NCBI RefSeq assembly: GCF_013464915.1
Contig: NZ_RAVT01000002.1
Coordinates: forward strand, 91,557-141,041
Source of the DNA: Stenotrophomonas maltophilia
Lineage (GTDB): Bacteria; Pseudomonadota; Gammaproteobacteria; Xanthomonadales; Xanthomonadaceae
Length of the DNA stretch: 49,485 nucleotides
Reading direction: 5' to 3'
In this document: positions 1 to 49,485 of the stretch, one piece after another
How positions within the stretch are numbered: position 1 is the stretch's first letter
Layout: every line of letters starts with the position of its first letter
The notes under the pieces: generated by a model
What the model saw: the letters and a program-made list of their open reading frames with translations, nothing else
Told to the model about the DNA's origin: nothing
Database searches by the model: none
Translations under genes and position numbers: made by a program

Positions 1-42
1 GCCCCGCACCCGACCCGCGACGCGCCCGCCAACGGCCCCGCG

Positions 43-336
43 ATGGATCCCAACACGCTTATCGCCCTGCTGCACAGCATCGGCTCCGGCGCCGCCTCCG
101 ATGGCCAACCCTGGCCGGAGCGCCACCAGATGCCAGGCCGACGCATCGCCTTGGCCGATACCGATTGCTCGCTAGCCGGGCTTCGCGTGGTGCTGGAAAT
201 CCTGCTGGCCGCACAGCGTGCCCGCGAGAACGGTGAACTGGAGCAGTATGTCGGCCCGCGCGTCATGGAGGGGCTGATCATGGCCGGGTTGGGACTCACG
301 GCGCACGCCAGCACACGGGTACGTCCGGACGGTTGA
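43..336 (+). CDS. hypothetical protein, possibly cut by the window edge
   Basis: An open frame of 97 codons from ATG at 43 to TGA at 334-336. The same frame is open back to base 1, so the real start may lie outside the window, and no clear Shine-Dalgarno sequence precedes the ATG. The protein has no signal peptide or membrane segment. Its middle is an alanine/leucine/arginine-rich helical stretch (about residues 45-80). I recognise no family. The next gene begins with GTG directly after the stop, which suggests translational coupling and supports both frames being real. Function unknown. Confidence 0.45.
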   Translation: MDPNTLIALLHSIGSGAASDGQPWPERHQMPGRRIALADTDCSLAGLRVVLEILLAAQRARENGELEQYVGPRVMEGLIMAGLGLTAHASTRVRPDG

Positions 337-807
337 GTGGCGCGGTACTGCTGGGCGGCCACCGCGCTCTGTCTCGTGGCGGTGGTTGCGGCACAGGCGC
401 AGTGGTCCGCGCGACCGGTTCCCGCGCCTGTCGGGTTCCAAAGCATCAACGACGATCGATTCTCACAACTGCGCCGCCAAGCGATGCAGTTCGTGGAGTC
501 TCGGCCACGACAGGGCTTCCAGTTTGTTGAGCGGCATCGAGATGCCGAGTTCCAGGTTCATTGCCGAGGCATACCAGTGCTGTGGCTGGAGAGGCGCTCG
601 AAACATCTGCTGTTGCAGGTCTCACTGGACGCGGACCAGCGGGCGCCCGCCGTCCTGCAGCTTCGTGCGTTGCTTCAATGGCAGCTGGAACCCGTGGACT
701 ACCTGGAGCAGGTACTGGCTGGCGTGCCGGAACCTGTTCTGTTGGATCGGGTGCTGCAGATATTCGCGGGCGAGGTGCCTGAGGGCGCGCGATGTGGCAT
801 GCCGTAG
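337..807 (+). CDS. hypothetical exported protein
   Basis: A 156-codon frame whose GTG start at 337 immediately follows the stop of the upstream frame. The N-terminus has a hydrophobic stretch (residues 7-20) followed by AQA, which could be a signal peptide; the rest is soluble and leucine/glutamine-rich. No family is recognised. The TAG stop at 805-807 lies inside a SMAG-type stem-loop that also supplies the stop of the convergent Ohr gene. It could be a small periplasmic protein. Confidence is moderate because only frame length, coupling and the signal-like N-terminus support it. Confidence 0.45.
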   Translation: MARYCWAATALCLVAVVAAQAQWSARPVPAPVGFQSINDDRFSQLRRQAMQFVESRPRQGFQFVERHRDAEFQVHCRGIPVLWLERRSKHLLLQVSLDADQRAPAVLQLRALLQWQLEPVDYLEQVLAGVPEPVLLDRVLQIFAGEVPEGARCGMP

Positions 808-828
808 TCGAGCACGGCTCGACTCTAC
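804..828. repeat. SMAG-type (GTAG) palindromic repeat
   Basis: The stem arms are GTAGTCGAGC and GCTCGACTCTAC around a short ACG loop. Read on the minus strand the element starts with GTAG and ends with CTAC, the hallmark of the SMAG repeats dispersed in Stenotrophomonas maltophilia genomes (family knowledge). It lies between convergent genes and contains both their stop codons, so it may act as a bidirectional transcript end. Confidence 0.75.
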
Positions 829-1340
829 AGAGGCGCGGACTGCGGGCCGACCCGCACATGCACCACATGGCTGATGCCACGATGGAACATCTTGGCGTAC
901 GGGCAGACGCGTTCGGTGTTGCGCACCAGTTCGCCAGCCAGGTCCGCATCCATGCCGGGAAGATGGACCACGATCTCGGCAGACAGCAGGTACAGCCCAT
1001 CTGCCGGATCACGGGCGAAGGTGACCTCCACTTCGACGCTGGGGTTGTGCAGCAGCAGGCCGGCACGCGCGGCCACCAGCACCATGGCGCCGTGGAAGCA
1101 GCCGGCGTAGCTTGCGGCCAATAGCTGCTCGGGATTCGATCCGCCGCCAGGCCCACCGAGTTCCGGCGGCAGGCGCAGGTCCACCGCCAGTGCACCGTCG
1201 TCCGATCGCACCACGCCGGACGCGCGCCCGTGCTGGGCCTGGCCGCCGCTCACCCGCACGCGGCCGGTGTACAGCGGCTGCACGTCGTCGCCCAGGTAGC
1301 GGTCCAGGATGGCGGGCGAAGGTGGCTTCAGCTCGGTCAT
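825..1340 (-). CDS. OsmC/Ohr-family organic hydroperoxide reductase
   Basis: A 171-residue cytosolic OsmC-fold protein expected to reduce organic (fatty-acid) hydroperoxides with a pair of redox cysteines. The first cysteine is Cys81 in the NPEQLLAASYAGCF motif; the second is Cys146 in VCPYAK. The 65-residue spacing is close to that of Ohr proteins, so the Ohr subgroup is favoured over OsmC proper. The N-terminus (about residues 1-20) is slightly longer than in classical Ohr. It is 21 bp downstream of an NmrA-like SDR gene on the same strand and probably co-transcribed with it. Its stop lies within the SMAG element. The gene set around it (AhpD-like protein, SigJ, hydrolases) fits a role in oxidative or electrophile detoxification. 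Confidence 0.88.
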   Translation of the reverse strand: MTELKPPSPAILDRYLGDDVQPLYTGRVRVSGGQAQHGRASGVVRSDDGALAVDLRLPPELGGPGGGSNPEQLLAASYAGCFHGAMVLVAARAGLLLHNPSVEVEVTFARDPADGLYLLSAEIVVHLPGMDADLAGELVRNTERVCPYAKMFHRGISHVVHVRVGPQSAPL

Positions 1341-1361
1341 TGGCAGGTGATCGATGGCCGC

Positions 1362-2129
1362 TCAGGCGGACTGCCGCTGCAACAGGCCGGACTGCTGCAG
1401 CCAGGCGTCGAAGCCGACCTGCCCCAGCCACGCCTGCCCCACCGGCACCAGCGTATCGATCTGCAGCGGCGCGCCGAAATACAGGGCCTCGGCGTCTGCC
1501 ACGACCTGCCGCGGGTCGCCGGTCCGCTGCAGATACTGCGTGGCCAGATCCGCCATCGCGGCGCGCTGGGGGCCCGCAATTTCCACGACGCCATTGCGGG
1601 GTGGCTGCTGCGCGATGCGTGCCACCGCTTCGGCAACATCCTCGGCGGCAATCGGTTGAACGTTGGCGGCCGGCAGGTGCAGGGTCTCCCCGTTGCCGGC
1701 GGACTGGATGATGCCCGGCAGGAACTCGAAGAACTGCGTGGAATGGATGATGGTGTACGGCAGGCGCGAATCACGGATCAGGCGCTCCTGGGCGATCTTG
1801 CCGCGGAAGTAGCCGCTGGCCGCAAGCTTGTCGGTGCCTACGACGGAAAGCGCAACGTGGTGGCGTACGCCGGCACGGGCGGCGGCGGTCAGGACGTTGT
1901 GGCCAGCGGTCTCGAAGAACGAAAGCACTGCCGCATCTTCGAACGAGGGCGAGTTGGCCAGGTCCACCACCACGTCGACACCGTCCATGGCGGCGTCCAG
2001 GCCTTCACCGGTCAGCACATCCACGCCGGTGGAGGGCGCGGCCGCCACGATGTCATGCCCGGCGGTGCGCAGGCGCTCCACCACCTTGCTGCCGATGCGG
2101 CCAGTACCACCGATGACGAGGAATTTCAT
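1362..2129 (-). CDS. NmrA-like atypical SDR, NAD(P)-binding oxidoreductase/sensor
   Basis: A 255-residue Rossmann-fold protein beginning MKFLVIGGTGRIGSK, an N-terminal GGTGxIG dinucleotide-binding motif of atypical short-chain dehydrogenases of the NmrA/NAD(P)H-binding type. It lacks the classical YxxxK catalytic pair in an obvious position, as is common in this group, so it may be a reductase or a redox sensor. The frame is open further upstream, but ATG at 2129 has AGGAG nine bases in front and starts exactly at the Rossmann strand, so I chose it. It precedes the Ohr gene in the same operon. The 129-bp gap upstream probably holds its promoter. NmrA/epimerase-type genes are typical neighbours of ECF41 sigma factors (family knowledge). 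Confidence 0.85.
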   Translation of the reverse strand: MKFLVIGGTGRIGSKVVERLRTAGHDIVAAAPSTGVDVLTGEGLDAAMDGVDVVVDLANSPSFEDAAVLSFFETAGHNVLTAAARAGVRHHVALSVVGTDKLAASGYFRGKIAQERLIRDSRLPYTIIHSTQFFEFLPGIIQSAGNGETLHLPAANVQPIAAEDVAEAVARIAQQPPRNGVVEIAGPQRAAMADLATQYLQRTGDPRQVVADAEALYFGAPLQIDTLVPVGQAWLGQVGFDAWLQQSGLLQRQSA

Positions 2130-2258
2130 GACGTGTCTCCTGGACTGTAGAAGGGGCGACCGGCTGTGGCCGTGCATGCTGGAATCGTAGGCAGCGTGGG
2201 TGCGGGGCAGTAGGTCCGCGCTGGGGCGCGCACTGTTGCCCGGCACGCACCAATGTGT

Positions 2259-3290
2259 TCAGGCCCAGGCGGGCTGTGCCCCTGGCTTCATGGGGTTGGC
2301 CTGCTGGCGTGCTTCCCAGTGCGAGATCACATCCAGTTCGAGCGCGCGCACCCGCTGCGTGCTGAAGTCGATGAAGGCCCGTACGCGCTTGGGGAGCTGG
2401 CGGCGGCTGAGGTAGCACAGGTAGTGACCGCGATCGAGCGGCGCATGCCGATCCAGGCAGGTCACCACCCTGCCCGCCCACAACGCTTCACGCACCTGAT
2501 AGCTGGGCAGCTGGGCGATGCCCAGTCCGTCGATGACGGCCTGCAGGGCCAGGTCGGCATCGTTGAACACCAGTGCGGCTGGCGGCTGCAGGTGCACATC
2601 GATGCCGTCGACCCGGAATTCCCAGGGCTGCATGCGCCCACCCGGCAGGCGCCGCCCGATGCAGGCATGCGTGGACAGCGCATCCACCGACGACGGTAGA
2701 CCCTGCGCCTGCACGTACGCCGGTGACGCGCACACCACCAGCTGCATCGGCACCAGCTGCTTGGCGATCACCTGGCTGTCTTCCAGCAGGCCGTCGCGGA
2801 ACGCCACATCGATGCGGTCACCAGCCAGGTCGGGGGCCTGCTCGTCCAGCAGCAGTTCTACCGAGACCTGCGGGTACTCGGCGCGGAAGGCGGCCAGCAA
2901 GGGGGCGATCACCCGCCGGCCGAAGCCGTGGCTGGCACTGATACGGAGGTGCCCGCGCGGCGGCCCCTCGCGCAGGTCACGCATTTCCTCCAGCGCCTGC
3001 AGGATGCAGTTCACGCCCGGGTTGCAGCCCTCCAGGAACAGCTCGCCTTCGCGGGTCAGCGTGGTCGAGCGCGTGGTGCGCAGGAACAACCGCACGCCCA
3101 GCTGGTTTTCCAGCTTCTGCACGCTGCGGCTGACGGCCGAACGGCCAATGCCGAGGCGGTCGGCCGCGCGGGCGAAACTGCCCTCGGCCGCCACTGCAAT
3201 GAAGGCCAGCACGCCGGCGTAGCTGGTGGAGAAGGATGCATTGAGCGCATCGTGGCCGTCGCTGGCCGGGCTGGGCTGTGCGGTGTTCAT
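2259..3290 (-). CDS. LysR-family transcriptional regulator
   Basis: A 343-residue LysR-type activator/repressor. The winged helix-turn-helix is at about residues 27-85 (FIAVAAEGSFARAADRLGIG, then SAVSRSVQKLE), followed by a periplasmic-binding-protein-like effector domain. ATG at 3290 overlaps the TGA of the upstream small sigma-like gene (ATGA), which fixes the start and implies translational coupling. The usual arrangement of a LysR gene divergent from its target is absent; here it is driven from the small gene's promoter, which matches the ECF41 consensus. Likely targets are the SDR-Ohr pair downstream on the same strand, but this is inference. Confidence 0.88.
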   Translation of the reverse strand: MNTAQPSPASDGHDALNASFSTSYAGVLAFIAVAAEGSFARAADRLGIGRSAVSRSVQKLENQLGVRLFLRTTRSTTLTREGELFLEGCNPGVNCILQALEEMRDLREGPPRGHLRISASHGFGRRVIAPLLAAFRAEYPQVSVELLLDEQAPDLAGDRIDVAFRDGLLEDSQVIAKQLVPMQLVVCASPAYVQAQGLPSSVDALSTHACIGRRLPGGRMQPWEFRVDGIDVHLQPPAALVFNDADLALQAVIDGLGIAQLPSYQVREALWAGRVVTCLDRHAPLDRGHYLCYLSRRQLPKRVRAFIDFSTQRVRALELDVISHWEARQQANPMKPGAQPAWA

Positions 3291-3541
3291 GGGCGGCCTG
3301 GCTCCAGGCGGGCACGGTGTGCGTGCAGGTGGTTCCGCGCCAGCGCCAGGCGCTGCCTGCACGCGGAAAGGTCGAGCCCCAGCAGGGGCACAATGTCCTC
3401 GAACCCGGCGCCCAGCACGTCGTGCAGCAACAGCACCGCACGTGCATCGGGCGGCAATTCGCGCAGTGCGGCCAGGAAGGTCTGCCAGACCTGTTCGCTG
3501 GCAGGGCGGAATGCGGTGCGCAGGTGCGATGAGGTGTCCAT
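3287..3541 (-). CDS. Small protein consisting only of a sigma-70 region 4 (SigJ paralogue)
   Basis: From ATG at 3541 this gives 84 residues. The core FLAALRELPPDARAVLLLHDVL and the later SACRQRLALARN closely parallel FLSVLERLAPDARAAFLLHDVF and AACRQIVHRARL in the SigJ protein at 4700-5581, so it is a region-4 paralogue without region 2. It therefore cannot bind the -10 element like a sigma factor, but may contact a -35 element or core RNA polymerase. The frame is open upstream and ATG at 3595 is possible; I prefer 3541 because a TGTCACA-N16-CGTCTG promoter ends 7 bases before it. Its stop overlaps the LysR start by ATGA. Possible roles are a decoy, an anti-sigma-like competitor or a DNA-binding co-regulator. 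Confidence 0.7.
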   Translation of the reverse strand: MDTSSHLRTAFRPASEQVWQTFLAALRELPPDARAVLLLHDVLGAGFEDIVPLLGLDLSACRQRLALARNHLHAHRARLEPGRP

Positions 3542-3547
3542 GCCCGG

Positions 3548-3576
3548 CAGACGGCCGAGCATCGGCCGCTGTGACA
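3548..3576 (-). promoter_or_regulatory. ECF41-type promoter for the region-4 protein/LysR operon
   Basis: On the minus strand, TGTCACA (3576-3570), 16 bases, then CGTCTG (3553-3548). ECF41 sigma factors recognise TGTCACA-N16-CGTC (family knowledge). The predicted +1 is at about 3541, where an in-frame ATG lies, so the transcript may be leaderless. The same architecture precedes sigJ. Confidence 0.65.
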
Positions 3577-3684
3577 GGCCATTGGTGTTTTTCATGCAAC
3601 AACGTGCAGCCCGGCCCCGGCCTACCGGCAGTGCGGGCGCAGGCCTAGCCTCGCTGTGTCCTTCACTCGCTACAGGAACACGCC

Positions 3685-4164
3685 ATGACCGCACGTCTGG
3701 ATTACGCCGCGCAATCGCCGGAACTGTTCAAGAAGCTCGGCCTGTACTCGCATGCCGCCCATACCGCCTCGATCGAAGAGGCCATCATCGATCTGGTCAA
3801 CATCCGTGCATCGCAGCTCAACGGCTGCGGCTTCTGCCTGGACATGCACGTGAAGGAGGCCACCCTGCGCGGCGAGCGCCCACTGCGCTTGCACCACCTG
3901 GCGGCATGGCGTGAATCGACGCTGTTCAGCCCGCGCGAGCGCGCCTGCCTGGCCTGGACCGAAGTGCTGACCCAGCTGCCGACGCAGGGTGTGCCCGACG
4001 AGCTGTACGCGCGGGTGCGCGGCCAGCTGTCCGAGCAGGAGATCGTCGACCTGACCCACGCGGTGATGGCGATCAACGCCTGGAACCGCGCCAACGTCGC
4101 CTTCCGTACTACGCCCGGCACCTTGGACGCGGCCTTTGGCCTGGACAAGGCCGGCCTGGCCTGA
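3685..4164 (+). CDS. AhpD-like carboxymuconolactone decarboxylase-family protein
   Basis: A 159-residue alkylhydroperoxidase D-like protein. The catalytic CxxC pair with its following histidine is seen as NGCGFCLDMH (Cys48, Cys51, His55), as in AhpD peroxidases; helices on either side fit the all-alpha CMD fold. It probably reduces peroxides or acts on electrophilic substrates in the cytosol. CMD proteins are the classic genomic partner of ECF41 (SigJ) sigma factors, and a sigJ gene lies 0.5 kb downstream with a cupin between. I looked for an ECF41 promoter directly upstream and did not find one. ATG at 3685 is preceded by a weak ACAGGAA sequence. Confidence 0.92.
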   Translation: MTARLDYAAQSPELFKKLGLYSHAAHTASIEEAIIDLVNIRASQLNGCGFCLDMHVKEATLRGERPLRLHHLAAWRESTLFSPRERACLAWTEVLTQLPTQGVPDELYARVRGQLSEQEIVDLTHAVMAINAWNRANVAFRTTPGTLDAAFGLDKAGLA

Positions 4165-4219
4165 TCGTTCTGCCGCTGCTCCATGCAGCGACCCTCCCCT
4201 ACCGCACTGGAGACCTGCC

Positions 4220-4624
4220 ATGCGTCGTTCTGTTCTGGCCCTGCTTGCGCTGCTGCCACTGTGCAGCGTTGCCGCCACCCCGCCCCCTGCTGCGCCCGAG
4301 CCCCTGGTGCGCGAGGTGATGACCCGCGCCCTGCCGGAGCAGCCCGGCAAGGAAGCGCTGATCCTTACCGTGGAATACCCGCCGGGTGGCGCCGATCCGG
4401 TGCACCGCCACGATGCCCATGGCTTCGTCTACGTCCTGGAAGGACGAATCGTGATGGGCGTGGCCGGCGGCAAGGAAGTCACCCTCGGCCCGGGCGAGGC
4501 CTTCCATGAAGGCCCGGCCGATCTGCACACCGTGGGTCGCAACGCCAGCGCTACCGAGCCGGCGAAGTTCGTGGTGTTCCTGATCAAGGACATCGGCAAG
4601 CCGGCGGTTCTGCCACCGCACTGA
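4220..4624 (+). CDS. Secreted cupin-domain protein
   Basis: 134 residues: an N-terminal signal peptide (MRRSVLALLALLPLCSVAA) followed by a single cupin barrel. The first cupin motif appears as PVHRHDAHGFVYVLEGRIVMG with two histidines and a glutamate, and the second as FHEGPADLHTV with a further histidine, so a metal site is probably intact. ATG at 4220 is chosen because it starts the signal peptide and follows GGAGACCTGCC; the frame is open upstream but reads through the end of the AhpD-like gene. It follows that gene by 55 bp and precedes sigJ, and is likely in one transcription unit with AhpD. Periplasmic location inferred; substrate unknown. Confidence 0.85.
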   Translation: MRRSVLALLALLPLCSVAATPPPAAPEPLVREVMTRALPEQPGKEALILTVEYPPGGADPVHRHDAHGFVYVLEGRIVMGVAGGKEVTLGPGEAFHEGPADLHTVGRNASATEPAKFVVFLIKDIGKPAVLPPH

Positions 4625-4650
4625 TCGCACGTCCGGCGCTGGCACCAACG

Positions 4651-4684
4651 ACAGGTCCCCGGGTGTCACAATCCGGGGACCTGT
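4651..4684. repeat. Perfect 12-bp inverted repeat enclosing the sigJ -35 element
   Basis: ACAGGTCCCCGG at 4651-4662 and CCGGGGACCTGT at 4673-4684 are exact inverted copies. The 10-base loop GTGTCACAAT contains the TGTCACA -35 box of the sigJ promoter. It may be the terminator of the cupin transcript, an operator over the sigJ promoter, or both. There is no T-run. Confidence 0.8.
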
Positions 4685-4692
4685 CCCGTCTA
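4664..4692 (+). promoter_or_regulatory. ECF41-type autoregulatory promoter of sigJ
   Basis: TGTCACA at 4664-4670, a 16-base spacer, then CGTCTA at 4687-4692: an exact fit to the TGTCACA-N16-CGTC consensus known for ECF41 sigma factors. The sigJ ATG at 4700 coincides with the expected +1, implying leaderless translation and positive autoregulation. Confidence 0.75.
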
Positions 4693-4699
4693 CGCTGGC

Positions 4700-5581
4700 A
4701 TGGACGATTCCACTGCGCTGTTCTCCCGCCTTCGCCCGCGCTTGTTCGGCGTGGCCTACCGCATGCTCGGGTCTTCGCATGAAGCCGAAGACGTGGTGCA
4801 GGATGTCTGGCTGCGCTGGCATGGCGCCGACCAGTCACAGATCGAGAATCCGGAAGCCTGGCTGGTCGCCACCACCACCCGTCGCGCCATTGATGGCCTG
4901 CGCCTGGCACGGCATACGCGCGAACACTATGTCGGCATGTGGTTGCCCGAGCCGCTGCTGACCGATGACACCAGCACGCCTGAATATGTGCTGGAAACCG
5001 CCAGCGATCTGTCGGTCGCCTTCCTCAGCGTGCTGGAGCGGTTGGCGCCGGATGCGCGTGCGGCCTTCCTGCTGCACGACGTGTTCGATCAGGACTACGC
5101 GGTGGTCGCGCGCACCCTGGACAAGACAGAAGCTGCCTGCCGGCAGATCGTGCATCGCGCACGCCTGCAGCTCAGGCAGGAGCGCCCGCGCTACAACGTC
5201 CCGCAGGAGGTGCACCAGAAACTGCTGCGCCGTTTCGCCGAGGCCGTATCCAGCGGCGATTTCCGAACGATGAAGGCACTGATGGCCGAGTCGGCCGAGC
5301 TGGTGGGTGACGGCGGCGGCATCGTCACCAGCTTCCCCAAACCGATGGTCGGGGGCGCTCGCATTGCCCAGCTGCTGTATGCCCCGCACCTGCGGCGCAG
5401 CGCGCAGTTGCGGATGGTGCCGGCCATGCTCAACGGACGGCTGGGACTGCTGCGCTACTTCGATGGCGAGCTGGAAGCGGCGATGGCCTTCGAGACCGAT
5501 GGCGAACGGATCACGCAGATCCTGGTTCAGCGCAACCCGCACAAACTGCAGCGGCTGGCACTGCCTACCTCCATCCAGTAG
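4700..5581 (+). CDS. sigJ: ECF41-family RNA polymerase sigma factor SigJ
   Basis: 293 residues. Sigma region 2 is at about residues 7-70 (LFGVAYRMLGSSHEAEDVVQDVWLRW), region 4 at about 105-165 (LERLAPDARAAFLLHDVFDQDYAVVARTL...CRQIVHRARLQL), and a SnoaL/NTF2-like C-terminal extension follows (about 175-290). This layout defines the ECF41 group, in which the C-terminal extension replaces an anti-sigma factor and tunes activity. The protein has no TM segment and is cytosolic. Upstream is a perfect ECF41 promoter, so it likely activates itself, and a second copy of the promoter lies in front of the small region-4 protein at 3541. Neighbours (AhpD/CMD, SDR, Ohr, cupin) are typical for the family. 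The inducing signal is unknown. Confidence 0.92.
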   Translation: MDDSTALFSRLRPRLFGVAYRMLGSSHEAEDVVQDVWLRWHGADQSQIENPEAWLVATTTRRAIDGLRLARHTREHYVGMWLPEPLLTDDTSTPEYVLETASDLSVAFLSVLERLAPDARAAFLLHDVFDQDYAVVARTLDKTEAACRQIVHRARLQLRQERPRYNVPQEVHQKLLRRFAEAVSSGDFRTMKALMAESAELVGDGGGIVTSFPKPMVGGARIAQLLYAPHLRRSAQLRMVPAMLNGRLGLLRYFDGELEAAMAFETDGERITQILVQRNPHKLQRLALPTSIQ

Positions 5582-5602
5582 ATCCGCGCCGCGCGTGGAT
5601 GG
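5578..5602. repeat. SMAG-like GTAG palindrome
   Basis: Begins with GTAG overlapping the sigJ stop codon; arms ATCCGCGC and GCGTGGAT pair with one G-T wobble. Resembles the S. maltophilia GTAG repeats; less perfect than the copy at 804. Confidence 0.5.
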
Positions 5603-5634
5603 CATCCATTGTCGACCTCGTTCTTGCGGCATTC

Positions 5635-5660
5635 GACCGGGGCGCCGATGCGCCCCGGTC
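5635..5660. terminator. Bidirectional hairpin between sigJ and the MBL gene
   Basis: GACCGGGGCG, a six-base loop, and CGCCCCGGTC form a perfect 10-bp stem between two convergent genes. No T-run follows on either strand, so termination is inferred from stem strength and position. Confidence 0.6.
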
Positions 5661-5696
5661 GTCAACGCCCGCCTGCGCAATGGCCGCAGGATCCGA

Positions 5697-6617
5697 TCAG
5701 AAGTCCCAGAACACCGGCACCCAGCGGAAGGTCTCGCCCTCCAGTGACACCCGGCCCACTGACGGGAACGGAAGATGCGTGGCTACCAGCATTTCGCCGG
5801 TGCCTGCCAGTTCCTTCAGCAGGGCGATGCGGACGCGCGCGGATTCCTCCGGATCATGCTCGAAGCCGTTGTGCCAGTTCGGCTGGTCGAAGCCTACCGC
5901 GAACACCGCGTCACCGGCGAAGGTCAGGGCCTGCCCGGCAGACGCCACGCGCACCACGCAGTGGCCCGGGGTATGCCCTCCGGTTCGGCGGGCCGTCACG
6001 CCCGGCGCGATCTGCTGTTCGTCCTGGAAGGTGTGCACGTAGCTGCTGTACTCGGCCCAGAAGTGCTTGGCCGTGGCGCGCAGCGCATCGGGGAACCCCT
6101 GCGGCATGTTGGTACGGCTGAAGTCCGGCGACTTCCAGAACTCCACCTCCGCCGCGGCCACGTGGATTTTCAGGTCCGGGCGCAGCTGTTCCTTCACGCC
6201 TTCAACCAGCAGCCCGCCGACGTGATCCATGTGCATGTGGGTGATCACCACATCGGTGATTTCGCCCAGGTTGATACCGGCGGCACCGAGGCGGCGGATC
6301 AACTGGCCGGCGCGCGGCAGCTGCAGGTCCGGATCCATGCCCAGGCCGGCATCGATGAGGATGGTGCGATCACCGCTGTGCACCACCATCACGTTCAATG
6401 CCCAGTCGAAGGCATCCTGCGGCAGGTACATCTCTTCGAACCATTCGGCACGGTCGGCGGCCGGAACGTTGTGGCCGAGCATCTGGGTGGGCAACGGCAG
6501 GACGCCATCGCTGATCACCAGCACTTCGACGTCGCCCACCTTGAGGGCGTAGCGCGAGGGCACCAGTTCATCGAGGGCGGGGGCAATGGGCGCGGCGGTG
6601 TTTTCCAGACTGAACAT
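5697..6617 (-). CDS. Metallo-beta-lactamase-fold hydrolase
   Basis: 306 residues of the MBL superfamily. The metal motif HxHxDH is present as THMHMDHVGG (His127, His129, Asp131, His132); the further ligands are probably the histidine in GGHTPGHC and the aspartate in FAGDAVF. There is no signal peptide, so it is cytosolic. The family includes lactonases, glyoxalase II-like and quorum-quenching enzymes (AiiA/MoaN-like), and the substrate cannot be told from sequence. ATG at 6617 is preceded by GGAGATCCCTC, which decided the start over an upstream in-frame ATG. It is convergent with sigJ and isolated from the TetR/DUF1348 pair by a 270-bp gap. Confidence 0.9.
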   Translation of the reverse strand: MFSLENTAAPIAPALDELVPSRYALKVGDVEVLVISDGVLPLPTQMLGHNVPAADRAEWFEEMYLPQDAFDWALNVMVVHSGDRTILIDAGLGMDPDLQLPRAGQLIRRLGAAGINLGEITDVVITHMHMDHVGGLLVEGVKEQLRPDLKIHVAAAEVEFWKSPDFSRTNMPQGFPDALRATAKHFWAEYSSYVHTFQDEQQIAPGVTARRTGGHTPGHCVVRVASAGQALTFAGDAVFAVGFDQPNWHNGFEHDPEESARVRIALLKELAGTGEMLVATHLPFPSVGRVSLEGETFRWVPVFWDF

Positions 6618-6789
6618 GAGGGATCTCCACGAAGGGGCATTGGGCGGGCAGCGATGCAAGGCTGGCGCGGAACGATTCCGGGCGCTTTCCCACGGCGCAG
6701 GGCGTGGCGTTGCCAGGGCACGATGCCTGGCAGGCCAGCGCTGCAGGGTTCATGGGAAGGCGGGCCACTGCGCAAGCGGTGGGCCCGGA

Positions 6790-6807
6790 ACACGGCATGT
6801 GCCGTGT
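6790..6807. promoter_or_regulatory. Perfect palindrome, candidate operator
   Basis: ACACGGCA-TG-TGCCGTGT lies in the 270-bp region between the MBL gene (start 6617) and the DUF1348 gene (stop 6890). It could be a regulator-binding site for the MBL promoter or a weak terminator of the DUF1348 transcript. The rest of 6618-6889 shows nothing I recognise. Confidence 0.4.
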
Positions 6808-6889
6808 GCGATCAGCCTAGGCAGCACACCGTTGCTGCGGTAGGCCCGTGGAGGGGGACGTGATGTTGCATTCCAGGAAGCAATGCGAA

Positions 6890-7366
6890 TCACATACCCA
6901 GATCAGACAGCCCCGGATGATCATCGGGGCGGCGCCCCAGCGGCCAGTGGAACCTGCGGTCGCTTTCCTTGATCGGCATGTCGTTGATGCTCGAGAACCG
7001 GCGCTGCATCAATCCATCGGCGCCGAATTCCCAGTTCTCGTTTCCATAGGAACGGAACCAGTTGCCGGAGTCGTCATGCCACTCATAGGCGTAGCGCACG
7101 GCAATGCGGTTGTCGGTGAAGGCCCACAGTTCCTTGATCAAACGGTAGTCCAGTTCCTTCTTCCATTTGCGGGCCAGGAACTGCCGCGCTTCCTCGCGGC
7201 CGTGGGTGAACTCGGCACGGTTGCGCCACTCGGTGTCCAGCGCATAGGCCAGCGAAACCTTGTCGGCATCGCGGGTGTTCCAGCCATCTTCGGCAAGGCG
7301 AACTTTCTCGATGGCCGATTCACGGGTGAACGGGGGGAGTGGCGGACGGGGTGCTTCAGTGGACAC
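6890..7366 (-). CDS. DUF1348 family protein (NTF2/SnoaL-like fold)
   Basis: 158 residues with the DUF1348 signature: [26 protein letters not shown], then TEWRNRAEF, then [19 protein letters not shown] and the [11 protein letters not shown] region. The fold is NTF2-like and the function is uncharacterised. GTG at 7366 is chosen because GGAGG stands seven bases upstream; an upstream TTG is less likely. It lies 61 bp downstream of the TetR gene on the same strand and is probably controlled by it. Likely a small cytosolic enzyme or binding protein in stress or xenobiotic response. Confidence 0.88.
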
Positions 7367-7427
7367 GGTGGGGCCTCCAATCAAATGGATGAACGGGGTG
7401 CTTCGACGGATTTTGATGGCTCAGGCG

Positions 7428-7997
7428 TCAGCGCCTGGCCTGCTCCAACAGCACTTCTGCAACATCCCTTGCAGTGTCTGCGGCGTTGTAGTCGCCCATC
7501 ACGCGCGAGACGGTGATGGCGCCTTCCATGAGAACCAGCAGCTGCCGCGCCAGTGCGTCCGGCTGCTGGATATCCAGTTGCGTGGTGAGTTCCAGCGTGT
7601 AATCCAGCAGCTTCTGCTTGTGGTGTTTTGCGATGTGGCGAATCGGATCGCCGGGGTCGCCCACCTCGCCCGCGGTATTGATGAAGGCGCAGCCGCGATA
7701 GCCCTCGGACTGGAACCAGCCCTTGAGCACGGTGAACATGCCGAGGATGCACGCTTCCGGGGTGTCGGCCTTGTTGCACTCCTGCTGGAACCAGGTGAGC
7801 CAGCGCACGTCGCGCGCGTTCAATGCCGCAGCGGCCACCTGGTCCTTGTTTTCAAAGTGCCGGTAGATGCTCTTCCGGGCAACGCCGGAGGTCTTCACCA
7901 GCAGGTCCATGCCGGTGGCGTGGATCCCGTTCTGGTAGATCAGCGCTTCGGCGGTAGCCAGGATCCTCTGCTGGGTGTCGGTGCCGGTCTTGTTCAT
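7428..7997 (-). CDS. TetR/AcrR-family transcriptional repressor
   Basis: 189 residues. The N-terminal HTH is clear (RILATAEALIYQNGIHATGMDLLVKTSGVARKSIYRHFENKDQVAAAAL, residues about 11-60) and the remainder is a helical ligand-binding domain. A perfect 26-bp palindrome 6 bases upstream of the ATG is its probable operator, so it is expected to repress itself and DUF1348. The alpha/beta hydrolase gene is divergent, 168 bp away, and could be regulated from the same site. Inducer unknown. Confidence 0.9.
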   Translation of the reverse strand: MNKTGTDTQQRILATAEALIYQNGIHATGMDLLVKTSGVARKSIYRHFENKDQVAAAALNARDVRWLTWFQQECNKADTPEACILGMFTVLKGWFQSEGYRGCAFINTAGEVGDPGDPIRHIAKHHKQKLLDYTLELTTQLDIQQPDALARQLLVLMEGAITVSRVMGDYNAADTARDVAEVLLEQARR

Positions 7998-8002
7998 GGC
8001 TG

Positions 8003-8028
8003 CAAGGTAGAACGTTCGTTCTACCTTG
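8003..8028. promoter_or_regulatory. TetR-family operator
   Basis: CAAGGTAGAACG and CGTTCTACCTTG form perfect 12-bp arms around TT, immediately upstream of the TetR start codon, a typical autorepression site. Confidence 0.75.
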
Positions 8029-8110
8029 TCAACGCGCGATTGGCAGCGCCTCGGGTGCGCACATCCATGCAGGACGATCTATCAAGAAATCCGGACAGTT
8101 CATCACCAAT

Positions 8111-8128
8111 GCGCCTGATTGCAGGCGC
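8111..8128. repeat. Short hairpin in the leader of the hydrolase gene
   Basis: GCGCCTG-ATTG-CAGGCGC, a 7-bp perfect stem 37 bp upstream of the hydrolase ATG. It may be a leader hairpin or an operator half; no specific factor is suggested. Confidence 0.4.
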
Positions 8129-8164
8129 AAAGTACGCCTCACCACCCACCCATGAGAGTCCCGC

Positions 8165-9118
8165 ATGAACACCTTTGCCCGTACCCTGGCCATTGCCGCC
8201 CTCGCCCTCTCGGTCCAGGCCGGCCTGTCCGCGCAGGCTGCCGAACCGGCCAAGCCGGCTGCAGTCACCAGCATCGCGCGCACCGCCAGCTACATCACCA
8301 CCGCCGATGGCGTGCAGCTCTACTACAAGGATTGGGGCCCGAAGACCGGCCCGGTCGTCACTTTCAGCCACGGCTGGCCGCTGAACTCGGACAGCTGGGA
8401 ATCGCAGATGATCTTCCTGGCCAACCACGGCTACCGCGTCATCGCGCATGACCGTCGTGGCCACGGCCGTTCCAGCCAGCCTTGGGATGGCAACGACATG
8501 GATCACTACGCCGATGACCTGGCTACGGTGATCAACACGCTGGACCTGCATGACGTCACCCTGGTGGGCTTCTCTACCGGCGGCGGCGAAGTGGCGCGCT
8601 ACATCGGCCGCCATGGCACCGGCCGGGTGAAGAAGGCGGTGCTGATCAGCTCGGTGCCGCCGTTCATGCTGAAGACCGCCGACAACCCGAACGGCCTGCC
8701 GATCGAAGTGTTCGATGGCATCCGCAAGGCGCAGATGGACAACCGCGCGCAGCTCTACAAGGACATTCCGTCGGGCCCGTTCTACGGCTTCAACCGCCCG
8801 GGCGCGAAGGTGTCCCAAGGCTTGATCGATGCGTGGTGGGCACAGGGCATGCAGGGTGGCCACAAGAACACCTACGACTCCATCGCTGCGTTCTCGGCCA
8901 CCGATTTCCGCGCAGACCTGAAGAAGTTCGATGTGCCCACTCTGGTCATCCACGGCGACGACGACCAGATCGTGCCGATCGACATCTCCGGCCGCCAGTC
9001 GGCAAAGCTGATCAAGAACGCCAGGCTGATCGTGTACCCGGGTGCACCGCATGGCCTGACCGACACCCACAAGGATCGCGTCAACCAGGACCTGCTGACG
9101 TTCCTGCAGGAAAAGTAA
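8165..9118 (+). CDS. Exported alpha/beta hydrolase (non-heme chloroperoxidase-like)
   Basis: 317 residues. A signal peptide (residues 1-25, ending AQA) precedes an alpha/beta-hydrolase domain. The nucleophile elbow is GFSTGG with Ser137, the acid is in HGDDDQIVP, and the catalytic histidine is in APHGLTD. Sequence features such as [11 protein letters not shown] and [25 protein letters not shown] are typical of bacterial non-heme haloperoxidases, which are esterases/perhydrolases. Periplasmic location is inferred, and the leader is unusual because most relatives are cytosolic. It is divergent from the TetR/DUF1348 pair and ends before a strong terminator shared with the cation transporter. Confidence 0.9.
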
Positions 9119-9125
9119 GCCCCGC

Positions 9126-9150
9126 GGGCTCCGGCATATCGCCGGAGCCC
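9126..9150. terminator. Bidirectional terminator hairpin
   Basis: GGGCTCCGGC-ATATC-GCCGGAGCCC, a perfect 10-bp stem between the convergent hydrolase and cation transporter genes. Confidence 0.75.
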
Positions 9151-9161
9151 CTTGCATCAGG

Positions 9162-9791
9162 TCACGCTTTCGCAGCCGCGCGCCATGCGGGCCACGCTTC
9201 GCTGATGACGCCAACCGCGGACTTCAGGAACAGCAGCGCGATCACTGCGCCTGCTGCGATGTCCGGCCAGCCGCTTCCGGTCAGCGCAACCCCACCGGCA
9301 GCCACCAGTACACCGAGGTTGGCGACGACATCATTGCGGGAGCACTCGAAGGTGCTTTTCATGTTGATGTTCAGCGCGCGGAACCGCCACAGCAGTGCCA
9401 GGCAAATCAGGTTGGCCACCAGCGCGATGGCCCCAAACCCCAGCATCAAGCCGCTGGAGGGTGGTACGCCGTGCATCAGCTTGCTGACCACTTCCACCAC
9501 GATGAAGACAAAGAAGGCCAGGATCAGCAGCCCCTTGGCGAGGGCTGCACCGGCCTCCCAGCGCGCTCCCCGGTTCACCGCCCACAGGCTCAGGCCATAC
9601 ACAATGGCGTCGCCCAGCATGTCGACAGCATCGGCCTGCAGGGCGCTGGAGCGCGCCACGATGCCCGCGCCGAACTCGATGAAGAACATCGCCAGGTTGA
9701 TGATGAGTACCGCCACCAGTACGCGCCGCTGCGCACCGTGGTGGGCCAACGCTTCCAGTTCCTGGCGCTTGTGGCCGCAGCAGTGGTCCAT
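9162..9791 (-). CDS. Cation diffusion facilitator-type transporter (short form)
   Basis: 209 residues with about six membrane segments of the cation-efflux fold. The acidic site of TM2 is seen in LQADAVDMLGDAIVYGL, and a second is in FECSRNDVVANLG of TM5. The N-terminus is metal-ligand rich (MDHCCGHKRQ). It lacks the usual cytosolic C-terminal domain of CDF proteins and is shorter than CzcD/ZitB, so it belongs to the compact CDF-like group. It probably exports zinc, cadmium or a related divalent ion across the inner membrane. Its promoter carries a MerR operator with a 19-bp spacer, and the divergent gene encodes the MerR regulator. Confidence 0.85.
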   Translation of the reverse strand: MDHCCGHKRQELEALAHHGAQRRVLVAVLIINLAMFFIEFGAGIVARSSALQADAVDMLGDAIVYGLSLWAVNRGARWEAGAALAKGLLILAFFVFIVVEVVSKLMHGVPPSSGLMLGFGAIALVANLICLALLWRFRALNINMKSTFECSRNDVVANLGVLVAAGGVALTGSGWPDIAAGAVIALLFLKSAVGVISEAWPAWRAAAKA

Positions 9792-9842
9792 GGGAGGGCT
9801 CTTGCCAGGCTGTGCCCCGGCTTGAAAAAGGATGGGACAGTC

Positions 9843-9873
9843 GTTATCAACCCTGTAGCCCCTACAAGGTCAA
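9843..9873 (-). promoter_or_regulatory. MerR-type promoter/operator of the cation transporter
   Basis: On the minus strand, TTGACC (-35), a 19-bp spacer and GATAAC (-10). The overlong spacer and the dyad ACCTTGTAG-GGG-CTACAGGGT are hallmarks of MerR-family metal-responsive promoters, most like CadR/PbrR/ZntR sites. It lies between the divergent transporter and merR genes. Confidence 0.85.
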
Positions 9874-9877
9874 GCCC

Positions 9878-10288
9878 ATGCCCAGCCACCTCACCATCGG
9901 CCAGCTGGCCCACCAGACCGGCACCAAGGCCGAAACGATCCGCTATTACGAGAAGATCGGCCTGCTGCAGCCGCCGCTGCGATCAGAGGGCAACTATCGC
10001 TACTACGGCGCCCAGGACCAGAGACGCCTGTCGTTCGTGCGCCGCGCCCGCGAGCTGGGCTTTTCCATCGAGCAGATCCGCGAGTTGATTGCCTTTGCTG
10101 AACAGAGCGAGCACGAGTGCAGTTCGGTGGACGATGTGGTGAAAGCGCACATCGCGGACATCACACGCCGCATCCATGACCTGCAGGCACTGCAGGGAGA
10201 GCTGGAGCGGATGATCGGTAATTGCCCCGGCGGCCGCGTAGCCGATTGCAGGGTACTGGAAGCCCTTCAGCCGCAGCCTGGCGCTTGA
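9878..10288 (+). CDS. MerR-family heavy-metal-responsive regulator (CadR/PbrR-like)
   Basis: 136 residues. The N-terminal winged helix (LTIGQLAHQTGTKAETIRYYEKIGLLQPP) is canonical for MerR. Metal ligands are likely Cys81 (SEHEC), Cys116 and Cys124 (NCPGGRVADC), matching the three-cysteine arrangement of the Cd/Pb/Zn group. ATG at 9878 is chosen because the HTH follows directly; the longer frame would read through the operator. It should twist the 19-bp-spacer promoters of the divergent CDF transporter and of the downstream TonB receptor into an active form when metal is bound. Which metal cannot be decided from sequence. Confidence 0.92.
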   Translation: MPSHLTIGQLAHQTGTKAETIRYYEKIGLLQPPLRSEGNYRYYGAQDQRRLSFVRRARELGFSIEQIRELIAFAEQSEHECSSVDDVVKAHIADITRRIHDLQALQGELERMIGNCPGGRVADCRVLEALQPQPGA

Positions 10289-10315
10289 CCTTGTAGCTGC
10301 ATCAAGGTTTACAAC
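10285..10315 (+). promoter_or_regulatory. MerR-type promoter/operator of the TonB receptor gene
   Basis: TTGACC at 10285-10290, a 19-bp spacer and TACAAC at 10310-10315. The dyad ACCTTGTAG-CTG-CATCAAGGT resembles the operator at 9850-9870. The merR stop codon (10286-10288) lies inside the -35 box, so receptor transcription starts right behind the regulator gene. Confidence 0.75.
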
Positions 10316-10360
10316 GCCGGGCTACTTCGCCACCGCGCGGCCTGCCCGCCCTGACGACCC

Positions 10361-12337
10361 ATGACCCTGCTGCCCCATCCGCTTGCCCTGGCGTTGAGCG
10401 CCGCCCTGCTGTCCGCCGCGGCCTCGGCCAGTGCGCATGAACCACCCGCCGCGCACGACGATCACCACGATGAGGCGGTGGACCTCGACGCAGTGGTGGT
10501 GCAGTCCACCCGGTCAGGGCGTCGCGTTTCCGACGAACCGATCCGGGTAGACGTTGTATCGCAGGAAGAGATCGAAGAGAAGCTGCTGATGTCGCCGGGC
10601 AACGTCTCCATGCTTGTGGCCGAGACGGCGGGCGTGCGGGTGCAGAACACCTCACCGGGCATGGGGGCATCGAACATCCGCATCCAGGGCATGCGCGGCC
10701 GATATACCCAGCTTCTGGCCGATGGTCTGCCGCTGTACGGCGGTCAGTCATCGTCCATCGGCCTGCTGCAGATTCCCCCGACCGACCTGGGCAGTGTCGA
10801 GATCATCAAGGGCAGCGCATCGGCGTTGTACGGCCCGGCAGCGTTGGGCGGCGTGGTGAACCTGATATCGCGCCGGCCGAAAAAGACTGCTGAGGCCGAA
10901 ATGCTGCTCAATGCCACCAGCCGCGGCGGCCAGGACGTGACCGGCTACGCCGCCGGGCCGCTGGTCGAGCACTGGGGCCTGTCGGTGGTGGGTGGCTACC
11001 ATCGCCAGGACCGCCAGGACCTGGACGGAGACGGCTGGACTGACATTCCCGGCTACGAGCGCGCCACGGTTCGGCCGCGGTTGTTCTGGGAATCGGACAA
11101 TGGAGCGCGTGCACTGCTGACGGCGGGCGCAATGCGCGAGAGCCGGCTGGGCGGAACACTGCCCGGTCAACGGGCGCCCGACGGACAGCCCTTCGCCCTC
11201 ACACAGCGCACGGAGCGCGTTGACGCAGGCGCGGTGGTTGATGTTCCGGTGCGCGAGAGCGACCGCCTGCAGCTGCGCGCATCGGCCATGTCCACCCATC
11301 ACGACCACGGGTATGGCCCCGAGCAGGACAACGACACCCATCAGACCGGCTTTGCGGAAGTGAGCTATGCGTCCGGCATAGGCGCAACGAGCTGGCTGGC
11401 GGGCATTGCCGCACAGCAGGACCGGTTCCGTTCCACCCGATACCCGCAGTTTGATTACCGCTACACCGTGCCCGCCCTGTTCGTGCAGGCCGAGCAGGCG
11501 CTGCGCGACGACTTCACGCTTTCCGGTAGTGCGCGTTGGGATGACCACAGCGAGTATGGCGGGCATTTCAGCCCTCGCATATCGCTGTTGTTCCGCCCTG
11601 ACGAGTGGACCCTGCGCGCCTCGATCGGCAGAGGCTTCTACGCGCCTACGCCCTTCGTCGAGCAGATCGAGGCCGCCGGCCTGTCACGGCTGGAGCCGCT
11701 CATTGGACTTCGCGCGGAGATCGCTACCACCGGGTCCATCGATGCAGGCTATGTGCATGGCCCCTGGGAGCTGAACCTCAGCGTGTTCGCGTCCGACATC
11801 GACCATGCGGTACGCCTGGTGGAGTCTGCGACCGCCCCGGGAGAACGCGTGCAACTGGTCAATGTGGAAGGCGTTACCCGCACCCGTGGCAGTGAACTTC
11901 TGCTGCGCTACCGCTGGGAGGACATCACGGTGACCGGCAGCTACGTCTACACCGATGCGCGCGAGCCCGGCGAGGAAGGCGCAGGCCGACGCCTAGTCTC
12001 ACTTACGCCCCGGCACAGCGCAGGCCTGGTTGCCATGTGGGAGCAGCACGAGCGTGGCCGTATCGGCCTCGAGGCCTATTACACCGGCATCCAGGCGCTG
12101 GATGACAATCCCTGGCGTCGACGCAGCCGACCGTATCTGGAAGTGGGAGCACTGGGGGAGATTGTGCTGGGAAGAATCAGCCTCTTCCTCAACCTGGAAA
12201 ACATCCTGAACATCCGCCAGAGCGGCTACAACCCGATGCTGCGGCCTCGCCGCGCCGACGATGGCCAGTGGACCGTGGATGCGTGGGCGCCGCTGGAAGG
12301 GTTTGTGGTGAATGGGGGTGTGAGGATGAAGTTCTAG
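10361..12337 (+). CDS. TonB-dependent receptor under MerR control
   Basis: 658 residues. A signal peptide (residues 1-25) is followed by a histidine/aspartate-rich stretch (HEPPAAHDDHHDEA), a plug domain beginning near VVVQSTRSGRR (with the SASALYGPAALGGVVNLI segment) and a 22-strand barrel ending in aromatic MKF, the usual outer-membrane C-terminus. There is no STN signalling domain. It is related to vitamin B12/metal-type receptors such as BtuB or ZnuD-like proteins rather than siderophore FecA types. The histidine-rich N-terminus and the metal-responsive MerR promoter suggest a metal or metal-complex ligand, which is inference. It is convergent with the UvrA2-like gene. Confidence 0.9.
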   Translation: MTLLPHPLALALSAALLSAAASASAHEPPAAHDDHHDEAVDLDAVVVQSTRSGRRVSDEPIRVDVVSQEEIEEKLLMSPGNVSMLVAETAGVRVQNTSPGMGASNIRIQGMRGRYTQLLADGLPLYGGQSSSIGLLQIPPTDLGSVEIIKGSASALYGPAALGGVVNLISRRPKKTAEAEMLLNATSRGGQDVTGYAAGPLVEHWGLSVVGGYHRQDRQDLDGDGWTDIPGYERATVRPRLFWESDNGARALLTAGAMRESRLGGTLPGQRAPDGQPFALTQRTERVDAGAVVDVPVRESDRLQLRASAMSTHHDHGYGPEQDNDTHQTGFAEVSYASGIGATSWLAGIAAQQDRFRSTRYPQFDYRYTVPALFVQAEQALRDDFTLSGSARWDDHSEYGGHFSPRISLLFRPDEWTLRASIGRGFYAPTPFVEQIEAAGLSRLEPLIGLRAEIATTGSIDAGYVHGPWELNLSVFASDIDHAVRLVESATAPGERVQLVNVEGVTRTRGSELLLRYRWEDITVTGSYVYTDAREPGEEGAGRRLVSLTPRHSAGLVAMWEQHERGRIGLEAYYTGIQALDDNPWRRRSRPYLEVGALGEIVLGRISLFLNLENILNIRQSGYNPMLRPRRADDGQWTVDAWAPLEGFVVNGGVRMKF

Positions 12338-12372
12338 GCGGGCGGGTTTGGCTTGCCGCATTGCAGGCCCAT

Positions 12373-15024
12373 TCAAGCCCTGGCCTCCAGCTCCCTCGCA
12401 AGGAACGGCGCGGTCCTGCTGTCCTTCGCCCGTGCCACCTGTTGCGGGGTCCCCTTCGCCACGATGGTGCCCCCTGCCCCGCCAGCGCCGGGGCCTACAT
12501 CAATCACCCAGTCCGCCTGTGCGACCGCGCGCATGTCATGCTCGATCATCACCACCGTATTGCCCGCGTCCACCAGCCGCTGAAGCTGTACCAGCAACCT
12601 GTCCGCGTCCGATGCATGCAGGCCGGTGGTGGGTTCATCCAGCACATACAGCGTGCGTCCGCGCTGGCTGCGCTGCAGTTCGGTGGCCAGCTTGATGCGC
12701 TGGGCCTCGCCGCCTGAAAGCTCCGTGGCCGGCTGGCCCAGGCGCAGGTAACCAAGGCCGATTTCCTGCAGCAACTGCAGCGGGCGCGCAATGGCATCCT
12801 CTTCACTGAAGAACGCACGCGCCTGGTCCACCGTCATCTGCAGGACTTCGGCGATATTGCGGTCATTCCACTGCACCTTCAGCGTGGCCTCGTTGTAACG
12901 CGCACCGTGGCAGGTGGGACACGGCGCATAGACGCTGGGCATGAACAGCAGTTCGACGCTGACGAAGCCCTCGCCCTCGCAGGTCTCGCACCGGCCCTTG
13001 GCCACGTTGAACGAGAAACGGCCCGCATCGAAGCGGCGGCGTCGCGCGTCGGGTGTCGCGGCGAACAGCTTGCGCACGTGGTCGAACAGGCCGGTGTAGG
13101 TCGCCAGGTTGGATCGTGGCGTGCGGCCGATCGGCTTCTGGTCCACCTGCACGACCCGCTGGATGGCGTCCACATCACCGGCCAACTGGCCTCGGGTAGT
13201 TTCGATCACCGTCGGCCCGTCGTTCGGCGAGGCCTCGGCACCATCGTCGGCGGGTTCATGCCCCAGATGCAGCAGTATCAGCTCGGGCAGCGCCTGCGCC
13301 ATCAGGCTGGATTTGCCCGAGCCTGAAATGCCGGTCACTGCCGTCAGCAATCCCAATGGCACCTGCGCGTCCACACCCTGCAGGTTGTGGCGATGGATGC
13401 CCTTCAGTTCCAGCCAGTTCGCGACACTACGCTGGCGACTGGCAGGCGCAGGCACCTGGTCGAACAGATACCGGGCCGTGCGCGAATCCTGTACTTGATG
13501 CAGGCCATTGGGCTCGCCGCTATAGAGCACGCGCCCGCCCCGCTCGCCTGCCTCCGGGCCCACATCCACCAGCCACTGCGCGCGGCGCATCAGCTCCAGA
13601 TCGTGTTCAACCACGAACACCGAGTTTCCGCCGTCGCGCAAGCGCTCAAGCGCGTCGTACAACGCCTGGCTGTCGGCCGGATGCAGGCCGGCCGAGGGCT
13701 CATCGAGCACGTACAGCACACCAAACAGCAAGGAACTGAGCTGGGTGGCCAGCCGCAGGCGCTGCAGTTCGCCAGCGGACAGGGTTGGCGTGGCGCGATC
13801 CAGCGAGAGATACCCCAGGCCCAGGTCACGCAGCTGGCGTACCCGCGCCATCACACCGCCTGCCAGCCGCTGTGCGGCCAGTCGCTTCTCTTCGGACAAG
13901 GCCGAGGTCAGGCGCACGTCGGGAGCACCCTCGTGGGTCGCCTGGCCACTCGCGGCCCTCCGGGCGCGATCGCGGGGTGTCGCGCTCCTGCGGGTGCGAG
14001 CGCCCTTGCTGTGCGCGCCGAAATGACCTTGTGCGATGGGCTCCAGCAGCGCCGCCAGTTGATCCAGCGGCAGCCGCATGAACTCGCCGATATCCACGCC
14101 GGCAAAGGTGACGGAGAGTGCTTCCGGCTTCAGACGCTTTCCGTGGCAGGCCGGGCACAGCTTGCCTTCCATGTAGCGCGACACGCGCTTGCGCATCAGC
14201 GCGCTCTGGGTGTTGGCAAAGGTGTGCAGCACGTAGCGGCGTGCGCCGGTATAGGTGCCCATATAGCTGGGTTCCTGCTTGCGCTTGAGGGCGGCGCGCG
14301 TCTCGGCGGGGGTGAAACCGGCATAGACCGGCACGCTGGGTGCTTCCTCGGTGAACAGGATCCAGTCGCGGTCCTTCTTTGGCAGCTTTTTCCACGGCAC
14401 GTCGATGTCGTAGCCCAGCGTGACCAGGATGTCGCGCAGGTTCTGGCCATGCCATGCCGGTGGCCAGGAGGCGATGGCACGCTCGCGGATGCTCAGCGAG
14501 GGATCCGGAACCATCAGCGCTTCGGTCACTTCGTAGACATGCCCCAGGCCATGGCAGGTGCTGCAGGCACCCTGTGGCGTGTTGGGCGAGAAGTCCTCGG
14601 CGTACAGCATGGGCTGGTTGGCCGGGTACGCACCGGCACGCGAGTACATCATGCGCACCAGGCTGGACAGCGTAGTCACGCTGCCCACCGATGAACGTGC
14701 ATTGCTGGCGCCGCGCTGCTGCTGCAGGGCCACCGCCGGCGGCAGCCCGTCGATGGCGTCGACGTCCGGCACGCCCGCCTGGTCGATCAGGCGCCTGGCA
14801 TATGGCGCAACGGACTCGAAGTAGCGCCGCTGCGCCTCTGCAAAGACGGTACCGAAGGCCAACGATGACTTGCCGGAACCTGATACGCCGGAGAACACCA
14901 CCAGTGCATTGCGCGGGATGGAGACGTCGACATTCTTGAGGTTGTGCTCGCGTGCACCACGCACCTCGACGCAACCGCTGGCCGCGGCAGCACATGACGA
15001 CTCACCAAAGGGGGTGTTGGACAT
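12373..15024 (-). CDS. UvrA-like ABC ATPase (UvrA2 class)
   Basis: 883 residues with two ABC ATPase domains, each with Walker A ([13 protein letters not shown] near residue 45; GISGSGKSS near 560), a signature and Walker B ([26 protein letters not shown]). Zinc-binding CxxC pairs are present ([33 protein letters not shown]). Shorter than the housekeeping UvrA (about 940-1000 residues) and with a reduced UvrB-interacting region, it fits UvrA2/DrrC-type proteins linked to tolerance of DNA-binding drugs. ATG at 15024 is chosen because homology begins soon after. The region around residues 355-385 is arginine/alanine-rich linker, normal for the group. It is downstream of, but not obviously coupled to, the iron-uptake operon. 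Confidence 0.9.
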
Positions 15025-15131
15025 CGATACGATCCTGCAGGCAGTGAGTGGCGCGCGCCAGGGCGCGCCCATGGATGCATTTTCGCTGCTGCGGGGTGAA
15101 TGTGGGTGAGGGTGAGCCGCCTCCCCTGCCC

Positions 15132-17024
15132 TCACCCCGGCCGCAGCATCACCACCAGCACTCCCATCAGGGCGCCCCCTGCCACCAGACTCAGCCACAC
15201 CTTCCCCACACTACGGACGCTGAAGATGCCCACGGCAACGGAGATCAACAGCACGAACCCCAGCAGCGAACTGGTCAGGACCGAAACGGATGTGCGTACA
15301 TTCACCAGTGAGGGCAGCAACAGCGCCAGTGCCGTGGCAGTGAGCGCGGTGAACACGTAGCCGCCCACCGAGGCAGCCAGCACCCGGCTCGCCACCTGCC
15401 AGCGATGCGCCGCACCTTGCCCGGGCGCCGGCTTGGCACTGCGCGCGGCCTCGTGCGCCCGTGGCCAGCGGCGCTGCAGCATCAGGGCCATTCTTGCCAG
15501 CATCAATCCGAAGGCCAGTGTGACCAGCTCCACCCCGGCCTGCTGCCATGCGCCCCGCTGCAGGTACATCAGCAGCCCCTGCCCGGTGGTTGCCAGATTC
15601 ACCACGGGCAGTGCCAGACACAGTGCGGCGGCCAGCCACAACTGCTCGATCCAGGCCAGGCGCGGTGGACGCCACAGTGCGTGCAGCACCGAGGCCGCAC
15701 AGGTTAGAAGGAAAATGCGTATTTCCCACGCGCTGCGATCGCTCATTTCCAGTGGCAGCAACCGATTGCCGTGCAGGTAGACGATGCTTGCCAGTGCCAC
15801 CCCGGCCAGCGATGCCACGTTGAACGCCTCCACGCAACGGTAGATGCCTGCCGTGGCGGCGCCGAACTCCTGCTCGCTGCGCTTGCGCCGCTTGAGCGAG
15901 AACAACAGCGTGCCGATGGCGATCATCGCGGTGCCCAGCAGGCCGCTGATGAAGTACAGCCACTTCATCGGCCAGCCGCCGAAATCGGCCTTGTGCAGGG
16001 CTTCGATGGTTTCGTGCACCTGCAAGGCACCCAGTTGCTGCGGATGCGCTGCATGCAGCTGCAGGAGCCTGCCGCTGGCCGCATGGAAGGTCACCCGGCT
16101 GGCCTCGCTCAACAGGTGCCTGCCGGTGTTCCCCACCGGCTTGCGGCCCTCCACTTCCACCACGCTGTGCACGGTGTCGGGCGCCAGGATCACCACCAGT
16201 GCCGGCGGCTGACCGCTGATGGCCTGCGCCCGCGCAAGCAGGTTCGGCAGGTTCGGCAGGTTCGGCAGCTGCGCGCCCGCGACCAGTATGCCGGCCGGGA
16301 CAGGTCGCGCAGGCGCCAGCTCGGCTTCATAGCGCGTATAGGCGTCATCGGCATCGCCATAGGCCGCATGCACCGGCCACGGCAGATAGCTGCTGTAGAA
16401 GAAGGTCAGCCCGGTGTAGCCGATCATGAACAGGAACGGCAGGGTCAGCACGGCACTCAGGTTGTGCGCATCCAGCCAGCTGCGCTGTCCCTTGCCCGGG
16501 CGGAAGGTGAAGAAGTCCTTGAAGATGCGTTTATGCACCACCACGCCGGACACCAGCGCCAGCAGCATGCAGGCGGTGATCCAGCCCACCAGCCAGTAGC
16601 CGGCCATGCCGCCGTGCAGGGTGTAATGGAAGGACATGAAGTGGCGCCCGCCTTCGGTTTCCCGAAGACGAGGTGGAGGGTGTGGCATGCCGGTGCCGGC
16701 ATCCACCCAGCGTTCGTGCGCGGTGCCGTCGCCATCCTCCCACGACAGCTCCAGTGGCCAGCCCGGCTGGGCAGGCCAACGGATCTGCCATGCCCGGGCA
16801 TCGGCGGCGTTTGCAGCCAGCCAGTGCTGTGCACGCACCGCCTGCGTTCCCGTGTCCATCACAGGCGAGGAGGCCGGCACGGGGCCGGCCTCCATCCAAC
16901 GCGTGATCGGCTCGCGGAACACGCTGAGCGTGCCGGTGAGGAAGATCGCGCACAGCAGCCAGCCACAGGTAAGGCCGCCCCAGGTGTGCAGCCACGACAT
17001 GCTCTGCCGGAAGCCTGCCTTCAT
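15132..17024 (-). CDS. PepSY-TM iron-uptake membrane protein fused to a DUF3649-like domain
   Basis: 630 residues. The N-terminal two-thirds is a PepSY-associated TM protein (SMSWLHTWGGLTCGWLLCAIFLTGTLSVF; HYTLHGG; SWLDAHNLSAVLTLPFL), with histidines suggesting heme or ferric-reductase-like activity in releasing iron from siderophores. The C-terminal 100 residues (VASRVLAASVGGYVFTALTATALALLLP, then SVRSVGKVWLSL) resemble DUF3649, usually a separate small gene in such operons. A (LPN)3 repeat from three 9-base units occurs at about 16243-16270. It starts 46 bp after the TonB receptor gene and is the last gene of the fecI-fecR-receptor operon. Inner membrane. Confidence 0.85.
   Translation of the reverse strand: MKAGFRQSMSWLHTWGGLTCGWLLCAIFLTGTLSVFREPITRWMEAGPVPASSPVMDTGTQAVRAQHWLAANAADARAWQIRWPAQPGWPLELSWEDGDGTAHERWVDAGTGMPHPPPRLRETEGGRHFMSFHYTLHGGMAGYWLVGWITACMLLALVSGVVVHKRIFKDFFTFRPGKGQRSWLDAHNLSAVLTLPFLFMIGYTGLTFFYSSYLPWPVHAAYGDADDAYTRYEAELAPARPVPAGILVAGAQLPNLPNLPNLLARAQAISGQPPALVVILAPDTVHSVVEVEGRKPVGNTGRHLLSEASRVTFHAASGRLLQLHAAHPQQLGALQVHETIEALHKADFGGWPMKWLYFISGLLGTAMIAIGTLLFSLKRRKRSEQEFGAATAGIYRCVEAFNVASLAGVALASIVYLHGNRLLPLEMSDRSAWEIRIFLLTCAASVLHALWRPPRLAWIEQLWLAAALCLALPVVNLATTGQGLLMYLQRGAWQQAGVELVTLAFGLMLARMALMLQRRWPRAHEAARSAKPAPGQGAAHRWQVASRVLAASVGGYVFTALTATALALLLPSLVNVRTSVSVLTSSLLGFVLLISVAVGIFSVRSVGKVWLSLVAGGALMGVLVVMLRPG
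16243..16270. repeat. Tandem 9-bp repeat inside the PepSY gene
   Basis: Three consecutive copies of GGTTCGGCA encode Leu-Pro-Asn triplets in a periplasmic loop. Such in-frame units can expand or contract by slippage without frameshift. Confidence 0.7.
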
Positions 17025-17070
17025 GCCGCCCCCGTGGCGGGCAGGCCGTTGCCCCGCCGGTTGCGGAAGA

Positions 17071-19536
17071 TCACAGCGAGCCGCGCAGCGTCAGCATCAC
17101 GTTGCGGGGTTCGCCAAAGAAGTTGCCGCGGCGGATCTGGCTGATCATCGCGTAGTAGCGGGTGTCGAACAGGTTGGCCACGTTGACGCCTACGCTCCAG
17201 CGCGGATTGATCCGGTAGCCGGCCCGCAGGTCCCACACGGCACGTCCCGCTGCGCCCATGCGCCAGTCCGGGTCGTCGTAGGCCGGATAGGAGTAGCTGC
17301 TCTGTGCCGATACACCACCGCCCACGGAGAACGCGTTCCACCTGCCGGGCAGCTGGTAGGACGTGGACAGGCGCAGCAGGTGGCGAGGCGTCTCGGCGCT
17401 GATGGTCGCACCCTCATCGTCGCGGCTGGTGACGTGGGTATAGCCCGCCATCATCTGCCAGCCGGGCGCCAGTTCGCCGCTGGCTTCGAGTTCAAAGCCC
17501 TTGCTGCGCAGCTTGCCGCCATTGCGGTAGCAATCGGACGACGCCAGCGAGCCACGGCAGCTGCCTGGGTCGGACTCGTCCACCACGGCGTTGCCGGTCT
17601 TGCGGATGGAGAACACCGCAGCGGAGACATTCAGGCGGCCATCGTTCAATTCACCCTTCACGCCCAGCTCGTAGTTGGCGCCGATGGCCGGGTCCAGCAC
17701 CGAGCCGGACGCGGTGACGTACGAGCTCTGCGGCTGGAAGGTATCGGCGTAGCTGGCGTAGACCGACCATTGCGGGCCCAGGTCGTAGACAAGGCCGGCG
17801 TACGGGGTGAATTCGTGTTTCTGTTCGTAGTCGCGGCTCTTGGCGCCGGTGAAGCCATCGCTGGACTGGTACTTCACCCAGCTCAGCCGGCCACCCAGCG
17901 TGAGGTGGAGTGGTTCTGCCAGCTGCAGGCGCAGGTTGCTGTACACGCCGCTCTGCTGGGCGCGGGCGTTTTCTGACCAGTCCCAGGCTGGCTGCAGCGG
18001 TTGCGCAATGGCGCTGTGGTCCGGCGCGTAGACATCGATCGGCACGTCGATGGCCAGGTCTGCAGAGCTCTGACGGGTACGCTGCCGCGACCACATCGCG
18101 CCCAGCAGCAGCTGGTGGCTGCGGCCGAAGGCCTCGAAACTGCCGGTGGTGTGCAGGTCGATGCCATCACTGCGCACGCGCGAGCGGTTGAAATAGATGT
18201 CATAGAAGCGCGAACCGATGCCGGTGGCGCGATCCACCCCGCCCAGCGGAACCGCGACACGCTGGTCCAGGTCCGACTCGGTTCGGTTCACCGACAGGCG
18301 TGCCTTCCAGCGTTCGTTGAAGCGGTGCTCCGCCTCTGCGAAGGCTTCGTCAACGGAGCCCTCCTGCCGGTTCCAGTCCTGGATGAGCGAGGTGGAACGC
18401 TTGATGTCCAGCGCACCGCCATCGGTGTAGCGCGGCAGGCCGAACAGCCAGTAGCCATCGGTGTCGCTGGCCTGATGGCGCAGGCCGAAGGTCAGCGTGG
18501 TGTCCGTGCCCAGGTCGGCATCGATTACCCCATAGGCCACCGGCGTTTTCGATGAGGTGCCCCGCTGGAAGTAGTCGCGGTCCTGGTAGGCGGCAACCAG
18601 TCGGCCGCGCACGCTGCCGGCGGCATTGAGCGGGCCACCGCCATCAACCTCGACGCGGTAGTTGTCCCACGAGCCCACGGTGGCCGCCAGATCCAGATGG
18701 GCCTGGTCGCGCGGGCGCTTGCGCACCATGTTGATCGCCCCGCTGGGGTCGGCCGCACCCAGCATCATGCCGCCGGCACCGCGCAGCACTTCAACCCGCT
18801 CCAGCACCGCGGTGTCGATCGGCAGCCAGCCGACGGGGGCGTAGACGATGCCGGCCACGCCGTCGACCAGATAGTTGCTGTCGTCCACGGTGAAGCTGCG
18901 GATCGAGAACTTGTGGTTGCCGAAGTTGCGGGCGGTCTTGGTCACACCGGTGGTCTGTGCCAGCGCTTCGTCCAGCGTGGTGAGGTTGCGGTCGTCCAGT
19001 TGCTGGCGGGTGATCACGCTGACCGACTGCGGGGTCTGGCGGATGCTCTGCCCCAGCTTGCCCAGGCTCAGCTCACGTGCCGTGTAAGCGCCGTCGCTTG
19101 GAGCATTGGCGGTCACGTTCACCGTCTGCAGGGTGGTCTGGGCTTCCTTGCTGCGCGCAGGCGATGCCACTTCGTGCGCCAGCGTGAACACGCCCGGACG
19201 GGTGGCGTTGACACGCACCCCACTACCCTGAAGCAGGTGCGCCAGTGCTTCCTGGGGCGTGTAACTGCCGGCCAAGGCCGGGGCGCGACGGCCGGCCACC
19301 GCCGATTCGCTGAACAGCACCTGCTGCCCGGACTGCTCCGAGAAGCTGCGCAATGCGGCATCCAGCGGTTGCGCCGGAATATTGAACTGCACGCGCGCAG
19401 CCGGCTGCGCCTGTGCAATGGCCGGCGCTGCCAGCGCGCTGGAAATGCACAGTGCCAGCAGCGGCAGTCGCTTGGCCTGCACGCCCGTGGAAAACGCGCT
19501 GGCAACAAGTGCGCGCTTGATCTTCATGTACCCCAT
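17071..19536 (-). CDS. FecA/FpvA-type TonB-dependent siderophore receptor with STN domain
   Basis: 821 residues. After the signal peptide (ends near AIAQAQ) comes a Secretin/TonB N-terminal (STN) signalling domain at about 45-115 (FNIPAQPLDAALRSFSEQSGQQVLFSE), then the plug (TPQSVSVITRQQLDDRNLTTLDEALAQTTGV) and a barrel with the strongly conserved GPQWSVYASYADTFQPQ segment and the terminal VMLTLRGSL. ATG at 19536 has GGAG five bases upstream; ATG at 19527 is an alternative. The STN domain plus adjacent fecI-fecR means it senses its ferric-siderophore and signals via FecR to FecI. It probably takes up a ferric hydroxamate or pyoverdine-like xenosiderophore; ligand unknown. Confidence 0.93.
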   Translation of the reverse strand: MGYMKIKRALVASAFSTGVQAKRLPLLALCISSALAAPAIAQAQPAARVQFNIPAQPLDAALRSFSEQSGQQVLFSESAVAGRRAPALAGSYTPQEALAHLLQGSGVRVNATRPGVFTLAHEVASPARSKEAQTTLQTVNVTANAPSDGAYTARELSLGKLGQSIRQTPQSVSVITRQQLDDRNLTTLDEALAQTTGVTKTARNFGNHKFSIRSFTVDDSNYLVDGVAGIVYAPVGWLPIDTAVLERVEVLRGAGGMMLGAADPSGAINMVRKRPRDQAHLDLAATVGSWDNYRVEVDGGGPLNAAGSVRGRLVAAYQDRDYFQRGTSSKTPVAYGVIDADLGTDTTLTFGLRHQASDTDGYWLFGLPRYTDGGALDIKRSTSLIQDWNRQEGSVDEAFAEAEHRFNERWKARLSVNRTESDLDQRVAVPLGGVDRATGIGSRFYDIYFNRSRVRSDGIDLHTTGSFEAFGRSHQLLLGAMWSRQRTRQSSADLAIDVPIDVYAPDHSAIAQPLQPAWDWSENARAQQSGVYSNLRLQLAEPLHLTLGGRLSWVKYQSSDGFTGAKSRDYEQKHEFTPYAGLVYDLGPQWSVYASYADTFQPQSSYVTASGSVLDPAIGANYELGVKGELNDGRLNVSAAVFSIRKTGNAVVDESDPGSCRGSLASSDCYRNGGKLRSKGFELEASGELAPGWQMMAGYTHVTSRDDEGATISAETPRHLLRLSTSYQLPGRWNAFSVGGGVSAQSSYSYPAYDDPDWRMGAAGRAVWDLRAGYRINPRWSVGVNVANLFDTRYYAMISQIRRGNFFGEPRNVMLTLRGSL

Positions 19537-19610
19537 TACCGCTCCATCATGCTTGGCCGCTACTGGCCTCACTGGGGTAAACGGAAAATGGCGGTGGGGT
19601 GGGAACCCGC

Positions 19611-19634
19611 GCCGGAAGAAATTTTCGTTCCGGC
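19611..19634. promoter_or_regulatory. Hairpin between fecR and the receptor gene
   Basis: GCCGGAA and TTCCGGC flank a ten-base A/T-rich loop in the 100-bp gap between fecR and the receptor. The A/T-rich core could be part of a FecI-dependent promoter for the receptor, or the hairpin may attenuate read-through. No strict consensus is claimed. Confidence 0.35.
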
Positions 19635-19635
19635 G

Positions 19636-20679
19636 TCAGCGGGTAACAGGCCGTTCGTCGATGCGATAGCCGCCCTGCGCAGTGCGGGTCACCCGCACCG
19701 GCAGCAGGTCCGGCAGCGCCTCCAGGAACGTCGCCGGGGCGTCGGTGGCTGCGTAGCCGGAAACAGGCAGGAACTTCAGCCCTGGCTGGCCCAGCGTGAC
19801 GGGATGGCCCAGATACTGCCCGACTTCCTGCGCCACTTCGTCCAGCGGCGTGCGCCGGAACACCAGGCGCCCGTTGCGCCAGCCACCAATGCTGTCTGCG
19901 CTGGCGGCTACGGAGCGGTAGGTGGCAGTGAGCGTGGTAACGGCCAGGCCCTGTTCGGCGTGCAGGCTGACCGGCGCGCTGCCTTCGGCGCGATCGGGCT
20001 GCACCCGCACGTGCCCATGCAGCACCTTGACCACCACTTCGCCCGGCCCATTGCGCACATTGAAGGCCGTGCCGACCACCGTCACCCGGCTGCGCTGGGC
20101 ATCGACGGTAAAGGGGCGATCGGCCGCCGGGGCGACCTCGAAGAACGCCTCGCCCTGGCTGAGCACCACTTCGCGGCGAGAGCGATGGAAATGCACGGCC
20201 AGCGTGCTGTGTGCATTGAGCGAAACCCGTGAGCCGTCCGGCAGTTGCAGATCACGTATCTCGCCCGCACCGGTGGCCACGTCCTGTACGTAGCTGGGCG
20301 CGGAATACCAACCGTAGCCGAAATACCCCAGGGCCAGCATTGCCACGGCCGCAGCCGCCACCGTGCGTGGGATGCGCCACGACCGCGCACGCCGCGCGGC
20401 CCCGCTCCGCCTTGGAGCGGCAGGTGCGGGTACTGCTGGGGTGATCACCGCATGCGCGTCCGAGGCCAGCACGGGGCGCGGCAGCTGACCCAGGTCGTGC
20501 CAGGTTCTGGTTACATCGGCGAACGCCTGTCGGTGCGCTTCGCTCTCGGCCAGCCAGTGTTGCAGGGCCGCCTCGTCCTTCGGTTGCCAGTCCGCATCCT
20601 GCCGCCGTACCAGCCACGCGGCGGCCGCCTCGTGCAGGGCAAAGGGGTCGGAACCTGTGGCAGCAGGGAGATCGGTCAT
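19636..20679 (-). CDS. fecR: FecR-family anti-sigma/sigma-regulator
   Basis: 347 residues. The cytosolic N-terminal domain (DUF4880-like: AAAWLVRRQDADWQPKDEAALQHWLAESEAHRQAF) is followed by a single membrane segment (AAAAVAMLALGYFGYGWY, about residues 106-124), the periplasmic FecR domain (DLQLPDGSRVSLNAHSTLAVHF) and a C-terminal STN-like domain that contacts the receptor. ATG overlaps the fecI stop (ATGA), so the two are translationally coupled. It transmits receptor occupancy to FecI. Confidence 0.93.
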   Translation of the reverse strand: MTDLPAATGSDPFALHEAAAAWLVRRQDADWQPKDEAALQHWLAESEAHRQAFADVTRTWHDLGQLPRPVLASDAHAVITPAVPAPAAPRRSGAARRARSWRIPRTVAAAAVAMLALGYFGYGWYSAPSYVQDVATGAGEIRDLQLPDGSRVSLNAHSTLAVHFHRSRREVVLSQGEAFFEVAPAADRPFTVDAQRSRVTVVGTAFNVRNGPGEVVVKVLHGHVRVQPDRAEGSAPVSLHAEQGLAVTTLTATYRSVAASADSIGGWRNGRLVFRRTPLDEVAQEVGQYLGHPVTLGQPGLKFLPVSGYAATDAPATFLEALPDLLPVRVTRTAQGGYRIDERPVTR

Positions 20680-21278
20680 CGGCAGGGAAGATCAGCATCA
20701 ATGGCAGGCGCCAACGCCTCGCCTGTCCCACTGGGTTGATGCAGTGCCTGCATCTGCGCCAGAGACGCATAGCGTACCCGCACTTCGCAGTAAGCCACCG
20801 CTCGCGACAGGTGCTTGACCACCATGCGGCGCGAGATCTGCATGCGCGCGGCAACGTCCTCCTGGGTCAGGCCATCGAAGCGGCAGAGCACGAAGGCCTC
20901 GCGTTGGCGCTCGGGCAGTTCACCCAGTGCTTCCTGCAGGCGCTCCAGGCGCTGCCGTTGGGCGGTGAGTTGCAACGGGCACTGTGATTCATCGCTGGCG
21001 ATGGCCTGGCCCGCATCCTCTGCATCTGCCAGCGGCAGGGTCTGAAGGCGGCGGCCTGCGTTGTGCTCGCGATATTCATCGGCCACGGTGTTCATCACCG
21101 TTCGCCGGAAATAGGCACCTTGCTGGTCGCAGGACGCCAGTGCAGGTTTTGCCGCCAGCCATTTGACTGCACCGTCGTGCAGGGCGTCCTCACCGTCCGC
21201 ACCTCTGACACGCGCAAGGCTGCGCAGGATGGGCCCGCGCCAGCGGGCATAGGCTTTCGCGAGGAGGTTCCCGCCCAT
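20676..21278 (-). CDS. fecI: FecI-like ECF sigma factor
   Basis: About 200 residues from ATG at 21278. Region 2 is seen around YARWRGPILRSLARVRGADGEDALHDGAVKWL and region 4 around LERLQEALGELPERQREAFVLCRFDGLTQEDVAARMQISRRMVVKHLSRAVAYC, typical of iron-starvation FecI sigma factors. A GTG at 21362 with GAGG six bases upstream is an alternative start adding 28 residues and cannot be excluded. It should direct transcription of the receptor gene when FecR is signalled. A Fur-like box lies about 110-200 bp upstream. Confidence 0.9.
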   Translation of the reverse strand: MGGNLLAKAYARWRGPILRSLARVRGADGEDALHDGAVKWLAAKPALASCDQQGAYFRRTVMNTVADEYREHNAGRRLQTLPLADAEDAGQAIASDESQCPLQLTAQRQRLERLQEALGELPERQREAFVLCRFDGLTQEDVAARMQISRRMVVKHLSRAVAYCEVRVRYASLAQMQALHQPSGTGEALAPAIDADLPCR

Positions 21279-21474
21279 TGGCGAGGCGTCTTCCGGAATG
21301 CCCGCCTCCGTGGAGGAGGTCCGATCCGCGTTGCTGCCCGTGCCCCGGCCTAGCGTGGACACATCACCCTCAGGGCGAATGCCTGCGGTCTGCACAGGTA
21401 GGGCGGGGATTTCACGTTGGGAGCCGGAGTTCTGGCCGCGACAGACGGCGAAGGGGACGGGATGCTGCAAGTGT

Positions 21475-21493
21475 AGTGAGAGTCATTTGCAAT
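21475..21493. promoter_or_regulatory. Fur-like box upstream of fecI
   Basis: AGTGAGAGTCATTTGCAAT resembles xanthomonad Fur sites (AATGAGAATCATTTGCAAT type) and matches 16 of 19 bases of the orphan site at 37412. Its position upstream of fecI fits iron repression of the operon. The rest of 21363-21650 shows no gene I can support. Confidence 0.6.
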
Positions 21494-21651
21494 TGGAACT
21501 CCCTGCCCCGTCCCGGCCCCGTCATGAAATGCAGGCAAGTGCGAAGGCCAGGGTCAATCCTGCCAGAGAACTCACCCCATCCGTTTCCAGGCACTGGCAA
21601 GGGTGCTGGACGCCGGCACTGTTTACCGGTACAGAACGCGCCGCTTGCATG

Positions 21652-21670
21652 CCAGGCGTCTCCTGCCTGG
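21652..21670. terminator. Hairpin downstream of fruR
   Basis: CCAGGC-GTCTCCT-GCCTGG lies 9 bp beyond the fruR stop on the minus strand and may end the fruR transcript. Confidence 0.5.
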
Positions 21671-21678
21671 GCCCCTGG

Positions 21679-22674
21679 CTATCGTGCTTCTGGGCTCCAT
21701 GCGGTTGATCCCCGCACCACGCACCGCCCCGTCATCACCAACCGGCGCACCGGCAGCTCCGGCGTGCGCAGGCGTTCAAGCAGCAACGACATCGCTGCAC
21801 GCCCCATCTCTTCGACCGGCTGTTCGATCACGGTGATGCCCGGCTCGACCAGCTCGGTCCAGCGTTCGTTGTCGAAGCCCGCCAGTGCCAGCGCGCCTGG
21901 AATTGCCAGCCCTGCGCTGCGGGCCGCCTTCAATGCCCCCATGAGCAGCAGGCTGTTGCTGGCGACCAGCGCTTCCGGCCGCGATGGGCCGGCCAGCCAC
22001 TGATCGACTGTTGCAATGGCCGCTTCTGCCGTGGGTTCAACCTCCCGGTAATCCGGTTCCAGTCCATGGGCGCGCATCGCAGCGAGATAGCCGTCACGAC
22101 GCTCGGCCGCGGTGGTGCTGGTGCTGCCGAACAATCCGCCAATGCGGCGATAGCCGCGCTCGAGCAGATGCGCGACCAGACCCGCCATCGCGGCCGGATT
22201 GTCGAGCACCACGCTGTCGATCGACCCGCCGGGCGCGGCGCGGTCCACCAGTACCGTTGGATAGTCCAGTGCAAGCCGCTCCAGCCGCCCCACCGTGGTC
22301 CGGGTCGGCGCGAAGATCAGGCCACTGATGCGCTCTTCGTGCATCAACTGCAGATACAGCGCCTCGCGCTCGGGGTCCTCGTCGGTGTTGCAGAGGGTGA
22401 CGCGCAGGCCTTCACGATAGGCGACTTCTTCCACCGCGCGGATCAGCGCCGTGAAGAAAGGGTTGCGGATGTCCGCCACGATCAGCCCGATGATGCCGGT
22501 ATGCCGGGCGCGCAGTCGCCGGGCCTGCAGGTTGGGGTGGTAGCCGGTCTGGCGGATCGCCGCCTCCACCCGGCCACGCACGGCTTCGCTGACCGGGCCG
22601 CCACCAAGCACCCGCGACACCGTGGATTTGGATACCCCCGCCACACGCGCGACGTCGTTGATGCTGATGCTCAT
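21679..22674 (-). CDS. fruR: LacI-family fructose repressor FruR
   Basis: 331 residues. The LacI HTH is at the extreme N-terminus (ISINDVARVAGVSKSTVSRVLGGG), the hinge at about residues 50-58 (QARRLRA), and the effector domain follows (HTGIIGLIVADIRNPFFTALIRAVEE). Divergent from fruB-fruK-fruA, with palindromic operators in the shared spacer, it is the local fructose-operon repressor, presumably relieved by fructose 1-phosphate. One operator abuts its own start codon, implying autoregulation. Confidence 0.92.
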   Translation of the reverse strand: MSISINDVARVAGVSKSTVSRVLGGGPVSEAVRGRVEAAIRQTGYHPNLQARRLRARHTGIIGLIVADIRNPFFTALIRAVEEVAYREGLRVTLCNTDEDPEREALYLQLMHEERISGLIFAPTRTTVGRLERLALDYPTVLVDRAAPGGSIDSVVLDNPAAMAGLVAHLLERGYRRIGGLFGSTSTTAAERRDGYLAAMRAHGLEPDYREVEPTAEAAIATVDQWLAGPSRPEALVASNSLLLMGALKAARSAGLAIPGALALAGFDNERWTELVEPGITVIEQPVEEMGRAAMSLLLERLRTPELPVRRLVMTGRCVVRGSTAWSPEAR

Positions 22675-22675
22675 T

Positions 22676-22686
22676 GGAACCGTTCC
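22676..22686. promoter_or_regulatory. FruR-type half-operator at the fruR start
   Basis: GGAAC-C-GTTCC palindrome directly upstream of the fruR ATG, sharing GGAAC/GTTCC arms with the 22784 site. Confidence 0.55.
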
Positions 22687-22783
22687 CGGAAACTGTTGCT
22701 ATTCGAGGCCGAGTGGCCATTCAGGACAATGCTAACGCCAAAGGACTATTGGCTTTTTGTGCAGTGCACATTGAAATGCGTAG

Positions 22784-22797
22784 TGGGAACGTTCCCA
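22784..22797. promoter_or_regulatory. FruR operator upstream of fruB
   Basis: TGGGAACGTTCCCA, a perfect 14-bp palindrome 33 bp before the fruB start; LacI-family operators have this even, CG-centred form. Confidence 0.75.
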
Positions 22798-22830
22798 ATA
22801 CGTCCCAACCACCCCTTCCCGGAGCCCGCT

Positions 22831-25341
22831 TTGTCGCCCCTGACCTCCCCCTCCCCCGTCAGCCGGGAACTGATCCGCCTGGACGCGCGGGCGCAGGACA
22901 AGACCGATGCCATCGCCCAGGTGGCCCAGATGCTGGTCGCCGCCGGCTGCGTGGCGCCGGGCTACGAGGCCAGCATGGGGCGCCGCGAAGCGCTGGCGAA
23001 CACCTTCCTCGGCCATGGTGTGGCGATCCCGCATGGGCTGGGTGAGGACCGCCACCTGGTGCGCCGCGATGGCATTGCCGTGCTGCAGTTTCCGGAAGGC
23101 GTGGAGTGGAACCCGGGCCAGGTCACCCGCCTGGTGGTCGGCATTGCCGCCCAGTCCGATACCCACATCACCCTGCTGCGCCGGCTGACCCGACTGATCC
23201 AGGATGACGCCACACTGCAGCGCCTGTTCACCACGGCCGATGCGAGCGAGATCGTCAATGCGCTGGCTGGCGATGCTGCAACCATGGCCACCGACGCGCC
23301 GGTGGCGGACCTGGCCGAGCGCTTCGACTGGACCATCGCTTACCCCAACGGGCTGCACGCGCGCCCGGCCACGCGCTGGGCCGAGACGGCGCGAGGTTTC
23401 ACGGCCCGTGCCCAGGTGCGCGCGGGCGATCAGGCGGCCGATGCCAAGAGTCTGGTGGCGCTGCTGCAGCTTGGGCTTCGCGAGGGCGATGCCGTGAGTG
23501 TTTCTGCCGAGGGCGCCGACGCCCCTGCCCTGCTGGCCACACTGCGCAAGGTCATGGACGGGCTGGTGGCGCAGGAAAGGGCCGATGCCGAGCGCGCAGC
23601 ACGGCGAAAGGCGGCGCCGGTCGCGGGCTGGAATCCGCCCGATGCACAGGCGGCGATCGTCGGCATCGGCGCCAGCCCCGGGCTGGCCATCGGCCCGGTG
23701 CATGTTCTGGCCAGCGCGCAGGCCGACGTTGACGATCGCCCTGCCCCGCTCGGCGAGGGCGGTGCACGCCTGCAGGAGGCACTCAGCCGCACCCGCCAGC
23801 AGCTGGCCGCGCTGCAGGACGACACCCAGCGCCGCCTTGGCGCCTCGGATGCGGCGATCTTCAAGGCGCAGGCCGCGCTGCTCGACGACACCGATCTGAT
23901 TACCCGCACCTGCCAGCTGATGGTGGAAGGCCATGGCGTCGCGTGGTCCTGGCACCAGGCCATCGAGCAGATCGCCTCCGGACTGGCGGCGCTGGGCAAT
24001 CCGGTACTGGCCGGGCGCGCTGCCGACCTGCGCGATGTGGGCCGGCGCGTACTGGCACAGCTTGACCCTTCTGCAGCCGGCGGCGGCCTGGCCGATCTGC
24101 CGGCGCAGCCATGCATCCTGCTTGCCGCAGATTTGTCGCCCTCGGATACCGCCAACCTCGACACCACCCGCGTGCTCGGCCTCGCCACCGCACAGGGCGG
24201 CCCGACGTCGCACACTGCAATCCTCTCGCGCACGCTCGGCCTGCCGGCGCTGGTTGCCGGTGGCGCCGAACTGCTGGCGATCCAGGCCGGCCGCGAGGCG
24301 ATCATCGACGGCAGCAGCGGGCGGCTCTACCTGTCCCCCTCCGAGGCCGATCTTGCTTCGGCGCGCGCCTGGATCGCCGAGCAGCAGCAGATCCGCGCGC
24401 GTGAGGCCGCACAACGCGCGCAGCCGGCGCAGACCACCGATGGCCATCGCATCGACATCGGCGCCAACGTGAACCTGCCGGAGCAGGTGCCATTGGCGCT
24501 GGAACAGGGCGCGGAAGGTGTCGGCCTGATGCGCACCGAATTCCTGTTCCTCGAGCGCGGCAGCACGCCCAGCGAGGAGGAGCAGTACGCAACCTACATG
24601 GCGATGGCCAAGGCGCTGGACGGCCGTTCGTTGATCGTGCGCGCCCTTGATATCGGTGGCGACAAGCAGGTCGCCCACCTGGAGCTGCCGCATGAGGAAA
24701 ACCCCTTCCTCGGCGTACGCGGCGCGCGCCTGCTGCTGCGCCGCCCCGATCTGCTGGAACCGCAGCTGCGTGCGCTGTATCGCGCAGCCAAGGGCGGTGC
24801 ACGCCTGTCCATCATGTTCCCGATGATCACCTCGGTGCCTGAGCTGGTCGCTCTGCGCGCCATCTGCGAGCGCTTGCGCGTCGAGCTGGAGGCGCCCGAG
24901 GTGCCGGTCGGCATCATGATCGAAGTCCCGGCCGCCGCAGCCCAGAGCGATGTACTGGCGCGCCACGCCGACTTCTTCTCGATCGGCACCAACGACCTGA
25001 CCCAGTACGTGCTGGCCATCGACCGCCAGAATCCGGAGCTGGCCGCAGAAGCCGACAGCCTGCATCCTGCCGTGCTGCGCGCGATCCGCGCCACGGTGGA
25101 AGGTGCACGCACGCAGGGGCGCTGGGTGGGTGTCTGCGGCGGCCTGGCCGGTGATCCGTTCGGTGCAATGCTGTTGGCCGGCCTGGGCGTGGACGAACTG
25201 TCGATGACCCCGAACGACGTCCCGTCGGTGAAAGCACGCCTGCGAGGCACTGCACTGGTCGATCTGCAGACGCTGGCCAACGCCGCGCTGGACTGCGAAA
25301 CCGCCGAGCAGGTGCGAGCCCTCGATGGAGCACGCGCATGA
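22831..25341 (+). CDS. fruB: Fructose PTS multiphosphoryl transfer protein (EIIA-HPr-EI)
   Basis: 836 residues from a TTG start at 22831, chosen because GGAG stands six bases upstream and the EIIA domain begins just after; no ATG fits. EIIA-Fru spans about 1-145 with His68 in GHGVAIPHGL. An HPr domain spans about 155-245 with His176 in PNGLHARPA. Enzyme I follows (about 265-836), with phospho-His461 in GGPTSHTAIL, the LMRTEFLF and IGTNDLTQY motifs and the VCGGLAGDP end. The protein passes phosphate from PEP to FruA. It overlaps fruK by ATGA. Confidence 0.95.
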   Translation: MSPLTSPSPVSRELIRLDARAQDKTDAIAQVAQMLVAAGCVAPGYEASMGRREALANTFLGHGVAIPHGLGEDRHLVRRDGIAVLQFPEGVEWNPGQVTRLVVGIAAQSDTHITLLRRLTRLIQDDATLQRLFTTADASEIVNALAGDAATMATDAPVADLAERFDWTIAYPNGLHARPATRWAETARGFTARAQVRAGDQAADAKSLVALLQLGLREGDAVSVSAEGADAPALLATLRKVMDGLVAQERADAERAARRKAAPVAGWNPPDAQAAIVGIGASPGLAIGPVHVLASAQADVDDRPAPLGEGGARLQEALSRTRQQLAALQDDTQRRLGASDAAIFKAQAALLDDTDLITRTCQLMVEGHGVAWSWHQAIEQIASGLAALGNPVLAGRAADLRDVGRRVLAQLDPSAAGGGLADLPAQPCILLAADLSPSDTANLDTTRVLGLATAQGGPTSHTAILSRTLGLPALVAGGAELLAIQAGREAIIDGSSGRLYLSPSEADLASARAWIAEQQQIRAREAAQRAQPAQTTDGHRIDIGANVNLPEQVPLALEQGAEGVGLMRTEFLFLERGSTPSEEEQYATYMAMAKALDGRSLIVRALDIGGDKQVAHLELPHEENPFLGVRGARLLLRRPDLLEPQLRALYRAAKGGARLSIMFPMITSVPELVALRAICERLRVELEAPEVPVGIMIEVPAAAAQSDVLARHADFFSIGTNDLTQYVLAIDRQNPELAAEADSLHPAVLRAIRATVEGARTQGRWVGVCGGLAGDPFGAMLLAGLGVDELSMTPNDVPSVKARLRGTALVDLQTLANAALDCETAEQVRALDGARA

Positions 25342-26294
25342 ATACCCGCGCCGTCACCGTCACGTTGAACCCGGCGATCGACCAGACCGTGCGGCTGGCC
25401 AGCCTGCGGCCGGGCCATGTGCACCGCGCGTGCAGCAGCCGCGATGATGCGGGTGGCAAGGGCATCAATGTGGCCGCCTGCCTGGCCGACTGGGGCGTGC
25501 CGACTACCGCGCTGGGCGTGCTCGGTGGCGGCAACGACGTTGTGTTCGGCGCGCTGTTCTCCTCGCGGGGCATTGCTGACGCGTGCCTTCGCGTGCCGGG
25601 CCAGACCCGCACCAACATCAAGCTGGTTGACGAGGACAACGACGAAACCACCGACATCAACCTGCCCGGCCTGGTGCTCGACGATGCCGATCTGGACGCC
25701 GTGTCGCGCAGGCTGGGTACCGTGCTGCTGCCGGGCCTGCCGGTGGTGCTGTCCGGCAGCCTGCCGTCCGGACTGCCGGCCGAGGCATGGGCGCGACTGC
25801 AGGCACAGGCCGGTGCCGCTGGTGCACGCGTGTTGCTGGACACCAGTGGCGATGCGCTTGCCGCTGCCTTGAGTGGCACCGCGGGTGCACTGCCCTACGC
25901 GGTCAAGCCCAACCGCCAGGAGCTGGAGGCCTGGACGGGCACGCCGCTGCCGGATCGAAGCGCCCTGCGCGCTGCTGGCCAGGCCCTGGTCGAACGCGGG
26001 GTCGCGCTGGTAGCGATCTCGATGGGCACCGACGGCGCGCTGTTCATTGATCGCAGCGGTGCCCTGGCCGCACGACCGCCGCGACTGGCCCAGGGCAGCA
26101 CGGTTGGTGCGGGCGACGCCATGGTCGCCGGCATCGCTGCCGCGATGCTGGAGCCCTCCCTCGATCTGGCCGGCTGCGCACGACTGGCGACCGCGTTCTC
26201 GATGAGCCGGCTGCAAAGCGGTGACGCACGACGGCTGGACCCGGCGCAGGTGCGCGCATGGGCCGGCGATGTACTGATCGAGCGGTTGGATTGA
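25338..26294 (+). CDS. fruK: 1-phosphofructokinase
   Basis: 318 residues of the PfkB carbohydrate kinase family. N-terminal TLNPAIDQTV and DDAGGKGINVAACLADWG and the C-terminal GSTVGAGDAMVAG (catalytic Asp in GAGD) are diagnostic. It phosphorylates fructose 1-phosphate made by FruA-FruB to fructose 1,6-bisphosphate in the cytosol. The start overlaps the fruB stop. Confidence 0.95.
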   Translation: MNTRAVTVTLNPAIDQTVRLASLRPGHVHRACSSRDDAGGKGINVAACLADWGVPTTALGVLGGGNDVVFGALFSSRGIADACLRVPGQTRTNIKLVDEDNDETTDINLPGLVLDDADLDAVSRRLGTVLLPGLPVVLSGSLPSGLPAEAWARLQAQAGAAGARVLLDTSGDALAAALSGTAGALPYAVKPNRQELEAWTGTPLPDRSALRAAGQALVERGVALVAISMGTDGALFIDRSGALAARPPRLAQGSTVGAGDAMVAGIAAAMLEPSLDLAGCARLATAFSMSRLQSGDARRLDPAQVRAWAGDVLIERLD

Positions 26295-26296
26295 CC

Positions 26297-26310
26297 CCTC
26301 CTGCCGGAGG
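26297..26310. repeat. Short hairpin between fruK and fruA
   Basis: CCTCC-TGCC-GGAGG follows the fruK stop. It is too short to be a clear terminator; it may adjust relative expression. Confidence 0.3.
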
Positions 26311-26381
26311 CACGGCGAATGGCTTCGCGCCGACCGCAGCGCCTTCGGCAAGGACGAACCCGAAGAATTCCAGGAGTTCCC

Positions 26382-28088
26382 ATGCACGCTTCCACCGTAG
26401 TCATCGCCGCTGGCGAACGCAGCATCGAGGCGGTTCTTGCCGCCGAAGCGCTGCGCCGCGCCGCCCGCCAGTGCGGGCTCGAGCTGATGATCGAGATCCG
26501 CAGCGACCAGGGTGTGACTGGCGCACTGTCTGCCTCCAACGCCGCCGCCGCGACGCATTTGCTGCTGGTGGGTGACGGCGAGGCTGATGCCGCGCGCTTC
26601 CGCAACGCCCAGGTCGTACGCGCCAGCCTCGGTGAAGTGCTGGACGACCCGCTTGCCGTACTGCTGCAGCTTGCCGCGACGTCGGCAACCGAGCCCACCG
26701 CGGACGCCGGCACGCACATCGTTGCCGTTACTTCCTGCCCCACCGGCATCGCCCACACCTTCATGGCGGCGGAGGGGCTGCAACAGGCCGCCAAGGCGCT
26801 GGGCCATGCAATCCGTGTCGAAACCCAGGGCTCGGTCGGCGCGCAGGACGCGTTGAGCGACGAGGAAATCGCCACCGCAGACCTCGTCCTGATCGCCGCA
26901 GACCGCGAAGTCGATCTGTCGCGCTTCGCTGGCAAGCGCCTGTTCAAAAGCGGTACCAAGCCGGCAATCAACGACGGTCAGAACCTGATCCGCAAGGCTC
27001 TGGCCGAGGCCGGCGTGCAGGCGGGTACGGCGGCTTCAGGCCGCACCACCGAAAAGACCAAGGCCACCGGCCCCTACAAGCACCTGATGACCGGTGTGTC
27101 GTTCATGCTGCCGTTCGTCACCGCCGGTGGCCTGCTGATCGCACTGGCGTTCGCACTCGGCGGCATCTATGCCTTCGACGACGCGCATAAGGGCACACTG
27201 GCGTGGTCGCTGTTCCAGATCGGCGCCAAGTCCGGCTTCATGTTGATGGTGCCGGCACTGGCCGGCTACATCGCCTATTCCATCGCCGACCGGCCCGGTA
27301 TTGCGCCCGGCATGATCGGCGGGCTGGTAGCGGTGAACATGGACGCCGGCTTCATCGGCGGCATCCTGGCCGGTTTCATCGCCGGTTATGGCGTGCACTG
27401 GATCAACCGTGCGCTGCGCCTGCCGCGCAGCCTGGAAGGCCTCAAGCCGGTACTGATCCTGCCGGTGCTGGGCACGCTGCTGGTGGGCCTGTTGATGATG
27501 TACGTGATTGGTACGCCAGTGGCCGGACTGCTGGCCTGGCTGACCGACTGGCTGCGCGGCATGCAGGGCAGCAGCGCGATCCTGCTCGGCCTGCTGCTGG
27601 GCGGAATGATGGCGGTGGACATGGGTGGGCCTGTCAACAAGGCGTCCTACGCGTTCTCTACCGCGTTGATTTCCAGCCAGGTCTACACGCCGATGGCGGC
27701 GACGATGATCGGCGGCATGACGCCGCCGCTGGGTATCGCGTTGGCGACATGGCTGTTCAGCAACCGCTTCACCGCCGAGGAGCGTGGCACGGCCGGTGCC
27801 GCCGGCGTGCTGGGCCTCAGTTTCGTGACCGAAGGCGCGATTCCCTACGCCGCGCGTGATCCGCTGCGCACCATTCCGGCGCTGATCCTTGGTTCTGCCG
27901 TGGCCGGTGCGATCTCGATGGCTGCAGGCGTCGAACTGAAGGTGCCGCACGGCGGCGTCTTCGTGCTGCCGATTCCGAATGCGGTCACCCACCTTGGCAT
28001 CTACCTGCTGGCGCTGCTGGCCGGCGTGGCCGTCACGGCCGTCGCGCTGCGCATCCTCAAGAAGCCGGTCACGGCTACCAAGCTGTAA
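26382..28088 (+). CDS. fruA: Fructose-specific PTS EIIBC component
   Basis: 568 residues. A degenerate N-terminal EIIB' domain (about 1-100, no cysteine in the active loop) is followed by the active EIIB with Cys119 in TSCPTGIAHTFM, then an EIIC membrane domain from about residue 225 (GVSFMLPFVTAGGLLIALAFALGG; MAVDMGGPVNKASYAFS; GMTPPLG) of roughly nine segments. It imports and phosphorylates fructose to fructose 1-phosphate. ATG at 26382 follows AGGAGTTCCC; earlier in-frame codons lack a good SD. Third gene of the fruB-fruK-fruA unit. Confidence 0.95.
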   Translation: MHASTVVIAAGERSIEAVLAAEALRRAARQCGLELMIEIRSDQGVTGALSASNAAAATHLLLVGDGEADAARFRNAQVVRASLGEVLDDPLAVLLQLAATSATEPTADAGTHIVAVTSCPTGIAHTFMAAEGLQQAAKALGHAIRVETQGSVGAQDALSDEEIATADLVLIAADREVDLSRFAGKRLFKSGTKPAINDGQNLIRKALAEAGVQAGTAASGRTTEKTKATGPYKHLMTGVSFMLPFVTAGGLLIALAFALGGIYAFDDAHKGTLAWSLFQIGAKSGFMLMVPALAGYIAYSIADRPGIAPGMIGGLVAVNMDAGFIGGILAGFIAGYGVHWINRALRLPRSLEGLKPVLILPVLGTLLVGLLMMYVIGTPVAGLLAWLTDWLRGMQGSSAILLGLLLGGMMAVDMGGPVNKASYAFSTALISSQVYTPMAATMIGGMTPPLGIALATWLFSNRFTAEERGTAGAAGVLGLSFVTEGAIPYAARDPLRTIPALILGSAVAGAISMAAGVELKVPHGGVFVLPIPNAVTHLGIYLLALLAGVAVTAVALRILKKPVTATKL

Positions 28089-28102
28089 AAGGAACCTCGC
28101 CC

Positions 28103-29356
28103 ATGACCTGCTCTTCCCACCGCCTGTTGCCGGTAGCAATCCTGCTGTCCCTGCCGTCGCTGGCCGCAGCCGCCGACGCGAGCGATGTCCTCACCCCCAA
28201 GCTGGCGTACACCGGCGAAGCGGCCGCCACGCTCGACGGCGGCAAGCGCAGCGGCACGGCCTATGCCGGCCAGCTGATGTTCGGCGCCGACGTGGACCTG
28301 GACACCGCGTTTGGCTGGCGTGGCGCGACGATCAAGGCCTACGGCATCAATCGCCACGGCACCAACCTTGCCAACAGCAGCACGGGCAACAGCACTTCGG
28401 TGCAGGAAATCTACGGCGGCCAGGGCACGCGCCTGGCCAACCTGACGCTCGAGCAGAAACTGCTGGACGACCGATTGGTGCTGGAAGCCGGGCGCAGCGT
28501 CGCCAACATCCATCATCTCGGTTCGGAGCTGTGCCAGTACTTCCAGGGCAACTCGGCCTGCGGCAACCCGACCTATGTGTTCCGCACCAGCAGCTTCACC
28601 TGGTGGCCGGTATCGAGCTGGATGGCCGATGCCACGGCCTGGGTGACGCCGGATGTCTACGTGCGCGTCGGCGCTTACCAGGTCGACCCGAGCCAGGCCG
28701 AAGATGGCCAGCACGGCCTGAAATGGAGTACGAACCAGGCCACCGGGTGGATCGTGCCCTATACGATCGGCTGGCGCAGCCCTGCCTCGGCGCGCTTGAA
28801 GGCCCGCTACGAACTGGGTGGCTGGCAGGACAACTCAACCTATCGCGACCCGCTGCGCGATGCCAACGGCATGCCGGCGCTGCTCAGTGGCCAGGAGTAC
28901 GCGACACGTCATGGTCGCTCCGGTGCGTTCGCCCGCTTCGAGCAGCAGCTCAGCAACGATGGCAGCGGTCGTGGCCTGACCCTGTTCGGCGCCGCGCTCA
29001 AGGGCACCTCCGGGCAGGTGATCGAGGATCACTTCCTGCAGGCCGGCCTGGTGCAGAAAGGCACGTTCGCCAGCCGGCCGCAGGACAGCATCGCCTTCGT
29101 CGTGACCCAGCAGAAGTACAGCAGCATCGCGCTGGAGAACCTGCGCCTTGCCCGTGCCGCAGCAGGCGGCAGCGGCACCCCGCACGGGAGCCAGGTGATG
29201 ATGGAGCTGAGCTATGGCATCCAGGTCACCCCGCAGCTTCGGGTCGCGCCGAACCTGCACTACATCGTGCATCCGGACCAGTTCAACGAACCCGCGCGCC
29301 AGCGTGACCTGCCGAATGCGCTCATTGCTGGCATGCGGGTGGACTGGAGCCTGTAA
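28103..29356 (+). CDS. Carbohydrate-selective porin, OprB family
   Basis: 417 residues with a signal peptide (residues 1-24, ending AAA) and a beta-barrel porin of the OprB class: LAYTGEAAATLDGG, FGWRGATIKAYGINRHGTNLANSSTGN, LELGAGRSV-like LEAGRSVANIHHLGSELCQYF and a C-terminal GMRVDWSL. Its position 14 bp after fruA indicates outer-membrane uptake of fructose or a related sugar as part of the fru operon. Confidence 0.9.
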   Translation: MTCSSHRLLPVAILLSLPSLAAAADASDVLTPKLAYTGEAAATLDGGKRSGTAYAGQLMFGADVDLDTAFGWRGATIKAYGINRHGTNLANSSTGNSTSVQEIYGGQGTRLANLTLEQKLLDDRLVLEAGRSVANIHHLGSELCQYFQGNSACGNPTYVFRTSSFTWWPVSSWMADATAWVTPDVYVRVGAYQVDPSQAEDGQHGLKWSTNQATGWIVPYTIGWRSPASARLKARYELGGWQDNSTYRDPLRDANGMPALLSGQEYATRHGRSGAFARFEQQLSNDGSGRGLTLFGAALKGTSGQVIEDHFLQAGLVQKGTFASRPQDSIAFVVTQQKYSSIALENLRLARAAAGGSGTPHGSQVMMELSYGIQVTPQLRVAPNLHYIVHPDQFNEPARQRDLPNALIAGMRVDWSL

Positions 29357-29387
29357 AAGCACTCCATCGCACGTCGTGGATCCGGGC

Positions 29388-29410
29388 GCTGACAGCGGCG
29401 GGCTGTCAGC
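29388..29410. terminator. Hairpin between oprB-like gene and convergent gene
   Basis: GCTGACAG-CGGCGGG-CTGTCAGC, an 8-bp stem downstream of the porin gene that overlaps the stop of the convergent gene. Confidence 0.55.
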
Positions 29411-29924
29411 GGCTATCCGGCCGAACCGGCTCGCGGGCGCCAGTCCTGGAGGCGAACGCCACCTTCTCTCCATTGACCAGCTCGACGACGAACTGGTTGG
29501 AGCGATTGAAGCCGATGGTGCTCACCCAGGCGAAGTGCGAGACAGTACGCCGAAGCTGCGATGTGCGGCGATACAGTTCGCCCAGGGTGACGGTGCGAAC
29601 CAAGCGGCCACGATTGTAGAAATGCAGCACTGGCTCGTTCAACGTCACGTCAGCCGGAACCAGGTTCATGCCCTCGTAGCCGACGACGACCGATTCCCCA
29701 TCGTCCGACGGGAACAGCCAGCGATGCCAGCCGGGTATCAGCCAGGTTTCCTGACCCGATGCCTGTGGCGTTACCCGTGTTGAATTCATGGCCGGATCGG
29801 AATCAGCACAGAGATTCCGCGTGGAGGAGCATGCCGTGAACCTCTCCGGCGGCGGCAATGGGGAGTCGGCAAGCGCCGGGCCCGCAGCCAGTAGTGCAGC
29901 GATGAGCGTGATGGGAACCTTCAT
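29406..29924 (-). CDS. Hypothetical exported protein
   Basis: 172 residues from ATG at 29924 (an earlier start at 29945 is possible but would add seven residues before the signal peptide). Signal peptide at residues 1-20 (MKVPITLIAALLAAGPALA). Two cysteines follow (ACSSTRNLC), then a soluble beta-rich domain (WLIPGWHRWLFPSDDGESVVVGYEGMNLV; FVVELVNGEKVAF). I do not recognise the family. It is convergent with the porin gene and 40 bp downstream of the BLUF gene on the same strand. Confidence 0.7.
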   Translation of the reverse strand: MKVPITLIAALLAAGPALADSPLPPPERFTACSSTRNLCADSDPAMNSTRVTPQASGQETWLIPGWHRWLFPSDDGESVVVGYEGMNLVPADVTLNEPVLHFYNRGRLVRTVTLGELYRRTSQLRRTVSHFAWVSTIGFNRSNQFVVELVNGEKVAFASRTGAREPVRPDSR

Positions 29925-29964
29925 GTCACTGCACCCCTTAACCAAGTGGCCGCCGAAGCGGAAA

Positions 29965-30396
29965 CTAAGCGGCGTACACGTAGGGCGCTACCGCCGCAGC
30001 AAGCACATCGATTCCCCACACGGAGCCTGCCATCTCCTCGGGTTGGCTTCTCTTGAAGCGTGACCAGTCGGCCCTTGCAAGGCGGCCGACCAGAAGTTGA
30101 TCGGCAGGAAGCTGGTGCATCGACCAATAGGGAAACTGGCGGGTGGAGACGCGCCCCCGGGCCAGCTCCACGACATCCGTGTGGCTGGCCGATTGCAGCA
30201 CGCGCTCGTAGACGCTGGCCACGCCATCTTCGGGCCCTTCGAAGTACTGCACGAATCGCGTGCCGTCGTGCAGCAGCACGCCCGTCACGCCTGCAACCTT
30301 GTTGAACCTCGCGGCATCGGCCACGAGCGCCTCCAGGCGATCAATCGAAAGACCCTCTACTGCTTGACTTGCATATACAACGGCCCGAATGGGCAT
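29965..30396 (-). CDS. BLUF-domain blue-light photoreceptor
   Basis: 143 residues, essentially one BLUF domain. The flavin-binding residues are in place: Tyr8 (VVYAS), Asn32 (ARFNKVAGVTG) and Gln50 (RFVQYFEG), matching the Tyr/Gln pair needed for the photocycle. The short C-terminal part (about 100-143) is the usual capping helix region, without an output enzyme, so it probably signals through a partner. ATG at 30396 is chosen because the domain starts there. Cytosolic. No obvious partner is adjacent except the unknown exported protein downstream. Confidence 0.88.
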   Translation of the reverse strand: MPIRAVVYASQAVEGLSIDRLEALVADAARFNKVAGVTGVLLHDGTRFVQYFEGPEDGVASVYERVLQSASHTDVVELARGRVSTRQFPYWSMHQLPADQLLVGRLARADWSRFKRSQPEEMAGSVWGIDVLAAAVAPYVYAA

Positions 30397-30575
30397 GAAC
30401 TTCGCCTTGAATGTGGCGCCACACCGGCACCTGCACACACTCTAGCACCCGGTACAAGCCCTCCACCTGATCCTGATTCTTAACTCTTCAGAATAGGGAC
30501 GGCCGATGGGTGAGCCTTACGGAGCGTCGGACGGCATGATGGGCGCCCCAAACATTCAGGGCATTGTTCATCTTC

Positions 30576-30821
30576 ATGCGAGACATCGGACAGTTCTATG
30601 TAGTCAGCGTCGAAGGAGTGGCGCGAGAGGATGGCACCCTGCTGCAGGTCACCCGGATTGATTGCTCCTGCCTGAAATGCTCAAGGCAATTCCGGGCCAT
30701 TCCTGATCATGGGCTTGTCGACCTCAACGGCGCTGCTTCGCTCAGCTGCCCGGGATGTGGCAACCATCAGTCCGTCAGCCGTGCCCGGCTGGAGGAATTC
30801 ACGTTGCGTAGTGACCCATGA
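30576..30821 (+). CDS. Small zinc-ribbon protein
   Basis: 81 residues from ATG at 30576. Two zinc knuckles CSCLKC and CPGCG, about 27 residues apart, form a probable four-cysteine site. No other domain. A paralogous protein lies 90 bp downstream. Function unknown; nucleic-acid or protein binding is possible. Divergent from the BLUF gene. Confidence 0.6.
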   Translation: MRDIGQFYVVSVEGVAREDGTLLQVTRIDCSCLKCSRQFRAIPDHGLVDLNGAASLSCPGCGNHQSVSRARLEEFTLRSDP

Positions 30822-30911
30822 ACTGATCCGCACCGCTTCTCGACACCGCGCCGACGTGCCCGACACCTCTGCATCGATACCTTCCCGTAGTAGACCCACA
30901 ACGGCGTTCCA

Positions 30912-31163
30912 ATGAGTCATACCGGCATATTCAAGATCACCGACCTCACCTACAGGCCGGGCGCGGAGGGCGACCTGGCCCGGGCCCTGCAGATCGAAGC
31001 GACCTGCACAGCGTGCGGTGCAACCAGTGTCTGGGGTGAGCAGGAGATGGAGCATGTGAGAGGGGGAACCGTGCTTGCGTGCCGCGCATGCGGCACGCGC
31101 CAGGCCATCAGCAATGCCGGCCTGATCAGTTGCCCGTCCGAGAGGCGACACCGGCAGGGCTGA
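30912..31163 (+). CDS. Small zinc-ribbon protein (paralogue)
   Basis: 83 residues with knuckles CTACG and CRACG, about 25 residues apart, and a fifth cysteine near the end (ISC). The spacing and the flanking GTRQAISNAGL resemble GNHQSVSRARL of the upstream protein, indicating tandem duplication and divergence. Function unknown. Confidence 0.6.
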   Translation: MSHTGIFKITDLTYRPGAEGDLARALQIEATCTACGATSVWGEQEMEHVRGGTVLACRACGTRQAISNAGLISCPSERRHRQG

Positions 31164-31219
31164 CTGGGGCGGGACCGGGCAAGCACGTGCGCTGCCCGGC
31201 GGCCGTCATTGATGGCCTG

Positions 31220-32089
31220 TCAGCCGCCGACAGCCGATGCCTGCGCCGGATGCCGTTTGATCCAGTCCAGTGATTGGGCAATACCACCGAACGGAAAGAA
31301 GTGCGGGCTGGCCAACCCGTGTGCGTCGGTCAAACCGCTCACCAGGTGGTCCACGAATACATCCGGCCCTGCGTTTCCGAGCAGCCGCCCGATCGAGATG
31401 CCGTACCTTGCCAGCATGGAGGCACTGGCACCCACCCCGCACATTGCGGCGTAGCGCGCCAACCGGGCGATGCTTGCCGGACCCGGCACGCCGACCAGCA
31501 CCGGAACGTCGATGCCACGGGCGCGCAGCGCGTCCAGCCAGGCCAGAACGATGTCGGCATCGAAGGCGAACTGCGTGATGATCATCGGCGCCATGCCGCG
31601 CGCTTCGATGGCCTCGCACTTGTGTTCCAGCACCTGCCAGCACTCATCACTGCCCATGACCGGATGGCCCTCGGGGTGACCACCGATGGCGACGACCTTG
31701 ATGCCGGCCCTCTCCAGAAGCCCGGCCCCGATGATCGAAGCGCTATCAGCAAATGGGCCGGCGGGCGTGGCCAGATCGCCGGCGACCAACAGGCACTGGG
31801 CTACACCGGCCTCGTTGGCGGCGCGCTGCAGGAACCGTTCAAGCACCGCACGCGACTCGATGCGGCGGGCCGAAAGATGCGGCATCGGCTCGAAGCCCAG
31901 TTCACGCACCCTGCGCGCCGCAGCCAGTCGTGCGTCGTCGTCCTCGCTGGCCAGCCAGGGAATGGAAATTGTCGTGCCGCGCGGAATGCGGGCAGCCTCC
32001 GCGCATAGTGCGGGCATGGCTTTGGCGCTCACCTCCAGCGAAAAGGCATCAAGAAAGGCCCGCAACCGCAGTGACGCAGGTGCGGACAT
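31220..32089 (-). CDS. Methylenetetrahydrofolate reductase-like protein
   Basis: 289 residues of the MTHFR fold. Recognisable parts are FSLEVSAK (catalytic-glutamate segment, normally SVEFFPP), ELGFEPMPHLSARRI, LLVAGD, IGGHPEGHP, ITQFAFDADIVLAW, PVLVGVPGPAS and GVGASASMLARY. It is divergent from canonical MetF (the FFPP segment is changed) and may be a specialised reductase using FAD. The start overlaps the stop of the MetR-like regulator (TAATG), so the two are co-expressed. It lies beside the MesX-MesD methionine synthase genes. Confidence 0.82.
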   Translation of the reverse strand: MSAPASLRLRAFLDAFSLEVSAKAMPALCAEAARIPRGTTISIPWLASEDDDARLAAARRVRELGFEPMPHLSARRIESRAVLERFLQRAANEAGVAQCLLVAGDLATPAGPFADSASIIGAGLLERAGIKVVAIGGHPEGHPVMGSDECWQVLEHKCEAIEARGMAPMIITQFAFDADIVLAWLDALRARGIDVPVLVGVPGPASIARLARYAAMCGVGASASMLARYGISIGRLLGNAGPDVFVDHLVSGLTDAHGLASPHFFPFGGIAQSLDWIKRHPAQASAVGG

Positions 32090-33003
32090 TACGTGCCCCC
32101 ACGTGCGTTGCTGGCCAGCGGCGTACTGTTCCGCGCCAGCTCGATGAAAGCCTGCAGGTAGTCGATACCGGTATCCGCCTCGCGCGCCCCCAGATAGATC
32201 TGCTTGGGAATGCCCTTCGCACCGAGGCGAACCGGCACCACGTCCATGCGGGCGGCGTACTCCTCCACCAGCCAGCGTGGCATGGCCGCCACGCCGCGGC
32301 CGCTGGCCACCATCTGCATCATGATGTCGGTGGTTTCAATGGCCTTGTGCCGGCGCGGCGTGATGCCGGCCGGCAGCAGGAACTGGTTGTAGATGTCCAG
32401 GCGCTCGAACGGCACCGGGTAGCTGATCAGCACTTCCTGGCCGAGCTGGCGCGGCTTTACGTGGTCGACCTTGGCCAGGGCGTGGCTGCTGGCCACCACC
32501 AGCACCTGTTCGTAGTCGAATACCGGAATGAACTTCAGGCCCGGCTTCAGCAGGGGGTCCGGGGTGACCAGCAGATCGATCTCGTAGCCGAACAGTGCAC
32601 CAATGCCGCCGAACTGGAACTTCTGCTTGACGTCCACGTCCACATCCGGCCAGGCGGCCAGGTAGGGCGAGACGATCTTCAGCAGCCACTGGTAGCACGG
32701 ATGGCACTCCATGCCGATGCGCAGTGCGCCTCGCTCGCCCTGTGCGAACTGGCCCAGTCGTTCCTCGGCCAGGTCCAGCTGTGGCAGCACCCGGTTGGCA
32801 ACCGCCAGCAGGTACTGCCCGGCCTGGGTCAGCCGCAGGCTGCGGCCTTCGCGCAGCCAGACGTCGGTGCCCAGCTGCTGCTCCAGCTTCTTCATGCTGT
32901 GGCTCAGGGCCGACTGGGTCAGATTGAGTACGCCGGCGGCAGCGGTGAGCGAGCCCTGCTGCTCGACCTGCTGCACGATACTGAGGTGGATCCGCTCCAG
33001 CAT
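32089..33003 (-). CDS. MetR-like LysR-family regulator
   Basis: 304 residues. The N-terminal HTH is at about residues 1-60 (IHLSIVQQVEQQGSLTAAAGVLNLTQSALSHSMKKLEQQLG) and the effector domain resembles MetR (LRIGMECHPCYQWLLKIVSPYLAAWPDVDVDV). It probably activates the divergent FMN reductase-mesX-mesD genes and the coupled MTHFR-like gene, with homocysteine as likely co-effector by analogy to MetR. A TGA-N7-TCA motif near 33010-33022 fits MetR-type interrupted dyads. Confidence 0.9.
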   Translation of the reverse strand: MLERIHLSIVQQVEQQGSLTAAAGVLNLTQSALSHSMKKLEQQLGTDVWLREGRSLRLTQAGQYLLAVANRVLPQLDLAEERLGQFAQGERGALRIGMECHPCYQWLLKIVSPYLAAWPDVDVDVKQKFQFGGIGALFGYEIDLLVTPDPLLKPGLKFIPVFDYEQVLVVASSHALAKVDHVKPRQLGQEVLISYPVPFERLDIYNQFLLPAGITPRRHKAIETTDIMMQMVASGRGVAAMPRWLVEEYAARMDVVPVRLGAKGIPKQIYLGAREADTGIDYLQAFIELARNSTPLASNARGGT

Positions 33004-33078
33004 GATGATGAATCCCGCTCATGGATTGGTGAAGTAATACCATTTTACGTCATGGAAGGGCATGGCTAGCATCGGCTC

Positions 33079-33666
33079 ATGCTTTCACCTGCCCGCCCCC
33101 TTCGAATCGTCGCCGTTTCCGGCGGACTGCAGCGTCCCTCCAGGGCCGCCACCCTGGCCGAGCACCTGCTGGACCTGATCGGCGAGGACATCCATAGCGA
33201 GCAGCACCTGGTCGAGCTGGGCGAACTGGCCCCGCAGCTGGCGGGTGCGCTCTGGCGTTCGCAGCTGCCCGACACCGTGGAACGCCAGTTGGCCGCCGTC
33301 GAGGAGGCCGATGTGCTGGTGGTGAGCACGCCGGTCTATCGCGGCTCGTACACCGGGCTGTTCAAGCACTTCTTCGACTTCATCCACCAGGACGCACTGG
33401 TCGACACCCCCATCCTGCTGGCCGCCACCGGTGGCAGCGAGCGCCATTCGCTGGTGATCGACCATCAGCTGCGCCCGCTCTTCAGCTTCTTCCAGGCGCG
33501 CACCCTGCCGTTGGGTGTCTACGCCACCGACCGCGATTTCGCCGACGGCCGCGTGCACAACGATGCCCTGATCGAGCGGGCACGGCTGGCGGTGCGGCGG
33601 GCCCTGCCGCTGCTGGCCCTGCCCCGCCATCGCGCCGCCGCCCTTGAGGCCGCCGCAGCACTTTGA
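33079..33666 (+). CDS. NADPH-dependent FMN reductase (MsuE-like)
   Basis: 195 residues of the flavodoxin-like FMN reductase family: IVAVSGGLQRPSR (phosphate-binding loop), VLVVSTPVYRGSYTGLFKHFFDF and ILLAATGGSERHSLVIDHQLRPLFSFF. Such enzymes supply reduced FMN to oxygenase-type partners, as in sulfonate use (MsuE). Here the next genes are MesX (DUF1852) and MesD, so I infer it supplies reduced flavin for that oxygen-dependent system. Cytosolic; first gene of the unit, divergent from the MetR-like regulator. Confidence 0.9.
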   Translation: MLSPARPLRIVAVSGGLQRPSRAATLAEHLLDLIGEDIHSEQHLVELGELAPQLAGALWRSQLPDTVERQLAAVEEADVLVVSTPVYRGSYTGLFKHFFDFIHQDALVDTPILLAATGGSERHSLVIDHQLRPLFSFFQARTLPLGVYATDRDFADGRVHNDALIERARLAVRRALPLLALPRHRAAALEAAAAL

Positions 33667-33722
33667 ATGCCGGATGCCTTCGCCCGCATCCGGATGTCAC
33701 CCCGCACTACGGAACGCCACCC

Positions 33723-34700
33723 ATGACGACCGACACCTTCACCTTCAGCATCACGCGCATCCCCTTCAACGAGGATTACCAGCCTGCTGACGGGACGCGC
33801 ATCACCACCAATTTCGCCAACCTGGCCCGCGGCGCGTCGCGCCAGGAAAACCTGCGCAACACGATCAGCATGATCAACAACCGCTTCAACGATCTGGCGC
33901 ACTGGGACAACCCCAGCGCGGATCGCTACGCGGTCGAGCTGGACATCATCTCGGTGGAGATGCACATCGATGGCGGCGATGGCAGCGATCCGTTTCCGCT
34001 GATCGAGGTGCTGCGTCCGACCATCGTCGACACCCGCACCGGTGCCCGTACCGAGGGCATCGTTGGCAACAATTTCTCGTCCTACGTGCGCGACTACGAT
34101 TTCAGCGTGGTGCTGCCGGCCAGCAACGAAGGCAAGGCCACCTTTGGCATTCCGGAAGGCTTCGGCGACCTGCATGGCAAGCTGTTCAAGCACTTCCTGG
34201 AGTCTGACGCCTACCGTGCCAACTTCAGCAAGGGGCCGGTGATCTGCATCAGCGTCTCCAGCAGCAAGACCTACCACCGCACCGAGAACCACCACCCGAT
34301 CCTGGGCGTGGAGTACCGCCAGGGCGAGTTCTCGCCCACTGACCAGTACTTCGACAAGATGGGCCTGCAGGTGCGTTACTTCATGCCGCCGGGCAGCGTC
34401 GCACCGCTGGCGTTCTACTTCCAGGGCGACCTGCTGGGCGACTACTCGAACCTGGAGCTGATCGGCACCATCAGCACGATGGAGGCCTTCCAGAAGATCT
34501 ACCGCCCGGAGATCTACAACGCCAACTCCGTGGCAGGCAAGGTCTACCAGCCCAGCCTGAAGCACCAGGATTACTCTTCCACCCGCATCGTCTACGACCG
34601 CGAAGAGCGCAGCCAGCTGGCGGTCAAGCAGGGCCGGTTCACCGAAGAACACTTCATCAAGCCGTACCGCGCCGTGCTTGAGCAGTGGGCTGCCCGCTGA
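33723..34700 (+). CDS. mesX: DUF1852 protein MesX
   Basis: 325 residues of DUF1852, now known as MesX, an accessory protein needed by the folate-independent methionine synthase MesD (established knowledge). Characteristic segments are FSITRIPFNEDYQPADGTRITTNFANLARG and NHHPILGVEYRQ. ATG at 33723 starts the domain; an earlier in-frame start is unlikely. 40 bp upstream of mesD in the same unit. Confidence 0.9.
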   Translation: MTTDTFTFSITRIPFNEDYQPADGTRITTNFANLARGASRQENLRNTISMINNRFNDLAHWDNPSADRYAVELDIISVEMHIDGGDGSDPFPLIEVLRPTIVDTRTGARTEGIVGNNFSSYVRDYDFSVVLPASNEGKATFGIPEGFGDLHGKLFKHFLESDAYRANFSKGPVICISVSSSKTYHRTENHHPILGVEYRQGEFSPTDQYFDKMGLQVRYFMPPGSVAPLAFYFQGDLLGDYSNLELIGTISTMEAFQKIYRPEIYNANSVAGKVYQPSLKHQDYSSTRIVYDREERSQLAVKQGRFTEEHFIKPYRAVLEQWAAR

Positions 34701-34739
34701 TCCATCGATTCCCCATTCGCCCCCAGGAAACAAGACGCA

Positions 34740-35774
34740 ATGTCGACGAAGAAACTGCTTCCCACCTCCACCGCAGGCAGCCTGCCCAAGCCCTCCTGGC
34801 TGGCCGAGCCCGAGAAGCTCTGGTCACCCTGGAAGCTGCAGGACGACGGCCTGATTGAAGGCAAGCAGGATGCACTGCGCCTGTCCCTGCAGGAACAGCA
34901 GCACGCCGGCATCGATATCGTCAGCGACGGCGAACAGACCCGGCAGCATTTCGTTACCACCTTCATCGAGCACCTCAGCGGTGTCGACTTCGAGAAGCGC
35001 GAAACGGTCCGCATCCGCAACCGCTACGATGCAAGCGTGCCGACCGTGGTTGGCGCGGTCAGCCGTCCGAAACCGGTGTTCGTGGAAGATGCCAGGTTCC
35101 TGCGCCGCCAGACCGCGCAGCCGATCAAGTGGGCCCTGCCCGGCCCGATGACCATGATCGACACGCTGTTCGATGCGCACTACAAGAGCCGCGAAAAGCT
35201 GGCCTGGGAGTTCGCGAAGATCCTCAACGAAGAGGCGAAGGAACTGGAGGCCGCTGGAGTGGACATCATCCAGTTCGACGAGCCCGCCTTCAACGTGTTC
35301 TTCGACGAAGTGAACGACTGGGGCGTGGCCGCCCTGGAGCGTGCGGTTGAAGGCCTGAAGTGCCAGACGGCGGTGCACATCTGCTACGGCTACGGCATCA
35401 AGGCCAACACCGACTGGAAGCAGACACTGGGCTCGGAATGGCGCCAGTATGAAGAGTCGTTCCCCAAGCTGCAGACCTCGAGCATCGACATCATCTCGCT
35501 GGAATGCCAGAACTCGCACGTGCCGATCGACCTGATCGAACTGGTGCGTGGCAAGAAGGTGATGGTGGGCGCCATCGACGTGGCGTCCAATACGGTGGAA
35601 ACGCCGGAGGACGTGGCCAACACGCTGCGCAAGGCGCTGCGGTTCGTGGATGCCGACAAGCTCTACCCGAGCACCAACTGCGGCATGGCACCGCTGGCGC
35701 GTGAAGTGGCGCGCGGCAAGCTGCGCGCGCTCAGCGCCGGGGCGAAGATCGTGCGCGAGGAGCTTTCAGCGTGA
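34740..35774 (+). CDS. mesD: Core-MetE methionine synthase MesD
   Basis: 344 residues, corresponding only to the C-terminal catalytic barrel of MetE without its N-terminal folate-binding half. The N-terminal LLPTSTAGSLPKPSWL, the barrel segments IKWALPGPMTMIDTLFD, VDIIQFDEPAF and HICYGYG and the C-terminal zinc-site cysteine in STNCGMAPL are seen. It transfers a methyl group to homocysteine; the MesD family does not use methyltetrahydrofolate (established knowledge) and depends on MesX and oxygen. The nearby MTHFR-like gene is therefore notable. Confidence 0.92.
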   Translation: MSTKKLLPTSTAGSLPKPSWLAEPEKLWSPWKLQDDGLIEGKQDALRLSLQEQQHAGIDIVSDGEQTRQHFVTTFIEHLSGVDFEKRETVRIRNRYDASVPTVVGAVSRPKPVFVEDARFLRRQTAQPIKWALPGPMTMIDTLFDAHYKSREKLAWEFAKILNEEAKELEAAGVDIIQFDEPAFNVFFDEVNDWGVAALERAVEGLKCQTAVHICYGYGIKANTDWKQTLGSEWRQYEESFPKLQTSSIDIISLECQNSHVPIDLIELVRGKKVMVGAIDVASNTVETPEDVANTLRKALRFVDADKLYPSTNCGMAPLAREVARGKLRALSAGAKIVREELSA

Positions 35775-35829
35775 TCAGGCACCGGTTGAGCGGAAATACC
35801 GGCCGTCCCCCGGTGTGAGGCCTTCCTGT

Positions 35830-35856
35830 ACCCGGGCCTCTGCGTGAGGTCCGGGT
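35830..35856. terminator. Hairpin between mesD and the convergent Sel1 gene
   Basis: ACCCGGGCCTC-TGCGT-GAGGTCCGGGT, an 11-bp stem with one mismatch, in the 109-bp gap between convergent genes. Confidence 0.6.
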
Positions 35857-35883
35857 GAGATGGCAGTCATTGCCCGATGGCAA

Positions 35884-36912
35884 TCAGCGCCTGCGTGCAC
35901 GGCGCTCCGGGCAGTCCTTCGGATCGAACAGCTTGAGGGCGTTCATTATCTGGAGATTGGCAAACGCCCTGTCATGTCCCTGCGCCACGGCTTCGCAGTA
36001 CCAGTAGATTTCCTCATCCCTGTCCTTGGGCACGCCCTGCCCGGTGGCATACAGATTCCCCAGTTCGAACTGTGCGGGCGCGTAGCCCGCCATTGCTGCC
36101 TTGCGGAACCAGGCGGCCGATTGGATCTCATCCTTCTCCACGCCGAGACCATCGGCATACATGGTCGCGAGCACGGCCTGGACCTCGGCGTCGCCCCCTT
36201 GTGCGGCTGCCATCAGCTCCTCAACCGAGTTGAACCTCGGCGGGGGGTCGATCTGGTCACACCACACCTCGCCTTCCTTGCCATTCGAGCACAGCTTCCG
36301 GCGAGCATCGCTGACAAGGATTCCCTTGAGATCCTGGACGGCCGCCTTGGAGTACCAGCGCATGGCTTCGGCCCGGTCTTCGGTGAGGCCCGCCCCGCCG
36401 CTCTCATACAGACTGCCAAGGTTGTACTGCCCTGCGGAATTCCCTCCCTCGGCCGACTTTCGGATCCAGGCGAGGCCCTGCCCGTCATCCTTTGGCACGC
36501 CCAATCCCTCCAGGTACATCATCCCCAGGTCGGACTGTGCAAGGCCGTTGCCCTGCTCCGCCGCCTTGCGCACCCAGAACAGCGCTTGCGCGAGATCCTT
36601 GGGAACCCCGGTTCCATTCAGGTACATCACGCCAAGGGAGGATTGGGCAGATCCATGGCCCTGCTCGGCCGCTCTGTGATACCACTCAACCGCCGTCACC
36701 GGGTTCCTGACCACACCGTTGCCTTCGTTGTAGCGATCTCCAAGATCATTCTCGGCGTCTGCGCTGCCAGCCTCGGCTGCCGCCAGCAGGCTCTTCAACG
36801 AGGTCGCGCCGTCACTGCCAAGCGCGTGGGCGCTGCAGGCGAGAGCAAGCAGGCCTGTGCAAAGAACAGCGCGAGCCCGGGCTCCAATCGAATCTTCCAT
36901 GAACTTCTTCAC
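35884..36912 (-). CDS. Exported Sel1-repeat protein
   Basis: 342 residues. A hydrophobic signal (about residues 12-30, ending SAHA) precedes at least six Sel1-like tetratricopeptide repeats of about 36 residues, with motifs such as AQSSLGVMYLNGTGVPKDLAQALFWVRKAAEQG recurring. Such solenoids bind other proteins; partner unknown. GTG at 36912 is used, with ATG at 36900 as a possible alternative. Periplasmic location inferred. Confidence 0.85.
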   Translation of the reverse strand: MKKFMEDSIGARARAVLCTGLLALACSAHALGSDGATSLKSLLAAAEAGSADAENDLGDRYNEGNGVVRNPVTAVEWYHRAAEQGHGSAQSSLGVMYLNGTGVPKDLAQALFWVRKAAEQGNGLAQSDLGMMYLEGLGVPKDDGQGLAWIRKSAEGGNSAGQYNLGSLYESGGAGLTEDRAEAMRWYSKAAVQDLKGILVSDARRKLCSNGKEGEVWCDQIDPPPRFNSVEELMAAAQGGDAEVQAVLATMYADGLGVEKDEIQSAAWFRKAAMAGYAPAQFELGNLYATGQGVPKDRDEEIYWYCEAVAQGHDRAFANLQIMNALKLFDPKDCPERRARRR

Positions 36913-36935
36913 TCTTCATCAATTCCAGAACGTGG

Positions 36936-37325
36936 TCACGGCATCGCCCTGATGCCCTGAGCAGCGAGGGTGGCGATAAATGCCCGGGGCGCGATTATAG
37001 GCGCCGGCACTGCCTTCCGCATCGCCAGCACCTTCTTGATCCGAGCCATCTCACCCGCCCCGGCTTCGGCCAGCCGACGGGCCTGCTGCCGCGACGCCAT
37101 ACGATCGGCTGTCGCATGGGTTGAGGCTGCGGTGGCACCACGGCGACCGGCTGTGACCTGAGCGCGATTGGCATCGACGAGCGATCGGAAGACATCAGGC
37201 AGATCCATGGCGTGACGGGTCACATTGATCCGGACCGCAGCAACGCTATGCACAACGCCATGAAGCCACCGCCAACGGCCAAGCGCAGGCACGGCATCCC
37301 CGTTGCAGAGATCTGCGATCGACAC
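36936..37325 (-). CDS. Hypothetical protein, uncertain
   Basis: An open frame of 129 residues from GTG at 37325, or 90 from ATG at 37208 (MDLPDVFRSLVDANRAQ). It is alanine/arginine-rich and includes QQARRLAEAGAGEMARIKKVLAMRK; no family recognised. No good Shine-Dalgarno precedes the GTG. It sits 86 bp downstream of a Fur-like box, in the place where the related box at 21475 has a fecI gene, so it could be iron-regulated or could be debris. Real gene status is doubtful. Confidence 0.35.
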   Translation of the reverse strand: MSIADLCNGDAVPALGRWRWLHGVVHSVAAVRINVTRHAMDLPDVFRSLVDANRAQVTAGRRGATAASTHATADRMASRQQARRLAEAGAGEMARIKKVLAMRKAVPAPIIAPRAFIATLAAQGIRAMP

Positions 37326-37411
37326 AGGAGGGGCGTGAGCGTCACTGGGATGGCCGGATGAACTGCCGACGTGGGCGGCCGGCGTCAGGAATGGGGAAGT
37401 GGCCGGAATGT

Positions 37412-37430
37412 AATGCGAGTTATTTGCAAT
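37412..37430. promoter_or_regulatory. Orphan Fur-like box
   Basis: AATGCGAGTTATTTGCAAT, 16 of 19 bases identical to the box upstream of fecI at 21475. No recognisable iron gene follows on either strand. The stretch 37434-37531 otherwise shows nothing I recognise. Confidence 0.55.
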
Positions 37431-37531
37431 TTAGACGCCCCTGCCCGATTGGAAGCGGGCAGGACCGATGCAGCGCCCGGCGGGCAGCCAGCCAAGCCAA
37501 GGCCAGCGAGCAACTCCTGCAATGGTTTGCT

Positions 37532-38359
37532 TCACGGCTGACGGCAGGCGCCGCCGTTGCTGCACATCACGTCCTCGATCCAGTCGATGTAACGGGACAC
37601 GCGAACGTTGTAGACCACCTGGCCATAGAAGCCCGCTTCAAGGGCGTGCTCGGGAACGGCAGTGATCCAGGACCCAAGGCCGACCAGCTTCCATGCACCT
37701 TGATCCTCGAGTAGCAGCGGGCCGCCGCTGTCGCCGTTGCCGAGCACGCCCTCAAGCGGCAGACCCTGCGGCGGCCGATCGAACCGGTACCAGAGGTAGC
37801 GTTCGTTGCCGCCGGTGATGGCGTTGTACGCCCGGCGCAGGGTTGTGCGATGCGACCCGTTCGGCACCAGGCCCGTGGCGCCGTTGCCGGTGGCGCCCTT
37901 CCCTATCAGGGCTGCAACCTGCCCGGCCTCGGCCGTGCCGCGATAGAGCACTACCGGCGGCACACCGCTGGCCGGCACCGCCAGCCTGATCAGCGCAATG
38001 TCGTCCGACGTGGCCAGGAACGCGTGGATCCTGGAGGGATTTCCCGTTGCCATGGCCTCCTTGCCCAGGGCGTCCGGCATCCGCTTGAAACCTGGATGCA
38101 GGAAAACCCGATCAACGCCGTAGTTCTTCCCGTTGATGGTGATGGTTGCACCCATCCCTTCCATCGGCGCCGCATGGGCGGCGGTCAGCACCCATCCGGG
38201 TGCGATCAGGACACCGTGCCCCTCGCCTGGCATGTCGGCCAGTGCGGGGAACTCCGATGTGTCGATGTGGTATCGGGCATCGTCGACATCGTCGCGGATG
38301 ACCACGGCCCCGGCGGCGAACGGGAGCATCGCAAGCACCAGCAAGAGGCGGCGGATCAT
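37532..38359 (-). CDS. Secreted trypsin-like serine protease (S1 family)
   Basis: 275 residues with a signal peptide (residues 1-18, MIRRLLLVLAMLPFAAGA). The triad is intact: His62 in LTAAHA, Asp120 in SDDIALIRL and Ser211 in GNGDSGGPLLL. C-terminal MCSNGGAC may form a disulfide. The start overlaps the preceding serine-hydrolase stop (ATGA), so the two are translated together downstream of the ABC exporter. Periplasmic. In a RiPP locus it could mature or degrade the peptide, which is inference. Confidence 0.88.
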   Translation of the reverse strand: MIRRLLLVLAMLPFAAGAVVIRDDVDDARYHIDTSEFPALADMPGEGHGVLIAPGWVLTAAHAAPMEGMGATITINGKNYGVDRVFLHPGFKRMPDALGKEAMATGNPSRIHAFLATSDDIALIRLAVPASGVPPVVLYRGTAEAGQVAALIGKGATGNGATGLVPNGSHRTTLRRAYNAITGGNERYLWYRFDRPPQGLPLEGVLGNGDSGGPLLLEDQGAWKLVGLGSWITAVPEHALEAGFYGQVVYNVRVSRYIDWIEDVMCSNGGACRQP

Positions 38360-39519
38360 CGAGGCCCTCCCTTGCCATCCCGTGCAGCAATTCTTTCGAC
38401 AAGCGTATCGACTGCCGTTTCCATGGCGTGTGCCGTCTGATCACCGCTCTGGTTGGTGATGACGAAGATGCCAAGATCATGCTTCGGCATGATGTAGATG
38501 TAGCACTGCGCGCGTGGCACGCCACCGTGGTGGGCGTAATACACGCCCTTCCGGTCATCGCCGGAAACGATGTTCCAGAAGTAGCCGATGCTGAAGTCGT
38601 CGTCGAACGTGGCCAGCGTACGGTGTGATTCCTGTACGACGGGACCGTTGGCCAGCTCGAACTGAAGGTACTTCACCATGTCGGGCACGGTTGCTTTCAC
38701 GTTTCCGGAAGCACCCCATGGCAGCTGCGGCATCGGCGTGGTCGGCACCGGATTGTCGCTGTGGTAACCGACTGCCAGCCGTGGCGTTTCGGCATCGCCC
38801 AGGTTGATCCTGATGCCCGTCATGCCGGCCGAGTCACGGAAGAAGTCACGCAGCAGCGGCTCGTAGTCACGCTGATGGGCCTGTTCCAGAATGTGCGCGG
38901 ACAGCTGCGTGCCGACGCTGGAGTAGGCGTACTCCTTCCCCGGCATCCGCGGGATCTGCACGGCATGCAGGTCCTTCAGGAAATCGGCCTTGCCGTAGCC
39001 TGTGTAGATGGCGTTGAGTTCAGCCGGCGTGCGGTGGTCGGTGAAATCCTCCAGCACCGTGTTCGCACGTTCCGGCAGCATGTTCGGCAGGCCACTGGTA
39101 TGCGACAGCAGGTGGCGGATGCGGATGGGGTGGCCCTGGTACTGCAGGTTCGGATAGTCGCCCTGCAGGTACGTGCGGATGTCATCCTCCAGGCCCAGCC
39201 TGCCTTCCAGGACCGCATTGGCCATCAGGGTGCCGGCCAGCGTCTTGCTCAACGAGCCGATTTCGTAAACGGTTGCGTCGGTGGGCGGCCCTGGCTTGCC
39301 GGTTTCCATGTCACCGCGATGGCGGATGAACGTCCTGCCCCGGTACACCACTGCGATGGAGGCCGCATGCAGCAGCGGTTGCTCGATCAGGGTCTGCGCG
39401 ACCTGGTCGATGTCCGCCCCCAGATCCTTCGGTGGAGCCGTTCCGGCGGAGCAGCCCGCGCCAAGGAGGGCGGCGGACAGGGCGAAGGCGTTGCGCCACC
39501 GCTGGATTCGAACTGTCAT
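38356..39519 (-). CDS. Serine hydrolase of the beta-lactamase/PBP fold, likely lipoprotein
   Basis: 387 residues. The N-terminus has a signal with a near-lipobox (LLGAGC, Cys23). The beta-lactamase-fold motifs are present: S-x-x-K as Ser89-Leu-Ser-Lys92 (EIGSLSKTL), a Tyr-x-Ser motif in YAYSSVG, and HGG in YYAHHGGVPR. Class C/D-alanyl-D-alanine peptidase-like proteins of this type act as esterases or D-amino-peptidases as often as lactamases. ATG at 39519 follows GGAAG and gives the signal peptide at the start; an upstream frame is possible. It overlaps the trypsin-like gene and follows the ABC exporter by 75 bp. Confidence 0.88.
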   Translation of the reverse strand: MTVRIQRWRNAFALSAALLGAGCSAGTAPPKDLGADIDQVAQTLIEQPLLHAASIAVVYRGRTFIRHRGDMETGKPGPPTDATVYEIGSLSKTLAGTLMANAVLEGRLGLEDDIRTYLQGDYPNLQYQGHPIRIRHLLSHTSGLPNMLPERANTVLEDFTDHRTPAELNAIYTGYGKADFLKDLHAVQIPRMPGKEYAYSSVGTQLSAHILEQAHQRDYEPLLRDFFRDSAGMTGIRINLGDAETPRLAVGYHSDNPVPTTPMPQLPWGASGNVKATVPDMVKYLQFELANGPVVQESHRTLATFDDDFSIGYFWNIVSGDDRKGVYYAHHGGVPRAQCYIYIMPKHDLGIFVITNQSGDQTAHAMETAVDTLVERIAARDGKGGPR

Positions 39520-39594
39520 CGAAAGAGCTTCCATGCGCTGGCGTTTGAAGGGCGATCGGGAAAGAGCGCACACGATAGCCCATTGCCAGGCCGA

Positions 39595-41280
39595 TCACCC
39601 GGGGGCGGAAAGAGCCCCTGGCCTGCCTTGATGGCCCTCCCCCAGATCGATCAGCCGATCGGCCGCGGTCACGACGCTGCGCCGGTGGGTGATGGCCACG
39701 ACGGTGACCTCACCGGCAATGGCACGGATGTGGTCCATGATCTCGCGCTCGGTGGCTTCGTCCAGGGCAGAGCTTGCTTCGTCCAGGAACAGGATTGCCG
39801 GCTCGCCATACAGCGCACGCGCGATGGCGATGCGCTGGCGCTCCCCGCCGGAAAGCTTCAGGCCACGCTCGCCCACCGTGGTCTCAAGCCCCTCGGGCAA
39901 GGCCTCGATCAGTGGCAGGATCGCGGCCTTGCGTGCGGCATGCCGCAGCCGGGCATCATCACGCGCGCGCCCCAGCAGGATGTTGTCGGCCAGGCTTTCA
40001 TTGAGCAGGATGACGTCCTGGGGAACCACCGCGACCGCGGCATGCCACGCAGCACGGTCGATATCGGACAGCTCGACGCCATCCACGAGAATCCGGCCAC
40101 GCTGGGGATCGATCGACTTCAGGGCCAGCTTGAACAGCGTCGACTTGCCCGACCCGGTGGGCCCCATCAGGAAGGTGATGCCGCCGCGCCCGGCCTGGAA
40201 GCAGACATCGTCCACCCCGCGCCCGTTGCCGTAACGATGGCTGACCCGCTGGAACTCCAGCCGGCCATCGCCCCCGGCGAAGCGCTGGGCATGGGCCACC
40301 TGCCGTTCTTCGGGCGCAGCCCACAGGGTTGAAAGCGGGCCCAGCATGCTCCAGGAGCGCGCGACGTCGTCGATGGAACGGGCAATCATCTCGAACGGCA
40401 TGTTCAGCTGCAGCAGCAGCAGATTGAACAGGACGATGTCGCCGACGCTGAGCGTCCCACTCTGGTAGCGCGGCAGCAGCAGATGGAAGGTCACGATGAA
40501 CTCCACCGCGAGGCCGATGCCCAGCAGGGCGATGAAGCCTATCCGCTGCAGCACGTAGGCGCGCCAGCTGTCGCGCACGTCCTGGGCCTTCCGCTCGAAG
40601 CGCTGCACCATCCAGGCGCTGCCGCCGAACTGGCGCAGCGTTTCCATGGCATTCATGGCGTTGCCGACGAAACGGGCATTCTGCTGCCCGGCCTCGACGG
40701 CGGCTTCACGATGGATGCGGGCACGGCGGGTGGCGATGGCCGAGAGCGTGACCGCCACCAAGCCGTAAGCCAGCACGATCACCACCACCTGCAGGTTGAT
40801 CAACGTGCCCAGCGTCACCAGGGTTAGCACGATCTGCAACGCACTGGGAATGAAGGCAACCAGCCCAAGCTGCACGACGATCTTCAGTGCGCCACGGCCT
40901 TTTTCCCCGGCTGATTGCAGCTCGGCGGGGTTGTGGTCCAGGAAGAAGCTGTTGGTCTTCTTCAACAGGCGGGCGAAGTAGCGGGTGCTGGTGATGAAGC
41001 CGAGGTTCTCGCCGCTGAGGAACGACAGGTACTGCACCGTGTTCTGCAGGGCACTGCCCACGCCCAGTACGACGGCATAGAGCAGGAATCCCCACGCCAG
41101 CGCGTTGACTCCATCGACGGGCAAGCGGTCGATCAGGCGCGAGAACAGGTACGGCGCAGCAACACTGGCAAGACTGGACAACAGGACACTGCCGGCGATC
41201 AGCAGCAACAGCCTGCGGTCGGCCTTCCAGTACGCCGCCAGGATTTCGGCAACTGGCGGCGGAACTGGGGTCTTTGTCAT
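39595..41280 (-). CDS. ABC exporter with fused membrane and ATPase domains (McjD-like)
   Basis: 561 residues from ATG at 41280, preferred over ATG at 41316 because the latter lies within about 10 bases of the predicted promoter. An N-terminal six-helix exporter domain (about 1-300; LLLLIAGSVLLSSLASVAAPYLF) is followed by the NBD with Walker A GPTGSGKST, signature LSGGERQRIA and Walker B ILFLDEASSALDE. The architecture matches peptide/lasso-peptide immunity exporters such as McjD and also Atm1/HlyB types. It heads the operon with the serine hydrolase and protease and is divergent from the TonB operon across the Zur-like site. Inner membrane. Confidence 0.88.
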   Translation of the reverse strand: MTKTPVPPPVAEILAAYWKADRRLLLLIAGSVLLSSLASVAAPYLFSRLIDRLPVDGVNALAWGFLLYAVVLGVGSALQNTVQYLSFLSGENLGFITSTRYFARLLKKTNSFFLDHNPAELQSAGEKGRGALKIVVQLGLVAFIPSALQIVLTLVTLGTLINLQVVVIVLAYGLVAVTLSAIATRRARIHREAAVEAGQQNARFVGNAMNAMETLRQFGGSAWMVQRFERKAQDVRDSWRAYVLQRIGFIALLGIGLAVEFIVTFHLLLPRYQSGTLSVGDIVLFNLLLLQLNMPFEMIARSIDDVARSWSMLGPLSTLWAAPEERQVAHAQRFAGGDGRLEFQRVSHRYGNGRGVDDVCFQAGRGGITFLMGPTGSGKSTLFKLALKSIDPQRGRILVDGVELSDIDRAAWHAAVAVVPQDVILLNESLADNILLGRARDDARLRHAARKAAILPLIEALPEGLETTVGERGLKLSGGERQRIAIARALYGEPAILFLDEASSALDEATEREIMDHIRAIAGEVTVVAITHRRSVVTAADRLIDLGEGHQGRPGALSAPG

Positions 41281-41324
41281 CGATGTCGTTCCAGCAGGCC
41301 CACGGCGTCTCTCCATTGCTCGCC

Positions 41325-41347
41325 CAAATGCTATGATATAACATCGC
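41325..41347. promoter_or_regulatory. Zur-like box in the divergent promoter region
   Basis: Core TGCTATG-A-TATAACA, with flanking AAA and CGC, matches 17 of 22 defined bases of the gamma-proteobacterial Zur consensus (7-1-7 dyad TGTTATA-N-TATAACA; family knowledge). One arm is perfect and the other 5 of 7. It lies between the ABC exporter operon and the TonB operon and overlaps a candidate -10 (TATGAT, 41332-41337) for the TonB gene, so Zur with zinc would block both. Confidence 0.65.
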
Positions 41348-41386
41348 CATTAAGGGCGGCGCAGCCGCGTTGCAGGCCACTTTCGG

Positions 41387-43798
41387 ATGGGATCGATGGA
41401 CCGGGGAATGACGAACGTATCCACTGCCACGCCGCGCGCATGCATGGCCCTCGGCATCACCGCTGCATTGCTGGCCAGCCTGCCGGTGGCGGCACAGAGC
41501 ACGGTCGCTGGCCAGCGCTCGAGTGCGGCAGGCTCGCCGCCCGAGGCCCCGGCCACGACCCTGGACAAGGTCCTGGTGGTGGGCAGCAACATCCGCAACG
41601 CCGCAGGTGGCGGCGCCTCGCCGGTCATCGTGATCGACAGGGAAGCCATCGACCGCACCGGCGCGGCCACCGTGCAGCAACTGTTCGAGAAACTGCCGCA
41701 GAACTTCGGCGGTGGCGCCAACGGTGCGAACGTTGCCAACCTGGGGGTCGACCGCGATACCGGCAACAACTTCGGCCAGGGCACCGCCCTGAACCTGCGC
41801 GGGCTGGGTACCGGCACCACGCTGACCCTGATCAACGGCCACCGCGTGACCTCATCCAACCGCTACCAGTACGTGGATGTCTCGCTGATCCCGCTGAGTG
41901 CTGTAGAACGCGTGGAAATCCTTACCGATGGCGCCTCGGCCATCTACGGCACCGATGCGGTCGGGGGCGTGGTCAACATCATCCTGCGGCGCGACTTCAC
42001 CGGTTACGAGACCGCTGTGCGCTATGGCACGGTCACTGCCGGCAGCATGGAGGAATACCAGGCATCGCAGTCCGCAGGCTGGTCATGGGAGGGTGGTCAC
42101 GTACTGGCCAGCTACGAGTTCCTGAAGCAGGGCAACCTGCCGGCGGTGGAGAAGGACTTCTCGAGAAACGTGCGGGTCAAGCCCTACGACCTCTATCCAG
42201 GATCGAAGCGGCACAGCCTGTATGTGGACGGCGTGCAGCAGCTCACTGATGTGCTGACCCTGAACGTCACCGGCTCCTTTGCCAAGCGCGAGATGGATAC
42301 CACCATTTCCGGCACGGCCGACGAAACAAGACTGTTCCCGCACACGCGGCAGTTCGACCTGTTCGCCGGCCTCACGCTGGATCTTCCCAATGAGTGGCAG
42401 GCACGCCTGGATTCCGGGTTCGGCAGGAGCGATGTGTCCTACCAGCGCACCACCATCACCGGCAGCTCCGCCAGTACCGCACCGTCCACCAACACCAATT
42501 CCGAATCGCGCTACCTGGACGTGGTTGCCGACGGTGAACTGTTCAACCTGCCCGTCGGCGGCGTTCGTGCTGCTTTCGGTGCGGGGTACCGTCGCGATGG
42601 CTACGAACTGGTCGATCACCGTGGCCTGGAAAAGCCGCTCGACCTGCAGCGCACCGTCAGGTCCGCTTTTGCCGAGCTCAACGTTCCGCTGCTGAAGGAC
42701 CTGCCGGGTGTGCGCAGCCTGTCCCTGACCGCAGCGGCGCGCTATGACGACTACAGCGATTTCGGTTCCACGCTGAATCCAAAGTTCGGCGTGCTGTGGG
42801 AGGCGACCGAGGGGTTGTCGTTCCGCGCCAGCCATGGCCGCTCCTACCGGGCGCCGGTGTACCAGGACATGCAGTTGAACAACACCGTGGTGGTGGCAAA
42901 CGTGCCCAATCCGGCCGCGCCCGGTGGCAACACGATCCTCATGATGCTGTCCAATGGCAACCCGGATCTGGGCCCCGAACGTGCCAAGACCTGGACCGGC
43001 GGTTTCTCGTTCGCACCGCCGTCGGTGCCTGGCCTCAGGATCGACGCGAACTACTACCACATCGACTACGCCGACCGCATCGGCAGTGGCTTCGGCGGCA
43101 GCTTCCCCTCGCTGTTCCTCCAGTCCACGGCCCCCTACGCGGACATCCTGACCACCAACCCCACGCAGCAGCAGATCCAGCAGGCGCGCCAGCTGGGTGT
43201 GTCGGGGCTGGGCCTGTTCGTCTCGCGCGTGGGCCCGTATGCGCTGCCCGCCGGAACGGACGAAACCAACAGCCAGGTGATCCTCGACAACCGCTTCCGG
43301 AACAATGCCTTCACCCGGCAGCGCGGCGTCGATGTCAGCACCTCCTATGGCTTCGATGCCGGCCAGACCCACATCGCGATCGACCTGGCCGGGCAGTACA
43401 TCATCGAATCGAAGCGGCGCGTGACCAGCACCTCTCCCGAGGTGGACGCGGTGAACGCGGTGTACTACCCGGTGGACCTGAAGCTGCGCGGAGGCATCGC
43501 ACTGAGCCGGCAGCAGGCCGCGGGCGGTCTGTTCGTGAACTACGTGGACAGCTATCGCGATCCGGCCAACCTCGCCCGCCCCCACGTCAGCTCATGGACG
43601 ACCGTCGACCTCAATCTCGCCTATCACTTCGGCCCGCCGGCGGACCCGCAGCGTGGCACCTCGCTCGCGTTCAACGTGCAGAACCTGTTCGACCGGGATC
43701 CACCGTTCATCATCAACAGCATCAATACCGGCTACGACCCCACCAACGCGACAGCGCTGGGGCGTTTCCTGTCCATGACGCTGACGCATCGCTGGTAG
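41387..43798 (+). CDS. TonB-dependent receptor of the putative RiPP locus
   Basis: 803 residues. Signal peptide near residues 20-37 (MALGITAALLASLPVAAQ), no STN domain, plug domain from about residue 60 (TLDKVLVVGSNIRNAAGGGASPVIVIDREAI; TDGASAIYGTDAVGGVVNIILRR) and a barrel ending LSMTLTHRW. The start is uncertain between ATG at 41387, 41396 and 41408; GGATGGG four bases before 41396 makes that plausible. The absence of an STN domain and of fecI/fecR means no surface signalling. It is followed at 7 bp by the ABC-2 permeases. Likely ligand is the product of the cluster or its metal complex; inference. Confidence 0.9.
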   Translation: MGSMDRGMTNVSTATPRACMALGITAALLASLPVAAQSTVAGQRSSAAGSPPEAPATTLDKVLVVGSNIRNAAGGGASPVIVIDREAIDRTGAATVQQLFEKLPQNFGGGANGANVANLGVDRDTGNNFGQGTALNLRGLGTGTTLTLINGHRVTSSNRYQYVDVSLIPLSAVERVEILTDGASAIYGTDAVGGVVNIILRRDFTGYETAVRYGTVTAGSMEEYQASQSAGWSWEGGHVLASYEFLKQGNLPAVEKDFSRNVRVKPYDLYPGSKRHSLYVDGVQQLTDVLTLNVTGSFAKREMDTTISGTADETRLFPHTRQFDLFAGLTLDLPNEWQARLDSGFGRSDVSYQRTTITGSSASTAPSTNTNSESRYLDVVADGELFNLPVGGVRAAFGAGYRRDGYELVDHRGLEKPLDLQRTVRSAFAELNVPLLKDLPGVRSLSLTAAARYDDYSDFGSTLNPKFGVLWEATEGLSFRASHGRSYRAPVYQDMQLNNTVVVANVPNPAAPGGNTILMMLSNGNPDLGPERAKTWTGGFSFAPPSVPGLRIDANYYHIDYADRIGSGFGGSFPSLFLQSTAPYADILTTNPTQQQIQQARQLGVSGLGLFVSRVGPYALPAGTDETNSQVILDNRFRNNAFTRQRGVDVSTSYGFDAGQTHIAIDLAGQYIIESKRRVTSTSPEVDAVNAVYYPVDLKLRGGIALSRQQAAGGLFVNYVDSYRDPANLARPHVSSWTTVDLNLAYHFGPPADPQRGTSLAFNVQNLFDRDPPFIINSINTGYDPTNATALGRFLSMTLTHRW

Positions 43799-43805
43799 GC
43801 CCCGC

Positions 43806-45269
43806 ATGCGTGCCCATTCTCCTGCCGCGTCGAGGCCCACGCTGGCCATCCAGCAGGCCTTCGCTGTTGCGTCCACCCAGCTCACGCTGATGTGGCGAGA
43901 GCGGCGTGTGCTGTGGCTCGCCGTTGTCCTGTTGCTGATTGCGGGTGCGTCGGTGCTCAGCGGCGCCGCACGCATGACCCTGCAGGCGCAGGAGCGCCAG
44001 GCAGTGAGCGAGGAAGAGGCGCGGCTATGGGACAGCCAGGGCACGATCGACCCCCACAGTGCCGCCCATGTCGGGCGAGCCATTCCTGCCCCGGTGCGGC
44101 CGCTGGCGGCGCTGGACCCCGGGCTGACGGATTTCCTGGGAACCTCGGTATTCATCGAGGGCCATGCACGGAACCCGGCCCGGCACCGCGCCGTGGACGC
44201 CGGCACCGCACTCAGTCGCTTCCAGGGCTTCTCCGCAGCATGGGCACTGCAGGTCGTGGCGCCGCTGCTGATCATCCTGTCCGGCTTCGCCAGCCTGTCC
44301 GGCGATGTAGCCCGCGAGACGCTGCGCCAGGAACTCGGCACCGGCGCCTCGGCCGGCGCGCTGATCAGCGGGCGATTGATTGCCCTGGCGGCCGCCTCGC
44401 TGCTGCTGGTGATGGCGATGCTGCTGATCAGCCTTCCAGGGCTGTTCATCCAGTACGGCGGCGCCGCCGATATCGTCGCCCTGCTCGCACTTGCGGCGGC
44501 CTATGTGCTCTATCTGCTGGTGTTCTGCGCGTTCACCGTGGGCGTGTCGGCACTTGCCGGCTCCGCTCGAACGTCGCTGGTGGTACTGCTGGGCTTCTGG
44601 GTGGTGTCCACCCTGCTGGTGCCAAGGGTGGCACCGGCCGTGGCCGAATCCCTGCATCCGACCCCTTCCGCGCCCTCCTTCAGGGTGGGCGTCACCGAAG
44701 AAGCGGAGAACGGTACGGATGGCCACGACCCGGCGGACAAGCGGCTGGACGCCTTGCGCACGGCTTTGATGGCGCGCTACCACGTCGACAACGTGGACGA
44801 CCTGCCGGTGAACTTCCGCGGCGTGGCCCTGGAGTTTGCCGAGGCGAACTCGACGCGCGTCTACAACCGCCACTTCGACAACCTGCATGCCACCTACCAG
44901 CAGCAGGATGCCACGCAGCGATTGTTCGCCATTGCCTCTCCAACGCTGGCGCTGCAGTCCTGGTCGCGTGCGTTCGCGGGCACGGATTTCCGGGCGCACC
45001 TGGCATTCCTGCGTGGGGTGGAGGAGTACCGCTACCGGTTGATCCAGGCACTCAACCAGGAAGTGAAACTGCACAAGGCGCCAGGGGGCGGGAAGCATCT
45101 GGCCGATATCGCCGGCATCACCCGCCCAGTGCAGTACCGGGGGCCGCAGCAGAGCCTGGCTGGCATCGCCGCAATCCAGGGCGTGAACCTCGCCATTCTG
45201 TTCGCATGGCTGATGCTCGGTCTCATGGCGGTCGTCGTTTCGTCGCGGCAGCTGGGCAGATCGCCATGA
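43806..45269 (+). CDS. ABC-2-type transporter permease with DUF3526-like region (first)
   Basis: 487 residues with about six membrane segments: an N-terminal one (VLWLAVVLLLIAGASVLSG), a large periplasmic region (about 55-150), a central helical bundle (WALQVVAPLLIILSGFASLSGDVARETLRQELGTG) and a C-terminal segment. The ABC-2 fold with a long extracytoplasmic domain and a second, C-terminal soluble part is the DUF3526 pattern. It starts 7 bp after the receptor gene and overlaps the second permease by ATGA. Together with the second permease and the ATPase it would form an exporter or importer across the inner membrane. Confidence 0.85.
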   Translation: MRAHSPAASRPTLAIQQAFAVASTQLTLMWRERRVLWLAVVLLLIAGASVLSGAARMTLQAQERQAVSEEEARLWDSQGTIDPHSAAHVGRAIPAPVRPLAALDPGLTDFLGTSVFIEGHARNPARHRAVDAGTALSRFQGFSAAWALQVVAPLLIILSGFASLSGDVARETLRQELGTGASAGALISGRLIALAAASLLLVMAMLLISLPGLFIQYGGAADIVALLALAAAYVLYLLVFCAFTVGVSALAGSARTSLVVLLGFWVVSTLLVPRVAPAVAESLHPTPSAPSFRVGVTEEAENGTDGHDPADKRLDALRTALMARYHVDNVDDLPVNFRGVALEFAEANSTRVYNRHFDNLHATYQQQDATQRLFAIASPTLALQSWSRAFAGTDFRAHLAFLRGVEEYRYRLIQALNQEVKLHKAPGGGKHLADIAGITRPVQYRGPQQSLAGIAAIQGVNLAILFAWLMLGLMAVVVSSRQLGRSP

Positions 45270-46624
45270 GCGTGGTGTCGATTGGCCGCTACGAGGTCCG
45301 TCGCCTGCTGCGTGACCGGGCGCTGCCGGTGCTGCTTGTCCTCCTGCTGGGGCTGGCAGCCTACGCCGCCTGGAACGGCCGCGCCTGGGTAGACCAGCGC
45401 GAGGCGGCCATCGCACTGATCAAGCAGGAAGAGCAGCAGACCAGGGATCGCAGCCGCAGGTTCGTCGGCAAGGCGCCGTCGGTGCTGCCCCGCGTGCAGC
45501 CGGTGCTGGTGCCCGGTGAGATGGCATCGCTATCGATCGGCCAGGCGGATGCCTACCCCTACACCGCCGACGTGGTCGCGCTGGGCGATCCGACCCAGCT
45601 GCTCAAGCACGTCTGGGCCGACATCGGCAATCCGGCAGCACGGGCCGCAGGGCGGTTCGATCTGGCCTTCGTCATCGTCTTCCTGCTGCCGTTGGTCATT
45701 CTCGTGGCCACCCATGACCTGTGGTCGCGTGAGCGTGAGCGCGGGATCGTGGCGCTGCTGTTGTCGCAGCCGGTTTCGGCGACGCGGCTGCTCGTGGTCA
45801 AGGCACTCGCCCGTGGCCTGATGGTGCTGCTGCCCACGCTGGCCATCATCGTCGCAATGGCCGTCTGGTCAGGCGCCCGCAGCCCAGTGGGGTTGATCAT
45901 GCTGGCCCTGACCGTACTCGCCTACGGTGCTTTCTGGCTGGCATTGGCGCTGCTGATCGCGTGCCTTTCCCGCCGCACCACCGAGGCGGCCATCGCCGCC
46001 GGCGCGCTGTGGCTGCTGATCGTGGTCATGGCCCCCTCATTGACCCTGGCCGCGGTGAACCTGATCGCGCCGCCACCGTCGCAGATGCAGTTCGCCACGG
46101 AAGTGAAGGCGATGCAGTCAGATATCGCCAAGCGCCAGCAGCGCGAGCACCTCGTACGACCGGCACCCCAGCATTCGTCATCGCCTGTCATTCCCGATGC
46201 GGTGCGCCAGGCCTATGCCGACCGGGTCGCCGCTGATCGTGAACTGGCCCCGCTGATCGCCTCGCATGCCCGGGCGGAGGCAGCGTACCGTCGCGTACTG
46301 GACAGGGTGCGGCTGCTGCTGCCCGCCGTGGCCACCCAGGACGCGCTTGACCGCATCGCAGGCTCGGATGCCGACCGCGCGCTCGACTTCCAGCGTCAGG
46401 TCCACACTTTCTGGCAGGCGCGGCGGCTGTTGCACGAGGGCTATCTGGACCGTGACCTGCCGCAGACCCTCGACGAGTACGAGGCACTCCCCCGCTTCCA
46501 GTTCCGCGAGCCCGCGGGCGCTGCCCAGCCGGGTGTCCTGGCCGATCTTGCCGCCCTGATCATCGCCAGCCTGATTGTCCTGCTTGCTGCCGCCTCGCTG
46601 CGCGGTCGGCTGGCAACGCCCTGA
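45266..46624 (+). CDS. ABC-2-type transporter permease (second)
   Basis: 452 residues with the same plan as its neighbour: N-terminal helix (VLLVLLLGLAAYAAW), a periplasmic domain, then FDLAFVIVFLLPLVILVATHDLWSRERERGIVALLLSQPV (a conserved ABC-2 element) and further helices. A long soluble part around residues 280-430. The ATG overlaps the upstream stop, and the ATPase gene follows after 12 bp. The pair is probably a heterodimer. Direction of transport is unknown. Confidence 0.85.
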   Translation: MSVVSIGRYEVRRLLRDRALPVLLVLLLGLAAYAAWNGRAWVDQREAAIALIKQEEQQTRDRSRRFVGKAPSVLPRVQPVLVPGEMASLSIGQADAYPYTADVVALGDPTQLLKHVWADIGNPAARAAGRFDLAFVIVFLLPLVILVATHDLWSRERERGIVALLLSQPVSATRLLVVKALARGLMVLLPTLAIIVAMAVWSGARSPVGLIMLALTVLAYGAFWLALALLIACLSRRTTEAAIAAGALWLLIVVMAPSLTLAAVNLIAPPPSQMQFATEVKAMQSDIAKRQQREHLVRPAPQHSSSPVIPDAVRQAYADRVAADRELAPLIASHARAEAAYRRVLDRVRLLLPAVATQDALDRIAGSDADRALDFQRQVHTFWQARRLLHEGYLDRDLPQTLDEYEALPRFQFREPAGAAQPGVLADLAALIIASLIVLLAAASLRGRLATP

Positions 46625-46636
46625 GGAAACGTCCAC

Positions 46637-47347
46637 ATGCTGTCTGCAAAGAGCCTGGTCATGGAGCACGGTGCGCATCGTGCGCTGGATGACGTCAGTT
46701 TCGAGGTGAAGCCCGGCGAGATCTTCTGCCTGCTGGGCGCCAACGGCGCCGGCAAGTCGACGACCATCAAGCTGTTCCTTGGCTTTCTGAAACCCACCTC
46801 CGGTGCGGCCGAAGTGGACGGTCTCAGTGCACACCAGCAGCCGCAGGAGGTACGGCGGCGGCTGCTGTACATCCCCGAGACCGTGGCGCTGTACGACGAG
46901 TTGACCGGCTATGAAAACCTGGACTACTTCGCCCGCCTGGCCGGTGTCGAGGAGCGCTCACCTGCGCGGCTGAAGCAGGCGCTCAGGTCGGCCGGGCTGG
47001 CAACCGAGGCGTTCGGGCGCCGCGCGGGCCTGTATTCCAAGGGCATGCGGCAGAAGGTCGGCGTCGCACTGGCCATCGTCAAGGAAGCCAAGGCGCTGCT
47101 GCTGGATGAGCCGACCTCCGGCCTGGACCCCACGGCATCCGCCGAGTTCCACGAGCTGATCGTACGGGAGCGTGATCGCGGCACGGCGATCCTGATGGCA
47201 ACCCACGATCTGTTCCGGGCCCGCGAGGTGGCGACCACGATCGGCCTGATGCGCGCCGGTCGTCTGCGCAGGACGCTGGATGCCAGCACGATCACCGCGA
47301 ACCATCTCGAGAACCTCTACCTGGAAGAGATGAGCCGGAACGCCTAG
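46637..47347 (+). CDS. ABC transporter ATPase
   Basis: 236 residues: Walker A GANGAGKST, Q-loop segment in LLYIPETVALYDELTGYENLDYFARLAG, signature YSKGMRQKVGVALAI, Walker B ALLLDEPTSGLDP and the H-loop ATHDLF. SD AGGA lies nine bases upstream. It energises the two ABC-2 permeases. Its stop overlaps the stop of the convergent cyclase gene by four bases with no room for a terminator. Confidence 0.92.
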   Translation: MLSAKSLVMEHGAHRALDDVSFEVKPGEIFCLLGANGAGKSTTIKLFLGFLKPTSGAAEVDGLSAHQQPQEVRRRLLYIPETVALYDELTGYENLDYFARLAGVEERSPARLKQALRSAGLATEAFGRRAGLYSKGMRQKVGVALAIVKEAKALLLDEPTSGLDPTASAEFHELIVRERDRGTAILMATHDLFRAREVATTIGLMRAGRLRRTLDASTITANHLENLYLEEMSRNA

Positions 47348-49185
47348 ACCACGCCGGCTGTCTGCGGACCAGCCTGGCCGGACCAGCGCCTCAGCCAGGC
47401 TTCGATGTTGATCTGCGGGCCGAAGATGCCCAGCACCTGCGACGAGTGATCCGGACTGACCCCTCGGATGCCCGCATCGGCCAGCGCGCTGTCGAGGTAG
47501 CCACGCCTGGCCAGGAACCCATCGACAAGCAGGCTGCTGATGAACGGCTGGTGCCCCTGGGTGACGGCCACGGAGTGATCATCCAGATACGACTTCACCT
47601 TTCGCGACAGCAGCGCCTCAGGAAGCAGGCCTTTCAGTGCGCGCCGCGCGATGGTGCGGTCCTCCGCATCGGCCATGAGCAGGTGCAGCGGTATGCGCGC
47701 GAACAACTCGACAAGCGGCTGCGCACTGATCGGTGACACGCCATGCCAGCGTCCCACGCCCTCGAACGGATCAAGCACACTGGTCGGGAAAATCATCCGG
47801 CCGATATGGGCCAGCTTGTAGGGGGATACGTGATGCCCCTGCTCCAGGGCATGCCGCAGCCAGGCCGGCTGCATGCCATCCTGCTCGGCATGCTCCACCC
47901 GCACCCATGGGCAGGGCTTGCCCCATCGGCCGTTGATGCTGGCCGGACGCCTGAGCAGGCCATGGACAAGCGCATCCCGCAGTACGCCGTACAGCGAGTC
48001 GCCAGACTGCGCGGTTTCGAAGGCCACGCGGAAGAATCCCCGGTCGATGCCGCGACGCCAGGCGTAGTCGATCGCAGCGGCGTTGCCCTTGAAACGCAGG
48101 AACACTGCATCACCGCCGACACCGGTGAACTGTACGGTGTCGCCGTCGAAGTCCACGTCGCGTCGGTGGAGGAGATAGCCGGAGCAATGCGCTGGCCGCG
48201 CTGTGCGCGGGAAGGTCATGATCTCTTCCAGCGCGCAGTGTGGCTGCCGCCGGTACTCGATGAATTCGCAGTGCCTGCCCGAGGATTGCCGGGCCCCTTC
48301 GACCGCCAGTCGTGCGAATCGCCGCTCGTCGGCACCGATGCCGTCGTCGTAATGATGGACACAGGTCACCTCGGGAGCTGAGGGCGCATGCAGCAGGCCC
48401 GCCAGGATGATCGAGGAGTCCAGCCCACCGGACAGCTGCAACTGGATTTTCCGGTGCTGGCCGGCCAGCGCGCCGATGCAGCCGAGCAGTGTTGAACGGG
48501 CCAGCTGCACGGCCTCGTCGATGTCCTCGACAGCCTGGTCGCGGGCCAGCCGCACCACGTCCCATTGGCATTGCCGGCCGACCGGCTCGCCATCGCGGAT
48601 CGAAACCGCTTCGCCGGGTTCAACGGAAGTGACCTCCTCGAAGCCGGTCTGCAGGCCATCACGAAACGGGTACAGCAGGGAGTAGGACAGGAACGACCAG
48701 TCCACGCTGAAGTCGCGCAGGCCCAGCCTCAGGCAGTCTTCCATGTTGGAGAAGACGATCGTCACCTGGCCCACCGTGGTCATGTAGCACGGGATCTCCG
48801 CAGTGGGATCGCGCAGGACAAACCAGCTCGCCGTCTGCGGCTGGTAGCCGAACGCCACGTACCGGCCCCAGTACCGCTCGACGATGCTGCGGCCGAGGGT
48901 GCTGCAGGCGCTGTCGGCCGAGTCCGCATCGAGGTTTGCGCGCTCAGGTACGATGCCTGCGCCAAAATGCTTGTGGAACAGCGTTCCGAGCACCGCCAGG
49001 GAACCGGATCGATTGCATTCGAAATAGCCGGGATTGTCAGTCTGCGCGTAGATCGCAGCCCCGTTTCCGTTCATCACGCAGCTGGCACCGGGCAGCGTGG
49101 CCTCGATCCTTGCCACCGCCTGGCCCGCGTGGGCAGTCGCGGATTCGGAGAACGTGTTCCAGAGCACGGCGATGTATCGATACAT
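47344..49185 (-). CDS. Lasso-peptide-type cyclase (asparagine synthase family)
   Basis: 613 residues. The N-terminal glutamine-amidotransferase-like domain starts MYRYIAVLW and lacks the catalytic Cys2 of true asparagine synthases, as in McjC-type cyclases. The C-terminal synthetase domain has the ATP-pyrophosphatase loop SGGLDSS (residues 252-258) and VGGDAVFLRF, with further conserved VKSYLDDH near the end. McjC-like enzymes adenylate a side-chain carboxylate of a leader-processed peptide and close the macrolactam. It follows the B2 gene by 13 bp. A true asparagine synthetase is possible but less likely given the B2 neighbour. Confidence 0.85.
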   Translation of the reverse strand: MYRYIAVLWNTFSESATAHAGQAVARIEATLPGASCVMNGNGAAIYAQTDNPGYFECNRSGSLAVLGTLFHKHFGAGIVPERANLDADSADSACSTLGRSIVERYWGRYVAFGYQPQTASWFVLRDPTAEIPCYMTTVGQVTIVFSNMEDCLRLGLRDFSVDWSFLSYSLLYPFRDGLQTGFEEVTSVEPGEAVSIRDGEPVGRQCQWDVVRLARDQAVEDIDEAVQLARSTLLGCIGALAGQHRKIQLQLSGGLDSSIILAGLLHAPSAPEVTCVHHYDDGIGADERRFARLAVEGARQSSGRHCEFIEYRRQPHCALEEIMTFPRTARPAHCSGYLLHRRDVDFDGDTVQFTGVGGDAVFLRFKGNAAAIDYAWRRGIDRGFFRVAFETAQSGDSLYGVLRDALVHGLLRRPASINGRWGKPCPWVRVEHAEQDGMQPAWLRHALEQGHHVSPYKLAHIGRMIFPTSVLDPFEGVGRWHGVSPISAQPLVELFARIPLHLLMADAEDRTIARRALKGLLPEALLSRKVKSYLDDHSVAVTQGHQPFISSLLVDGFLARRGYLDSALADAGIRGVSPDHSSQVLGIFGPQINIEAWLRRWSGQAGPQTAGVV

Positions 49186-49198
49186 GCGACAGGTTTCG

Positions 49199-49485
49199 TT
49201 ACAGCACCAGGATGGGGACCATCCGGCGCAGGTTGAAGGGAATATCGGTCAGCACGTGATCACCGTGCTGCAGCCAGCAGTGCGCAGCGAACGGCTGTGT
49301 CCTGACTGCGAACACCCAGGCAGGGACGATCCCGTACTTCGACAGGAACTCCCTCATCGCCAGGCAGTAGAGAAAGCACTCATCGGTCTTCCTGAAGGCG
49401 ACGGGCCGGAGCCAATCGAACACCCGGACCAGGAAGGCCAGCTCCTGGAGGCTTGCCGCCGTGCCCGGGGAGATGTCGGCCCGCC
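49199..49485 (-). CDS. Lasso peptide B2-type leader peptidase, C-terminal part, cut by the window edge
   Basis: The reading frame is open from the TAA at 49199-49201 to the right edge, giving 95 visible residues. The transglutaminase-like catalytic pattern is visible: Cys in DECFLYCLAMREFLSKYGI (equivalent to CLPRSLALR in B2 proteins), His in FAAHCWL and Asp in LTDIPF. B2 proteins remove the leader peptide from lasso precursors. The gene precedes the cyclase by 13 bp, the usual B-C order. An internal GTG at 49423 is probably not the start. The precursor and any B1 recognition protein would lie to the right. Confidence 0.82.
   Translation of the reverse strand, partial: RADISPGTAASLQELAFLVRVFDWLRPVAFRKTDECFLYCLAMREFLSKYGIVPAWVFAVRTQPFAAHCWLQHGDHVLTDIPFNLRRMVPILVL

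Follow-up and report, generated by a model that had tools for sequence, protein, structure and literature searches.

RESULTS

Gene content of the locus

The window analyzed here is a 49,485-base stretch of Stenotrophomonas maltophilia DNA (bases 91557 to 141041 of a 171,365-base contig), and its right edge is a single N that falls within a lasso leader peptidase gene (B). Past that edge the contig (continuation L003; window coordinate = L003 coordinate + 47443) carries the remainder of B, a precursor gene (A), a second and stronger Zur-like box, and a divergent gene, orfX. The features of the locus are as follows:

37532-38359, minus strand: trypsin-like serine hydrolase (domain scan of the window)
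38356-39573, minus strand: beta-lactamase-fold serine hydrolase (domain scan of the window)
39595..41316, minus strand: exporter D, an ABCB-type ABC exporter (PF00664 and PF00005); the true start is likely some codons inside
41327..41344, plus strand: Zur-like operator common to D and the TonB operon, AATGCTATGATATAACAT (17.7 bits, zrgA-trained matrix)
41387..43798, plus strand: TonB-dependent outer membrane receptor (PF00593, PF07715)
43806..45269, plus strand: ABC-2 permease 1, DUF3526 (PF12040, PF12679); co-occurs with C
45272..46624, plus strand: ABC-2 permease 2, DUF3526 (PF12679, PF12040)
46637..47347, plus strand: ATPase of the ABC-2 transporter (PF00005)
47344..49185, minus strand: lasso cyclase C, asparagine synthetase-like (PF00733); adjoins B and A
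49199..49485, minus strand: lasso leader peptidase B, in-window part (PF13471); the whole gene is L003 1756-2457
L003 2534-2692, minus strand: precursor A, 53 aa, core AHNHGTLWDGVFPTTSP; beyond the window, same contig
L003 2803-2820: Zur-like operator before A, AATGTTACGATATAACAT (28.0 bits, zrgA-trained matrix)
L003 2887-3813, plus strand: orfX, 308 aa, divergent from the precursor; no confident Pfam family

The original prediction, made from the window, described a TonB receptor with its own ABC-2 transporter, and the receptor gene is indeed followed by two DUF3526 permeases and an ATPase. It also described a B2-type peptidase fragment; the B2 domain stands, and the fragment does not, since gene B continues past the N at the window edge. 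To the left of the cluster (32089-36912), ORFs of the LysR regulator, FMN reductase, methionine synthase, and Sel1-repeat types were named by reading.

Precursor and lasso enzymes

Lasso precursors are short, with Thr at leader position -2 and Asp or Glu at core positions 7 to 9. The DNA right of 49485 had been named as the place to look for such a gene, and one was found there on the same contig: an ORF of 53 codons, with AGAGGAG ahead of its ATG, encoding the leader MNELIELGVVAGQQNPDEQGVGGELIELGSVVSETK and the core given above. Because the core has Ala1 and Asp9, a nine-residue ring is predicted. We compared this precursor across 17 genomes picked for carrying C at at least 67% identity. The core is identical in 12 of 12 Stenotrophomonas genomes; the five loci outside this genus (four in the Xanthomonas cucurbitae genus group and one in another) carry AHSHGTLWDGIFPTTSP (three loci), AHGHGTLWDGIFPTTSP (one), and AHNHGTFLEASFIATTSP (one). 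Ala1, His2, His4, Gly5, Thr6, an acid at position 9, and a TTSP tail are invariant across 17/17 cores. Position 3 varies while His2 and His4 stay fixed, and the His codons switch between CAC and CAT among the 17 genomes. The leader/core junction reads ET(K/R)/A in all 17 precursors, with residue 9 being D in 16 and E in one. The leaders of A and its 16 orthologs hold two copies of the LIELG-type motif (the first reads IDLEL in L073); the second stands at the usual position, and the first may offer B an additional docking site.

Three comparator lasso cores (L040, Sphingomonas paeninsulae, and Stenotrophomonas acidaminiphila) have no His, a sample too small to give a base rate. A search of 369 genomes for benenodin-type precursors gave five weak matches, none reaching the cut-off, and did not recover the precursor of this cluster (16.9 bits against benenodin model NF033522, cut-off 33), so it could not serve to estimate how common His-x-His is among benenodin-type cores.

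The predicted McjC-like cyclase is borne out by C, an asparagine synthetase-like protein encoded beside B and A that scored 63.5 bits against PF00733 (cut-off 21); NCBIfam lasso and albusnodin cyclase models match it far under their cut-offs. The window-edge part of B scored 51.7 bits against PF13471, over the cut-off, and the lasso_biosyn_B2 model NF033537 was passed by 3/3 B orthologs tested (61 to 68 bits, cut-off 33). Identity to the B of this cluster is 75 to 96% within the genus and 57 to 61% in the five other loci. The lasso assignment had been made to hang on a precursor or a B1 gene next to B2: the precursor is present, and B has an N-terminal part ahead of its B2 domain, with B1 weakly recognized (PqqD-type model NF033530, 18.1 bits in one of the three orthologs, cut-off 70). 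Since C and the precursor both fall under the cut-offs of lasso-specific models, they point to a divergent lasso family. Taken together, these sequence comparisons support a complete lasso precursor-B-C set, the product of which would be a threaded macrolactam lasso peptide.

Exporter, ABC-2 transporter, and neighboring genes

The proposal of an McjD-like ABC exporter held in part: D is an ABC exporter, with a likeness shown as far as the ABCB type in general. D matches general exporter families alone, and its closest full-length solved relatives include ATM1-type heavy metal exporters. ABC-2 proteins are exporters as a rule. The ATPase of the ABC-2 transporter scored 139.9 bits against the lantibiotic protection model TIGR03740 (cut-off 309.75), and another model matches it better.

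We also fetched six DUF3526 modules from loci without C. Four of these show a Zur-like site of 12.5 to 21.8 bits ahead of the first gene (L076 6858, L078 6532, L079 8617, and L080 3615), and the remaining two have no site above 7.6 bits; in L076, a TonB receptor gene follows. The proportion of four in six suggests a wider zinc link of this transporter type, and the C-less DUF3526 ABC-2 module is possibly a Zur-controlled uptake module of wider spread.

The structure prediction for orfX had a mean pLDDT of 42.9. Assignment to DUF7734 was not believed (best Pfam E-value of 0.0027 among 14 members). Decay or sequencing error has split the gene between two frames in two genomes, X. cucurbitae CFBP2542 (L072 13655-14637) and G301 (L073 13496-14420). 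The two serine hydrolases that had been grouped with the exporter as periplasmic partners exist as genes, and their membership in the system was dropped: the trypsin-like gene is present in 4/17 and the beta-lactamase-fold gene in 2/17 of the fetched stretches examined. Being kept in so few, they appear to be local additions. The beta-lactamase-fold protein was found too in S. maltophilia SJTL3.

Distribution of the conserved block

In all 17 fetched stretches, A, B, C, the ATPase, both permeases, the TonB receptor, D, and orfX are present; D adjoins orfX instead of the TonB gene in the five loci outside Stenotrophomonas. The cluster is patchy among relatives. Across 101 related genomes, C had 14 matches at E up to 1e-20, 10 at at least 80% identity and four at 26 to 31%, and permease 1 had 21 matches, at 72 to 100% in the same 10 C-bearing genomes and at 29 to 36% in 11 others. 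Wide conservation of the exporter and receptor genes in genomes lacking B and C had been raised as an objection to the model; permease-1 orthologs are confined to the 10 of 101 relatives that bear C at at least 80% identity. In a family-wide sample, C was found at at least 67% identity in 12 of 395 genomes, with a thirteenth match at 32%, and orfX was found in the same 12 of 390 genomes. An order-wide sample gave C in 10 of 398 genomes, nine of which belong to the 12 just counted, the tenth matching at 31%. Eight named records carry C (seven Stenotrophomonas and one X. cucurbitae), and all matches in 23 plasmid records were under 60% identity to C, with no near relative among them.

Candidate Zur operators within the genome

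A Zur-like operator had been proposed in the divergent promoter between the exporter and receptor genes, and one is present there at 41327-41344, scoring 17.7 bits on an independent matrix built from zrgA sites only; the next best place in the window scores 8.9 bits. The box ahead of precursor A outscores this D/TonB box. A pattern drawn from the two cluster boxes, allowing up to three mismatches and run genome-wide with a reversed control, matched seven places (reversed control, 0): the two cluster boxes, a place just ahead of zrgA, one MerC-type gene, and three TonB receptor genes at their 5′ ends. zrgA (PF10986, zinc uptake) has a divergent MerC-type gene alongside.

Because the box-derived pattern is circular, a published motif and the zrgA-only matrix were used. 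The published proteobacterial Zur core is GTTA-N5-TAAC (PMC4176598). This core is exact in the precursor box and has one mismatch in the D/TonB box. Genome-wide it occurs at seven sites, equal to the seven of the reversed control and thus without enrichment; the genome count alone was therefore rejected as evidence. Two of the seven perfect cores have no clear zinc gene beside them in the 3 kb fetched (G000:C58:33129, 22.3 bits; G000:C105:66408, 19.1 bits). A 23-base Zur consensus had no match in the genome, cluster boxes included, at up to three mismatches. The genome encodes a Zur protein (L043 1684-2202), for which the nearest solved chain is 7dh7 (E = 2e-88); it matches Escherichia coli Zur 4mtd (E = 7e-28) and scores 125 bits against the NCBIfam Zur model, below its cut-off of 167.

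Candidate Zur operators across loci

Among 61 relatives, zrgA was found in 24, and a perfect site is present in all 16 loci that belong to this genus; of the eight zrgA loci of other genera, three have a perfect site, two a one-mismatch site, and three none. The Zur matrix was built from six distinct zrgA sites of this genus alone and was scored within 400 bases upstream of cluster genes. The absence of a zinc or Zur response in either operon had been set as a refuting outcome; at the level of sequence, this independently trained matrix speaks for a response. With it, candidate operators mark both making and uptake genes: the A promoter scores 24.6 to 30.9 bits in 17/17 loci, the TonB promoter at least 14.1 bits in 16/17, and the D promoter at least 14.1 bits in 13/17. 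The control region before permease 1 reaches at most 1.2 bits in the 17 loci, and the maximum over 128,243 background positions of other sequence is 10.4 bits. In the 12 Stenotrophomonas loci a single site serves D and TonB (8.9 bits in L029). In the five other loci, the A and TonB boxes are kept in 5/5 with changed letters, and a D box is present in 2/5, with none within 400 bases in 3/5. Because the loci are related, these counts are not independent. Five distant lasso clusters (L037 to L040 and L075) have no site over 10.4 bits.

In 14 of 17 loci no site of the stretch scores higher than the A box; it is outscored in L072 by the TonB box, in L073 by a site 1.4 kb before D, and in L071 by a near-perfect Zur-like palindrome (420-432, 39.9 bits). 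A further gene fragment resembling a TonB receptor lies beside this palindrome, at a distance of 4 kb from the lasso genes. Counted over 18 cluster sequences (349,537 bases), GTTA-N5-TAAC has 28 occurrences against 0 or 1 for other spacings, and 25 of the 28 sites sit, by position, at A, TonB, or D promoters. Other half-site pairs accumulate in these loci as well (TTGA-N9-TCAA, 11; TTGA-N6-TCAA, 10; TGAT-N5-ATCA, 7); because kinship piles up such pairs too, the 28 perfect cores are not independent events. Ahead of the TonB gene in L073 (4401/4422) and L074 (4253/4274), two perfect cores are spaced by 21 bases, possibly accommodating two Zur dimers. Overall, promoter sequence supports Zur control of A-B-C, the TonB operon, and D, and we infer that Zur binds the cluster boxes.

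DISCUSSION

Relation to known systems

The nearest layout is that of benenodin/astexin-type clusters. The cluster of this type in Sphingomonas paeninsulae (NZ_CP032828.1) is alike in its A-B-C order, its IELG...ETK leader, and a TonB operon convergent to C, and its C is about 27% identical to the one described here. Its receptor operon holds an isopeptidase, FecR, and a sigma factor, whereas ABC-2 genes take that place in Stenotrophomonas; no lasso isopeptidase was found among the eight window proteins scanned, and no FecR or sigma factor beside the receptor among the cluster proteins scanned. Relative to that layout, the Stenotrophomonas cluster adds D, orfX, and the Zur boxes, and its core has His-x-His, whereas the S. 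paeninsulae core (GPLGQGVDENKRIPVAGLSED) has no His. Microcin J25-type clusters combine A, B, and C with an ABC exporter D, as here, although the microcin J25 cluster is not known to have a TonB receptor of its own, an ABC-2 module, or a Zur box. Within the genus, a same-genus genome (L040 13118, minus strand) has an ordinary Gly1 lasso precursor with core GGIPGNTEFLAVKQDMGISQD by eye, a C of about 25 to 26% identity, and no Zur-like site. The S. acidaminiphila lasso peptide (PMC4675943) has core GILQGNEPMGGEPVPGISEE, a predicted ring of 7 residues, and no His, differing from the nine-residue ring and His2/His4 of the present cluster.

In function, the closest parallel is with Zur-controlled zincophores, pseudopaline among them. 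Pseudopaline, staphylopine, and coelibactin are Zur-controlled zincophores according to PMC8000910, which names chelator operons for pseudopaline and staphylopine, that of staphylopine including a transporter. The cluster resembles these systems in its candidate Zur operators and in encoding a receptor and an exporter with a putative chelator (17/17 loci). None of the three is known to be a ribosomal peptide, unlike the predicted lasso zincophore. Neither a Zur-controlled lasso peptide nor a lasso zincophore appeared among the matches listed in the literature, a scope that takes in few preprints and subscription journals; within the literature covered, proof of a lasso zincophore would give the lasso class a function not described for it before.

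Proposed function and alternatives

We consider the chance slightly better than even that this is a Zur-repressed lasso peptide system induced by zinc starvation, most likely a zincophore. With zinc present, Zn-Zur on two operators would silence A-B-C, orfX, the TonB-ABC-2 operon, and D; once zinc is exhausted, all units would open together. B would cut the leader, and C would link Ala1 to Asp9 to form a lasso whose ring bears His2 and His4. D would export the lasso, zinc would be bound outside the cell, and the TonB receptor would bring the zinc-loaded peptide to the periplasm. The ABC-2 transporter could carry the peptide inward or re-export the emptied peptide, the latter being considered because ABC-2 proteins usually export. 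This detailed scheme (a zincophore with ring His-x-His, export by D, recapture through TonB, and recycling by the DUF3526 ABC-2 transporter, with receptor-ABC-2 modules of nonproducers perhaps stealing peptides) is more tentative, at a little under an even chance. As a whole, the cluster has the appearance of a system for producing, exporting, and recapturing a peptide with two fixed His under zinc scarcity, and the peptide may accordingly fetch zinc. Lasso threading, zinc binding, export, import, and recycling are proposed steps; the zincophore role is plausible and is helped by the invariant His-x-His. Against it, two His offer few ligands if zinc is to be held tightly, and the D/TonB box is weaker than the A box, with its one mismatch and its low score in L029. 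The missing D box in three of the five loci outside Stenotrophomonas, the lack of genome-wide enrichment of GTTA-N5-TAAC, and the patchy distribution of the cluster also count against it.

The main rival is a Zur-controlled antimicrobial lasso peptide released at zinc shortage; in that case the ABC-2 transporter would give LanFEG-like self-protection, and self-recapture or kin targeting would fall to the TonB receptor. Some lasso peptides are antibacterial and enter through TonB receptors, D is a plain exporter, the ATPase has its below-cut-off match to the lantibiotic protection model, and the usual exporter role of ABC-2 proteins fits immunity as well. Yet 12 species-level genomes share one core, which changes little beyond the genus, unlike the products of an arms race, the producer has its own receptor, and His-x-His is fixed. 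The near-fixed core, the invariant His-x-His, the Zur switch, and the dedicated receptor together fit a zincophore better than a toxin, and we regard the antimicrobial reading as fairly unlikely.

An invariant core and a dedicated receptor would also suit a cue of zinc status that is sensed through TonB and carries no metal, and in another lasso cluster FecR and a sigma factor accompany the TonB receptor; the conserved genes scanned here include no sigma, anti-sigma, or other regulator, with an ABC-2 transporter there instead, which makes a signal improbable. We judge it equally improbable that the Zur-switched peptide chelates or chaperones a different metal (Cu, Ni, or Co) or serves periplasmic zinc handling: His-x-His binds several metals, and D has ATM1-type relatives, but the Zur boxes link the system to zinc shortage. 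Finally, the lasso genes could be hitchhikers beside a Zur-controlled TonB-ABC-2 module that does zinc uptake alone, as the C-less DUF3526 modules with a Zur-like site, one of them followed by a TonB receptor gene, might suggest. The precursor box is at least 24.6 bits in every locus and mostly the strongest of the system, and the module's own orthologs never occur without C among the 101 genomes; we give this reading very little credence.

Implications

To our knowledge, the benefit of most lasso peptides to their makers, and the reason that TonB receptors lie beside many lasso clusters, are unsettled. A zinc-switched cluster with a near-fixed His-x-His core makes one answer, nutrient capture in place of warfare, directly testable. 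If the zincophore reading is true, lasso peptides would join zincophore chemistry, a zinc-starvation trait of some Stenotrophomonas and Xanthomonas would find its explanation, and DUF3526 ABC-2 transporters would gain a role.
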